From assembly GCA_903813345.2 (NCBI GenBank), contig CAIIXF020000001.1:38471366-38535365 (forward strand): a DNA stretch of 64,000 nucleotides. Direction: 5' to 3'. The notes beneath the pieces are model-generated. The model searched no databases. It was given only the letters and a program-made list of their open reading frames with translations, and was not told where the DNA came from. The position numbers and the translations under genes are program-made. Below are positions 1 to 64,000 of this stretch, in pieces. This stretch comes from Owenia fusiformis (Eukaryota > Annelida > Polychaeta > Sabellida > Oweniidae). Positions within the stretch are counted from its first letter, which is position 1. Every line of letters starts with the position of its first letter.

Positions 1-216
1 TACTGCACATGGAACTTTGAATAAGTGAGGTCAATTTGAGAGTAAATAATACTACCATTATATATATAAGCCTTCACTTTCAGTTTAAAAGAATAAAAAG
101 CACGTCTGAAATAATATTTTTGAAAAAATGTTGGCCTTGCTTCATGCCTTGCTTGACCGATGTGTACCATCTTGTTTGCATGTCATGTCATGTGTAACTT
201 TCAAAAAACAGCTTAC

Positions 217-2357
217 CAATACAATGTTGGAGATACCAGTAAGGTAGTCAATTCCAGTATGATCCACATTGACACGTAGTATGATGCACACGCACGATAG
301 AAACAAGAAAACTGCTGTTACTAGAGACTTCTTCAATATCCATCTAAAACATAAAATGTCCCCGGTAATAATGATTCATGGAATAATTTACAACTGTTTG
401 AAATAATGTTGGATGTAAATAAATGTTCGTATAAATGTTCCGCCGTAATTGGACACAAAAATGTGAATTAAATAGTACTAAACGGTACAGAATCCTCTCA
501 GCAATTTATAAACCACCACAATGTTACGATATAATGGATTGAAGTGCCAGGACCACAAAAATAGGATTTTACCCCTTGGGACATGTCAAACTATGATTAT
601 ACAAATCAATCTGTACCTACCTTATGATTTCTAACTTCTCCCTATTTTTCACATAATCCAATTTGTGTATATTATTTAAGACAAGTATATTGAAAACCTG
701 CCATATCTACAAAGAGAAACGTGATGTGTTGTCATACTCATAGAAATTGTAGCTTTAATATATAACTTGGGTCTAGAAAACATATGCGACTATTTAGTTC
801 AACGCCCCGTGTACATTCCCCTCCAACGGCTTAAGTGTACATGCTTGTATGTGATAGGGGGTCAAATATTGAGACAGTCAATATAGATGTTCTCATGCAA
901 TAATTTAACAGACTTAATAAAACATATCATATATCTATATCTGGTATATGTATATAAATGTGTTCGATTGACAAAGAGTATTCTTACGAAGAGATAAAAG
1001 TAAGCATTAAGCATCATTCTTACCACAAGCATTAAAAGCATAGCAATGCTGAATAAATAAAACTGCCATGATTGAACGGACACCCAGCAACTAAAATAAG
1101 CAAGAAAGACACACATATTGCAGCTGATATATGAAGCAACTGAAGACATTGAACGAAATGCAAAGCATACTGTACACACTGCTCATCCATTAATCTTAAC
1201 TACGATTTCTACGATTCACGCTGACATGTCTATAACTAAGAATAATGTACTCACAAATGTCTCTGACTATAAGGCATGTCGTCTAAAATTGAGGCTATGA
1301 CAACAGGTAGACTGAATATAAATGGCACACCTGAAAAATAAAAGATCATGTTTTATTACATTATATTTGAAGTTTCTTCACGAAGGTTGACTTTATTACA
1401 TCAACAACATTACAACAAGGTGTAGACCATGTATGGAGTATGAGTTATGTGTTAGCACGGGGCTCCAATCATGAAGGCAATGAAAGATTTTAAACGTACG
1501 GAAATATCTTAAATAATTTAAACAATTAATATAATGCTAATTACGTATACAACACATTTTTAAAAATTCAACCAAATAATGAGATAAACCAGAGTACTTT
1601 ACCTAGAATAAGTCCAGCCTTCCACAAAATATTGAATTTTGACTGAATTTTATCCAGTAAATTCAAGTAGAGATCAGTGGATGTAGTAAGCTGGATGCTC
1701 AATGTCATGATGTAGAAACAATAAAGTAAAATATATACACTCTTACACACCATCTGAAATGAGATGACAAAACGAGATGACAATTTTGCTTAGTTTTAGC
1801 ATCTTATATTACAGCAGCGATTGCGATGATGTTAACATGCATGTACATATTTACCTTTTAAGAACCAAGGAAAGTAGTGGCATATTTTACACTAACCTTC
1901 ATATTATATCTATCCATGCCAGCTAGAAGGAGAGAAGAGAGTATAATCATCACGATGCACATGAAGATAACTGAGATTGGCCGATTGTGCTTGTAGTGCC
2001 TTGAAGTAGAACAGCATTTCATCAAAATAAACACGCAGTTATTATAACTAATAAGGATTCTCACTAGACGGTCATATATTGGATTGTGTTTATTTACCAA
2101 TCTTAATTATATAACGTTTTGAACCAATGTACGAGTATTATCCAAAGAAAATGTCAAGTCAAAATATCAATTAGCCTCTAAAGTATTACAATGTTCCGAG
2201 TCGACACCATTGCATTATTCTTCACATTTGCTTCAGATACGTACCTACGAAATATCGTATATATAAAGAAGGTTATACAGAAGCTGACTAGTGATGTGAT
2301 GTAACCCACTGTAACTATTAATGGCGTAACATGGTTGACTTCTAATTCAACGTTATC
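217..2357 (-). CDS. Adhesion GPCR: seven-transmembrane core (exons 15-21), 3' end beyond window
   Basis: Seven short exons give the membrane part. TM1 is in 2357-2245 (VTVGYITSLVSFCITFFIY). ICL1/TM2 is in 1999-1897 (RPISVIFMCIVMIILSSLLL). TM3 is in 1753-1603 (SVYILLYCFYIMTLSIQL). TM4 is in 1330-1255 (PFIFSLPVVIASIL). The ECL2 cysteine and TM5 are in 1090-1024 (CWVSVQSWQFYLFSIAMLL), matching the family CW(L/V)S motif. ICL3 is in 706-621 and TM6-TM7 in 343-217 (SLVTAVFLFLSCVCIILRV, then DYLTGISNIVL). All junction phases agree. Exon 1753-1603 begins at an in-frame ATG that is simply an internal Met. TM3 lacks the usual W.L.EG.YLY sequence (here SIQLTTSTDLYLNL), so receptor output may differ from family norm. 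The cytoplasmic tail is not in the window. Confidence 0.8.
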
Positions 2358-5300
2358 CTAAAATCAGAAAATCAGTAATTCATCGTAAAGAGGTCCATAT
2401 TATCTACACATTTGATGTAACTTACACACAGAGTTGTATTAACAATAGTAATAAGTAACCCTTTTGTAAGTGAAAATATACAACAACATTCCATTAACAG
2501 TATGTTCATTTATTAAGTACTGTTAGCTTTGATTTGTTAGAAACAATTGTTGATAAACCTTTGCTTGACTTTGGGTTGAATTTACAAGTTACCCACACGA
2601 ACATACCGGTACACATGATAAACTTACAGATGATGTTGAAACCAGCAACAGAGAAATATGACCAGAATTGTTACATCTACATGTTGTGTAGTTGATGGAC
2701 CAGCCAACAACATTACATCCATCAAGGTCCCAATATCCATTTGGAAATAACCTATAAAATATATAACATTGTATTAGGCGCTTATAACTCTACAATTGTC
2801 AATCATAATTGTAAGGCTCCTAGGGTTGAACCTCTAAACTCTACAACATAAAGTAAATCAGTAGTAAAATAGTCAAGCCTTACTATACTAAACATAAAAC
2901 AATGTTTTTTAATCTATATTCATGGCTGTTTAATTAAAGTATGAGAGTATATCTGTATAAATCGTCCACAATTTGATTATGTATTATAATATTAAAATAT
3001 GGTTACCTCGATTTCCATTGAGCACATCTTATACGCAACTTCTTTTCTTGAGACTGAAACTCAAAGAAGACGTGAGTTTGTAGTCTCGTGCTTCAAAAGT
3101 ATACTATTGATTTCCCAGTACAAATATTTAGGAAAATATAATGAATCAAAAATCATTAATCAGGCGATTGAATATTATCAATACACTTTTATTTCAGGTT
3201 TAGCAACAAATATACAGACAAGATTTTGTGATATCGATTTTGCATTCAAACAATTTCTAGGACTCGTTTATTATACAAGACATGAAAGGTCGATTTGGAC
3301 TTGACCCAAGATTTGTGAGAGTAAACCTGTCGGGATAGTTACCTTGTCTAAGTGCTCCAATCTAACTAGTGATGGTGAGTATTCTTCGCCCAGAGATGAC
3401 GGGATATATAGTGAGTATATTTTTGAATTCACTGTGTTCTCTCTGAAACGTCAAATTTTCTTTATCAGTTCATCTTTACATACAGACAAGAGACTTCAAA
3501 CATTTTTTTATCGAATTACCTCAATGTGATACTCAAACTCAACTTTATGAAAGCTGCAAAACATCTTATTATTACAGCAGATTAAGTTACTGTATTATGC
3601 ACTTGTTGGCAACATTTAGTAAACCAATTTTACTTACCCTATTGACTCATTTGCCATAATTTGCCAAATGTTTTTGTATTTCACGACTGCAGAAAAGTAC
3701 ATCTCATCGTAAACATCAGTATCTATAAAAGATGAAGAAAATTACTATAGAATATGACATTGGAATGTAACACAAGCTACTTAGAAAGGACAAAAACCTA
3801 CTAGCTGCTGGGAAAAGCTGATAAGTGTAATAACTAGAAGGATAAAAGATTTACTTGGAACAAAAAGAATAATATAGACAAAACAATTAATTAGTCTAAT
3901 GGCGGTCGAAATTGGCATTAATATAATTTATGATTTTCTTATATTTGTACCTCCTATTACACTTAAGGGCGACTCATTCAAGATCTCGTCTTCATGTCGC
4001 TTGTATCTGACATCTGTTCTTGCCACTTTTGTAAAATTCACTTCTGAAAATTTACAAGGCACATGGTGGACAATATTGTACCTAAAACATAGCAGTGTGG
4101 GCTTGGTGACTCAAAAAGCAAGATGGCCACCCAAAAGTTAATCAGTTCTAGACCTTCTTACCATGTAACATGTGTTAAAATTTGAAGTAAATCCGTTGGG
4201 TGGTTTTCTTGGAATGGCGATGATAATGTTTATCTTAAAACTTCCAAGATGGCCATCAGAATGCAAGATGGCTGCCAAAAAGTTAATCAGCTCTAGAATT
4301 TTAGAATTATTCCTACTTAAGCTTTTGTAACCTTTTATGGGGAAATGCCATTAAAACTCTTGAAAAAATTGTATGTTCTGCAAAAGAAATGCTGAAGTTA
4401 TTATTATACTGATCGTCTAGCTCCTTCAGGACCTCTCTTTTCAAAACTGAAAATATTGAATATATTTGACATCAATAAACTACAAACCGCTGTTCAGAAA
4501 ACAGTTTCTGAACCTCCAGAATTTCCTTCAGAACAGAAATTGAAGAAAATCAATTGAATAAAGTGGTCCATTACTTTACAATATTATTTCACTTGATCTC
4601 AAAAAGTCTAAACATCAAATCATTTGAACGAAAGTTAAAGCTTGATTTGCTGAGTCATTATTAGATCTACTTTGAAAAATGCTTTCTTCTCATTACTTGT
4701 ATTTTATTATGATGCATTTTATGCTTTGTCATTTTTTGTTTCCATATTGTTTCCACGGGGTCTTTTCATTGATTTTGTGAGAAAGTCAATTGTTTTGGCT
4801 TGAAACACAAAACAATCTTGAATCTTTATAAATTGAATATATTTTAGGCCGTACTTACCTAAATTGTCTACTTTGATGGAAAGCTGATCGGAAGGCATTT
4901 TATTCAGAATATTTTGTTGTTTCTCTATAAAAGATGCCATGACGACCTCTACTACCTCCAATACCTGCACCCCGAGATGGAATGATCCCTAAACGTGAAA
5001 TTACATCAAGAACGTGAACAATACGAGATGTACATGGTATCATATTATACTACAAATAAATTGATAAAATGAATGTGCGTTTGATAACCTTCAATAATCA
5101 TTAAATATATGAATAACTTACCTTTTTCTCATAATTTGTCAAAACTCTAGATTTAGTAAGAATTTGACTAGTGACTTCAAGGGTCTCCTGGAACAAAATG
5201 GATACGTGAATTGTCAAAAGTATGGCACTTGAATTGTTCGATGTAAATGTGGTAGAATCTTATTCTAAATCTAGTAGCTGTGATAAACAATTATTTATTA

Positions 5301-8300
5301 GTTAACGATGACTAAATTACTCTAGTATGATTGAAATGCCCCGCCCGTGGTCTTTTTGGTTTTGATATTGAATCCTGAATCAGTGAATGGTGGGGAGACG
5401 TATTAAACATTGTTTTTGTGTGTTTGATCAAAGTTTGGGTTATTGGGGGTTTGTTTTCATTCAGTATAACTGGTTTTGCCCTTAGATGTTATCATTTAAT
5501 TGCAATAAGGAAACACTTTTATTACAATAAAAGTTCTGTAACAATACCTTGAAGATCTGCTGCATCATATGGTCGTCCATGAATTTATCAGAATATGAGT
5601 AGACATCTTGAAGTAGTTCCGTCAGTTTTATCAAATCACCGGCGTATATATTGTAGCCCCAATATAACTGACGAGACAGGAACATGTTCATTTGCTGGAG
5701 GATGCTGTATTCCCGAGTCACCATATAGCCATTTTTTAAATTTTCAAACTGAATATTATAAGAAAGAAGAATTAAGTAAAGCTGTTGTCAAGGTTATCTA
5801 GCTGTACATTCCCCTCTAAAGGACAACATTCACTACCAATCGGATACCCTGTTAATGTCTGTTTATGCATGAAAATATTAATGTGTTTAATTGGATTGGA
5901 AGATTATGAAAAGGATAAGTTTTTAAATCACCAATCTTAAAAAGCATTAACACGTCATCCAATAGAGGAATTGATGTTACCAAGCCTTCGTAGGAGAGCA
6001 TAGGGTATGTGTCAATTTCTTTCGATCTAGAAATCGTTACTTTCCACTTTACACGAATTGTACCTGATTTATCATTGAAAAATTATTAAAATAGACGGAA
6101 GAACTTACCAAACATGATATGTCATTTACTCTGTTTGATATGCATGTTGTAAAGATAGGCTCTTCCCAATAACATCCCGTTCCCCCACAAACACAGGCTC
6201 GCGTTGCCTTCCCTTTTAAAGTAAAAAAACAATAGTTCAAAATCAGAAATAGGAGCTTAAAATCCGAAATTGACTGATATGAATCGCTAAATACCAGCAT
6301 AACCCTTAAAGGTATTTTAAAAACAGTTACATCAGAGCAGAAACATTTTTGAGAACAGGAAAAGCATGTTTTGAATTTAGAGACGTTAACGACAACAATG
6401 CCTGTTCCCTGAAGAGGATAATTCCTTAACATTTGTAAGATTAAGTGTGATCGTTGTATAACTAAAGCGTCTATTATAAGCGAATTATAAGAAGATGGTA
6501 TGGAACTTGGAAAGAGGGTGGCGCAATAACGCAACAAAATCAGGCCGTAAGAAAACGTAAGTAGAAGACGATACTACCTTTTGATCCAGCAGGACAGCTT
6601 CTAACACTGGATGAATTGCTATATGAGGGATCCCACTTGACGTCTTTATAGGCCTCAGATTGGCATATATTTTGTCCTAACTCTGGAAAATAAAACACTA
6701 TTTGCACATCCATCGTGGGGTACCTTGACAACAAATGTGGCGCATGAAATTGTAAAGAAATTCATTTTAGGTAAAATCTAATAATTTTCACTATTTACTC
6801 ATTGTTTTATTCGAATCTCATCAGAATTTCGTTTTTCTTTGTAGCCTTCTTCTGAATATTCAAAACGACATTGTTTAAAAATTTTGACTTTTCAATATAT
6901 TTTGGAACATTAACCTAACATTTTTCAAAAATTCTGTGAAAAAAACAATAAGAGTTTCTGTGCTAAAAGGCGCCTAGTTTATGACAATAAACTGGTTTCT
7001 GTACTAAAATGTGAATATTAGGAACTTCGTTTACATCATCTTGCTTCTCTTAAAGCTAGGAACTCATGAAGGTTGCTTTATGGTTTTATCTTACCTGTTG
7101 TTAGAGATGTGTGATTGAGAACATCAATCCTACTCTCCTCACTAGAGATACCTGCCTCATTTCTAACAACACAAGTGTAGACGACAGACATGCGAATATA
7201 CTGGATATGAAGACGAGATCCAGTGGGCAGCAACTCTTCAACCATATCTTTATTTACTGGCTTGTTATTCCTTAGCCAATGGTATTTGAATTTACCAAAA
7301 TTATCATCACGTGACAGGCATGTTATACTCAATCTACTTCCGATTGGAACAATTTTATGAGAAGGATTAATGCTGACATCTGGCGGTGTGATGACATACA
7401 CGTGGAGAGTTTTATTTTCTCTGTCCAACCAATCTTCCACTTGGCAAGTAAAGTCTCCTGCAACAAACACACAGGTATATATAGTATCCACATAAGTTCT
7501 GGCGTCTGTCACCTAGCTTATGTCTTTGGAATTTTAAGTAGACATAATTTGCACAAGGTGACAGTATTACGAAATCCTAATTAAACTGTATGTGTACTAT
7601 GAGTAAGTTTTCTCTGACGTTTATAACATCTGTAGCACTGTTTGGTTATTACTGTATTAAGGTATAAGAAGTGGACGAAGAGTCTTATAACCTTCTTCAT
7701 ATGGTGTTGCACTGTGAATACTGAGCACAGACGCATGGAGTCCTCCTTCTGTCATAGGCATTCTGGTAATGTACATGTCTCTGCTTGCCCTATGCACATC
7801 CACTCTCGATCCATCCTTGTACCAAGTAAATGTTAAGTCTTTTGAGCCCCTTGACTCGCACATGAGTGTAAGTATATTTCCCTGTATCACTGGATTGGGA
7901 TCCTGATTGGAGAGCCCAACAAATGAGAATGCTGAAACGATTAGTTAACAGTTAAGGTGCTATGGAAGTTAACAGAAAATGACAAAACAAAAAATGTCAA
8001 AACCATGCTGGATTTTGAAAGCAATATATTGGGCGCATTTTCTGAAAAAGTCAAAAGATTCTGTTCAGTGACCTTTCCTGAGCACCTACTCTTAGCTATT
8101 TTTCAGTCACATTTTCAGAGGGCTGAAAAGGTTATTTCATCATGTTTATGGTCATTCTGACCATTTCCATTGTGTTCCCAGTCATGTAAATGATATGTGG
8201 AACTAGTTAAACTGACTGGAGGTCCAAACAGAACTCTGTTATCTTGGATCAAAGAAATTTCAAAATCCAACATGGTTTTGACATTTTTTGTTTTGTCATT

Positions 8301-11300
8301 TCCTGTAACTTCCTTAGCACCTTAATGATCATGTTGGGTAACATGTTTGCATTTGAGTACAAGTGGTCACATATGTCAATGGCATGTCATAAATCCAGCA
8401 GACCAAAATATTTTTAAGCACCAGGCTAGCAAACTGAGTATTTCGTGACGCGTTTAAAAAGGGCGGGTAAAATAAAAAAATAATTTAAATAGAATAATAA
8501 TAAAATATCAATTCATCTGTCCGAAAAATCATTGTTTAAGACCAAATATTGACACATTTGGACTTTGACTTATTTCCAAGAGGACCTTCTTGAGGAAAAC
8601 ATTTTAAAGAGAAATGTTACCATTCCTGGTCCTTTGAACAAGATCGAAGAAAGGTCATGCTTGAAAGGTTTGTTTGGAGTGTATTTAACATGTCAACGTT
8701 ATTTCAAAGGCAATAACTGAATACAAAATATTAATTTATTTATTTCACGGGTACCAAGCGACATTGGATGGGAAGCATATCGCATTAATAAATACATGCC
8801 ATATGATCATGATAATCATGATAAACAATGACATCATAATATCAGAGCATGTTTCCACTGAAACATGATGATGCATCGAAAATCAGAATTGATACATAGC
8901 CTTTATTAACATATTCATAGTACAATGTTTTACCTGGCTCATAATGCAACGAGAAATTTTCAGATTGAAGTCCCATCGCCAGCAAGGATGCGTGTGTGTC
9001 TGGGTCCTTCAGAATTTGTATCACGTCATTTTCATCTTTGATATGTCCAGGAAAATAAAGTTCTAAATACGCAGTCCCATCATTTATTTGGAGAGTAATT
9101 TTATGATTTCCATTTTGAAGATAGAAAAACTGCCATAGCTACATGGAAAATAAGTATAGTATATAGGGGGTGAAAAATTTGCAAGCAAAATGTTTAATTG
9201 ACCTACCAATCTATTCCTTACAATTTCAAGTACAATATTTTCTATTAAAGGTCCACCATGTACTAATTGGTGGAGTCATTGGGATTCAATGTGCAAAAAA
9301 TTGGGGGAAATATTTAATATAAGTAGTTATTACAGTAAAAATCCTTAGTGTGGGACTAAAGTGAAATATGCACTTTGGTAGTTTTCAGAAAATATGGTAA
9401 GGGATGATATGAGCCAAAAATATTCAAAAATTGAAATAATATTTTGTTTAGCTTGCTCGATAGATCTGATCCTCTTTTTAATTTACTCTTTGCATTCGTT
9501 CGACTTTGCTTCTTAAATGAGAGCTATGTCTTCATATTTGTAACTAGACTCTGTGCGAAGGGGATCTTATGCATACCAACCTTTTGTTTTACTGAACCAA
9601 ACCACTGGTCTGTCACCTTCGTTGTGTTTAAGACGTATAGCTTTATCATTGACTGAAGGTTGTCTGCAACAAAAACAGGTGTATGGCACCATTAAAAGTT
9701 ATATTGAATGGCCTTGTATGCCCAAAATACGTATTTATATTTAGAGAGGCTCATCACAATCAACAAAAGTTATTCGATAGAAGGTTCATGTATGACCTTT
9801 TCTCTCACTAGCTTTTAGTATCTCTATGTTTGTTCGATTGATGGAAAAACGTTTAGCGTCTCGATTTCGTTCACGTAGCTCAAAAAGTATGCACATTTAA
9901 CAATATCACAATCGTCAATAATACAGGGTGGTAAAAAAACGGCAACCCTAATTTTTCCTCATATCTTTGTCATTTTTGGAAATTTTGCCCTGATATTTGG
10001 CACACATGTACATCATTCAATTTCATACTAGACTGTATTATTTCATGAACATTGGACTGATAGTCGCAATACAGCACTTTAATGCCTTGGTCACATAGGC
10101 TCCGATTTTCACTACGGCGCCCGGCCGATGAGTATTTTGTTCAAAATCGGCCGGCGAGCCCGGGCATCGTACGGGCGCCGGGCGATGATCGCCACTCATC
10201 GGCCGATTTTTAGACATCGTACGGGCGCCGGCAGAGTTTTATCGCGGAGATAAAAGTTGCCGATGTCTTGGCGATTTTTTCTCAACCAAACTCATCGGTA
10301 CCTACCCGGCCGTGTCCCGTCCGGTCATCGTACGATTATCTTACGGCGCCCGGTGGCATCGCACGGTCATCTTGGGATTTTGCGTGCTGATTTGTTGATA
10401 AATATTAATAATGATTACTTATAAAGTGATATAAAGGTTTTAGAAATAATGAGGTAAGGAATTATATTTACTACACACTGTCAGAGATTTTTTATAAAAC
10501 ATAAATGAAACGATTAGGCTTACTGTAAAACAATGACACACATTTGAATGGCTGGGTGGGTGGGTAGGTTGATCTAGTCGTTCTTATATTGACATTAATC
10601 GTGTATGTCTGTCATACACATTGAATAGAGTGATACATTTTTATGCGTATATTCACTCATGCATATACCATTACAATCATTTATTTTAAAAATCTTCTGA
10701 ATGTTTTTGTGAGTACAGTATTTTCAAGGGTCACAATTTTAATACGAACGTTTACTGTCTCAATTACAGTTAATATGCCAAAGGCTAAGGATGGACCATA
10801 TATGAGGAAGGCCTTGGGAAGACAGGTGGAAAAAGACAATAACAATGCTAGTGAGCTGGTGGATGATGAAGATTTAGATGTGTCTAGGGAACAGGGCTTT
10901 CCATTTGAAATAAAGGAAAAAAATTTCAATTTCTTTGATGATAGGCCATATTTTTATGACCAAACAAATTTACGAGAACAGACAAAAGAAAGATACAGAA
11001 ATAGGCAATTTTGCTAATAGCATCAGATAGACACAGGTAGACATAGTATTTGTTTATATGAAAGATCTAAAAATGAATTAAGGTCAGAGTGCACTTTGAT
11101 GAAAAGACCACGTGCAGTATGGCAAGTGATTTTTGACGGTCATATCTTTCACCATGAGTACTTTCTGGGCATAAATACAGTGTTTTTTATTAAAACAATA
11201 TGTTTTCTTTTAATTGAAGTTCCATGTTAGTAAAAATATCAATCAAACAATTTGAAAAATTATGAATAGGGACCCCATGTCAGCATTTTCTTCTAAATAT

Positions 11301-14300
11301 TGAACCTATTTAGAGGATCTTCTTTTTCTGATTTTTATTGCATGAAAACATTATTATCCTGGAAGTCCTGTCTATCGAAGTATTTCGTTTTCAAATCTTG
11401 CATTCATGCCATGTGGAACAGTCATACTGGGTCATACAAGAATTTAGTATAAATCTAGAGGCCTGTAGATCGACCGATGTCCTGGCGGGTGCCGTGCGGC
11501 CATCGGCAGATAGCCTTGCGATACCCATGCGATGTCTTTCAGATTCAATTGATTGCGGGCGCCGTACGATGCCTGTACTAATGTGACCATACTCACGATT
11601 AGATCAAGACATCGGTGAAAAGTCACCGGCGCCCGGTCGATTTATAAATCGGCCGATGACTACTCATCGGCCGGCGCCCGGCGGCTATGTGACCTAGGCA
11701 TAAACAAGGTACCCCAGTTTTCCAATATCGTGCTGTAGGCAAACCTGCACATGTTTTCCAAACCTGTCAATGACATAACAGCATTCCTCAGCAAGTATGG
11801 CCTGAATGACACATGTGATCTTTATTTTGAGGTCAAATGTCTTTCTGGTGTTATTACCCTACACTCTATCTTTAGGGTATCCCCACTGGTAAAGATTAAA
11901 TGGGGCCATATCTGGGCTATGGGGTGCCCATTCATTGTCTGTTGTACTGCTGATAATGTGGTCATTGAAGTGGTCCCAAAGCCAATATTGTGCATCATTT
12001 GGTGTATGGGGTATGGTTCTGTCTTGTTGGAACCACTGTTGCTGCCTTTCAACCCCCTGGGTTCACCTAAAGTCCCCAAGAACTCCATGGGAATCACAAA
12101 ATAGAGTTTGATGTTGACAGTTATTGCATATCTGTTAGCATCATCAAAGGTAAAGGACCCTATCTTCTGAGAACACACTAAACTGTGCATCTGTCTGTGT
12201 GAAGGTGGCTCTCCACTACTTTATAAAGTGCTTTGCTCCCAAGAATACATAATTGTTACAGTTTACCAGTGCATCAAGTTGGAAATGGAGTTCGTTTGGA
12301 TAACAGAACAGCTCAGACAGCCCGAAAGTGGCCATCTGGGGTATGTTGCTTAAAATGCAGTAATATTGTGACTATCAGTCCGATGGTCATGAAATATGGT
12401 AGGTTGGTAGGAAATTGAATGATGTACAAATATGTAAAATTTCAGGGAGTTATTCCTTAGAATGACAAAGATATTAGGAAAAACTAGGGTTGCCGTTTTT
12501 TTGACCACCCTTGTAATATAAACCACTTTGCAAATGGTTGGGTTATTGATTAAGCATTTTTCATTATAAATGTGCAACCAAACTTATATATTCATTTCCG
12601 ATTTCAAAATGAACAGAAAATGACTAAATGAATATTGTAAGTTTTTGAACACTTATAATTTGGATTTACCTATTTGAACGCATGTTCTATTGTCTACGTC
12701 AAGTTTAAATCCCGACTTGCAGGAGCAGGTGTATCCACCAACCTCTACATCCCTGGGTAGACATAATTGGTCACAAGCTAGTGATACGCATTCTAAAAAG
12801 AAAAGAGACATTTAACGTTAATGGCTCTCTGTGAGTTTGAGCAAACTTGGCCATTGTTTTTTCATTAAAAACCGAACAACATCGATCGTTATCATTTCAA
12901 AAGTACATTCCCCTCTATCAACTTCTCGCGCGATCAGGCCTGATTGTGTTTGGTTATTCTTAACTAAAACATAGGCGTAGCCAGGGGGAACGGTGGGTGC
13001 GATCGCCCCCCCCCCCCCACGACCAATAAAAATAAAAACATGAAAAAGGAAGAAGAAAAGAGCTTTAAAATGTTTTTTATTTGAAGCTTCTAGCTCAATT
13101 TTGAATCTTTGTCATAAACCTTCGAGGAGGAGCAAAATGATTGTAGTCCGATGTATCAGATGATTGTCTTACCTGGTGGAAGATAGCCCTTTACTCTATT
13201 CTCACATTGGTTACCTTCAAACCCTGGTGGGCAATCACAGAAGTTTACCCTAGACCCAAAGAAATACCTGAAACAATATAATATAAAATATGCAAATTTC
13301 TTCTTATCGATTGCGTTTTCTCTAAAACCAAAGAACGTTTCTTCCTAAAACTTTAGGATATACTTTACAATTGTATAAGCAATATATCATGTTGAAATCA
13401 GTCTTATTGCAAACATAGTATTGATGTAATAGAATGACAATATAGTACCCCCTTAAAATGTTATTCTAGGGGGGGGGTAAAACTACTCAAAATCCTTCGT
13501 CCACCAACCAAATAGAAGCAGACATCATGAATTGATGCAGAAGGTCATCTTTCTGAAAATGTATGTCTGGCAATTGGCCCTCTGACTTCCAAAAACCCTT
13601 GCTGGAGACTGACCTAATATGTTTAACAAAACCAATGGAAACGTAGATCCTAAAAGTAATGGCTATGCTTATTACTAGATTAGTTAATAAATGTCTTCTC
13701 TCTGGTTTTGATGTTAGCATTTGTGTAATATGTATAATCATATTGCATATTATATAATATAAACCAATGTACCTGCACGAGCCTCCATTATAACATGAGT
13801 TGTTGCCCTTAATTGGATCGCAATGTGGACCATATTCGCACTCTTGGCCCCAGAACCCAGGGAAGCAATGACATTTATAACTTTCAAATCCCTCGGACGC
13901 CAAACAATTTCCTAGAAAGGAGCAGCTGTATACAGAGCAAGCGTCATATCTTGGCTGTGAATTTTCGGGTACTATCTCGTATGTTATATTGAACCCATAG
14001 ACATCTGTTAGGAAATCCTCCACTCGTATGTGCAAGTTTGTTAAGTCGGCTACATCTAGTTGGATCAGCATGTACGGCTTAGAACCGATGATAAAAGTAA
14101 TCTCGTCCTCGAAAAGGAAATTACGAATATAGCTACGTCCCATGAAGAGATTTTCATCCTGGTAGTAAGTGTATTCCGATATTTGGAATGATTCCTTCAG
14201 GTAATACTGCGTAAAATATAAAGCAATTTTCTTGCCGGGAGGTGCGTATATTAACCATGTACATTTTAAAGGCACTGGAAAATTATTTGGGAAGTTTGGA

Positions 14301-14434
14301 GTTGAGATATTTCCGTGTGGAGCCTTCATTAGACCTCCACATACTGCTCCCGTGTTTGAAGGATTATACAATCCACTCGCTGATGACACAGTAGCAATAC
14401 AACACAGCCACAGAAGTCCTTGTCCGGCTATCAT
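217..14434 (-). CDS. Adhesion G-protein-coupled receptor, CUB-EGF3-SEA-like-Ig2-HRM-GAIN/GPS-7TM (C-terminus off window)
   Basis: Twenty-one exons can be joined in phase: 14434-13773, 13267-13173, 12792-12670, 9663-9581, 9138-8934, 7931-7692, 7457-7095, 6682-6578, 6212-6109, 5748-5548, 5187-5122, 4988-4859, 3722-3638, 2751-2628, 2357-2245, 1999-1897, 1753-1603, 1330-1255, 1090-1024, 706-621 and 343-217. The sum is 3309 nt, exactly 1103 codons with no stop. The start is the ATG at 14434, followed by a signal peptide (MIAGQGLLWLCCIATVSSAS). Predicted order: CUB about 32-156, EGF-like 166-200, 205-243 and 254-291, SEA-like 294-389, Ig 390-475 and 485-580, hormone-receptor motif 592-660, GAIN 661-820, GPS 821-862, seven-TM from about 866. 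SEA followed by two Ig recalls vertebrate ADGRF5, and CUB plus HRM recalls ADGRG6; the whole combination matches neither. A cell-surface adhesion and signalling role is inferred from the family. After the last exon (end of TM7) the gene leaves the window. Exon calls are mine, without transcript support; the weakest are 9663-9581 (GTTGGT donor) and 6212-6109. Confidence 0.85.
2628..6682 (-). CDS. Adhesion GPCR: hormone-receptor motif, GAIN and degenerate GPS (exons 8-14)
   Basis: Exons 6682-6578 and 6212-6109 form a hormone-receptor (HRM) module: C..SEAYKDVKWDPS, then SCPAGSKG, CVCGGTGCYWEEP and a final TTCISN segment. Exons 5748-5548, 5187-5122, 4988-4859 and 3722-3638 give about 160 residues, partly helical (LQQMNMFL, LTELLQDVYSYSDKF), consistent with a GAIN domain shorter than usual. 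Exon 2751-2628 is the GPS: W828..DGC833, W838, TTC845RC847, then Asn848-Asn849-Ser850-Gly851-His852-Ile853-Ser854. In cleaved family members the stretch after the last cysteine reads N-H-L-T-H-F-A, with cleavage between Leu and Thr. Here His, Leu and Thr are Asn, Ser and Gly, and the first GPS cysteine is also missing. Self-cleavage is probably lost. Confidence 0.75.
7095..9663 (-). CDS. Adhesion GPCR: SEA-like segment and two Ig modules (exons 4-7)
   Basis: Exons 9663-9581 and 9138-8934 encode about 96 residues with beta-alpha-beta-beta-alpha spacing expected of a SEA module: IKLYVLN strand, KITLQIND and TAYLELYF strands, then a DENDVIQILKD helix. The GS(V/I)VV autoproteolysis motif of classical SEA domains is absent, so SEA-like is an inference. 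Exons 7931-7692 and 7457-7095 encode Ig1 and Ig2. Ig1 has ILTLMCES, FTWYKDG and, across the splice, FTCQVED; Ig2 has LSITCLS, YHWLRNN and VVYTCVVRNEAG, each with the Cys-Trp-Cys core. Ig1 is therefore split by a phase-1 intron just before its second cysteine. These modules are the likely ligand or adhesion surface. Confidence 0.75.
7952..8325. mobile_element. 374-bp foldback/MITE flanked by TTAA
   Basis: About 70-bp terminal arms face each other with roughly 90% identity. The left arm starts TTAAGGTGCTATGGAAGTTA and the right arm ends in the reverse complement of the same sequence. Outer bases are TTAA on both sides, as in piggyBac-type target sites, though the inner terminus GGTGCTA is not the classical piggyBac CCY. 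It lies in an intron of the adhesion GPCR, about 20 bp from the acceptor of the Ig1 exon. No transposase is encoded. Confidence 0.7.
10081..11703. mobile_element. GC-rich inverted-repeat DNA transposon nested in the mariner relic
   Basis: The left end reads ATGCCTTGGTCACATAG and the right end the inverse of ATGCCTAGGTCACATAG. Long GC-rich subterminal repeats built from CGGCGCCCGGCCGATGA and GGCCGATTTT units follow, over 10110-10370 and 11460-11690. These contrast sharply with the AT-rich surroundings. The interior holds one open frame at 10775-11017. The element splits the transposase region of the surrounding mariner relic and is therefore younger. Flanking 3-bp sites look like TTA/AAA, weakly compatible with Harbinger-type duplication; I cannot assign a superfamily securely. 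Confidence 0.7.
10775..11017 (+). CDS. Small ORF inside the nested element, possible MADF-like remnant
   Basis: An 80-residue frame starts with ATG at 10775 and ends at TAA. The N-terminal half is charged (PKAKDGPYMRKALGRQVEKD, then an acidic DDEDLDV stretch). The C-terminal half contains FFDDRPYFYDQTNLREQTKE, which resembles the rP.LYD...kd....r core of MADF/SANT-type DNA-binding domains that accompany PIF/Harbinger transposases. It stops before the later helices of such a domain. Position inside a transposon suggests an accessory protein remnant. The family assignment is inference and the frame may be non-functional. Confidence 0.35.
   Translation: MPKAKDGPYMRKALGRQVEKDNNNASELVDDEDLDVSREQGFPFEIKEKNFNFFDDRPYFYDQTNLREQTKERYRNRQFC
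12670..14434 (-). CDS. Adhesion GPCR: signal peptide, CUB and three EGF-like modules (exons 1-3)
   Basis: Exon 1 (14434-13773) is a long 5' exon holding the signal peptide, one CUB module and the first EGF. The CUB shows the typical start CGG...G.ISTPNFPNNFP with Cys32 and Cys58, and a second half with F.DEITF and DVYGFNITYEI. EGF1 has six cysteines (C166, C171, C177, C188, C190, C199) ending CFPGFWGQEC. EGF2 begins C205 and is split by a phase-2 intron after the CYNGGSCR segment; exon 2 (13267-13173) finishes it with CDCPPGFEGNQC. Exon 3 (12792-12670) is a third module of the C..C.PRDVEVGGYTCSC type, like a calcium-independent EGF. After the true donor at 13773 the frame stays open for about 290 bases; that tail (ending FMMSASIWLVDEGF) is intron read-through. 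Confidence 0.85.
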
Positions 14435-17400
14435 ATCATCACACGTTGCTCTTAAACACTGCTATACTTATCCCCGTTATCATCCTTATCAATGCAATGT
14501 GATTGAAAGCTCCTCATCGTTATGACTTATCGCTATTGTTACTTGTTTGTTCTCTTCGTGGCATCGTCTCTTTTCATAGAGAATCTGAAACTGTAGTAAT
14601 TAGAAATAATTAGCATTGTACATCTACATCATTTTTCTGTTATGCAACTGCAAATATGCTCCGATATTTAATACTATATTAATCAATTAATAATATAGTT
14701 CTTGTTCAGAATCCTCATAATTATGTTACAAAATGGACACATTACTCCTCTGTCACTTTCATTTGATCAAATACAACACAATAATGATGCAGTTTGAAAT
14801 CATGAAATTGTGTGGAATTCGAAAACAAAATCCTTTCAAAGATCATTTTGTGCGTTGGTGAATCAGTATTTTTTCTAACATGTTTACCGTTGACCAATTA
14901 TCACCTTCCTTCTGGATTGCAATGAAATAATATTTTTGTATACAGCTGCTATGCAACCATAAATGCGTTAATGAGTAATACGATTATATTTGGAGAGATT
15001 CTATTGCTTTTTGGCTTATTACCAGACCCCTATTTAGGTATTTCAATGAGGTTAGTATGTAATTGCGTATCCCAATTTGTAATAGTTTTAATAGTTTGCT
15101 TCTTTGAAGAGCTTCGTCTACCAATATACTGGGCGTTGACACTTAGCGAGACATGAGGTTTGGCTGTGCCCCTACATTTGGGTCCCGATTCGGGTGAAAT
15201 CGCCCGTCGAAGCATCGTGTCTAATTTTGAAATAATACACACATTACCGCTAGTATAATCACCCACAGGCCCGTAGCCAGGGGGGTTCGCAGGGTTCGGG
15301 CGAACCCCCCCCCCCCCCGGCCAAAAAATTCTTTCAAAATCATGCAGTTTTTCACCATTTTGAGCACTTCTCAAGTGATTTTGACCATATTTGGGCCTAA
15401 ATTGTCAAATGTGAACCCCCCCTGGAAATTTTTGAAAACTGAACCCCCCCCCCCCCCCCCTTGGCAAATCCTGGCTACGGGCCTGACCCATATGCATACA
15501 ATGGTCGTAAGTAATGCAATATTTCATTTGTATACCGCAAGAACCAATAGGCTTTTGTTGATCTTCTATAATAAATGTCTAACAGATGGAATATAAGGAC
15601 ATTTAGAGTAGTACAACTTACATAAGCGTCTATTATATTCATATATATTATATTAGTAAGTCTATTAGTCCACGAACGTTATCTAAAATCCTGTTGTTCT
15701 TTGAAACATGGACCTCTATCCTTGGCCAGGGGTGGATGTTCGTATTCGGAATATTGTTCAATTTGAGTTTTATCTAAAAAGTGAAAAAATATATTTCCAT
15801 TTGCTTTGACCAGTCTATCTGTTTTTAACAGCTTGATGTAGAAACAACTTCCTCCGGTAAAGTGCAATTTATAGCCTTGTTTGTGCAATAATTATCCGAT
15901 TATGTAATCCGTTATCTCACATTTGATGTCATGCCAAACAAACTGTGGAATCATCTGCGTTTGACCATAGAACTACGATCAAATTGCAAGGTATCTTTAA
16001 GTCCCTAGATTGCCACAGTTTGAAGTAAACAAGTTCTAATATTGCGTCTATTCAGTTTTGGTATTGAGAATTTTATAAGATCATATGAAATCACGACCCC
16101 GGATCCTTTCCAGGATACACACATGAAACGAATGACGAATTGATTCCAAGTGAAATCTGGAATGAAAATGTTTTCCTCTATCCGATTATTATTGCATAAT
16201 GTACCTTTCTATTGAATATACATGTACATGCATCTACATCTTTTTATAGCATTTTTCAAAGTGGCTATTTTGTCATCGTCTTGTGTTGATGGGCGTAGCG
16301 TACGTCTGCCTGTGTGGGTGGGCGGACAAGCGCCACAAAAATCTTCTAACAATTACGTACATACATGTATGTTATTATAAGTTTAGTAAACAAGTACAAC
16401 GGTCAATTACTAGTACATGTTATACAACAGCATGTATCTTGAGGCCATGTTCTAATTCATATAACTGAATGAAATGATAACATCAAATTGATCTGACCAT
16501 CACCTGAATGTATCAATTCGCTCATGATTCCTCTCCCCTTTGCTATCAAATACTTTAGCCTAATACAATAACAACTAGCTTGAGACTGAACATTGGTGCA
16601 TTCCTATCTTATCGATTCAACCTTGATTCAACGATTGTCATAGACAATTCCAAACGGTTCATACCTTAGTGTAACATGCTCTTCTTCCGTGTTCCGATGA
16701 CCTGAAATATCAGATTGTACTTCTTCAACACCTTCTCCAACACCGTAATAATAATCACACCAGTTTCTCTGGTCAGAAAATCGAGCCTACGCACTTATCA
16801 GACCTTACAAGATCAATATATAGAGGTCAATGGTTCAGAAATAATGGTAAACAGGCTTGAATTATAAACAGATTACGCAAATCCTTTGGAATGAGCTATA
16901 CACCCGCTATACGACGACCACCACAAATACCAATGAAGTGAACGGTTTCATTCAGGAGAGTCGTTGCTAAGTAATTCACTAGTGTTTTCAAATATTAGTT
17001 TTGCTAAATTCTAAAGTATTTCACAACTATTATCTTTATTACGCGGTTACATAATTCTATATGTCAATAAGTACAGTATAACTGTATTATTATTCGACAA
17101 ACATGTGAAGGAAAGTAATCTAGAGCACGAGTGCGATTTCAAAGTGCATATTTTGCATACTGATGGGAGTTTACATTGTTGTTCTGCAAAACAACAGATT
17201 GTAGTTTAGAAGCAAGCTAAAAAACTGTTTAAGGACCCCTATCCGACCCAGTTTGAATTGAAATACATATACTATGGTTCTCCTGGGATAGAGGTCCATG
17301 CATATACCCAGTAACATAATTTTACTGGTTGAGATCAACCAATGTTCTTCTGATCGAGATAATGAGGATTAATGATATTCCTATGAAGGTAGCATAGGGA

Positions 17401-17650
17401 TATGATGATATCCCCATACTGACTCAATACACCTTTGCAAAATTTTCGCAGAAGAACATCGGCTGATTAAGACTCGACCAGTAGAAATATCTAGCCCCAA
17501 TCCCAATTAATTAGAATAGGCTAAGGGTTCTAGACAATGGGGTTTCATTTGGTTTTCAGAGCTTTTGGTTTCCTCAATTGTCATTTCCACATTTGGCCTA
17601 CTTCCTTTCGTGACCATCCATCTTGTTGACTAGGAACAAACCCGCCCGAG
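14435..17650. other. Upstream flank of the adhesion GPCR; no gene seen apart from one poly-C element
   Basis: This stretch lies 5' of the receptor start codon. It is AT-rich with short open frames only. It contains the poly-C inverted-repeat element at 15266-15485. A frame at 15888-15679 (minus) is open for 69 codons but has no recognisable motif, and its GGATAGAGGTCCATG segment recurs at 17284-17300, so it is probably repeat-derived. The receptor promoter must lie here, but I see no convincing core element. Confidence 0.5.
15266..15485. mobile_element. 220-bp MITE-like element with GGCCCGTAGCCAGG termini and poly-C tracts
   Basis: The ends are CAGGCCCGTAGCCAGG and its inverse CCTGGCTACGGGCCTG, a perfect 16-bp terminal inverted repeat. 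The interior has two long C runs (about 15301-15319 and 15444-15463) around a conserved core, TTTTTCACCATTTTGAGCAC. Related, incomplete copies lie at 12973-13018, 56126-56245, 60765-60858 and 61195-61258. It is non-coding. Confidence 0.75.
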
Positions 17651-17651
17651 C

Positions 17652-18786
17652 CAATGACACCGAGAATGTTGACACCTTCGACATATCCTTCAGAGTCAAT
17701 GGCACCTAGGATGTTGACACCTTCGACATATCCTTCAGAGTCAGGCACCTAGGATGTTGACACCTTCGACATATCCTTCAGAGTCAGGCACCTAGGATGT
17801 TGACACCTTCGACATATCCTTCAGAGTCAATGGCACCTAGGATGTTGACACCTTCGACATATCCTTCAGAGTCAATGGCACCTAGGATGTTGACACCTTC
17901 GACATATCCTTCAGAGTCAATGGCACCTAGGATGTTGACACCTTCGACATATCCTTCAGAGTCAATGGCACCTAGGATGTTGACACCTTCGACATATCCT
18001 TCAGAATCAATGGGACTTAGGATGTTGACACCTTCGACATATCCTTCAGCGTCAATGGGACTTAGGATGTTGAAACCTTCGACATATCCTTCAGAGTCAA
18101 TGGCACCTAGGATGTTGACACCTTCGACATATCCTTCAGAGTCAATGGCACCTAGGATGTTGACACCTTCGACATATCCTTCAGAGTCAATGGCACCTAG
18201 GATGTTGACACCTTCGACATATCCTTCAGAGTCAATGGCACCTAGGATGTTGACACCTTCGACATATCCTTCAGAGTCAATGGCACCTAGGATGTTGACA
18301 CCTTCGACATATCCTTCAGAATCAATGGGACTTAGGATGTTGACACCTTCGACATATCCTTCAGCGTCAATGGGACTTAGGATGTTGAAACCTTCGACAT
18401 ATCCTTCAGAGTCAATGGCACCTAGGATGTTGACACCTTCGACATATCCTTCAGAGTCAATGGCACCTAGGATGTTGACACCTTCGACATATCCTTCAGA
18501 GTCAATGGCACCTAGGATGTTGACACCTTCGACATATCCTTCAGAGTCAATGGCACCTAGGATGTTGACACCTTCGACATATCCTTCAGAGTCAATGGCA
18601 CCTAGGATGTTGACACCTTCGACATATCCTTCAGAGTCAGGCACCTAGGATGTTGAAACCTTCGACATAACATTCAGCGTCAATGGCAACTATTTTATTA
18701 CCTTCGACATATCCAAAGTCAAGTTTGTGACATCTGGGGCACATATTCCCGGGATGTTGACACCTTCGACATATCCTTCAGAGTCA
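17652..18786. repeat. 45-bp minisatellite with 315-bp (7-unit) higher-order structure
   Basis: The unit runs ATGTTGACACCTTCGACATA TCCTTCAGAGTCAATGGCAC CTAGG (45 bp), repeated about 23 times. Variants occur in a fixed order: a unit with TTGAAACC, four standard units, one with AGAATCAATGGGACTTAGG and one with AGCGTCAATGGGACTTAGG. This seven-unit block (315 bp) recurs, showing amplification of blocks and not of single units. Because 45 is a multiple of three and no stop occurs, both strands stay open for over 280 codons (15-residue repeats MLTPSTYPSESMAPR on plus, DSEGYVEGVNILGAI on minus). Units near both edges lack two bases (TCAGGCACC), which breaks the frame, so coding is not supported. Degenerate copies continue to 18786. 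Confidence 0.9.
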
Positions 18787-19253
18787 CGGCACACACGTTG
18801 TCGCGATCGATTAATGCACATCCTTTCAAATCAAAGCAACCAGGCTGTTGCATTTCATTATTGGAACAACATCCTCCGACTAGGTATTAAATAATCAAAT
18901 AAATTACCGCTTACCATAATTCCAATTCATCGAATTGCATTTTCCTTCATTGGTAATGATAGGTTTGTATAACAGGCGATGGCACTCTTCCCAGTGATTG
19001 ATCAGAACTAACATATATGATGTAACGAATCACTTCACTAAGTAACATAAACATGAAAACTCGGATCCAACTGGGATTATGACATTTTTCTACATAACAA
19101 AAAAGTTTAGTAGTTCACATAGTAAAGCTAAACATCAATACAATTTAATTTTTGGCAAATAAACTTTATAGGTTGCTAGCGAGGATTCAATGGACAATCA
19201 GTCGTGAACAAAGGTCAACGAGGACCACGAAAGACGTACCCATTTCAAATACT

Positions 19254-19504
19254 CACTACCCTACCCCATACTGCAGACTGTATTTCTTTAAAAGGGATAC
19301 AGGCTGCAAATGGAGCAGGTATTCTCTATTTTTGTCTATGGGGCTTTTCTGGTGATAATACAATGCAAACTGCTTCGTAGATTATTAAAAAATATATGTA
19401 AAATGTCTCTGGTAAAATCTAGTAGGCCTACACCTTTTGCAACTTCACTGTAGCCTGTATCCCTTTTAAAGAAATACATGCTACGGTATGGGGGTAGGGT
19501 AGTG
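19254..19504. repeat. Inverted repeat with about 50-bp arms
   Basis: The left arm (19254-19304, beginning CACTACCCTACCCCATAC and ending GGGATACAGGCT) is matched in inverse by 19452-19504 (AGCCTGTATCCC ... GGGGTAGGGTAGTG). The loop is about 147 bp. This is the shape of a small foldback element with no coding content. Confidence 0.65.
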
Positions 19505-19840
19505 TGAAATAATCTCAAAGAAAACATTAGAGGCCTTTTCGGTAAAAGCAAGAGGCATACTTTTCCAGATATGTTCTTTTTGTTGAAAAATTTAGATGCA
19601 ACATGGATGAACACTTTCCCGGAAATGACCTTTACTAAATGGTTTAAATGGAGCTTTTGAAATAAGAATTCAGTTTTCGAAGCGATTTGTGTTACTCTTA
19701 AAAGAATTCCATGAATGAATGAATGAATATTACGACGTCTATCACATTTTGTTCGACAAAACGTGATGCAAGTATTTCGTAAGCTCTTATAAGCTTTTTC
19801 GTAAGCTTAATTTGTTTATCAAAATCTTTTTTATCATATA

Positions 19841-20101
19841 TAGAGTGGGCCAAAAAATCAATACGTTTAAAGATGAATATCATATGATATATGTTAAACC
19901 ATGCCATGTACATTGTATATCATTTTAAAGATAAATCATTTCCTAACAATATGACACCATCTGATCGAAATACTTTTACTTTTCCTGTTGGGACCAGGTC
20001 ACCAGGAGTGTTACGAGAGACCAAAGAATTGGTGTTACTTTTAGCCTCTCACTTCACAGGAACCAGAAGTTGTCATTAAGTATTGGTTGTTTGGCCCACA
20101 C
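19841..20101. mobile_element. MITE with GTGGGCCAAA termini
   Basis: The left end GAGTGGGCCAAAAAATCAAT is inverted at the right end (ATTGGTTGTTTGGCCCACAC). The element is about 260 bp with no transposase. The GGGTGGGCCAA-type end resembles the tiny palindrome at 62515-62573, suggesting one mariner-like source family. Confidence 0.6.
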
Positions 20102-20579
20102 AGTAGATTGGTCAATAGCACCAGGTGCTGTGAATCAATGTTTTGGGGAAAATAGAATGAGACATCTATTAAACCAGTTCTGAAATAAAAATATCAAATA
20201 ATGGTGATATACGGATGTATGTGAAAGAACAAGTCTCGGTTTTGAGAACAGTCTCCTGGTCTAATAATTTTTTCATGAAAAATATAGAAATATCACCCAA
20301 ATTAAATTATGAATGTTCAAAAGAGGACATTTAAATATACAATATGTAAAAATATCAAAATTGTCCAAAGCAGGCGTAATGTGCAGTAGACTGATGAACT
20401 TCGTTCTCCAAACCGAGACTAGTCTTTTCAAAAGACATAAGAATGCGTTGCAACATTTTCATGTACTTAAACTTATTATCTGCAAGTATGCAACTTGATA
20501 TACTCCAGTATAAGCCTGGAACCATTTTTATTTTGAAGATCATTATGTTATTGTGACATACTAGGAAGAGTGTGGACTT

Positions 20580-20712
20580 TGTCGGGCACCTCATTATACC
20601 GATGCGTATTATACCGAAACCCATTATACCGACGCGCATTGTGCCGAAAAACAACATAGGCTTACCGATGCGCGTGGTAAATAAATTGAAATTGAAATTG
20701 TACCGAAATCCG
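20580..20712. repeat. Short degenerate tandem of ATTATACCGA-type units
   Basis: CATTATACCGATGCG, TATTATACCGAAACC, CATTATACCGACGCG and CATTGTGCCGAAAAA follow each other in about 60 bases, with further TACCGATGCGCG and TACCGAAATCCG copies. The unit is about 15 bp and diverged. Confidence 0.55.
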
Positions 20713-21556
20713 TGCCAGTGGGACGGCACATTGCCTTAACCCATCAGTTTTATGACGTGCACGTCCGCGTGGGAATATATCTTTACAGCGGGAATTTCAA
20801 GTTCAATTGTCAGTGTAGACATAAAAAGTTGCAGTCCTCAGTACGCATTTTCATATTTTCAATTGAAACTCGCAAGAACGGTGCTTTGAATCTAGCTCTA
20901 TACTCTTTCAAAACGTCATGTAGACATGATTATGTACATTTATGACAGTGCACAGTAACATTATATAGGCATAGAATAATAAAAGTGGAGCCTGAAAAGT
21001 CAAATATGGTGCTATGTTGAAAAGGAAAAGGAATTCTACTGTATCAGCATATAAAATAAATAGTATATATTACTTTACCATACACCTTGGTTCAAATTAT
21101 ACATGATTTTTTCATTGAACAGACAAGTCTTGAAAATTAAAAATTCATTTTTATTTCCTTCCACAATATTTTAATATGAGACTGGATGTTAATCTGTTTT
21201 TAGATATTCATATTCATTTAAAAGTTTATCGCGCAAAGACATATTTTCAGATAAAGCTTAATTTAAAATCTTTGAACATCTTTACATCTCAGTTGCGGCC
21301 AGAAATTTTTTAACTGATGCTAGGCGTTTCTGATTGTGGGGTCGTCTCAACAAACCTAATTTCAGTTAACCATCAATTTCTGTATTTCTGGAGGATAAAG
21401 TCATAATTTTGTTATTTATGTTTGATTATGGTAAACCCTGTATTTCATAAAATATATTTTACTGTGGTAAATTCTGTATTCAATGAAGTAAACATTTATT
21501 TATACTGTACATGTATTGTTTCATTGGTAGAACTAAATAAACGAGCTATTAAATAT

Positions 21557-21652
21557 ACATCCTCCGAACACAGGCCTCCAGAACTCGTACCTCCTTCGTA
21601 GAAGGAAGGAACTTTGTGGATGATGTCTGGAACCCTGCGTTCGGAGGATGTT
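21557..21652. repeat. Stem-loop with ACATCCTCCGAAC arms
   Basis: ACATCCTCCGAACACAGG at the left is matched in inverse by CCCTGCGTTCGGAGGATGT at the right. A second short stem (CCTCCTTCGTAGAAGGAAGG) lies inside the loop. It is probably a small foldback element; no gene overlaps it. Confidence 0.5.
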
Positions 21653-22635
21653 AAACATAAAGCTTGAACTTGATAATTACTGTATTTTCGATCGTGTGCT
21701 GATGGGGACAGAAATTGTTGTCATGGAGAGAGAGCAAGATACGTTGTCATGGAGATAGTAAGAAACGCATTCATTTGTTTTACTTTAAATCTTTCCAAAT
21801 CCAAGTGTGATTTTTATCAATGTTATTTCATTTTCTAACCATTTCACAAACATTTCATATAATACTTCTAAATTGGCATCATTTCCATGTTTAAATTGCT
21901 TATACAGTTTTTGGCTACTGGTATTATTTCTATCATCAGTTTTCATTCCCACAAACGAAATATCAATCATTTTGCCCAATTTTTCAGTTTCATTATTTTG
22001 AAACATTGAATGTTTTCAATAAAACATGTTTTAAATCAATACTAGGCTTAGCAGGTCATCTGATTCTCATTTTGATTTTGATTTGAACTGATTCTCAATT
22101 GGGACCCATAGGGACTTTTCCCCACCGTTCTTGGTTGAGTATAAGTCATGGCTCTAATTGGTACAAAAAATAAGCTACCCACGAATGCTGTTTTTCCTCC
22201 GGGGCCTTGTCAGAACTGACGAAAACAATGGTGTAGACATTTCTGGATTATTTCCGATGTTTCTTTTTGTTGCTACCTCATTTCTCAAAGTATCCATGCC
22301 AATTTCTTGACTCTGTTGAAAGCCCATGGCCTAATCAACCGTTCCTCCTTATCTTTTGATGACCGCACAAAATGATAGAGCTTGGGAACCGACTGTGCCA
22401 AATGCTACCGTAACGGATATTGCAGCTATGTGTGTTGTGTTTTCAAGTGTTATTTTATATATGTCCGACAAATCGAATTATGGTTTTGATACTATCTATC
22501 GTAGATGTATTTAATAGTATCTAGATGTCTCGTTTATTCATTTGACCAATAAAAATCATAACTGCCTGGAAAGTAATATGAATAAAGTATGTAAATAAAT
22601 GAATTAAAACGTCAAATTAAGAAGCAAAAGTCTTT

Positions 22636-23000
22636 TCTGGGTCACTGCGAATGGCATGATTTCCTCGAGTCTCTTCAGTTGTAAGGCAACCATACTGGGA
22701 CCGATTCACGTCGTTCCACTACTGCCCTTGGTGGGGGCCCGCTACCATACTGTATGACTCCCGGAGTTTACTAAAGCACGTTAGTGGAGGAACCAACCAC
22801 AGTCTCACAATCTGTCTCCGGCAAGAGCGGCCAGAGAACCAACCCATGCCAAGGGCCGGTAAACGGTTGGACCTTCGGACCGGGTGTCCGTAGTGACAAT
22901 GATCAATAACTCCGTACCTGGGGCTCGAACGCGGGACCTCCGTATCCCACGACGTTCAACCGCAAAGTAGCCTCAGTCTACACCACTAGGCTACCCTGCT
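22636..23000 (-). mobile_element. tRNA-derived SINE
   Basis: On the minus strand the head begins GTAGCCTAGTGGTGTAGACT, which carries a box A-like TAGCCTAGTGG. About 45 bases on lies GCGTTCGAGCCCC, a box B (consensus GGTTCGANNCC). Together they form an RNA polymerase III internal promoter derived from a tRNA. A GC-richer body of about 280 bp follows. The tRNA part does not fold into an intact cloverleaf with a 7-bp acceptor stem, so this is a SINE and not a tRNA gene. The 3' limit at 22636 is approximate. Confidence 0.75.
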
Positions 23001-24922
23001 TAGGTGTCAAAACTGCTAAAAAATAATGTAGTTGTTACAATTATTTGCTTGGATAAACATGATATTACATTTCTTCATTGATTAATTGGATTTAGTTGGA
23101 ATTGAAGTTCGACCAACGAACAAGGCAATGCAATCAACAACTCTTGCAAATGTGAACGCGAGTCGTAAAGACAGAAAGTACAAGAATCGTGATCAATGTA
23201 AAGTATAATATTTTAGACACATCTTTGAATATCGGGTAGGAGCAACATTCCAAAATGAAGAAGAATCATTTAGAACACTTGATTTGTTGCCAATATATCA
23301 ATTGCGTCTCAAATGAATGAAAAAAAGGTATCGCGGGTCGTTAAAGCCGATGAGTGAAAACATATTATTATTGACGCATCGAGATCGCTCAATATAACGG
23401 TAAGTGAATAGGATACGTCGAGGAAAATAAGCTATTTCGACGCTTGAAATAATCTAATTACGCTTATTAATAATTACGCGTGGCTATAAACACAAGTGTT
23501 GTGTAGAACAAAAACAAGAAAACTGAACGACCTATTAAGGAACTGTACTTCAGTTTCAAAGTGTTCAAGATATTTTCGCATCTTCAAAAACACAAATTTT
23601 ATATTTTAGGCTATCCATATTTTGTCAGATATCTCCAATTCATATTACAGGGAAAACATGTTTCCGAAAAGAATTTACACTCGCTACTCAAAATGAGGCA
23701 TGGACACAAGTACAGAGAATAGCCTAGGGAAGGCATCTATCTAATAGTGGCTTTTCCATATAGCTTTGAAATCTCGTTAAGGTCTCGTTTTAATGAGATT
23801 TGGAGATCTGCATTTTTAACCACTAAAGACTAATACTTTCTTCTATTTGAATTCTGTTCGTAATTTTCTATCAAAACAACTAAGTTTTTGCACTGTTATT
23901 AACCTATATTCAAATTCTAGAGATTTTCAAGTTTTCTAAAAATGGTCGGGCTAAATCCCGATGTTGAAAAACCTTCAAAAGTTCATTTACTTTTACAAGG
24001 ATCACAATTTTAATGTGAAATCACAATCTATATGTCAATAATAGTTACATTCTAATGGTGTTTTAAGTTGATTCAAATGGTATTACTTGTTAAATCAAGA
24101 GATTAAGTGACTCTTGTCATGTTATTTAGCCCTGCCTATACCCATGATGCCATCTATTTTTCCATTTATATGGAAAGGGTCTTAACGTGTGGCTAGCCAT
24201 GCTTTACCAAGATGAATAAATGCACGTAAACCTTTGGTTTGTAAAATCGTTTATTAAAGTAGAATACGTAATGCTTGATTTCTCGGTAATTAGACGGACC
24301 AATTTCATCTTTGTATTTAACGACATTTTAGATGATGATTTTTTATTACTATGCCCCTCATAGTAGTACTTGAATCATGACAATAGAACGCATGGAACAT
24401 CGTTGAATTCCAAGCAGATATAAATGTGACACAAGTCGTATTTTATAAATCCTGAGGAAGGTAACGGTTAATGTATGTTCCACTAATGAAAACTTTTGTT
24501 TCTTCTATAATTATTTTATTTATTTTAATATCAAATAAAAACAATTTACATACAGTTACATTCAATACATACATACAATGTACACTACAATACAGATCAA
24601 CAGAAAATGAATACATGAAAAATGAATGGGACGGATATTCATATTTGGCTATTGCACATCATAATGTGCATATGTGCCATGTGGAATTGTCACTATTCAT
24701 TCATCTCAATTATAGGCTCCAAACAGCACTTAAATCCATTAATAAGTGTTCATTGTCACAGACTTTATTACAATTTGTTTGTTGTTTGAGACGTTTCGAA
24801 TGCAAACTGCATCCATGATCACTTGAAAACAGTTGAAATGAATACAGGTAAATCTACCACTACGTCATTAAACCTTAACAACGTCAAAAAATAATTAATT
24901 GCTATGGCAATATAACTTCATC
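23001..24922. other. Gene-free AT-rich spacer
   Basis: I see no exon, RNA gene or clear repeat in this stretch. The longest frame (24471-24818, plus) is AT-rich with no recognisable motif and no good splice context. Confidence 0.45.
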
Positions 24923-25440
24923 TCACAAGCGATCTAGATTGAAGTTGCCCATGTCTCTATTAAAGTTTTTATGTTTTCTAATGTGAATGGCTTCTCTTAT
25001 CAACCTATTGTTTCTGTTCCTTTCTGTGCTAACTATTTTATAATTGTTCCAATCAATATCGTGGTTATCTTGGAGAATATGATCTGTTATCGCTGATTTA
25101 TTAAAGCTCTTTTTTATTGTTTCTAGACGTAGTGACTCTTTTTCTTATATGCTTTTGTTTTGTGTTCATTGATGCGAGTGCCAAGAGGTCTACTTGTTTC
25201 TCCTACGTGTATGTAACTTTTATTACAATTGTTGCATGGAACTTGATATACCACGTTCGCTTTGCGATCCTGTTTGACCTTATCTTTAGGATATTTCGAA
25301 GTGTTTGCATAGGTTTAAAAGCTACTTCGATATTTTTTCTTCATTATTCTTCTAATTTGCTCTGATACATTTTTCACATAGGGTATGGTTACTACCTTTT
25401 TTATTTCTGTCTTGGGCTTAGTGGAACATCAATTGTGAAT
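24923..25440 (-). mobile_element. 3' end of a Penelope-like retroelement: GIY-YIG endonuclease domain, frame-broken
   Basis: Minus-strand frames read PYVKNVSEQIRRIMKKKYRS, then ANVVYQVPCNNCNKSYIHVG ETSRPLGTRINEHK, then AITDHILQDNHDIDWNN and a terminal NLDRL stop. The V(P)C..C...YIGET.R.L..R..EH signature with the preceding SE.IRRI.KK segment is the GIY-YIG endonuclease found at the C-terminus of Penelope-like and related retroelements. The frame is broken near 25310 and 25135, and no reverse transcriptase lies upstream, so this is a 5'-truncated dead copy. Confidence 0.8.
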
Positions 25441-25582
25441 TTGAGCTTAGTGGAATATCACTTGTGGAAAATGCACAAGCATTCACCTCAACGGAATTAA
25501 ATATTTGTATAATATCACAAGTTCCTTCACGGAAGGCAGGAAGGCATATAATAGCTTGATGAGAGAGATGGGAAGATAGTAG

Positions 25583-26728
25583 CTACTCTAAAATCAGATG
25601 AGATACTTCATTAATATCTACATGTACATCTAACCATTCTTGACATGTTTTTATCGGTCTGAACTTATCTGGCAACTCCCTTAAATAATTGTGAAACATT
25701 ACATACGAAGCATTGTCAGAAAATGTTCTCACAAATGTGAACTGCCGTTCGGGTGGCAGCTGCTTATCAATGGTATCATATTCATCAAAGTCCGACTGTA
25801 CAGCAATGTCTATGGCTGACGAGATGAAATCACTACACGCAGTTGAACACGTATCAATCCACTGTTCTGGTTGATCACGATTTACAGCTACTATATCTGG
25901 ATTTGTTTCAAGCATTCCGTCGACCCGTTTCATCATAGCAAATGTCTTCTCTCGTTGAATGAAGTCACCATCAAATTGCATACTTTCATTTATGTCTCTA
26001 AATCGACGTCCACTGGACAACGAATCCAGTTTAATAGGTTTTATAACATCAACTGTACCGTTATTGGATTGAAAATGACATGACACTTTTGACTGGTATT
26101 TCCTTTTATTTATCTGTCCATGTTGTGAGGAGTTTGCGTATGAAGAAGAAAAACTTGACGTCATCTTACTCCGTACACCTTCGTCAGGAGGTCGAGTTTC
26201 GTTGACAACACCATGATCATTCAGACATATCCTTTTGATTCTTTTCTTTATACGGTCTTCATTATACAATGAATTATTCAGGGCAAACCTGTTAGAGAAC
26301 GTATCATTCTGTAAAATTGGTGTCTTTTCTTCACCGCCTTGCCAGGTGGAAGTTGATCTCGATAAGTTACGTAATGAACGTTCGATGTTCATCGGTGAAT
26401 CACTGGAATTTTCATTTAGGCTGGATGTTACTTTATTTAGAACCTTGCTACTTAACTTCAGTGGTTTAGATGGTAGTGTATCCAATGGTTTCAACATAAA
26501 GTTCCTCTGTTTAGCTTCACCATCATGTGTGTTTGGTTTATACGTCTTCCAGTGTGCCTTTGCTAATGATTCAACACGCTTCCAGTTCGCAACACCTCGT
26601 TTGATTTCATCAAGACGTTGACGCTTCGCTTTATTACTCACAGAGGTAGAAGGGACGCTATTCTGGGCTATTTTCTTGGCTTCATCTTCTCTCATCATTA
26701 CTGTGTTCATCAGTATTCGAGTTGACAT
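25583..26728 (-). CDS. Uncharacterised protein of 381 residues encoded by one long exon
   Basis: I do not recognise this protein. The frame runs from ATG at 26728 to a stop at 25583. The first 60 residues are basic (AKRQRLDEIKRGVANWKRVE, a possible bipartite nuclear signal KRQR...KR). The middle is Ser/Asn-rich and probably disordered. A second basic patch, RIKKRIKRICL, lies near residue 170. The last 110 residues are acidic and better ordered (SSAIDIAVQSDFDEYD, then EWLDVHVDINEVSHLILE). Codon use and length argue for a real gene in otherwise gene-poor DNA. An acceptor-like CACAACAG lies just upstream of the ATG, so 5' exons may exist. A nuclear role is only suggested by the basic patches. 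Confidence 0.6.
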   Translation of the reverse strand: MSTRILMNTVMMREDEAKKIAQNSVPSTSVSNKAKRQRLDEIKRGVANWKRVESLAKAHWKTYKPNTHDGEAKQRNFMLKPLDTLPSKPLKLSSKVLNKVTSSLNENSSDSPMNIERSLRNLSRSTSTWQGGEEKTPILQNDTFSNRFALNNSLYNEDRIKKRIKRICLNDHGVVNETRPPDEGVRSKMTSSFSSSYANSSQHGQINKRKYQSKVSCHFQSNNGTVDVIKPIKLDSLSSGRRFRDINESMQFDGDFIQREKTFAMMKRVDGMLETNPDIVAVNRDQPEQWIDTCSTACSDFISSAIDIAVQSDFDEYDTIDKQLPPERQFTFVRTFSDNASYVMFHNYLRELPDKFRPIKTCQEWLDVHVDINEVSHLILE

Positions 26729-27257
26729 AACGTCTGTTGTGTTGGTTCGGATCTTAGCGGCGTTGACTCAAATTCTTATCTATTGGATTGATGTTCGATT
26801 GATCCGAAGATGAAGAAAAGACTATATTCTCTTAATGTTTGTATTGTTTGTATTTGTTTTCCTTTGCGTATCCAGTAACTTTTCAAACAAAAGTTCAAAG
26901 TCTTGTATTTACAATCCATTTGGTATTATCTCAAAAGAGTGGCATCATAGTACTTATGTGATCAATTAAAACAACACTAATTCTATATATTCTGTATCAA
27001 AATCCGAAATATCATTGGATTGAATTGTTTATATTTGATATGGTGGTATCTAGATACAGGTCTAGAATATACGTCGAATAATAAATTAATCGTTTTGTAT
27101 CGGTAAACGGCTTAATGGTAATGTGGGTATTAGTTGAGCTAAGTAGCCAATATGAAAGACGCTATTTACACGAGTAATATTGAATATACCATTGGAAAGA
27201 AATAGATGTCAGGAGTATAACATCATGATAAACCATGACATCTCATTTCTTCTCAGC

Positions 27258-27600
27258 CCTGAAGTGAAACAGAAAGATGCTATGAGTATCAGAATGGGAG
27301 TATAAATGCGATAATAATGATGAATTATCATATTGTTAAATAGATGATCAAAATAGGACTTTCTCGATTGGGGAACAACATGAAGCACCAAGCAACCATC
27401 GTATGAAACTTTGAACTTGGTGTAATTCAGAGTGTGTTCCACATACGCAGTACTCTCCCCTTCCAAAAGTTGCATTACAACCAAGTGTCAAATAACTTTC
27501 TACGTTTACCTCAATTGAATCACACTTTTCAGCCAGGGTTTTCAGCTTAGATATACTTCTATTGTTTTCTCCAGAGTAATCCTGCTTGATCGCATCATGC
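27258..27600 (-). other. Exon-like segments upstream of the 381-residue ORF
   Basis: A segment at about 27598-27512 lies between an AG and a GTAAAC donor and reads HDAIKQDYSGENNRSISKLK on the minus strand. Just beyond it a 91-codon frame (27484-27209) contains STAYVEHTLNYTKFKVSYDG. Both look more protein-like than the surroundings. They could be 5' exons of the gene at 25.6-26.7 kb or a separate small gene, but I could not join them in phase. Confidence 0.25.
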
Positions 27601-29601
27601 TATTACAGAAGGCATAAATGAAACCATTCAGTATTCTTTGAATTATATTGAATATATCAAAAGCGCAGTACCCCCTAGTTGGATGTAGTAAAGTACACTA
27701 AAATGAAGTTTAATGAAAATGAAAGGAATAACACTAGTGATCTACATACCTGCACTTTACTTTGAATTATTCAAATTCAAACAAAAAGATAAGACTAAAC
27801 ATTTTAACTCCTGGAAGAGGAGTGAACTTAAATATACCTTGACTGAACAGTTTACTTAGTTTTTTTAAACATGCAACTTGCATTGATGTTTTACGAATAC
27901 TAATCCGAGATATGTAGCATTTTAAATCAAAAACTCAAGAGTAGAATATGCAACCGATATCTGTCATTTATATCCTTATAAATAAATTAACTTTTTGACA
28001 AAGACATTACAAGATAGTATATCTCCATGCAAGAAAAGTGCATTGGAAAAAGTGCATGCTAATAAGATTGATTGGACAATGAAATAGACTATGACATACC
28101 AACAAAATAATGCGTTTTTTAATTGTCCCTGAGAAATTGAACTCTCAAGTTTGACAGTTTTGGTGGCTTTCTCAATATATTTTAATCATTCGTATGAATT
28201 GGCTTTTGTTAAATATGTTTTTTGTTTCTGAATATTTTATGTCAAATGTTACCCTTCGTAGTTTATTTTAATTGAATATCGATGTGTTTTTCCATTTTCG
28301 TTGACTTGTTCTTCACTACGTTCCGCAGGGAGTCGAATGAGGAGAGATGTACGTTAAATGATGGTATAGAGGTCCGTGCTGGGTAAATCATGTTTATCAT
28401 TGGTAGTCATTTTGATAGATGGCGGTAGTAAAAGACTGGATATGCTTGGTCTGTAATTGAGACTCTTGAACTAACTACAGTAAAACATGTAGATCCGAAC
28501 AATTGGCCAATCAGAACACCTTCCAATCTAGTAAACAGTCATATTTGAAATATTGTCTAATGTCAACTATAAATATTTATTGAGAATGTGCTCATATTTC
28601 TTCAAAGTCCAGAATCTCGCAAATGCAAAAACCTTGAAATATGAACACCTTCTAATCTTTATCCGAACGTTTTTAGATGGTCTCTGTGACGTTCGGGTTA
28701 GACAGGTTTTACTGTAGTAGTAACTCTTTATACGAATTAAATAAAATGAACTGCATTTAAACGAAACAATTTGGTTTTTAGTCGAATAATATTTCTTTTG
28801 TCAATACATTTAATCCCATGGAATCCAATAGGTCCTTTCAAATTTTGCACAATATAATAGTATAATACCATAATACGTTCACGATGTATTGACCTGTAAC
28901 GTACTACTCCTTTAACATTAGTTACAAGTTGCAGTTCGACATAAAAACGCAGTTGGTCCTTACCTTAAGTCGATTATCCTGACAAAAACGAGAACCCAAA
29001 ATAGTCGATTAATTCGAAATATTACAGATAAAATTGTATAACAAATAAAAAACACAAAATGCCAGTTTAGTTTAATACGTGACAAGTTCTAGCTAACATA
29101 GTACACAGCAGTCAGAATGAAGAAAAGACCACTCAAAGTTGAATAGTATAAATCAGCTTAAATGAGATCACATTTCATTTTCTTTCACAAAGGAGTTTTC
29201 ACTTCTAAAATAATATGACTAGGCTATCGATGATTAATCATGTTAGAAGTGGAGTATTATGTATAAATAGAGAGAGGGGTAAATACACACGACGACAATT
29301 GGAAGTCCTTAACCACATTGATCCTTCAGAAAGCACAGAAGAAACTGTTGGATATGTCGATATTATACAACACTCAACCGCTATGATTAATAACTGTTTA
29401 ACGAAATAGAACCTCATCAATGAGTGTCGAATGCAGAATGACATTATTCAAAAATGAAGGTCACTAATGACTACCATTTTAAGGCATTTTATTCGAAACG
29501 CATCAGGAAGAGCATACACGTTACAACAATTTTTGCTGATTCTATGATTGTACTAATGATAATGAAATAAGGTACCATGGTACAAGTACTCCTAAAAAGG
29601 C
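27601..29601. other. Spacer with one pogo-like MITE
   Basis: Apart from the MITE at 28478-28714 I see no feature I can support. A 64-codon plus-strand frame at 29215-29409 starts with ATG but lacks splice partners and could lie in the 5' region of the following gene. Confidence 0.45.
28478..28714. mobile_element. Pogo-like MITE, CAGTAAAAC termini, TA flanks
   Basis: The left end reads CAGTAAAACATGTAGATCCG and the right end is the inverse of CAGTAAAACCTGTCTAACCC, each next to TA. CAGTAAAACCTGT ends with TA target sites are typical of pogo/Tigger-type elements. The element is 237 bp and non-coding. A second short relative is at 49561-49685. Confidence 0.7.
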
Positions 29602-32600
29602 ATGATATCCAGGATAAAACCAATTGACAGAAATGCCATCGCAACGAAGGATAAGCAGGTCAGCAGATCTGGCTTACAATCCAGATCAAATGGCCAATCA
29701 AAGGAGAGGCATACAACGACTAGAGACAAGTCATCCGCTCATCAAAGGTATTTGATTGAATGTATATATTTGGAATTTAATATTTTCACGTGTTCGATCA
29801 TGATCAATATTGTTACCGTGGTAACCTGAGACAATCTTCAAATAAATAATGAAACGTACTATAAATCATCGAGTTTGGATTATTACCGCTCATCAAAGGT
29901 ATTTGATTGAATGTATATATTTGGAATTTAATAGTTTCACGTGTTCGATCATGATCAATATTGTTACCGTGGTAACCTGAGACAATCTTCAAATAAATAA
30001 TGAAACGTACTATAAATCATCGAGTTTGGATTATTACCACGAAGCTTAGTTAACATTCAAAACCAATTAATGTTAAAAATGGGTATTTTTCGTGTAATTG
30101 AAAATAGCTAAAACTAAAATTATTTTTTCTAATTGTTTTATGTATTTTAAAATAATATGCCTTTATCTTTATTCGGTCAGCATACTTATTGATCAGTCCG
30201 GTTGTAAATAACTTTGAAAATTCGCTCATAAGTTGTGAATTTCGTGAATTTGCTGATGTAACAGGACAACACGCCCGTGAAAACATGTCATTTGTCAGTT
30301 ATAAATGGTCGCATCTTTTCATTTTGGTTCTTTTGGCATAGAAAACATTCAGTCAGAGTGTGATGACAGCAGTGTATTTGCTTCTCACCTACTACCGATT
30401 ATATATACCCATTATAGTAAGTGTACAATTTATTCTGTGAAAAACGTCACGGTCGTTAAAACAGGCCCAGGCGGCAGTAGGGAAACTCGAGATATATTAA
30501 TTATCCGTGGTTATAAAGTCTTTAGTTCAGTTTATCAGACCAAAGTGTTACAAATCGTGATAATAGTTGTGATTGAATTATAATGAACATGATCTGAAAA
30601 GTTCTGAAAAATCACAGTTTTGCTTGTGAAAAACGACCGTGGTGTTACTCATATATTGACAGTAGTCTTGTTTGAAATGGGGCAATTTTCAAGAAAACAA
30701 TGTGACCACTCCCTCATAACATAAAAGGATTTTCGAAATAACAAGCATTACCTCATCTATGAACTGATATTGTGCGAAACTGTGACAATCGTCACGCGTG
30801 AAAAACGTCACGGTTATAGCATTGAACTCAAAGCAGTAATTAGCCATTTTTATAAATCCCAGATGCATTGATTTAATTTGATATTATGACCCATATTCTT
30901 AAAACACATGTTTTAAAGTTATTCAGTGATTACGCATAAAGATCAATTTATAGGCAAGGAAACGATAACACCAAACGAATTTGCCCTTTTGTAAATGTGC
31001 TTTTTACATTTTGTACGTCTTTACAGTAATACGTAACATGCAAGCAAATGACAAGTTATTTGGGAATTCCGTAAGCATAATTTATCGGAAAAGTCATAAC
31101 AAAAAATGTTATATGAAGACCATTAAAGCCCAAAATAGTTGACCCTCAGTAAATAACATTTCGTTCAGTGTATTCCCGGGGATTGCTGAATTCAATCATA
31201 AAGTCACTTGATGTTTGCATTCGGTTTTCTTTTCAATGAATGCAATTATTATTAATGGAGAACAGCATAAACCGAAAACTCTAGTTAAGTAATATGAACG
31301 ATTACAGCTTTTCAACGATGTTTTCGTGTTATAATTGATTTTTATCTATTTCAATTCCATTTGCACGATCTGTATATGATCTGTAATATTCAATATGCCT
31401 AGCTTTGCGAAACGCAATTCGTTGGGAAAGAGATAGAGAAAAGCAAAATCAAAGCAATCCCCTAGAATATCAAAGAATATGTAAGGCAAGCAATGCAAAA
31501 AACACTCCTCTTTGAAATATATCGCCAACCGACTAGCAAAAGAAATCAGCACAAAATGCACGCTTCGAGAATGGAGGCAACAAAGCGAGATTAATTCTTT
31601 CAATGTTCTCTTTCTCTAAAACAAAACCGGGATAACCCATTGCAGTGAATATTAAACTTCCAGAACTTCAAAGAAAAAATGAAAATCACAGGAAAGAATT
31701 GAGTTTATGCTGAGAATTTTGTTATGTGATATCAGAAACCGTTGAAAAAGTATCGAGTCTGACAAAAATATCGTTCTAGGTCTAGCGACTTAACTCAGCT
31801 CGAATGAAGCAAAACATAACGATAAGAACGTTTCCAGTGGCCATGAAAAATGACCTTGTGATGAGATCGGGGCATCGATGAAGCGCTCCGCAGACAAAAG
31901 AAAATTTCATATTCACAGTGCAGATGAGTTTTATGCTTTGGCTACGTCAGACTTAAATACGTCATCAATATCATTCTTATATCTTTCAAATGATAACGTA
32001 CAATCAAGTAGAGTTACCATTTATTTTAAATGAAAAAGTATCTCTTTAATTTGAAATCTTCAAAAGGGACTTTTCTAATGCATGATTGAATACCTTTAAT
32101 GTCATTTGGAATGAACACGTACATGGTTGCCCTGCTGTTTGTGGTGCATGCAGGAAAGGCTTCACTACGTCACCCTGCAGTTGGTCTAAAAAGTAAACAC
32201 CCAAAGTAAAAGTTTCTCAAATTGTAAAAAACAAATCAAAGTGTCTTACCCCATACACTAAAAGAGATTAAAATGGAACTAGGGTGATTAGGTGCTTGAC
32301 GACAAGCCACGGTGTAAAAGCGCTGGTTTCTTGAATCAGTGAAAAGTTTTGGTGAAGTTGATTTAAAAAGATAAATAATGTGGTGTGCACATTGTTATTG
32401 AAAATAGAAAAGAGGTGTTCAGTACATATAAACTATGATTGCATACGAGTCCACATATGTAACATGTACGTAACTGCTTTTTCCTTGGAGAAAGTGAAAC
32501 ACGGCACGATTCTACTATTCATGCTTTATGTCGAGTTTTGTCGGAAAATTAAACATAAAGGTGATAATATAATACAAAAACACAAACTTGTTTCTCAATT

Positions 32601-35600
32601 CACCTAGCTATAGGCATCAAAATTACCATTCTTGAATTAAGACTTCTCTTAGGTGAACATAATAACTCATTGTCATTTGTTTCCAATTTTCTTGTGAAAA
32701 ACGACACGCGGAAAAATGGTGAACCAGCCAAATGATCATTGCTCCCAAAATAATTTTTTTCTATTCGTCTAAAGCATCATTTTTCATGACCGAATCGATT
32801 CATGTTCAAATAGGATCGATCCCTTTCAATTTTACTCAAATTAAAAACACAACGTATGAAAAAATCGAGAAAAATGATGGATTCGGATGTTTCATGTTGA
32901 CAAGTGATGCACATCAAAAGGAAAATACTTGAAGTCCAAATTCATTTATGATTTTAAAGGACAGGAGAGTAGCTTGAGGAAAGTCCTTGGTTTTTTGAAA
33001 ATGTTGCATTCTAATGTGAATATCTTGGCATATTAATCACGGGCTGAAACTGTGAAAATCGTCACGTTTGAGACGGGCCCTAATTTAAATTTGAAATTCG
33101 ACCTTGTTCCGTGGAGTTTACTTCAATGCTTTGGGTAACGTGTGTATAAATGTATATAGATACATACTACATGTCTATTTGAAAAAATCATTTTAATGCT
33201 TTTTTGAATTTTTAACAACTTTTTTTTCACACTTAAGCCGTTTTCAGTGAGAAGCGATGAGCACTATACTGTAAACCTAGGCTTTCAAGAGAACACCCGT
33301 GGTATCGATGAAGCTCTCTTGGAAAAAACGAAGACTATTGAAAAGGGCATCGAAAAATCAGAACAAATTATTTGTAACCATGGTCTCTCATTTCTGCTTC
33401 TCGACATTTTAACGTTTTTTCTATGGTAATCCGAGTCAGATCAAATAAGGGTACGTTGGGGGTTTATGAAAAAGACAACCAACATCAACTAATATTATGT
33501 GGATTCCATTTCTGATTGTCGCCTATTGTGGTTCTGATTAATCAGCTTACAACATCCCCCAAAACTCTTGCCCCGTTATCTTAATAACATTTGTTGTTGG
33601 TATATTCATAGTTTACTAAAGTCTTTAAAAGATAAGTAATGAGCTAATTGATCTGTCCATTCACATCACATGAAAGCTATAAACAGCAAAAACCCTGGGA
33701 TGAGATCGCGTATTTTGAAGTATGAACAATGAAAATAAGAACATTACTAATTTTACAACGAACCCATTCTTTTTGGGGTATTTTTCAAATGAACAGCGAC
33801 TTCATATATTTTTAAAACTCAAAATAAAAAGAACGTGCTTTGGTTCGTTGTGTCTCGAGCTTACTTGATCGATGGAATCTCATTCTGATTAGGCTATACG
33901 AAAATTTACCTGACTTAAAATCAGAACAAAATTTTGATTTTAAACTTTAAAGAAGGTAAACAAAGTAACAGAGTTCAGTATGCACTTATATATTTGCTTC
34001 AATTTTTTTAAGCCAATGCAAGTATTTGTTAAGTAAACTATATGCACTGGTAGCATGTTCTGGTTAACAAACATTTCAATGGATGGAAATGTGCAAATAG
34101 TTGTACTATAAATAATCTATTGGTGAATGTAAAGTACAGATTGTTATTGAAAAAGTCAAACTGTCGTCTCCTTTTTTGAATCATAATTCTAGACAGTGAT
34201 GAATGTTATGACTGAAACATTTCGATTTCGATTTGGAATTGGAATTTGGTGTGTCTTGGTTTGTGGACAGTTGCTATGCGTAGATATTCTTTCCCTTTTT
34301 TATATTCTGCAAGTGTTGCCACCTGATGAATAAAGTATATAATACATCACAATGGAATGGACATAAGGTAGATGTACATCGCATTGGTATGATGTAAATA
34401 TGTAAATATTTTTACATAACAATGGTATTATCATGAGTCTACAATATTCATGCATCAAAATGGTATACATGTTTATCCATACACAAAGTGTATATCACAA
34501 AGGTTTGATACACATATTCCATATTTACACTTCTTTTGTTTAAGGAGACATGAAACTTGGGATACTCTGATAGGATGGACAAACAAAGACGCAGATGATG
34601 GCAATTCTGGGGATTCGTCTGGTAACATAGCATTCTTTTTATCTAAGTTTTTTCTTTGAATTCTCAAATAATACGAAGCCTGCAAAAATAACTAAGGATA
34701 ATTGATAATCAGGGGATCCGTTGCAAAAACCTATTTTGAGTTATTGACAGACATTACTCTAGATTTTTTATAAGTAAAAGTCAACTGTTATTTAGATTAA
34801 TTATTCCTAATAAATGTTCCGTCGCTCATTTAATATACCTTCGCCCATTGTTATTATTTTTATTTGTTTATTCGCGTGAGACATGCAACTGAAATTAATT
34901 ATTCAACTGTGTTTCAGACTTTCAACAGTGGGTCGAGAAAAGGCAACAATTACAACAAAAGTTTGGTAAGTGTCGATTGTGCGTTCCCTTAATCAGTATT
35001 GTTCAAACTTTGCGAAAAAGATAAATTTAGCACACCAGGTCTCACATTTCAAGAATTTGTGTACCTGACTATTCACCCCTTAATAGAAAGTATTTGAAAA
35101 TAGCAAATCACAATAAGTTATATTTGTCTGTAAATTAACAATAAACAGTATGTTTACTCCAAAGGTATCGAGTTCATCGATGTGTTGCCTATTCTTGGAT
35201 TGAAATAAGGCCTCATGATCAATATAGTTTCAAGTGACCTCATGCTTTTAAACCACTTTGGCTAAAGTTGTAGTCTTAACCAATGTTATCAAGATGTGCT
35301 ATGTGAAATTTCTGCTTAAAATTCTATGAAGTGATCGTTTTTGAACACCTTTGAATTTACTGCCTTTTCCATAAAAAAAACATCGTGGAGATCAAAGCAT
35401 CTAGCAATAAAAGTGTTTAAAGCGTACTACACCCTATCAGCCTATGTAATTTTGTATTGCAAAATAAGGAAAGTCAATTCAACCGTGATGAATAAAGTTT
35501 TTACCTCAGATAGTCAAACAATATTGTCTAGGATATTTAGAGAATAATTATGAATTTATTGTTGTATTTTATTATCTATTTGTAAAACGTTTGTCTAAGG

Positions 35601-38600
35601 CAAATTCTGAATTTTGTAAATAGCGACCAAAACATTTTCAGAAGTCAACTTTTACCTAAATCTCAAACAACGTCTAAGCAATTAAAAATAATATAAATAA
35701 AAGATTAAAAACATATAAGATTCAATTCTATTTCAAAACTTGCATTGGTTTCACGTCGTCAATTTGGTTTAATTCCAGACACAGCATTTACAAGTAGAAA
35801 GTATCCAGATATATCCGTGCAATATCTCTCCAAACCAGGATCACGATGCGAGTCCATAAAAGATAATGAAACCTTCACAAGAGCTAGCTTACATGACAGA
35901 TTTCACAACGAACATGAAGCGAGCAAAGACGCGACGTTCAAACAATACAACCCAAAGGCCGTTGACATTGATTTGGACGCCAAATTAATAGAATACATTG
36001 AAAGTAAAGATAGGTTAGAACACATACCAGTTCCTCGGCCATCAGAACGCTACAAAAGATTGTTATGCGTCATCTCTGGTACCGCAGATCCTGAAACCAC
36101 AAAGGATAAATTAGTCAGACCACTTTCTAGTGTTGACGCAAAATTGAATAAAATGTCCATACAATTTGATGTGACGAAATCAAAAAACAGAAATGCAAAT
36201 AATAATGCAAAACAAAATAGTGATAACAATGAGTCTGATACTGTTGGCAATTACAAAAATGATACGTTATCCAGAGCAAAACGAATTATTGTGTTGGCAG
36301 AATCGAGACCCCAGACTGTTCTTTCAGAAAAACATGATGATAGTATGAAAGCACCTGAAATACACATTCACGTCCCAAGCATCCATGGCGATAATGATGA
36401 AAACGAGTCGAATGTAGAAGCGGAAGAATGGGCAAACAATAAAAATTGCAGTAATGAAAAGGCTAAGGTCGGATCTAGTAACGCTCTTCACGATAGTATA
36501 AAGACATTGTCAAAATTATCTAATCAGGAAAAGGATAAAATAAATGCAAAATCTCAGCACGTTGTGAACCAAGGCACTCCAAAATCACAGTTGTCCCCAA
36601 GAGCAAAAATGATCAAGTCTGCCCCATCGATGACAAACTTGCAAATACAAAACATGGCAATGCAATCATTAAAGCGTGGTGTTAATATGAATGCTGTAAA
36701 TACTGCAGAAAATAGAGAACCTCTACCCAAACCAAAGCTAAGCTATACTCATTCTTCAAGTGGAAGTTCTACAGTCAAACATGTGGAATCCAGGAGAGGT
36801 TCTGCAACTCAAAGCATAGCGTCAAATGACACAGCTTTGTCTAAGTATATGATTGATCAAATTGATTCACAGAGTCTATGCTCAAATGTCATCAGTGATA
36901 TCACTGAACATGAAATTGACCCCAGTCAGGCATGGAATAAGTACCCAAATGGGTTTAGGAATCCGTACGCTGCGATCGATACGTATTATTCCTCTATGTC
37001 TTCGAGCTCACCTCTGGTGCATTCTGTGGCTCGGAGGAAAGGGAGCAGCCCGGAGAGTAATGGAAACCAATATGAGAGTACCACCAAAAGTATACCATTG
37101 ACGATGAAGAAAATCTCTATGCAAGATTACAATAACGATGCTAACAGTAGCCACTATACATTTGACCAATCAAGAAGATTATCGGGCAATATTTCGAATG
37201 CAGGCGTTTCGAAAAGACGGACTGATAATGTGAAACTTCCTCCTGCTCCTCATGGTTCTCCAAAATTGACCTCAAATAGTTCCGGTGAAAATTCAGTAGA
37301 ATCAGCTGGGCAGTTGGATGAACACAGTGAGACAATCATTAAAATATCTGATCTCATTGCAGCAAACACTAATAGCAAATCACCCGTAATTACTCCAAGG
37401 CAGAATACAAATTCAGCCAAACAAGTAAAATTTGATTCAAATGCGAATGACAATGAAGGGGAAACAAGGAATTCGAGAATAACTGCACATAGTCGGTTAT
37501 TGAAACATGAGAACGATCTGCTTAGACTGAGGGAAGGGATAGATGTCGACTGGGTTAAAGAAGCACACAATCCTGTAAGTCTGATCTCTACTAATATATG
37601 CTCTCTCAGAAATGTGTACATGCAAATCTAGGTCAAAATAATTGTATCATTACTCTTATCTTATATTCCCAGATATCAGCATTGAACACGTTCCTCATAA
37701 ATAAATGAACAATGCAATTACTAGCATCATTAACAAAAAAACAATTTCATTATCATTGCCGAAATCCAAGTTACTAGTATCTGATTTGATGTCGTGGGAT
37801 GTGATAAAAATTAAAAACACAACAAACAATGTATACAGTGTTTATGAAATGATTCCTGAATGCCGATGTGAAAGAAATTATGGATTAACCTACGGTTCCC
37901 CTTTTTAAATGCCCTTACTGGCCCTGGTTGTGTATAAGATAATGAGGGAAAGAGTTGTATTTAGGTCACCATGTAAATCAATGGAGTAGGACGTTGTCTG
38001 TTCAACATAAAATCCATCATTATTGTTGGAGACAATGCAGTAAGACTTCATATACTTAATATGATTGCATTATTTCTACTGATTGCATTGTTGTTTCAGC
38101 ATCTTGGTCCTCCTGGATTCAGGCCTCCTGCTCAAAAGTCCGCATCCCAACGAGCTGGACTGAAGGATACAGGGGCCGGTCAACTTTACGCATATGGAAC
38201 AGGAAAGGTACAGAGTGTTGTATTACATGATCAGTAGAAGAATGGATACCATAGAAACGTTGTTTTCAAACACAACAGTCAACAGTTTATAGGAATTTAA
38301 ATATCGCAATATTGATAATGAACTAATTGATCTACATGTGTAAACAATTTTTGTATTTTCATCAGTCCACGGATGGAGCAGACCAAAGGCAACCCAGATG
38401 GGCATCGTCATTAAAATTAACATCAGACTATAACAGGAGCGCCATCTCAAGTGCCCCAGCCAAGCTCAATGGAAATGTATTTGATGAGAAAATGCCCAAA
38501 AGGTAGGTACCCTCGATGCGTCATTGATCTGCTATAGTCCAGTCTCATTAACTGTTTTGCCTATTAGTAGTTTTCCGAGATGTATGTTGAAAAAAGAAAA

Positions 38601-40938
38601 TTTGCTAATAATCATTAACAAAATCCTAATAAGTGTGGTATAATATCATAGGCTTAAGGGCGATAGAAATAATGTTCAAATATAGAGGGCATGCCGATCA
38701 ATCTGAGGTTAATCCTCCCGGGTTTCTAGCACACGCCAACGGACGTGAAGGATTTCAAACTGCAATTTAACTTAAACGTGGGAGCAATTGGCTTTAATAA
38801 GTTGGAACAGAATTTTCAATAAATATACGATCTTACATTCAATATATATCTGAAAAAGAATAATGAAAGAAATTGAAAAATCCAGTCAGTAAACGTTCAA
38901 GTATTGTCATTTTCACAAAATAGAAAAATAGAAATAGTGTGAGCTGACAATTTCCCCAAACTTGTCTTGCATCTTTTGTTGCCTTTTCTTTACTTCTAGC
39001 AATGATACATAATTTTAATGCTTTTCATTTCCATCTTTGCTATAATTAACACTAGGAGACGTGCTCTGTCTGGCCTTTATACTGACCAAGTCTATGGTAT
39101 GGACAATAAATGTAATGCTTCTGCTGAAATCCTTTACAGGTAACGCAATAACTACCTTATGTCTCTGTACATAAACCACCACTGGTACTATCTCTATTAG
39201 TATAGGAACCTGATATCCTTGCTTAACATTTTCTAGTATCCATTGTAAATATCACGCTTTACATGTTGACAGACAAATAGAACTTTAATAGCAAAGGATT
39301 ACCTTGATTAACAATCGATTACCTAAAAAATGAATATCACATAAATCAGTGTAAACGCATGTGCATACAGGTTTGCCCGAAGAAATCTGCATCAAAAACT
39401 GCCTCACGAGGCAGCGTCTAAGCAGCCAGTCACGTACATGACTGGCCAGGGGGTAGATTCCGGACTGAAGTTCGCCCACCATAAATTCAGACAGAAGCAG
39501 AGGTATTGATTGTGCACTGATTACATCACCAACACAGATTCCATCAGTATCATAGTGTGCACGTTGAATTCGATGCAGCACAACACATGTACATTTCACC
39601 AATACATAGAGGATATCCTATGATTTTTGAGGGATACCATTTTTATCCATGATTGCTCACCCATCTTCAAGAGTGAGTGCAGCGAATGAGCGATATCTAA
39701 GAATGGATAAAAATGATAGCCCGAGAAAATCATAGGATATCATATTTATCCAATGGCCGCTATTTTTGTGATTTGTAATTTGACCTAAAAGTTGTTGTTT
39801 TCTACATCATTTTCACTGAGTACATACTTGGAACTGTATATTGTTGCAGATCAAACAGTCAAGTGGTTATGTGGCGGCAAGTTCAAAATTAATGGAAAAT
39901 CATCCGATTTTTAGACGTCAAATGAGTCGGATACGATTTAAGTGGCGCATACCAAAATTATCTTGTGTCGTTATCCCTATACACATTTAGTATCCATCGG
40001 ATAAATATATGATACCTGCATCTCATGTTTTAGCGCTTTCTGACAATCAGAAGGCATATAGGCTGATAGGCATATGGTATCTGAATGCCAATAAATGGTT
40101 ATATTTAACCAGCACTTCACCATTGCAAATTGCTAGCTAGATTAAGATTTCTGTTTTGCTATGAAAATGATTCAGAACAAGTATCTATCCTTCAGATGTG
40201 GAATGAATTCAGTAATTATATATTATTAATTATATATTAATGCATAAGGTTGAACTCATGCATTATTCCTCATCTTATGGATAAATTCTAGTACTAAATC
40301 CTTTAACAGTTAGAATGCATATCCCACATGATGCCAAGCAACATATTGCCTTTGTGTTTTAGTGTTTGAAGTTTGCTTTATTGATTGAGTGTTTTTCATT
40401 TTTAGATGATTTTGAGAGTTGGTTTTAAAATATTTCCCAAATGGTAAATACTTTGTAGGAACTAAAATAATTTACATCCGTTCAAGATTTGCTAACTAGT
40501 AATCGTTTTTCTTTAAACAATATATTATTACTAGAAACCTCCCAGAGTTAAAAATTCCTAAACCACATTTTCTTTTACTCTGACGTCATGACTACAACTG
40601 ATATATTAATTAATGACCCATAGGGGGTCATTAACAAAAACTTCGTTTAGTTATAAATTCGTAAATCAATTGTTGTAACCATGGATATAATGACATCACA
40701 GTTAGAGAACAATGTTAATGAAGTTTCTCTTAATGGCCCCCAAGGTATTTGCAATTTGATGTTTTGGCCATGGAAATCAGAATATCAGTATGAGAACAAG
40801 ACTTCTGGTAATGTACCCAGTTAAAATAGACTACAGATGGTTGTGTTAACACATTAATGGATGAATACATGTACATAGGTAAATTATTTCTTTTTTTGCA
40901 GGAAAAAAGGTCAGAAAGACTTTCTGGTTGGACAGTGA
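29602..40938 (+). CDS. Uncharacterised 810-residue, largely disordered protein (8-exon model)
   Basis: I do not recognise the family. Exons 29602-29747, 34545-34621, 34918-34965, 35779-37574, 38100-38207, 38366-38502, 39056-39139 and 40902-40938 join in phase to 2433 nt, 810 residues plus stop. The ATG at 29602 has an in-frame TAA nine bases upstream. Residues 1-50 are basic and Ser/Thr-rich; next come ETWDTLIGWTNKDADD and a short helix, DFQQWVEKRQQLQQKF, possibly the only ordered part. The 1.8-kb exon is rich in Ser, Asn, Asp and Lys with PKSQLSPRAKMIKSAPSMTN and SPRQ-like stretches suggesting phosphorylated, low-complexity sequence. Later exons add HLGPPGFRPPAQKSASQRAG and RRRALSGLYTDQVYGMDNK. 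AATAAA follows at 41082. The gene converges on PRKCSH. Exon calls without RNA evidence; first and last exons are the least certain. Confidence 0.65.
29735..30036. repeat. Tandem duplication of 151 bp covering a predicted splice donor
   Basis: Bases 29735-29885 and 29886-30036 are identical except for one visible substitution (ATATTTTCACG versus ATAGTTTCACG). Each copy starts CCGCTCATCAAAGGTATTTG, which includes the last bases and the donor (AAAG/GTATTT) of the predicted first exon of the disordered-protein gene. Near identity implies a recent event. Confidence 0.9.
30436..33070. promoter_or_regulatory. Dispersed GTGAAAAACGTCACG-type motif cluster
   Basis: Related motifs occur at 30436-30452 (TGTGAAAAACGTCACGG), 30625-30642 (TGTGAAAAACGACCGTGG), 30781-30813 (two copies, TGTGACAATCGTCACG and CGTGAAAAACGTCACGG), 32693-32711 (TGTGAAAAACGACACGCGG) and 33050-33070 (CTGTGAAAATCGTCACG). 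The surrounding 3 kb is AT-rich, so recurrence of the CpG-containing core is notable. It lies in the first long intron of the disordered-protein gene. A binding-site cluster or remnants of a repeat are both possible. Confidence 0.35.
32111..33425 (+). CDS. Possible alternative 5' exons of the disordered-protein gene, adding a signal-peptide-like and a hydrophobic segment
   Basis: An ATG at 32111 opens MNTYMVALLFVVHAGKASLR, which looks like a signal peptide, and reaches a GTAAAC donor after 32192 (phase 1). A segment 33248-33425 between TTTTCAG and a GTAATC donor encodes RSDEHYTVNLGFQENTRGID, a lysine/glutamate helix, then LSFLLLDILTFFLW. Its exit phase (2) fits exon 34545-34621 exactly. The first exon at 29602 has the same exit phase, so the two could be alternative starts giving a soluble and a membrane-anchored form. 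Evidence is phase match and composition only. Confidence 0.3.
39609..40017. repeat. Composite foldback element with GGATATCATA-type arms
   Basis: GATATCCTATGATTTT at 39612 is matched in inverse by AAAATCATAGGATATC ending 39741, with about 39-bp imperfect arms around a 50-bp loop. A second pairing joins GGATATCATATTTATCC (39736-39752) with GGATAAATATATGATACC (39999-40016). The element lies in the last intron of the disordered-protein gene. A possible terminal exon at 39850-39892 (acceptor TTGTTGCAG, 13 codons, TAA) falls inside it and is therefore less likely than 40902-40938. Confidence 0.6.
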
Positions 40939-42369
40939 GATTTCCATCAAAAAGCATGAGCACAATTTGCATATAAGCAACAAATGGCTGACGAGGCACA
41001 ACAAGGGCAACAGGATGAAATATTTTACTGGACTTGCTTTGAAAATAAATATAATTTATCATTTTAAGAACTGTTTCTTTAAATAAAGAACATGAACAGG
41101 AATGTTTGTTTACAATTTTATTTATTGCTTGTACTGTTCCTCTCTTATATGATATAATATGTTTCAAGATAATAAAGTTGATACAAAAAAGAATGTTTAG
41201 CAATGAAATGTCACTGCTTTTGAAATTTCTTTGGCAAATCAGTGATTATGTGACTTGTATTCTAGCTACACTAACCAATCACATTACTGGATGCAGATGT
41301 ATATTTCTCTCAGATGCATTGTTATGTGAGGGTAGTATGAGTATTGTATTGTATTTTGTGAAAATTGGTCAGAATGGCATGTCTATTAATACATGTAAAT
41401 ACATACCGGTACCCCAGGCATATTTCATTCTAAGTTGGTGCTTATTTTTTTATCGAAGTACAACATTATGATTACAATCAAACTTCAACTTTTTTCAAAA
41501 GTCTTTTTAATTTTCAATTAAATTGGAGGTGCCCATTGACATATTTGCCTGGTCCCTTGCATATTGCATTTTTCTGAAAGACATGATGTTTTTAACATGT
41601 GGGATTATATAATTTTGACAGTTTTATGTGATCAACCTCTAAAAATGACATCAATAAGTAGCATACATATATTAATATATGATACATACACACACACATT
41701 AAATAGTCTAAGTACACTGTTAGAAATCTCTTCAGAATTTAGTTTCTTTTATTAAGCTCTCCATTTTTGACATTAATAGCTAAGGAATGGATATTAAATT
41801 AAAGTGTAAATGTACACTAAGTAGAGCTGTATTTGTTTAAACTTTTATAACACATTAAATTGAAAAATCTCATCATGATAGTGCATACCATTGGGGTTAA
41901 TCATTTTTCATACAACTATCTTGGGGCAACCATTTCCCATGCTCTAACCAACTAACTCCTGCTAACTTCTACCAAAATATACATTTATATGCTCTGAAGA
42001 GAATATTATTTGGAGCAAATTGAGCAATGCTTTATCGATAAATACAGTGTAACCATCACACCAGTTCTGAGTTTGGCAATAACTTTTGTAAGTGTAAGAA
42101 TAGACATCATATCTTAGTTCTGACTTTAACATCTACTCCATTTCCTACTTTACACAATGTCCATGATGTTATTCCTTTGGAATATATTATGATCTCCTGT
42201 ATACATAGAGAATTTTGCATGATAGATATGTGAGTTATGACCATCTTATATGCTTTCACAACCAAAACCTCTAAATATGAATAGTGCCAAATTCCAAAAG
42301 TCGATCATGCAAAATTTTCTATGTTCAGAATTATGTGAATGAGAATTTAATATCCTAGATTGCATATCA

Positions 42370-45300
42370 CTATAGTTCTTCATGATCATAGTGTGATCCT
42401 GTATCAACTTGTTTATTACATGCTGCTGGAGTTCTGAACTCAAATTGGTATTCACAACGACTTGGCTCTGTGGCAGAAAAAACTTCACTGGTTGTACCAC
42501 ATGTGATTTTTACCTGGAAGAAAATTGAATAGATCAATGAATTATCCATTTTCCAAATTTCTTAAGCCTGATGACACTGAGTGGTCTTTTTGATTGTCTA
42601 CAGTCTTTTGCCAGTCTTTGTAGGATTTTTAGATCAGACTTCACAGGGCCTTTGCTGGACTTGATCGGTATAGATAGGTCTTTTATAAAATCAATTACTT
42701 TTTTGTTTCCACTTGTGGAAAAGCCCTGTCAATGTAAACCTAGCTTTAGGATGTTAGTGGATTTTAAATGTAAGTCACTGCCCCCAGGATTCTGTGTATA
42801 CAAAGCGCGGACAGAATTTGCCTTAGCCTGCGGAATTGCAGAATCAACTATTTTGGTCTGGGGATAGTGGTAAGTGGTAAAATGCATTTATCATATTCAA
42901 TTCAGTAATAAAAAGTAGAACCGCTAAACTTATATCTAAAATCATTATATCTTGTTTTGGCCACTAACAATTTTGAATTTTGACTTGCATTATTCATTCA
43001 TCATCTATTAATCAAATGTCAAGACAATCAACAATATTTTGAAGAACTGACTATAACATCTGCATAATAACTTGTAAATTCTCCAGAAAAAAGTGTATGA
43101 ACTTACAGTTGTAGATCGATTAGGTCCATTCCAACATCCCTGACCATTTTCATATTTCATTACACTGTACTTGTTATCTGCGGGTCCATCCCATTTACCC
43201 CAGGTCCTAAAAAGCAAATAACTTATTAGAAAAATTGCATAGATTGTTGACATATGACAGGAAACATTAGAAGACATATCATGACTGCAATCAATGATAC
43301 ATATAACAAAAAAATATCAACACCCAGTGTGCTTTAAATTAATAAATATACCATAACCTTTAAGACCATGAATGAAATTAGAGTGATCAAAATATAGTGT
43401 ATCAAAGAAAACCCTTTTCTATGTTTATGCATAAATAAATAAAAAGAGAATCATTATGTTTAATGCTTTTCATCATGGAATCCTTTCCTGATATACATTG
43501 GTATAATCTAAGATTGATAAAAATACCTGTAGAAACATCTATAAATGGCAATTGAATGAATAAAATGTGATCCACCAGTTACAGCACAACCACAAGTCAA
43601 GTGATAATACTTTTCAAAAGGGATTATTAATTTTTGTAACAGCAGAAAAACTTCAATTCTCGGCAAAGGATAAGATTTTCAAAATGATCAATTTTTTACT
43701 AGAAGAAAACATGACATATTAAGAAATACATATAAAAGTCTATGATTGTTTAAAATGAAAAATATTGAGTTTTGAAAATTAGCCAAGAACAATTATTTCT
43801 AAATTTCTTGATACTTTATGTTAGGGCAGCAAGGTGCATTATGGTGTTGTCTATAAACAATCCATACCATGTTCTACTTTTAACTTTATATGAGTACAAT
43901 GATTACTTACCCTAAACTAGTCTCTGCACCACCATTTTTGGGACGCTGTGTAGATTTTTGGAATGGACATAATTTGTATGTGTATTCTCTATCAGTGTAT
44001 TCATAGCATTGACCTTTAAGAGGGAAGAATTCATGGTCTGACCCAAGGTCAAGGTCAATGAGTTCATTACATTCTCTGCAAAAAAAACAATTCCATTTTT
44101 TGAACATAATAGAACTGGGTTCAACCTGACATATGTGTATTAAGAATCGACACAACTGAAGAAAATGGCAGCTTAGGTTATTGTACTGTGAACCAAAACT
44201 AAATGCTGGAGAACAATCAGATTTAACTTACGTCATTTCTCTATCTATATCACTGATTTTATCGTCAGCTTCTTTGTAGTTTTTCCTTGCTTCATCAGCA
44301 GCTGTAAACATGAAATGCAATTATTATGACATGTGTTGCATTAAGTACTAATAATTACCTCATCTAGCTACCAGCATTAAGAAAACTTTACAAAGCATTA
44401 ACATGCCAAATGTCACCACCTGCCATTTGTTACAGATACAAACTACTTAATACTGTCCAAAACAAAGTTGAAGACTGTAACGATATGTTACTTACTTCTA
44501 CAGTTTGGACAAATTTCCTGATCAACATCCTTAAAGCTGATTTTAGAAGAATATATTTGCGGAATCAACAAAACGTAAATGATATAAATTGAAGGATGGC
44601 TTCAAATGACTACATAAAGTCACATACAGCCAGTTTGAAACCAAGAATACTAGTTCTAGGGCTCCTGATCACCAAACAAGAACTTGAGTGTCACATTGTG
44701 AAAGAAATCCCCTCAGTTCACGCTGACACATTATACAACATACATGACTAATACATAATATTGTGTCTTTGTTAATAATATTAAATATTCAACTTGAAGG
44801 CAAATTAGAAATGTGGGTATTGCTGACCGATTAAGACAAAGCTATTGAAATAAACATGGGATGTTTTACCATCAATTAACTGTTGTGTTTCCTCATCGTA
44901 GTCTGGCATCTGGTCATCATTATCCCCAGCTTTGTCTTTATTGTCAGAGTTATCCTGAAGAACACAGAAAATGCAATCATAATCTAAATCATTATCAATG
45001 AACTGAAGCTGAATGAAGCTTGTTTGTTACATCATATTTTATGTATATAGATTTAGTAAAAGAGTCAAAGTATAGGAAATTCTAATTTTGCGAGAATGTT
45101 CATGTTAATAAGCTTCCGAATGTTGTTACTGTAATATTTCAACATTGTATTAATCATTCCATAATGCAAATAATTCATATATCCTATTCTATTATATTTG
45201 GACAAAAACTACCTCATAATGACCCTTCAATAAATCAAAAGTAAATCTCAAATATTATTAATTATACATCTCATTCAAATTCTTTCACTGGGATATTAAA

Positions 45301-48300
45301 TCTGGGATTTATTCAAATCAATTCAAATCCTGGTATATAAAGCCTGACAGGATTGTGTCCCTCAAAAGGGTCATCTACTACCAATAACAAAACCACCAAA
45401 AGCAAATCTTAGATATTCAAATTATACATCTCATTCACACCCTGGTACATGTATAATGTATATGTAGCCTGAAAGGATTGAGTCCCTCAAAATGGTCCTT
45501 CACTAATAAACCAAAAGCAAATTTCGGATATTACAAATCATAAATCTCCATGGAACTGCTATGTTGCGATAAACCAACTCAATTCCTGGCACATGTATAC
45601 AAAACCTGATTATATAGCATTGCTCCTTTTGGTAAATATCTGGGATCATAAGCAATATGCCCCTAAAAAGAATCAATGAATGAAGTTATCACTCAATTAT
45701 TACAAAGAGATCACTCAATTATTACAAAGAGATCACTCAATTATAACAAAGAGATCACTCAATTATTACAAAGAGATCACTCAATTATTACAAAGAGAAA
45801 GTACATGTAGCTAGCACAGAAATCAATTAAATAGCAACACTAGAAAAAAAGGTGTACAAAAAGTCCCCACCAAGTGGTGATCCCGTCAAATGGTTATCCT
45901 GAAAATGAGTAGACAATTAGACTTTGCCAACACAATTTGAGGACGGAAAATCCAAAATGGCCGCCTTAAAATTTACCCAGAATCCCCAAAAATTAGCTAG
46001 TTCTAGATTTTCATACTAAGAACCACCCCTGAAAATTTGAAATTGATCCGTCAAACAGTTAAACAAGACTTTACAGACAAGATTTTAGGATGGAACATCC
46101 AAAATGGCTGCCTTGACATTTACCCAGAATGTCAAAAAACTAATCAGTTCTAGATTTTCATACTAAGAATCATCCCTGAAAAGTTGAAATTGATCTACCA
46201 AACGGTTCAACTGAAAACGCGTAGACAAGACTTTACAGACAAGATTTTAGGACAGAAAATCCAAAATGGCTGCCTTGACATTTACCCAGAATGCCAAAAA
46301 ACTAATCAGATCTAGGTTTTCATACTAAGAATCATCCCTGAAAATTTGAAATTGATGTAACAAACAGTTCACCTGGAAATGCGTAGACAAGACTTTACAG
46401 ACAAGATTTTAGGACGGAAAATCCAAAATGGCTGCCTTGACATTTACCCAGAACACCAAAAAAACTAATCAGATCTAGATTTTCATACTAAGAATCATCC
46501 CTGAAAATTTGAAATTGTTCTACCAAACGGTTCACCTGGAAATGCGTAGACAAGACTTTACAGACAAGATTTTAGGACGGAAAATCCAAAATGGCTGCCT
46601 TGACATTTACCCAGAACGCCAAAAAAACTAATCAGATCTAGATTTTCATACTAAGAATCATCCCTAAAAATTTGAAATTGATCTACAAAACGGTTCACCT
46701 GAAAACGCGTAGACAAGACTTTACAGACAAGATTTTAGGATGGAAAAAAACAAAATGGCCGACAATAAAAAAGTGATTATGAGTTTTTGCTAATTTCCTT
46801 TTACAAAATTATCACATATAACTACTGTTAACAATAACATAGGCTTTTTCAACAAAGTACACCTGAAATTATTTATAAAGCTACTAAATAGTTAAAGTAT
46901 GAAAACTCAAAAACACCATTCAATATGATACAAAGTATTATCGCGCTAACTTTTCTTCAGACATTGAAAATGGCTGACATGACTGAGCTAACAGGTCCAA
47001 AACCTAATCAGATGTAGAATGAAGTGAGCTGAACAAGATGTTAAAGTTTTCAAAGCAACTGTGAAGCTGTTTTTCTTAAAGTTTGCAGACAAGAATTTTA
47101 GCATTTGACCTCAAAATGGCCGACAGGAAGTAGCTATCGAGTTCATTTTTTTTTCATCCACATCTGTATGCACTCACAAGTTATTCCTGAAAATTTGAAG
47201 GTGATACCTGTAGCGGTTTTGGAGAATACTGCCGGACGTACGGACGGACAGACAGACAACCAGACGGACAGACAGACAGACGCGCCTAGGACGACAATAT
47301 GGCCACACACTATGTGGTGGGGACATAATAAAATGAATCACTCAATAAATTAGGTTGTGATACAAAATAAAAATAAAACAGCAAGGTTTGGTCAAACTAA
47401 AGTATAGGTAGGGATTCGGTAATCGGTACATGTAGCATCGTCTATAAACTTCAGGCTCATTGTGTAAAATGTTTACATGAAACATGTGATAATGCCCCTG
47501 TACCTCCTCATCATAAGGTTCCTCTTCTTCCTCTTCTTCATAAGCTTCACGTAAATCATCTTCCTCATCTTCACCATCATACTCTTCTTCAAAATCAGGA
47601 TGATATTCGTCATGATCCGCAATATCAGGGTCACCTTCTTTTAAAGATCCTGGTGGTGGGGGAAAGTCAATTGGGGGAGGTGGAGTGGTGTTAGGCTACA
47701 GAGGTAGTAAATACTGGTTAGGTAGTAGGTAAGACATTCAATTATATACTGAACTTTGCTATACTCTACAATCTTTTATTAGGACTGCAATGCTGAGAAT
47801 GAATATATTTCAATACTTAACACCTCAAAATATGAACACTTTCTGGTTGAAGTACAAGATGAATTCTTTAGTCAGTAATGTCTGTGATTCTGAAATGTCT
47901 ATAATAAAAAAGTTAATTTGTTCGAAGAAATTTAAATGGTTTTGTATTTAGATTAAATCATCTGAGAAATGCACATTCTCAAGCTTGTTTTCGATATCCC
48001 CGTCTCTTGAAAGCGAACAGTACTTATCACCAGCAAACTACATTCACTCTATCTGGTTAATCAGCATTTAATGTGCAAATGATGAAAAGCAAAGCCCAGT
48101 ATATTGTCAAGAGATTGTAAATAATTTAGCTCATAAAACAAAGTAATAAAGGTTTTGGCTTGTATTAAGAGTTTTAATATTCAAGCTCTCAGTTAAAACT
48201 GATATGAAAATAACCAAACATGGAAAAGAACATACATGTAATATTTTCATGCATTTTAGCAGAACAACTACCAACACCATTCCACCATACACATAATACA

Positions 48301-51300
48301 GGAGGACATTCCTAAATGTAATCGCATAACCTTACACTGTTAACCCCAGGGAATATTCTCCTATTGCCATAGGTTTAGTCTAATAAGCCTGCCTAAACTC
48401 TACAACCAAGGGGCTTCAGAGGACCAACTATTATACAGGGTACTGGGAGTTAACCATCTTAGCAATATTGATTACTTATTCTTTCAGCTGAGGGAAGATT
48501 CAAGAAAGTGCGATCATAAGTTCATGGCCCAAAAGGTAAAGAGATTAGGGCTTGATGTAAGACCAAATATTAACACAACCAACCACAAATGCAAGATGAG
48601 TGAGATCGCTATAGATTAGAGATCACAGAAAAGCAAAGGTGCATTTGATTAAAATAACACAGAAAATGTTCCTACTGGCACAATGTTCTACTCTCTACTC
48701 TGTGCTGCTACTTCATGGTAAGTCACATCTAATACAAGACATCAAAACTTGATCATTCCTGCACATACCTCTCCCTCATCCCCTCTGGCCTCCTGTGCTC
48801 CTTCATCTGGTGTTTCAGTTGGTTCCTGTTCAACAGGTTTGTATATTCCCTTGATATTTGGCCAGATCTTCTCCAGGAACATATCAAAGTCAACCTGGTC
48901 ATTATCTTCCAAGTGTTCCTATCAGATAAGTAAGAATTAATGCTTAGCTACTTGTATTCTACATTGTTCATCCTTTATTTTTTAATTCATTTCTTTATAA
49001 ATTTATGAATAGTACTGTACATTCCTTTTATAACATTACATGGAAAATACAAGACAACTTTAGTGTATGTATTGTATGTGTGGTAAAAATTGTTGGTAGA
49101 AATTGAGAAACTGCATAGTTATACTCTGACATATCAATAAAATTCTGAATAATCAATTTTTTCTTTTCAGGAAAATATTTTCAAAACCAGCAAGGACAAA
49201 CAAAGTTAGATTTTGTATAAAGTTAAAGTTGTTTAACATGTCCAAAAAGTTGTATTAGGAAAACACATAAAACTATGGATAATAGGGATCCCACAAAATT
49301 TTACATAAAGGTTTAATATATCTCTTGATATTTGGATTGTTGATCCAATTCAAGATTTTTACAGTAATTCAATTGTTAACCTTCATATTTTCATATTCAT
49401 ATTCAACCTTTTACATGTCATGGGGCTCGGGACCCTAGACAGATCTGAAAAAAATTTCAAAATCAGACAAATATAAGAGATAAAGGTAGGAATGAATGTG
49501 ATATGTATCCCTACAGGCTCCCAGCACATTAATTTTCTAAAATTGCCATCAAGTTCAATACAGTAAAACCTGTGTACAGAAAACACCTTTAGAGCCAGAA
49601 AAATGTGTTCACTGAAGGTAGGTGTTCACTAGACACAGGTGTTCACTAAAGAGAGGTGTTCACTAAGACAAGACAGGTTTTACTGTATTTCATTGTGGGG
49701 TTTAGATATTTACAAAAATACATATAAGAAAAACTGACAGTATTGATACTCAGTGGATTGTGGGACCTCTAATATATACATAGCATATTGTTAAGTAAAG
49801 TAAAATACCTTAGCTTCATCTGGAGTCACCGTTCCATTAGAGTCAATATCAAACTCAGTTCGATCCATTAACTCTTCTATTGACACTCTATAACACATAG
49901 TTCAACATCATGTTAATACATTCACTGCACACAATAATTAGGAGAATACTGTAGATCACCGGTTAAGTTTTAAAGCACACACAATGTATCAGCAATTAGC
50001 AAAGCAAACACACAGTGCTTGATGTCAAGAAATATGAGGCTTAATGTTGATGAATTATATGTACTATCCATAATGTCTTTGAACTACAAAATGTTTGAAC
50101 TAGAAAATGGCAACTCAATTAAGTAGCAAATCCCAATTAACAAATTATTCATATGTCTGAAATTTGTCATCATTTGATATTTACAATTTGCCACATCTGT
50201 GGAATCTCAGAACTACAACCAATTCAAGATTTTGGTGGCCATTTTGAATTTTTGTGGGCTCTTTTGTCCACTTAAATATACCTTTGATTTCAGTATAATA
50301 TACTTATATTTGAAAGGGATCTCCTTATAATTGTGAATTCTCAGATTAGGCCCTGAATTCACAATATCTACCATATATGAGAATTAGATATTCATGTTTT
50401 ATATTAAGGCATTTTGGATTTTCCAAAGCATTAATCAGAAAAATTATACAATTATACTTGTCATAATATAGCCATACATTGAAGAGATCTCCAATTACTG
50501 CAAATTTTCATATCATTTGAGTATTTTCTCAGGCAAGAATCAGGAAAAATATACTGTAATACATTTACAATACAATCTACTCAAAAGATGCCTTTTATTA
50601 TTAGGTATTATTATAAGTCGTCATTCAGGAAGGTCTCAAAATTGATGAAAATTCCTAGTGAAAAACATGGAAAATACAAGAAATTCAAAAAGCATCCATA
50701 CATGTAATGTTATACAGTAATTAAAAGTTATATTTTCTTAAAAATTCCAGCCATTTTCGAAACAGCCCCTATCATGAAAAAAACTATTTACCAATATATA
50801 TCTCTCCACCTGATATGATGAAAATCTATTGACACTACTTTCTTAGAAATTACAAATGGACTGACTGATGGATGGAGAGCATAACTATATTCCTATCGAA
50901 CTTTGCTCGTAGGGATAAATCGAGTAGAGTACATGTAATTCCATCATATTAACAATCATATATTGACATCAAATATTACCCTTAAGCGCTTTTGTAGTTT
51001 CCTATGATTAAGAATTTTCTTGAATCTGAGATTTACTAAAAGTTCAGGTCCGTGTAATCTGGAGTAAAGTTAAATTCTCATTTCAATGGGAAAATGCCTG
51101 TGTGTCAACAGCTTTAAAGGTAGATTACGCCTTAGGTTTCTCCCCTGGACAATCCGTGATGTCCAATTATAATTGCTTATGTAATATCTTACATACCTCA
51201 GATATATCTTAAGACCAAAGTATGAGTACAGTATTGCCGATATATTGAGAAAATCAACAGAACAAGCAACTGTCAGAATTGAACACAATTGAGTTCCATC

Positions 51301-54300
51301 GCGGCATCGAAGGGAAACCCTTTCAAATGACAGGAGCACACGAGCGTCGGCAAACTTGGCACGCGTCTTGAGCCAAGCAACCAATCAGATTCAAAGCCGG
51401 TTGTCAATTTCTTTAAGAATTTCCAGAACTGCCATTTACGGAGTTCTTTTGTTCACGTAACCAATATTGGTAAACATATTTAACGACCAATCAGATAACA
51501 AATGGATATTCAAGTTTCAGAAAATTAATTTTGACGAAAATAATTCGACTGGTCAGGACCTCTTAGTTGGTAAGTAGATAGGTGAATGTGTGGTTTGGCT
51601 CAATAAGTCAAAAGTCCAGGGGGTCTTGATTGTGCTTTCCTATCGCAACATCTAACAAGATGCAATATGTAGTATGTACACATTATCCAATACACAATTT
51701 GAGAAAGAAAATGTTGACTTGATTTTTAAATATGGCAATTCCTTGAAGTTAGCACACACAGTAACAATTCTCCCAAACTACTATGTTAAATGAATCCTTA
51801 AATCAAAGAAATGTATTCTTCTGCTTTTTCTATCACTATATCCTGATCAAACAGCATTTGTTTGGAAATTAAAACTACAATTATGGACCTTATATTTTGA
51901 CAAAGTTGATGTTTGAAAAGTTCTTTAATGAATAGGGCATTGTGAAAGTGATTGATTTCAAAGATTTCTAATGAAATGATAGGTGATTATGAACATACTG
52001 ATTGTCTTGATTGGTATCTAGGTCTATAAAAGCTTCTAGAGCAGATTTTTTCTCTTCCTCAGCAGCTCTCCTGGCTTTCTCCTCTGTAAGATAAAACAAG
52101 CAGTCTGAATGAGTTAATTAATCAAATAAACCTCTAATATCATTACTGGTCCATTGACCATGGAGGGAGACGTTGTAAAGATTTATTATGATAAGATCTG
52201 GATGACAATACTTGTATATTATCCATAAATTTCCAGAAAATTATTTTGAAGCAAAAATTGTACACTGGTACATACCCTCCCAGGCTTGCTGATGCTTATC
52301 TTTTGCCTCTTTTTCTGGATATTCCTTTTCTTTTTTTATAGCTGAAAATATATAGCAGGATTATAAGTAATTGTTACCAATTTCTTTTATTCAATTTATT
52401 ATTTATTTGAAACATTTAATAATTATAAAACTTAGTGGCCTAAAAGAGCATGTAAATCTGTTTATCGTATGATCTAAAATTAAGCCCTCTGATTGGTCAG
52501 TTCTTGTGCTGTACCAATCTGTATTGCTACTGAGATTGTTCCCGTTAATCATCTCCGTCGCTATACAGAAAATATTGGTTCGGAGGGGACAATCTCAGTA
52601 GTAATACAGAGGATCACACAATAAAATGTTATTGAATGATTTGATGGAATTTCTCGAGCATAATATATCCTGTATTGCACTTCAAATCATTCAATAACTT
52701 ATAATGTTTGAATGATTTTATTCCATTATTGGAAGAGAGAACTGCATGGATTTGTAATTTGCAATCTTGCCAGAATGATCTCTAATGATACTTATACTGG
52801 TTCTTATATATGCATGATTAAAATATCAATCACCTTCTAAGTTTACTCTCAGTGTTTCTTGAGCTGTTCTCTCAAGTGCCAGTTCTGTTAATCTTTCCTG
52901 AAAATATGAACTTTTGGTCAATCTACACAAAAGGAATAAAGTACATGGAAGGCGGCTTAAGATATCCTGATATTTTTGGATGAGGTTTAGTTTGTAATTA
53001 CCATAAAATGTTCTACAATTAGTATTACATTGAAAACTACACATTTCTGATGATTATAGATCACTATGCGTTCACAGGCATATTGTGGTTATATTATATC
53101 CATTACTAAAGAAAATATGTATGGAAGGTATAACACAAATCTTAAACCAAAGTGACTGAAGGTGTCATACCTTTTTATTTTGCTTGGCTTCTAATCCTTG
53201 TTTACTATATTCAACTTTAAGAAGATAACCTTGCTCAGCAAGCTCCTTAGCTGCCTGTTGCTGGACACGAAGCTCTTTGCCTAGTTCCCTGAAACAATCG
53301 AAAAACATTCCATATAATAGGAGATTTTTACTAGAATCCCATACAACAGTCAAAACTAAAGAAAACAACATGCAAATCATGGTAAATTTTAACATGGTAA
53401 CTAGCAAAAGGTAACTTTGGTAAAAAAACAAACAGGAAAATAGCCCATTCTATCCAGCTAATTAAAGCATGTCATGTTATAGGTTGACAATGGGATTGCA
53501 GAAAATAAATGATTTTCAATATTATAAAATAAAGATTTTTTAATGAGTATAGGAGCTTTCATTAACTCACATGCAATTATTTTCACAAGACACAATACCA
53601 CTGTACTCATCTGTTCCATCACAACAGTCTGAAAGCAGAATTCATTTTTGATCTTTATATTACAGAAAAACAAAAAACCTTTTAATGATAAACAGCTTTT
53701 AGAAAATTGTTCCACATGATTTTTCATACTTTTAATGCTAAAAGAAGTTGTATAAATGTTATATATGATTTTTCATACTTTTAATGCTACTTTTAATGCT
53801 ACTTTTAATACTAAAAGAAGTTACATTTTTTGCTTGATATAATATGTCAGCTTATATACAATTTTACTTACCACATATTCCATCATTGACCCAAGCAGAT
53901 GAGATGTACTGAGGTTTATACCCTGCATTTGTACAATGGAACTGCCCATTTGTACAGGCTGATGTTCCTGCAATGTGCCATCATATTTTGTTAGGTTCAA
54001 GACTGATATTGGGTATGTGGCGATTTAAGTCAGTGTCATGGCAGCAATGAAACATAATTACCATCTTGGACATAATTATACAAGCAAGTTGAGACCATGG
54101 GGTCATCCCAAAGTTGTCCCACTCATCATAAAAAGAAGTATGATCAGTACCTTCAGTGGGACCACATTTATTCTAATCATGATATAAATTAAAAAACAAG
54201 ATCACTGATTCATTATTCATACAGTAGTTGTTTTAATTAAAATGAAATGAAAATTTACTGAAAATTTATATAGATTACCTGGTTCATCTGATCCATCTAC

Positions 54301-55622
54301 ACAGTCACAGTAATCATCATTGATGAGACCAAACTCTATTTTTCCTGAACCATCAAAGCAATAGAAACTTTTCCCAGGCTGATACAATGAGGCTTCTGGA
54401 AAATAGAAGTTTTCTGTGAAGCAGTCGAACAATAGACAAATTGATTCCTTTATAGGGCTAGGGGTAGGCCTAATGAAGTGCAGGGAAGTGCTTTCATACA
54501 AACATGGCTCTCACTAGGTAATACCATAGTGCCCAAAGTCTATTTGTTCCCACCACAATCTACTGCCAAATCATGATTGTTCCCACAGTCCAAATCAGTC
54601 TTGCCTATTACAGGTACAATGAAGAGTACAGGGAGGCCATGTAGGTTATTGTCGGACACTCAATGCACTGATGCAGGCCTTCCTTTGTCCGACAATTACC
54701 TACATGGGCTGAGCCAAGAGGCCCCAGAGTTCAAAGATAACATACACTTAGAATGTAAACCTGTGTTGAGATGACATACACCTCTGATTGGTCCAAATCG
54801 ATAAACAAAAATGGCATATTCAAAATTTTCTAATAACGCTTGGAATAATATTATGTTGATTCCTGGCGTATTTACCAATATCATAGCTTGGTTTTTCACA
54901 TCAAGATAAAGAAATATGTAAGAAATATGTTTACATCGATTAAAACATCACGACGTCGCACTATGTTCGAAAATTAACTGGTGAGAATTTGCGCAAACAA
55001 AGGTGCTAAAATGGAAATTCTTAGGGGTAGAATCTGATGGATTTATACTCGATCATGTATCTTTATGGTAAAAATTCTCATGTAGAAGGATGGACAGATC
55101 TATTTTCTACAAAATTAGCCTAGAATGACGGCTGGACATGCAGTTATTGTCATTTCAGAGCTGATTTCAGCCAGGTTAGGCAATCTACCTCTGTTTCAGT
55201 CCTTGTTTAGATAAGAGATAATGATATCCATCTTCTCTTTCAGGTATTACCTATCTTTAGCTTTCCCATCAGTTTATACAGGTTCCTGTGCATGCTAAGT
55301 ACGACATTTGCACTATTCATTTGGGAATGGAACCTTAAATCTTCATTAGTTGAACCAGTTTGCTTCTTAAACCACTAAAATCATTCCACGTCGCCATACA
55401 ACAGGCCGGCGGCCACAGACTCGTTCAAAAAGAATACAAAAAGAAAACGTTTTCAAAATATTATTTCGTGATTAACCTACTTGAAATCGCCACACCTCTC
55501 GGCCTTTGGACTTCACCGTTGGTCGAGCAATTTATAATTCCAAATATTAAATAGAATACCTTCAAGTTGAGATAGAATTTCATAAAAGAATGAAGACAAA
55601 ATTTTATCGAACCGGTCGCCAT
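42370..55622 (-). CDS. PRKCSH: Glucosidase 2 subunit beta, complete (576 residues, 16 exons)
   Basis: Non-catalytic, ER-retaining subunit of glucosidase II, which trims the inner glucoses of N-glycans in ER folding control. Exons: 55622-55481, 54395-54279, 53967-53872, 53628-53571, 53288-53171, 52897-52834, 52341-52276, 52083-51999, 49887-49809, 48918-48769, 47695-47504, 44954-44870, 44301-44232, 44075-43911, 43206-43107 and 42513-42370. All phases agree (1731 nt). The start ATG at 55622 (AAGATGG context) gives a hydrophobic signal [17 protein letters not shown], then [11 protein letters not shown], matching the human EVKRPRGVSL mature start. Two LDL-receptor class A repeats follow ([14 protein letters not shown] about 74-86; [10 protein letters not shown] about 118-128), then a coiled coil 138-240, EF-hand loops DTNQDNQVSIEE and [12 protein letters not shown], and an acidic tract 326-417. 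The MRH lectin domain (about 462-560) keeps [17 protein letters not shown] and SRCEY, including the Gln, Arg, Glu and Tyr that bind mannose. It ends HEEL, an HDEL-like retrieval signal. Confidence 0.97.
45200..45600. repeat. Degenerate tandem of about 120 bp in PRKCSH intron 11
   Basis: Three diverged copies share CCAAAAGCAAAT, ATACATCTCATTCA and GCCTGA(C/A)AGGATTG(T/A)GTCCCTC segments. They lie between the exons at 47504 and 44954 and do not touch an exon. Confidence 0.5.
45690..45800. repeat. 22-bp minisatellite, five copies
   Basis: The unit ATCACTCAATTATTACAAAG AG is repeated five times head to tail with one substitution (TATAACAAAG in the third copy). It lies in PRKCSH intron 11 just before the 163-bp array. 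Confidence 0.85.
45900..46745. repeat. 163-bp tandem array of the AAAATGGCTGCCTTGACATT family, about five copies
   Basis: AAGACTTTACAGACAAGATT recurs at about 46064, 46227, 46389, 46552 and 46715, a period of 162-163 bp. Each unit contains AAAATGGCTGCCTTGACATT, TTTACCCAGAA, AACTAATCAG(A/T)TCTAG and ATCATCCCTGAAAATTTGAA. Single diverged relatives lie at 4110-4310 in the adhesion GPCR and at 46990-47200. The downstream end at 47225-47285 runs into GGACGGACAGACAG simple sequence, as in dispersed repeats of several marine invertebrates. Confidence 0.8.
47225..47345. repeat. GGACAGACAG-rich repeat tail
   Basis: ACGGACGGACAGACAGACAA and related units are followed by a GTGGTGGGGACATAATAAAA end. It looks like the tail of the family forming the 163-bp array. 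Comparable tails are at 50855-50925, 62275-62315 and 63050-63115. Confidence 0.6.
49561..49685. mobile_element. Short pogo-like MITE, CAGTAAAACCTGT termini
   Basis: CAGTAAAACCTGTGT at the left and ACAGGTTTTACTG at the right form terminal inverted repeats next to TA on both sides. The 125-bp interior repeats GTGTTCACTA about four times. It lies in the PRKCSH intron between 49809 and 48918. Confidence 0.7.
52518..52700. repeat. Two adjacent stem-loops in a PRKCSH intron
   Basis: TCTGTATTGCTACTGAGATT at 52518 is inverted at 52586-52611 (AATCTCAGTAGTAATACAGA). Next to it TTATTGAATGATTTG pairs with CAAATCATTCAATAA (52629-52643 and 52685-52699). They are foldback repeats with no coding content. 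Confidence 0.55.
54636..54710. repeat. Stem-loop in PRKCSH intron 1
   Basis: GGCCATGTAGGTTATTGTCG with GACA is inverted at 54686-54710 (TGTCCGACAATTACCTACAT). The arms are about 23 bp with one mismatch and the loop about 27 bp. Confidence 0.6.
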
Positions 55623-56125
55623 CTTGGATATTCCCCCACTGGAGACACGTGATCAAGATTCAACACGAGGCTGACTGGAGAATCCTTGATTTGGGTTTCG
55701 TTTAGTGTTAACTTAGAAAAGTAAGAGATATTATCCCCGGGCGAAACCCAGAATACCAAGATGTCTTGCTCATGATAATGAGCCTAGTAATACATTAGGC
55801 CCTGAATAAGAGAAATAGTTTAAATGATGATTCTATATATACAAACAGCATATTGTTAGATTGAATCCCATATGGAAGCCATATGCAGGTGTTTCATTAG
55901 CAGCTGGCAACAGGAGATATTCACCGGTTGTCACAAAATTGCCTGTTGTTTTTAGGGACTTTTCCATGTTTAATTTATCATTTCCATTAATTTTGCCTGT
56001 TGTTTTCATTTATTTAGCCTATTGAGAGAAAATCTGATGGTTTCTTGTTTATGTTTTTTTGTGATTGAATATGGAATGCTCATCTGAATGAAAAACAGTT
56101 CATTATTAAACTATTAATGTCTATA

Positions 56126-56245
56126 CAGGCCCGTAGCCAATTTTTTTACAAAATTATGCAGTTTTTCACCATTCTGAGCAGTTTATACTTTATTTTGGCC
56201 ATTTTTGGGCCAAAATTGTTAAAAGTAAACCCCCCTTGAATTTCT
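56126..56245. mobile_element. Partial copy of the poly-C GGCCCGTAGCCAGG element
   Basis: CAGGCCCGTAGCCAA is followed by the family core TTTTTCACCATTCTGAGCAG and a short CCCCCC run. The right terminus is missing. Confidence 0.65.
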
Positions 56246-57024
56246 CCCTTGCTAATATCATATATTCTCTCAATATGTATTTGAATCAAGAAATCAAGAG
56301 AAAATGTTAACATTCTATTTTTGTAAATAAAACACTTTATTTTCTGGAAAAAATGTACTGTTCTGTATTTGAGGGAATAAGATATTTGAAAAGTACATTG
56401 TAAAATACCCAAAAATCCTCATCCATTGAACAAATTACCAGATTAAAAGTCATATCATATTTTAATTTTTTCTGTTTATTTGTCTTTATCTTCCTACATC
56501 TCAAAAATGGACTACAAACATGGGTGTGGTCAGACATGAGGCTAAATTTTAAAGAAGTATGAATTATATTCAGACATTTTTTCAACTACAACAAATCTAA
56601 AACTGTGGAAATAAAGTCCAAATGTAACATACTTCATTTAGCCTACATTTGCCTTGCCTAATTTCTATCCCGGATATGTCGCTTACATAACTGCATAATA
56701 CTGTGCAAATCACCTAATGTACCTGCATACAATAACAAATGGCAAATTCACAGGTACACCATGAACTTAATATCATATCTCCTATATTCTTTACCATCCT
56801 CCTGGATCTTTACTTGCCATAACTACAATGAATACACCTTTTTGTTGCACTCGTTATGGCCATTAATTCTCAGGAAATCGATACAGATGGAGACGCTTTA
56901 TGGCATGAATGTTCCATCTCCACATTGCAGTTCGAATTTTGAATCACTATTTCACATCAGTCGTCCAAGTTACATGTATATCATCCAAACATTTCTTTAA
57001 ACCAGTATGTTATATTAAATTGTT

Positions 57025-60000
57025 CTAATCTTTTACCCAACTCATTTTTCTAGCTATATAATCCTTTTGTATTGTTTCTCTCTCTTCAGCAGGGGGAAGT
57101 GATGGGCTTATGCCCTTTCTGTTCCGTTCTTTCATTATCATAGACTGAAAATAAAAATGCAAATGTTTTATTCAAGAGACATCCATCAAAACAATTGATT
57201 TAGACCATGCAGTATATTACTCAGATTTGAGTAAAAATAATCAACATATCTGAATACATTTTAATTGATATAATTATTGTACTAAAAAGGTTAGATGGAA
57301 AGGAGCACAAAAAGTATTGCAACAGATTTCAGACAGTCATATGTTGGATTTTGTCTGTTTTCTGAGGATTTAAACAGGTGCATATGTTAGTCCAATGCAT
57401 TACCTCCAGGAAAGGCACTCATACAGATGATAAAATGATTTTGACTTTGAGACAGAGAAGATGCAAACAACCCATCCAAATGTTTTTTTTTGAAATGTTG
57501 TCCTGATTTTCAACCCCTTCCACCCCTGCTTTTTCAATTATTGTTGCATCAATATGTTGCGTTTTGACACACAGTTAACCCCTTTAAAGGATTAAGTAAT
57601 TCCTTTAAGACAAAATGGAAAACAATATTTCCCATGTTATTTTCCCATAGGGAAAACTCTTACGATCCATTGCTTTCAGCTTAATTTTGGTCACCCATAA
57701 TGGATATCTTAAAAACCCCTGAAGGAATGACTAATTACATCTCTATGAGTGCTTTTCCTGGAGGTAATGCATTGGCCTAACATATGCACCTGTTTAAATC
57801 CTCAGAAAATGGCCAAAATCCAACACATGACTGTCCGAAATCTGTTGCGATACTTTTCATCCTCCTTTATTCACAAAGTAGGGAGATGTTAGTATACATG
57901 TACAGTATCCCATCTGAGCTGTCCATCTGGTAGTTATACCCATAACTAGATTATCAAATGATTCCCCATCAAATTTTGCGTTAATTAATGTAAACACGAT
58001 AAGATGTCCTTACCCAAAACTCCCTGCAGTTTTTGTAATTTTTGAAGTATATACTACATTTGTCTCTGTCATAATTGTGATCTTGGAGGCACTTCAGTGA
58101 CATCTTTTGTTCCTGAAAAGATATATAAACATTTTGCACAATAATGTCTATACTTGAGTTCCTCCTAAAAAAGATGTAGTGGGCACTTATTTTGCATGAA
58201 TGTTTATTTAGAAGGCCATCAGAAGGAATATTATTACCACCTTGCCAGGCCAATTCTAGCCTTCAGCCCTCCGTCCAATAATAACCTGGTATTCTTTTCT
58301 TTACCGTTTTGAATTTGAAAAGCACAGTATAAGGTAAGTATCTTTGGAATCAAGATGTATTTTTGGTTTTAAATAAAAAAAACACACTTCAGATCATTTT
58401 TCACTCCAACGAACTGGTATTACCGCTTACTGGCATTACCGGCATTACCATCAGCCTCTAATGAGAATGGTTGTGGAAAATTAATTACCTCTCAATTTCG
58501 CTATGGCATAGTCTAGTAGTTACACATATGCTTAATTTGAGGTTGTTTTGGATCGTTTTGGATATTTGGTATGGCATTGCTCCTATATTTGGACATTTGG
58601 TATGGTATTGGTCGTCTATTCTAACATTTGATATGGCTTTTGGGATTTATTTTGGTTGGTATGGGAACACAATAAAATTTGACAGACTGGTATGGGAACA
58701 TACATATTGATATCTGAGGGTTCAGCCTAGGAGCCTCACCAAATTTTGTATAAAGTGACCCCCCCCCCCCCCCTGAGTCTGTATTCAACACACTGACTAG
58801 AAGTCAGTCCATCAATCTTACGTTCTGTCCTGTGGGAATTGCAGAGAAATGTTTTGCATAAAATTATCCAGAAAGCTTTACTTTCCATAACATTATAACA
58901 ATACAATTAAGTGGTAATGTACATGTACATGTACATATTAAATGCTAAAAAAAGTGACACAGCATATTGTCAAGTGAAAGTAAAGCTTGGAGAAGTAACA
59001 AATTAATATACTCCTGTATGTAAACAAATATTTTTAATACTAAATTTGAACATATGACATAGGTGTTACAGTCTTCATATTTTCACCCCAAAGGAGGGGG
59101 AGTTGTTTGTGGAATGAATTGGGGGAGTTTTTTCATGCATTTCGCTTATGTTTTTCATCCAAAAAACATCAATACACTTTAAAACAATTTATTGACTATA
59201 AGATTGCATCATATAATCCCCAAAAATATTTCTCATTTTGAAGGATTATTATGTGCAACAATTAGTGCAGAGGGGCCATTCAGCGATCATGGACCGATGT
59301 AAAAAATTATATATTTAAGTTTTGATATTTCATCAAGACTAATATATATTTTTATTATCTCCAAAGAAAGCACCTGAATAAACACTATTTCAACTGATAT
59401 TCCTCTTGAAACATGGTGGATCTTAAAAATCCATAAGTGGGACTCCCTTTATAGAAGATTTGAAGTGATTTTACACTTCTTTATGCTGAAATCGATAGTT
59501 TATCCATACATTTTAAGAAAATAGCTATCTCAAAGAAGATGTTTAGCCAAATGCTGCCCTGAAAGCTTAGAAAAAGTAAAAAATTTCGAATTTTCCCTCT
59601 ACAGTCCTTGTTGCCCCTTTAACGACCCAGGTATTTTCATTTTTCAGAGGACTGGGAATCATTGATAATCAACACTTTTGAATAATATAAAAGCTGTTTT
59701 AAATAGGTTTCATATTTGCCAATAATTTCTCAAATTGTGTAAACTGTACACATTCCTTATCCCTAGAATTTGCACTTTAAGGAATTCCCCATAGAAATCC
59801 AATGATACAGTTCCAAGCAGATTTTGAGATAACAGGAAAGTAAATCTTTAGTACACACCTTATTGTGTTGTTTTGGTTTATAATCGCAACTCTAACCATG
59901 CCATATCAACACCCTATGCTAAATTATGAGGTGCATGCAAAAAGACCGAACCTAGACTCAGAGTGTTTCATTTTTGGACTTTTTTCTGATCAAGCTCTTC

Positions 60001-61546
60001 TTTTGCAACTGGTCTCCTGATAGTTCTAACCATGGGCTTTCAACTAGATTGAAAGCCCATGTTCTAACCAAGCACAAAAAATTCAGTCATATCCTTTTAC
60101 GTTTAGACCTCCCTGTACCACATTTTCAAATATTCAGACTAAAAGCGTCCTACATGTATGTAAATATTGGTGTTTGAACACATTTGTTTACATGTAAATT
60201 GTAATTCAAAATGGCTGATGGAGTAAATTAATTTGCATATTTGTAAGTTCCACTAGCTTTATCTCCACTAGACAATCTGCTAGTGTGTTACATTTAATGG
60301 CATTTAATTGTACCTTACTACTTATTGAATTTCATAATGTCTATTTTATTGAAATACATGTAATGCTTTCTCTAATTGATAATTTTGTGCAAAAATATTA
60401 CTGCAATAACCACACAACAGAAAATGAGGATGACAGACTGAGTACTAACTCAGCCTATTGGATACATACTAAGACCAGCTTGGAAAAAGAGCTTGTTCAG
60501 AAAAGAAGTCCATAAAAAGAAAACGCCCAAACTGACCCCTCTGACCACCAACCTCCAAGAGGCCACTACAAATTTTGGACCTACAGTAAGAGTGGAGATT
60601 GACTGGTCAGAGCAGTAGATCTAGTTGGTGGACGGTCTTTTCCATACACCAAACCACAGGGCAAGGAACAAAGGTTCACCCCCCACCCCTAGTATGTATC
60701 CAACAGACTGAATATAATATTCGGTCTGAATTTATAATATATTCAATCAGAAGAGGGATACAGTCTACCATTTTGAGCACTTCTCAAGTAATTTTGGCCA
60801 TATTTGAGCCAAAATTGTCAAATGTGAGCCCCCCCCCCCTGGAAATCCCCCCCCCCCCTTAGACTATATCCTATTTAGTCTGAATTATATTCAGACTATA
60901 AGGCACCTATGTTAAAGTTTGGTAATTCCAAATATTTGTTTACATAGGAAGTGCTATTCAAAATGGCCGATTGGGTAAAATTAATTTGCACATTTTTACT
61001 TCAACTAGCTTTATTTCCACTAGACAATATGCTGTGTTACTTTTTATTGCATTTAATTGTACCTTACTATTTAATTGAAATTTTGTAATGTTTATTTTTT
61101 TGAAAAAATGTTTCCTCCAATTGATAATTTTGTGCAAAAAATTTCACTGCAATTTCCACAGGAAAGTAGTACATCATAACAGACTGACTTCTAGTCAGTC
61201 TGTTGGATACATACTACCCCCCCCCCCCCCTTGGCGAATCCTGGCTACTGGCCTGCCTTGTCACTGGGGCCTACCCGACAGTCACATTTTTAGAGACCTG
61301 GTCACCTTTATCACATACCCCTTGGGGAGGCTCCCCCCCTCCCCCAACCATGGACGTATATCATCGACGTTGATATACGTCCATGCCCCAACTGAATCTT
61401 TGCCCTTTTTTAGGCTACATTTGTATTTTTACCTTCATACATGGATTTTTGTCATCATCGTTAGATCTTGTCACCTTTTGAATGCGTTTCTGTCTTTCTT
61501 GTTCGTTCGTTGACCTTCCAGCCTTGTCCAGAACTTGTTCAAACAT
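57025..61546 (-). CDS. CHCHD7: CHCHD7-like twin CX9C protein, complete (110 residues, 3 exons)
   Basis: Small mitochondrial intermembrane-space protein of the CHCH class; such proteins are imported and oxidised by the MIA40 relay. Exons 61546-61433, 58112-58014 and 57144-57025 join in phase 0 at both junctions to 110 codons plus TAG. The first CX9C is CMKEQKMSLKC (split by the first intron) and the second CSIYFKNYKNC. The segment CLQDHNYDRDKCSIYFKNYK closely follows human CHCHD7 CLDENNYDRERCSTYFLRYK, and the C-terminal PPAEERETI follows human PTAAERDEI. The N-terminus has about 20 more residues (MFEQVLDKAGRSTNEQERQK) than the 85-residue human protein, and the C-terminus is slightly longer. 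The ATG at 61546 is the first in the exon. The precise molecular role of CHCHD7 is poorly known. Confidence 0.93.
57309..57862. mobile_element. About 550-bp foldback element with 113-bp arms in CHCHD7 intron 2
   Basis: The left arm 57309-57422 (AAAAGTATTGCAACAGATTT ... GGAAAGGCACTCAT) is matched in inverse by 57745-57862 at about 90% identity. A shared core is TTTAAACAGGTGCATATGTT. The 320-bp interior is non-coding. It lies between exons 2 and 3. Confidence 0.75.
58530..58705. repeat. Degenerate tandem of TTTGGTATGG-type units
   Basis: GGATATTTGGTATGGCATTG, GGACATTTGGTATGGTATTG, AACATTTGATATGGCTTTTG and TTGGTTGGTATGGGAACA follow each other at 30-45 bp spacing in CHCHD7 intron 1. A poly-C run begins at 58759. 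Confidence 0.5.
60031..60061. repeat. Perfect 13-bp hairpin
   Basis: CATGGGCTTTCAA and TTGAAAGCCCATG flank a 5-base loop (CTAGA). TTCTAAC occurs on both outer sides, giving a target-duplication look. It lies in CHCHD7 intron 1. Confidence 0.65.
60765..61258. mobile_element. Poly-C element copy split by about 340 bp
   Basis: The core (TTTTGAGCACTTCTCAAGTA, then two C runs) lies at 60765-60858. The right end (C run, GGCGAATCCTGGCTACTGGC) lies at 61195-61258. The intervening DNA includes a TAGTCTGAATTATATTCAGACTA palindrome (60877-60899), so a second insertion probably separates the two parts. Confidence 0.6.
61349..61385. repeat. Perfect 15-bp hairpin
   Basis: CATGGACGTATATCA and TGATATACGTCCATG pair around a 7-base loop. 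It lies in CHCHD7 intron 1, about 50 bp from the exon 1 donor. Confidence 0.65.
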
Positions 61547-61625
61547 TTTATGACCCGTAAAATACGAAATAGTCTACTGTACTGATAATTTTTTGCAAAA
61601 TTACATGACGAGCTGAGGTTTCCCC

Positions 61626-61641
61626 AAAATGACGTCATTTT
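61626..61641. promoter_or_regulatory. CRE palindrome in the CHCHD7/PRDM bidirectional promoter region
   Basis: AAAATGACGTCATTTT is a perfect 16-bp palindrome with the full CREB/ATF site TGACGTCA at its centre. It lies 80 bp upstream of the CHCHD7 start codon and about 1.05 kb upstream of the divergent PRDM start. A role in transcription is inferred from position. Confidence 0.6.
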
Positions 61642-62514
61642 AGGAATTCCGTATTCAAGGTCACCGTAGATGGACAGAGCTTTGTTGCAGTCGGAAGACG
61701 TTTGTCATTATTTCAAGACTATTTGTCTATATTCCTATTCATCGGCGGAAGCACTAACTTAATCTGATACCTGGGTAGGTATATTTTGAGAATTTTCTGC
61801 GATTCAAAGTAGCCTAATTACACAATATAATGTTTTCCAAAGTTGAAATCGTTTTATGAAAATCCCAAGATGGCCTCCAAATCTGGGTCATCAAAATAAA
61901 ACAACAACACGCATGATCATGGTCAATGACTCAATCGTCATCACTCTTATACTACTGGATTAGTCTCCTTACAACTTTATGTCTTTTATTATGGCCACTT
62001 ATACTTGTTCACTTTCTACTTTCAATAATAATTTGTGGCTTGCTGGCTGTCATTTTTAGTGCCTTTTCACTTTCAGCCAAAGCTTTGAACAGCTCAAATA
62101 TAAGTCTTCAATCTCATTCTCTATGAAAACTCTATGTACAATAGATGTACATACAGGGGCTTTTCCAAGATTTACCAAGGGGGTCTCTATTTACTCTCCT
62201 ATGGGGGTTTGTCTTATAATGAAGCGAATGGATGTTCACATACAGAAACGGTTTCAACCAACCAATCAAGTTCAGTCTGTCAGTCCACAGTCTGTTCGTC
62301 CATCAGTCTGTCTACAATAGTGTCGCGATACCTGGTTGTCAAGATGAAACTTTGCTGCATAGCTTGCATGCAACAAATAACTTACCAGTAGGAGCATCAC
62401 CCAAAAATGTCAAGTGAAATATCCTTTCCTTTCTTTATCATACAGTTCATGCTAGGGGTTGTACAACAAGAGGGGAATAATCTCCCTGCATAACATGATC
62501 CTGTTTGCAAAATA

Positions 62515-62573
62515 CAGGGTGGGCCAATAAAAACTGGAACATTTTTCTTTTCTTTATTGGCCCACCCTGTATA
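62515..62573. mobile_element. 59-bp palindromic mariner-type remnant
   Basis: TACAGGGTGGGCCAATAAA and its inverse TTTATTGGCCCACCCTGTA lie about 20 bp apart with TA at both ends. It appears to be little more than two terminal repeats joined. It lies 107 bp before the PRDM start codon. Confidence 0.75.
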
Positions 62574-62679
62574 ATTATGATCCTCATATTGATTCCATAA
62601 TAAAAAGGAGAAAAATAATTTTACATGATTACAAAATTATCCAGATATTCTCTTTTGAAGGTGTTGTCACAGTGTCACA

Positions 62680-63924
62680 ATGTCACAGGCTAAAGCTAGA
62701 AGAACAAGCCCAAGTAGAGTAAAAGAGAAGATTGGACAGCATAAACCACCAACAAACAATGGACATCAGTTGATGAACATCAACTTACTGTGTGAGTCTG
62801 ATTCATTTATAAGGAAAATTGCATGTATTTTACACCTGTATGCAGTAATTTATTGTTTCCTTGTTTTCCTACCTACATACTGATTCATCACTTGTCACAA
62901 ATGTTCAAGAGATCACCATTTGTATGATATATAACTTAAGAAAACTGGCTCAAAATTGAAAATATTTTCAAAGTGCTAAAGAAACATGGGACACTATCTT
63001 TTGTTGAAGCTTATTTGTTTCTATTGATTGATTAATTATCCCATCAAACGAAGTTCGGAGGGATATAGGGAATGCCTCCGTCCGTCCGTCCGTCCGTCCG
63101 TACATATGTACGTACATGGCTAGTGAGCAACCATTTTGAAAATGGTGGCCTTTCTTATGTGTGTTATTTTATGATATTTGCTATATATTTAGTTTGTAAA
63201 AATGCCAGCCATTTCTGCTCGATGGGATTCGCTACGCTTTGGCGTTGCCGTTGTTCTGGTTGTTACTCATGTATACAAAAAAATGCTTGTATATAAATAA
63301 GAATGCCTGTATGATAACATTCTGTTTATGTAAATGCAGGGTGTGAGGACTGTGGAGAGGCAAAGAAAGGGGACTGTACCACACATGAGATGCTGAATAG
63401 AACAAAAGACAGATTCATTCCATCATATGCCAGATTGACAACACCCTATTCTGTAAAAATCAAAACTTTGGAGATCACAGGCGTTAATAGGAAAGGTAAA
63501 TTTTAATATCAAGTTATTTTACATCTGCCTCAAATCAATATGGCTATGAGCATGGTGTAGATCCCATCTCCTCAAATCATACCTTTGTAAAGTGAAATCA
63601 AAGATCTCCAGCAGAATGTCACCTCTGTGTGCTACATGTAACTCAGATGGCTAAATGTGAGAAAATTGGCTTATACGTTCCAATAATGTATCAGTGGCGG
63701 ATCCAGAAATTAACAAGGGCTGGCCCCAAATTTTGAGTCTGGAAAAAATATTCCACGTTTCAAAATGGAAAAATAGAGTATGGATCAACTAAAAATACAT
63801 TTTGATTTCAGTTGAAGGTGTGTTTGCCAGAAGGGTTATCCAAACGAGAACTCAGTTTGGTCCACATGAAGGCCAGAAAGTCCATACCCCACCTGCCCTG
63901 TCACATAACAGACTCTTCATAAAG
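62680..63924 (+). CDS. PR/SET-domain (PRDM-like) gene, first three exons, continues off window
   Basis: Exons 62680-62791, 63340-63495 and 63812-63924 join in phase (1, 1, 0). The protein begins MSQAKARRTSPSRVKEKIGQ, then has a zinc-knuckle-like WCEDCGEAKKGDCTTH segment, then FIPSYARLTTPYSVKIKTLE, and enters the PR domain with GVFARRVIQTRTQFGPHEGQ. This order (W/YC..C......C..H, then L.P....., then G.(F)A...I..RT.FGP.EG) is that of the PR domain and its preceding knuckle in PRDM10, PRDM15 and relatives. PRDM proteins act in chromatin and transcription, usually with C2H2 fingers downstream, which would lie beyond the right edge. RTQFGP is identical to the PRDM15 sequence I recall, but I would not name an ortholog. 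Confidence 0.85.
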
Positions 63925-64000
63925 GTAAGCACATTGTCACATAATAGAAACTTTATAAAGGTCACTACCATTTAACATCACTTAGTCATCATAAAGGTAT

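Follow-up and report, generated by a model that had tools for sequence, protein, structure and literature searches.

Introduction

The ectodomains of adhesion GPCRs are known to undergo shuffling, and one member of the group, ADGRF5/GPR116, carries SEA and Ig domains. ADGRB3/BAI3 follows the order CUB-TSR-HRM-GAIN-7TM, with its CUB domain at the N-terminus (PMC13197933), while a single chain of ADGRG6/GPR126 unites CUB, SEA, HRM and GAIN (PMC11475505). In amphioxus, CUB and I-set domains have been described in adhesion GPCR ectodomains, and shuffling was suggested (PMC2246102). Modules of class 1-1 have been described as a signature of shuffled extracellular exons (PMC8001218). Autoproteolysis at the GPS needs the motif H-X-S/T together with a conserved Phe (Leu821 in ADGRB3), and the motif, although common, is missing in 10 of 32 human adhesion GPCRs (PMC13062082).

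Here, we followed up a candidate adhesion GPCR in a stretch of 64,000 nucleotides from the annelid Owenia fusiformis (the window; contig CAIIXF020000001.1, positions 38,471,366 to 38,535,365). From the sequence, we think it fairly probable that this locus encodes a single intact receptor in which a shuffled ectodomain sits on an old core, likely uncleaved and possibly adhesion-first with weak signalling.

Results

On the minus strand, a single continuous multi-exon frame (14434 to 217) leads from a signal-peptide-like methionine to the 7TM domain (Table 1). In the window, the computed splicing gives 24 exons that join into 1183 codons with 0 stops; the preliminary description was right about an unbroken frame into the 7TM but short in its count (21 exons, 1103 codons). 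Four further exons beyond the left window edge (L001 8515-7133) complete TM7 and add the tail, for a predicted full product, window and outside exons together, of 1351 aa. All 23 window introns are GT-AG, as are 27 of 27 when those beyond the left edge are counted. Mononucleotide shuffles of the exons' 3549 bases gave a mean of 78.9 stops and none of 2000 was stop-free, a weak control given that the exons had been selected as open.

Table 1. Features of the receptor gene in the window
Feature	Position	Strand	Basis or remark
Exon 1: signal-peptide-like start, CUB (about 13970-14341), EGF1, start of EGF2	13773..14434	-	
Exon 2: end of EGF2	13173..13267	-	EGF match; GT-AG
Exon 3: EGF3 (cEGF-like)	12670..12792	-	cEGF 40.6 bits (cut-off 26.6); symmetric phase 1-1
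Exons 4-5: SEA-like module	8934..9663 (9663-9581, 9138-8934)	-	phase 1-1 as a pair
Exons 6-7: two Ig domains	7095..7931 (7931-7692, 7457-7095)	-	Pfam Ig_3
Exons 8-9: HRM domain	6109..6682	-	sub-threshold Pfam; ADGRB3 alignment
Exons 10-17: GAIN with GPS	2628..5748 (5748-5548, 5187-5122, 4988-4859, 4043-3951, 3722-3638, 3442-3343, 3053-3007, 2751-2628)	-	4dlo alignment; Pfam GPS
Repeat DNA including false exon 4446-4332	4081..4747	-	intron between exons 12 and 13; not in gene product
GPS cleavage-triad position: N-S-G (2669-2661), then H-I-S (2660-2652)	2652..2669	-	
Exons 18-24: TM1 to start of TM7	217..2357 (2357-2245, 1999-1897, 1753-1603, 1330-1255, 1090-1024, 706-621, 343-217)	-	7tm_2; ADGRL2 match

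A 25th window exon of the initial model (4446-4332) was dropped because it is located in repeat DNA and because GAIN matches ADGRB3 end to end without it: the HRM-GAIN region scored 48.8 bits over residues 5-345 without the exon, and 45.7 bits with a best stretch of 5-120 when it was included. Two stretches of 4747-4308 are 92% and 89% identical to C10 DNA (L002), and for 4301-4081, which adjoins the false exon, 148 further matches are listed, many of them overlapping in tandem arrays. The false exon is still contained in the proteins of the full-length Pfam scan and the paralog search, and in one protein of the piece scan.

The blocks might instead belong to two adjacent genes, with exons 1-3 coding for a secreted CUB-EGF protein and the SEA-like exons opening a separate receptor. 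A 3-kb intron does lie between them, and reading on through the donor of exon 3 runs into a stop after five codons (G-K-S-K-L), making a short secreted form possible. The donor and acceptor of this intron, however, are both phase 1, the same phase recurs at subsequent module borders, and a rough search of the intron for another signal-peptide exon returned one hydrophobic start and no fitting GT[AG]AG donor. We therefore regard a split as improbable and favour one gene, because there is one N-terminal signal peptide (assigned by eye), the phases match, and phase-1 introns lie at 4 of 4 module borders from EGF2 to HRM. On the computed model, the gene is genuine and codes for one intact cell-surface receptor.

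No close paralog was found in the same genome by a search that scored 37 of 195 candidates and that returned, besides the gene itself, CUB matches at 30-38% identity, the C10 repeat and one EGF-region match on C111; two further paralog searches gave only matches with E > 0.01. Lists of 7tm_2, CUB and GPS matches (60, at least 151 with 150 of 322 candidates scored, and 19, respectively), compared by eye, held no other CUB-bearing adhesion GPCR, the nearest CUB lying ~138 kb from a GPS/7tm_2 match and on the opposite strand (C11); this screen misses divergent genes, the GPS and 7TM of the present gene being themselves absent from the lists.

The locus had been described as an adhesion GPCR with the order CUB-EGF3-SEA-like-Ig2-HRM-GAIN-7TM. 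The receptor call holds, given a 7tm_2 score above cut-off, the match to ADGRL2 and the GPS/GAIN, and the order stands for every module but SEA, which stays a candidate. CUB, cEGF, EGF, both Ig domains, GPS and 7tm_2 passed their Pfam cut-offs, whereas HRM stayed below and SEA was absent. With CUB, EGF and Ig past cut-off, a long modular ectodomain is present. CUB scored 34.5 bits (cut-off 21.4) over profile positions 1-52 of 110; in the PDB it matched cubilin at a whole-sequence E of 4.1e-18, summed across several CUBs, with PCPE-1 giving the best single stretch shown (E 8.4e-8) and the CUB of ADGRG6 also among the matches (E 3.7e-4). Alignment-free structure prediction of the CUB piece had a mean pLDDT of 45.8, and in Foldseek this low-confidence model appeared to match CUBs, with unrelated beta proteins in the same rows. 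EGF (23.9 bits, cut-off 21.5) was matched in three stretches, only in the piece scan, and Ig_3 (67.3 bits, cut-off 30) in two, the pair matching Ig domains of DSCAM, Robo and RPTP-delta in the PDB. The module of exons 4-5 is a candidate SEA, a domain recognised by its sequence profile or its beta-alpha-beta-beta-alpha-beta fold: it had no Pfam SEA match in the piece scan and nothing below E 0.14 in a PDB sequence search, and no SEA was named among the best 50 of 269 Foldseek rows with one exon as query. Exon 5 has predicted strands and a predicted helix, and the alignment-free model of the SEA-like exon reached a mean pLDDT of 66.1.

Introns of phase 1 lie at all four of the borders EGF2/EGF3, EGF3/SEA-like, SEA-like/Ig1 and Ig2/HRM. 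They make up 6 of 8 introns upstream of the HRM/GAIN border and 4 of 19 from that border on (Fisher p 0.025), as counted by hand in one gene with borders picked after inspecting it. Since module borders coincide with phase-1 introns, ectodomain shuffling is suggested, and a shuffled receptor is the better of the two options proposed earlier, the other being an ancestral-like combination.

In the piece scan, HRM fell below its Pfam cut-off (20.8 against 26.2 bits, E 5.2e-4), and it was absent among the domains listed by the full-length scan. The Pfam GAIN model itself had no match in either scan, so GAIN is assigned by alignment: residues 5-345 of the 354-residue HRM-GAIN query align to ADGRB3 (4dlo; E 4.7e-12), and because this alignment runs end to end we accept HRM as well. 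GPS passed its cut-off (27.7 against 22.5 bits), and profile and ADGRB3 alignment together place a GAIN with GPS ahead of TM1.

ADGRB3 was the best PDB match of HRM-GAIN, accompanied by ADGRB2, ADGRL3, latrophilin-1 and ADGRE5, with CELSR1, ADGRG1 and ADGRG2 at E 0.001-0.04 only; no ADGRG6 appeared up to E 10, though its ectodomain is in the PDB. The 7TM (7tm_2, 32 against 20.6 bits in the full-length scan) matched ADGRL2 at E 2.2e-9, and searched alone up to E 10 it found ADGRL2/L3 as the only receptors. ADGRL3 was the best solved match of a GPS-7TM query, and neither ADGRG6 nor ADGRF gave a match to HRM-GAIN, 7TM or GPS-7TM in the PDB. Single-sequence searches thus favour ADGRB and ADGRL over ADGRG, and, as far as sequence matches go, nothing in the core leads to ADGRG6 or ADGRF5. 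The initial comparison with these two proved weak also because ADGRG6 has SEA and ADGRB3 has CUB. We accordingly give little credence to an ordinary ortholog of ADGRG6 (CUB-PTX-SEA-HRM-GAIN) or ADGRF5 with EGF and Ig modules acquired or retained, and with the cleavage and G-protein coupling of the vertebrate receptors. Such an ortholog would share CUB, HRM and possibly SEA with ADGRG6, whose CUB is matched as noted, or SEA plus Ig with ADGRF5. Against it stand the core matches, the lost triad and the Pfam scans, which listed no pentraxin; of the ADGRG6 set (CUB, pentraxin, SEA, HRM), SEA is here a candidate.

At the cleavage-triad position, the GPS reads N-S-G in place of H-X-S/T, and H-I-S follows three residues later. 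We place N-S-G at the triad because the alignment with solved ADGRL3 from C-x-C to TM1 is gap-free. At the same spacing, 19 of 19 other GPS matches of the genome carry H-X-S/T (14 by pattern, five by eye), a set that came from a motif-favouring profile and may include proteins other than adhesion GPCRs. By our own count on the ADGRB3 alignment, Gln stands just before the conserved Trp, a place taken by Phe in receptors competent for cleavage. Given N-S-G at the triad and Gln for Phe, the predicted receptor most likely stays uncleaved. Cleavage at H-I-S with normal signalling would require a three-residue loop insertion; the tripeptide fits the described motif (PMC13062082), but the gap-free alignment and the missing Phe make this route a slim prospect. 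In the uncleaved receptor, the last GAIN strand would carry a hydrophobic, tethered-agonist-like stretch, G-H-I-S-L-L-L.

Among 20 7TM columns invariant in 20 other 7TMs of the genome, nine are kept and 11 changed, one of the latter being a gap and one Leu to Ile, with the TM6 alignment uncertain. The comparison set, 20 of 26 near full-length 7tm_2 matches (one of the six left out holds a stop), consists of long, apparently intronless open frames, probably of another group. Because the changes affect otherwise invariant positions of TM3, TM5, TM6 and TM7, they suggest weak or altered G-protein coupling. Divergence alone is ordinary: for adhesion GPCRs of invertebrates, a clear human ortholog is often missing, as for 24 of 30 in Ciona (PMC2396169). 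The changed columns and the lost triad could also mark a gene decaying toward a pseudogene, with GPS and 7TM eroded. We find this very improbable, since 1351 codons are open, all 27 introns are GT-AG, and, as we read the chain, cysteines are retained in EGF, Ig, HRM and GPS, along with the first pair of CUB and the TM3-loop 2 pair.

Discussion

In the reading we favour, an intact and uncleaved receptor, exon shuffling would have put [CUB-EGF-EGF]-[EGF]-[SEA-like]-[Ig-Ig] ahead of an old HRM-GAIN-7TM core. The distal modules may bind matrix or neighbouring cells, and the HRM-GAIN block would hold the last GAIN strand with its agonist-like stretch. Any signalling would arise from a shift of this tethered strand without dissociation of the uncut receptor. 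As the 7TM changes suggest weak or altered coupling, the main job may be adhesion or ligand capture. More tentatively, and on present evidence rather doubtfully, the protein could be an adhesion 'pseudo-GPCR', its ectodomain enlarged by shuffling and selected while the self-cleavage site and 7TM switch were given up. If true, a mechanosensitive signalling receptor would have become an uncleaved adhesion or ligand-capture protein keeping only the membrane fold.

The receptor combines known parts in a new way and is no new kind of protein; its adhesion modules usually occur in separate receptors, and the cleavage site and signalling landmarks of its core appear degenerate. As CUB, EGF, Ig and HRM share a core here and phase-1 introns still mark the joints, it makes a clean case for studying the origin of ligand range. 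The lost triad is a natural, testable example for the question of what role the tethered agonist plays in adhesion GPCRs that stay uncleaved.

In open-access literature, at the level of running text, this domain combination was not found. The receptor has CUB and Ig-type modules in common with the amphioxus adhesion GPCRs, although the available text on these does not contain the exact Owenia combination (PMC2246102). With ADGRF5 it shares Ig and possibly SEA, but differs in having CUB, three EGF modules and HRM and in a core without an ADGRF match. From ADGRG6, whose CUB, HRM, GAIN and perhaps SEA recur here, it is set apart by EGF and Ig, by the missing pentraxin and by its unmatched core. 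The latrophilins ADGRL2 and ADGRL3 have the same HRM-GAIN-7TM core and are the best matches for the 7TM; no lectin or olfactomedin domain, however, was seen in the Pfam scans of the Owenia receptor, and the GPS of ADGRL1 is strictly HLT (PMC13062082) where Owenia has N-S-G. ADGRB3 differs in its thrombospondin repeats, an ADGRB trait of which the Pfam scans found none here (EGF, SEA-like and Ig modules stand instead), and the 7TM alone matches ADGRL rather than ADGRB. It nevertheless provides the best HRM-GAIN match, likewise begins with a CUB domain, and in its wild-type form is uncleaved with a non-canonical GPS (PMC13062082), the state predicted for the Owenia receptor.

Gene structure

The receptor gene is intact; its product is modular, has seven helices and begins with a signal-peptide-like segment. 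A splice model, built by script from a reading of the minus strand and then tested, contains 24 exons within the window, with 1183 codons, no stops and GT-AG borders at 23/23 introns. The preliminary description had placed the window portion of the gene correctly at 217 to 14434, and its 21 exons and 1103 codons were too low. The reading frame runs on beyond the window edge, where four more exons provide the remaining TM7, the tail and the stop, giving a complete receptor of 1351 aa in 28 exons (GT-AG in 27/27 introns). A 25th exon in the window (4446-4332) was rejected; it held the frame only with a far acceptor at 4081, both lying in or at repeats. DNA at 4747-4308 recurs on contig C10 in two stretches, 92% and 89% identical, with indels, and the repeat at 4301-4081 has 148 further matches listed across the genome, many overlapping in tandem arrays. 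Without this exon, exon 12 splices in phase to the acceptor at 4043 and the HRM-GAIN region matches the ADGRB3 structure with 48.8 bits over residues 5-345, as against 45.7 bits and a best stretch of residues 5-120 when it is kept.

Phase 1 is shared by the EGF3 donor and the SEA-like block's acceptor (exons 4-5), and reading through that donor meets a stop after five codons. The 3-kb intron between them, scanned crudely, held one hydrophobic ATG start and no fitting GT[AG]AG donor for it. It is likely, though not proven, that the CUB/EGF exons and the rest of the receptor are one gene.

Features in the window (G000, the 498-Mb Owenia fusiformis assembly, C1:38471366-38535365) and elsewhere in the genome; C1 and C111 are contigs, and L001 is C1 DNA beyond the left edge of the window
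Feature	Location	Strand	Description
Receptor gene, window portion	window 14434-217	minus	24 exons
Receptor gene, last exons	L001, C1 38470380-38468998	minus	4 exons
Possible signal-peptide first exon	L001 ~4405-4486	minus	next gene downstream, same strand (by eye)
High-copy repeat	window 4081-4301		often tandem, ~145 bp spacing, many contigs
45-bp tandem repeat	window 17648-18692		23.4 copies, 96% matches, open frames of 295 and 286 aa covering both strands; resembles a minisatellite, lying upstream of the receptor gene
GIY-YIG-like fragment	window 25123-25314	minus	below cut-off (19.5 vs 22.6 bits); perhaps a retroelement remnant
Open frame, 394 aa	window 25583-26767	minus	no Pfam match up to E 0.01; perhaps exon of an unnamed gene
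Open frame, 640 aa	window 35709-37631	plus	no Pfam match up to E 0.01; perhaps exon of an unnamed gene
PRKCSH-like match	window 54217-54510	minus	37.4 vs 34.9 bits; probably an exon from a gene resembling glucosidase II beta subunit
EGF-region and GPS matches	C111 (28 kb) 10089-10406 and 17020-17139	plus	7 kb apart; possibly another EGF-bearing GPS gene
CUB match cluster	C1:49112822-49141476		dense, over ~29 kb

Ectodomain modules

Most of the domain order proposed earlier, CUB-EGF3-SEA-like-Ig2-HRM-GAIN-7TM, was borne out. Pfam cut-offs were exceeded by CUB (34.5 bits) and cEGF (40.6 bits) in a scan of the N-terminal piece, by Ig_3 (67.3 bits, two stretches) and 7tm_2 (32 bits) in the full-length scan, and by GPS (27.7 bits); EGF exceeded its cut-off in the N-terminal piece (23.9 bits) and was below it at full length. 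HRM reached 20.8 bits against a cut-off of 26.2 in a piece scan, was absent from the full-length list, and is backed by the alignment to the ADGRB3 structure, in which GAIN is also visible; the Pfam GAIN model had no match in the receptor. The SEA assignment is the part that gained no support from Pfam profiles, PDB sequences or the Foldseek rows listed for one exon's model. A strand-strand-helix-strand predicted at the end of exon 5 could fit the latter half of a SEA fold, and shows nothing beyond that. CUB domains usually show a four-cysteine pattern, of which the second pair is missing from the receptor sequence, and Pfam and PDB stretches cover mainly the first half of the domain. Foldseek with the CUB model (mean pLDDT 45.8) returned CUB chains along most of its length, with unrelated beta proteins in the same rows.

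Affinity of the core

Among solved structures, the HRM-GAIN region best matched ADGRB3 (E 4.7e-12), followed by ADGRB2 (3e-8), ADGRL3 (from 7.1e-8), latrophilin-1 (1.6e-5), ADGRE5 (1.9e-4) and CELSR1 (0.0012), with ADGRG1 and ADGRG2 at 0.016-0.036 only. ADGRG6, whose ectodomain is in PDB, gave no HRM-GAIN match up to E 10. With the 7TM alone, ADGRL2 (E 2.2e-9) and ADGRL3 were the only receptors matched up to E 10. As single-sequence scores rather than a tree, these results speak against a plain ADGRG6 ortholog and lend no support to a relationship with ADGRF5. The missing clear human ortholog is ordinary among invertebrate adhesion GPCRs; earlier surveys leave 24 of 30 Ciona receptors unassigned (PMC2396169) and have most sponge and sea urchin receptors clustering apart from human ones (PMC4302439).

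Near full-length 7tm_2 domains occur at 26 other loci, on C1, C2, C4, C5, C8, C9, C10 and C11. Each lies within one long open frame of 611-1230 aa, and these appear to be receptor copies without introns. Twenty were aligned with the receptor, which keeps nine and changes eleven of their 20 invariant columns, a rough count because the comparison set is probably another group and TM6 was aligned with a gap. Those kept include the two cysteines that pair TM3 with loop 2, as well as the N and G of TM7; the changes, one of them a gap and one Leu to Ile, include the TM3 Trp, TM5 Pro and Asn, TM6 Trp and TM7 Gln. Solved ADGRL3 carries the TM3 Trp, G-x-T-W in TM6 and N-x-x-Q-G in TM7.

GPS and tethered agonist

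Nineteen other GPS matches in the genome, some possibly from other GPS proteins, served as comparison. Fourteen fit a pattern two residues past C-x-C, all reading H-L-T, H-T-T or H-L-S, and the other five, by eye at equivalent spacing, are H-X-S/T too. The receptor reads C-R-C-N-N-S-G-H-I-S-L-L-L, with N-S-G at the triad position. Cleavage could instead occur at H-I-S, three residues downstream, which fits H-X-S/T, if the loop carries an insertion. Positions 3, 6 and 7 of the tethered agonist core are important, and they are I, L and L in the receptor, as the ADGRL3 alignment from C-x-C to TM1 is gap-free. GAIN cleavage is described as needing the H-X-S/T triad plus a supporting Phe, which is Leu821 in ADGRB3 (PMC13062082); the equivalent residue, preceding the conserved Trp (34 residues back from Arg855 in the printed ADGRB3 sequence), is Gln in the receptor. 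We infer a receptor that would remain uncut, its distal modules binding matrix or cells, with a tethered strand that, if used, would act in place, and coupling that may be weak.

Probable exon shuffling

All four borders EGF2|EGF3, EGF3|SEA-like, SEA-like|Ig1 and Ig2|HRM are phase 1. By hand count, phase-1 introns make up 6/8 upstream of the HRM|GAIN border vs 4/19 from the border onward (p 0.025, for a single gene and tested after the pattern was noticed). Class 1-1 modules are called a signature of extracellular exon shuffling in PMC8001218, and HRM-GAIN-7TM is described in PMC12716839 as a module older than animals. In this receptor, known modules form a new combination in front of a core that is old and divergent. 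Shuffling is suggested for other adhesion GPCRs as well; CUB and I-set are reported in amphioxus receptors of the family (PMC2246102).
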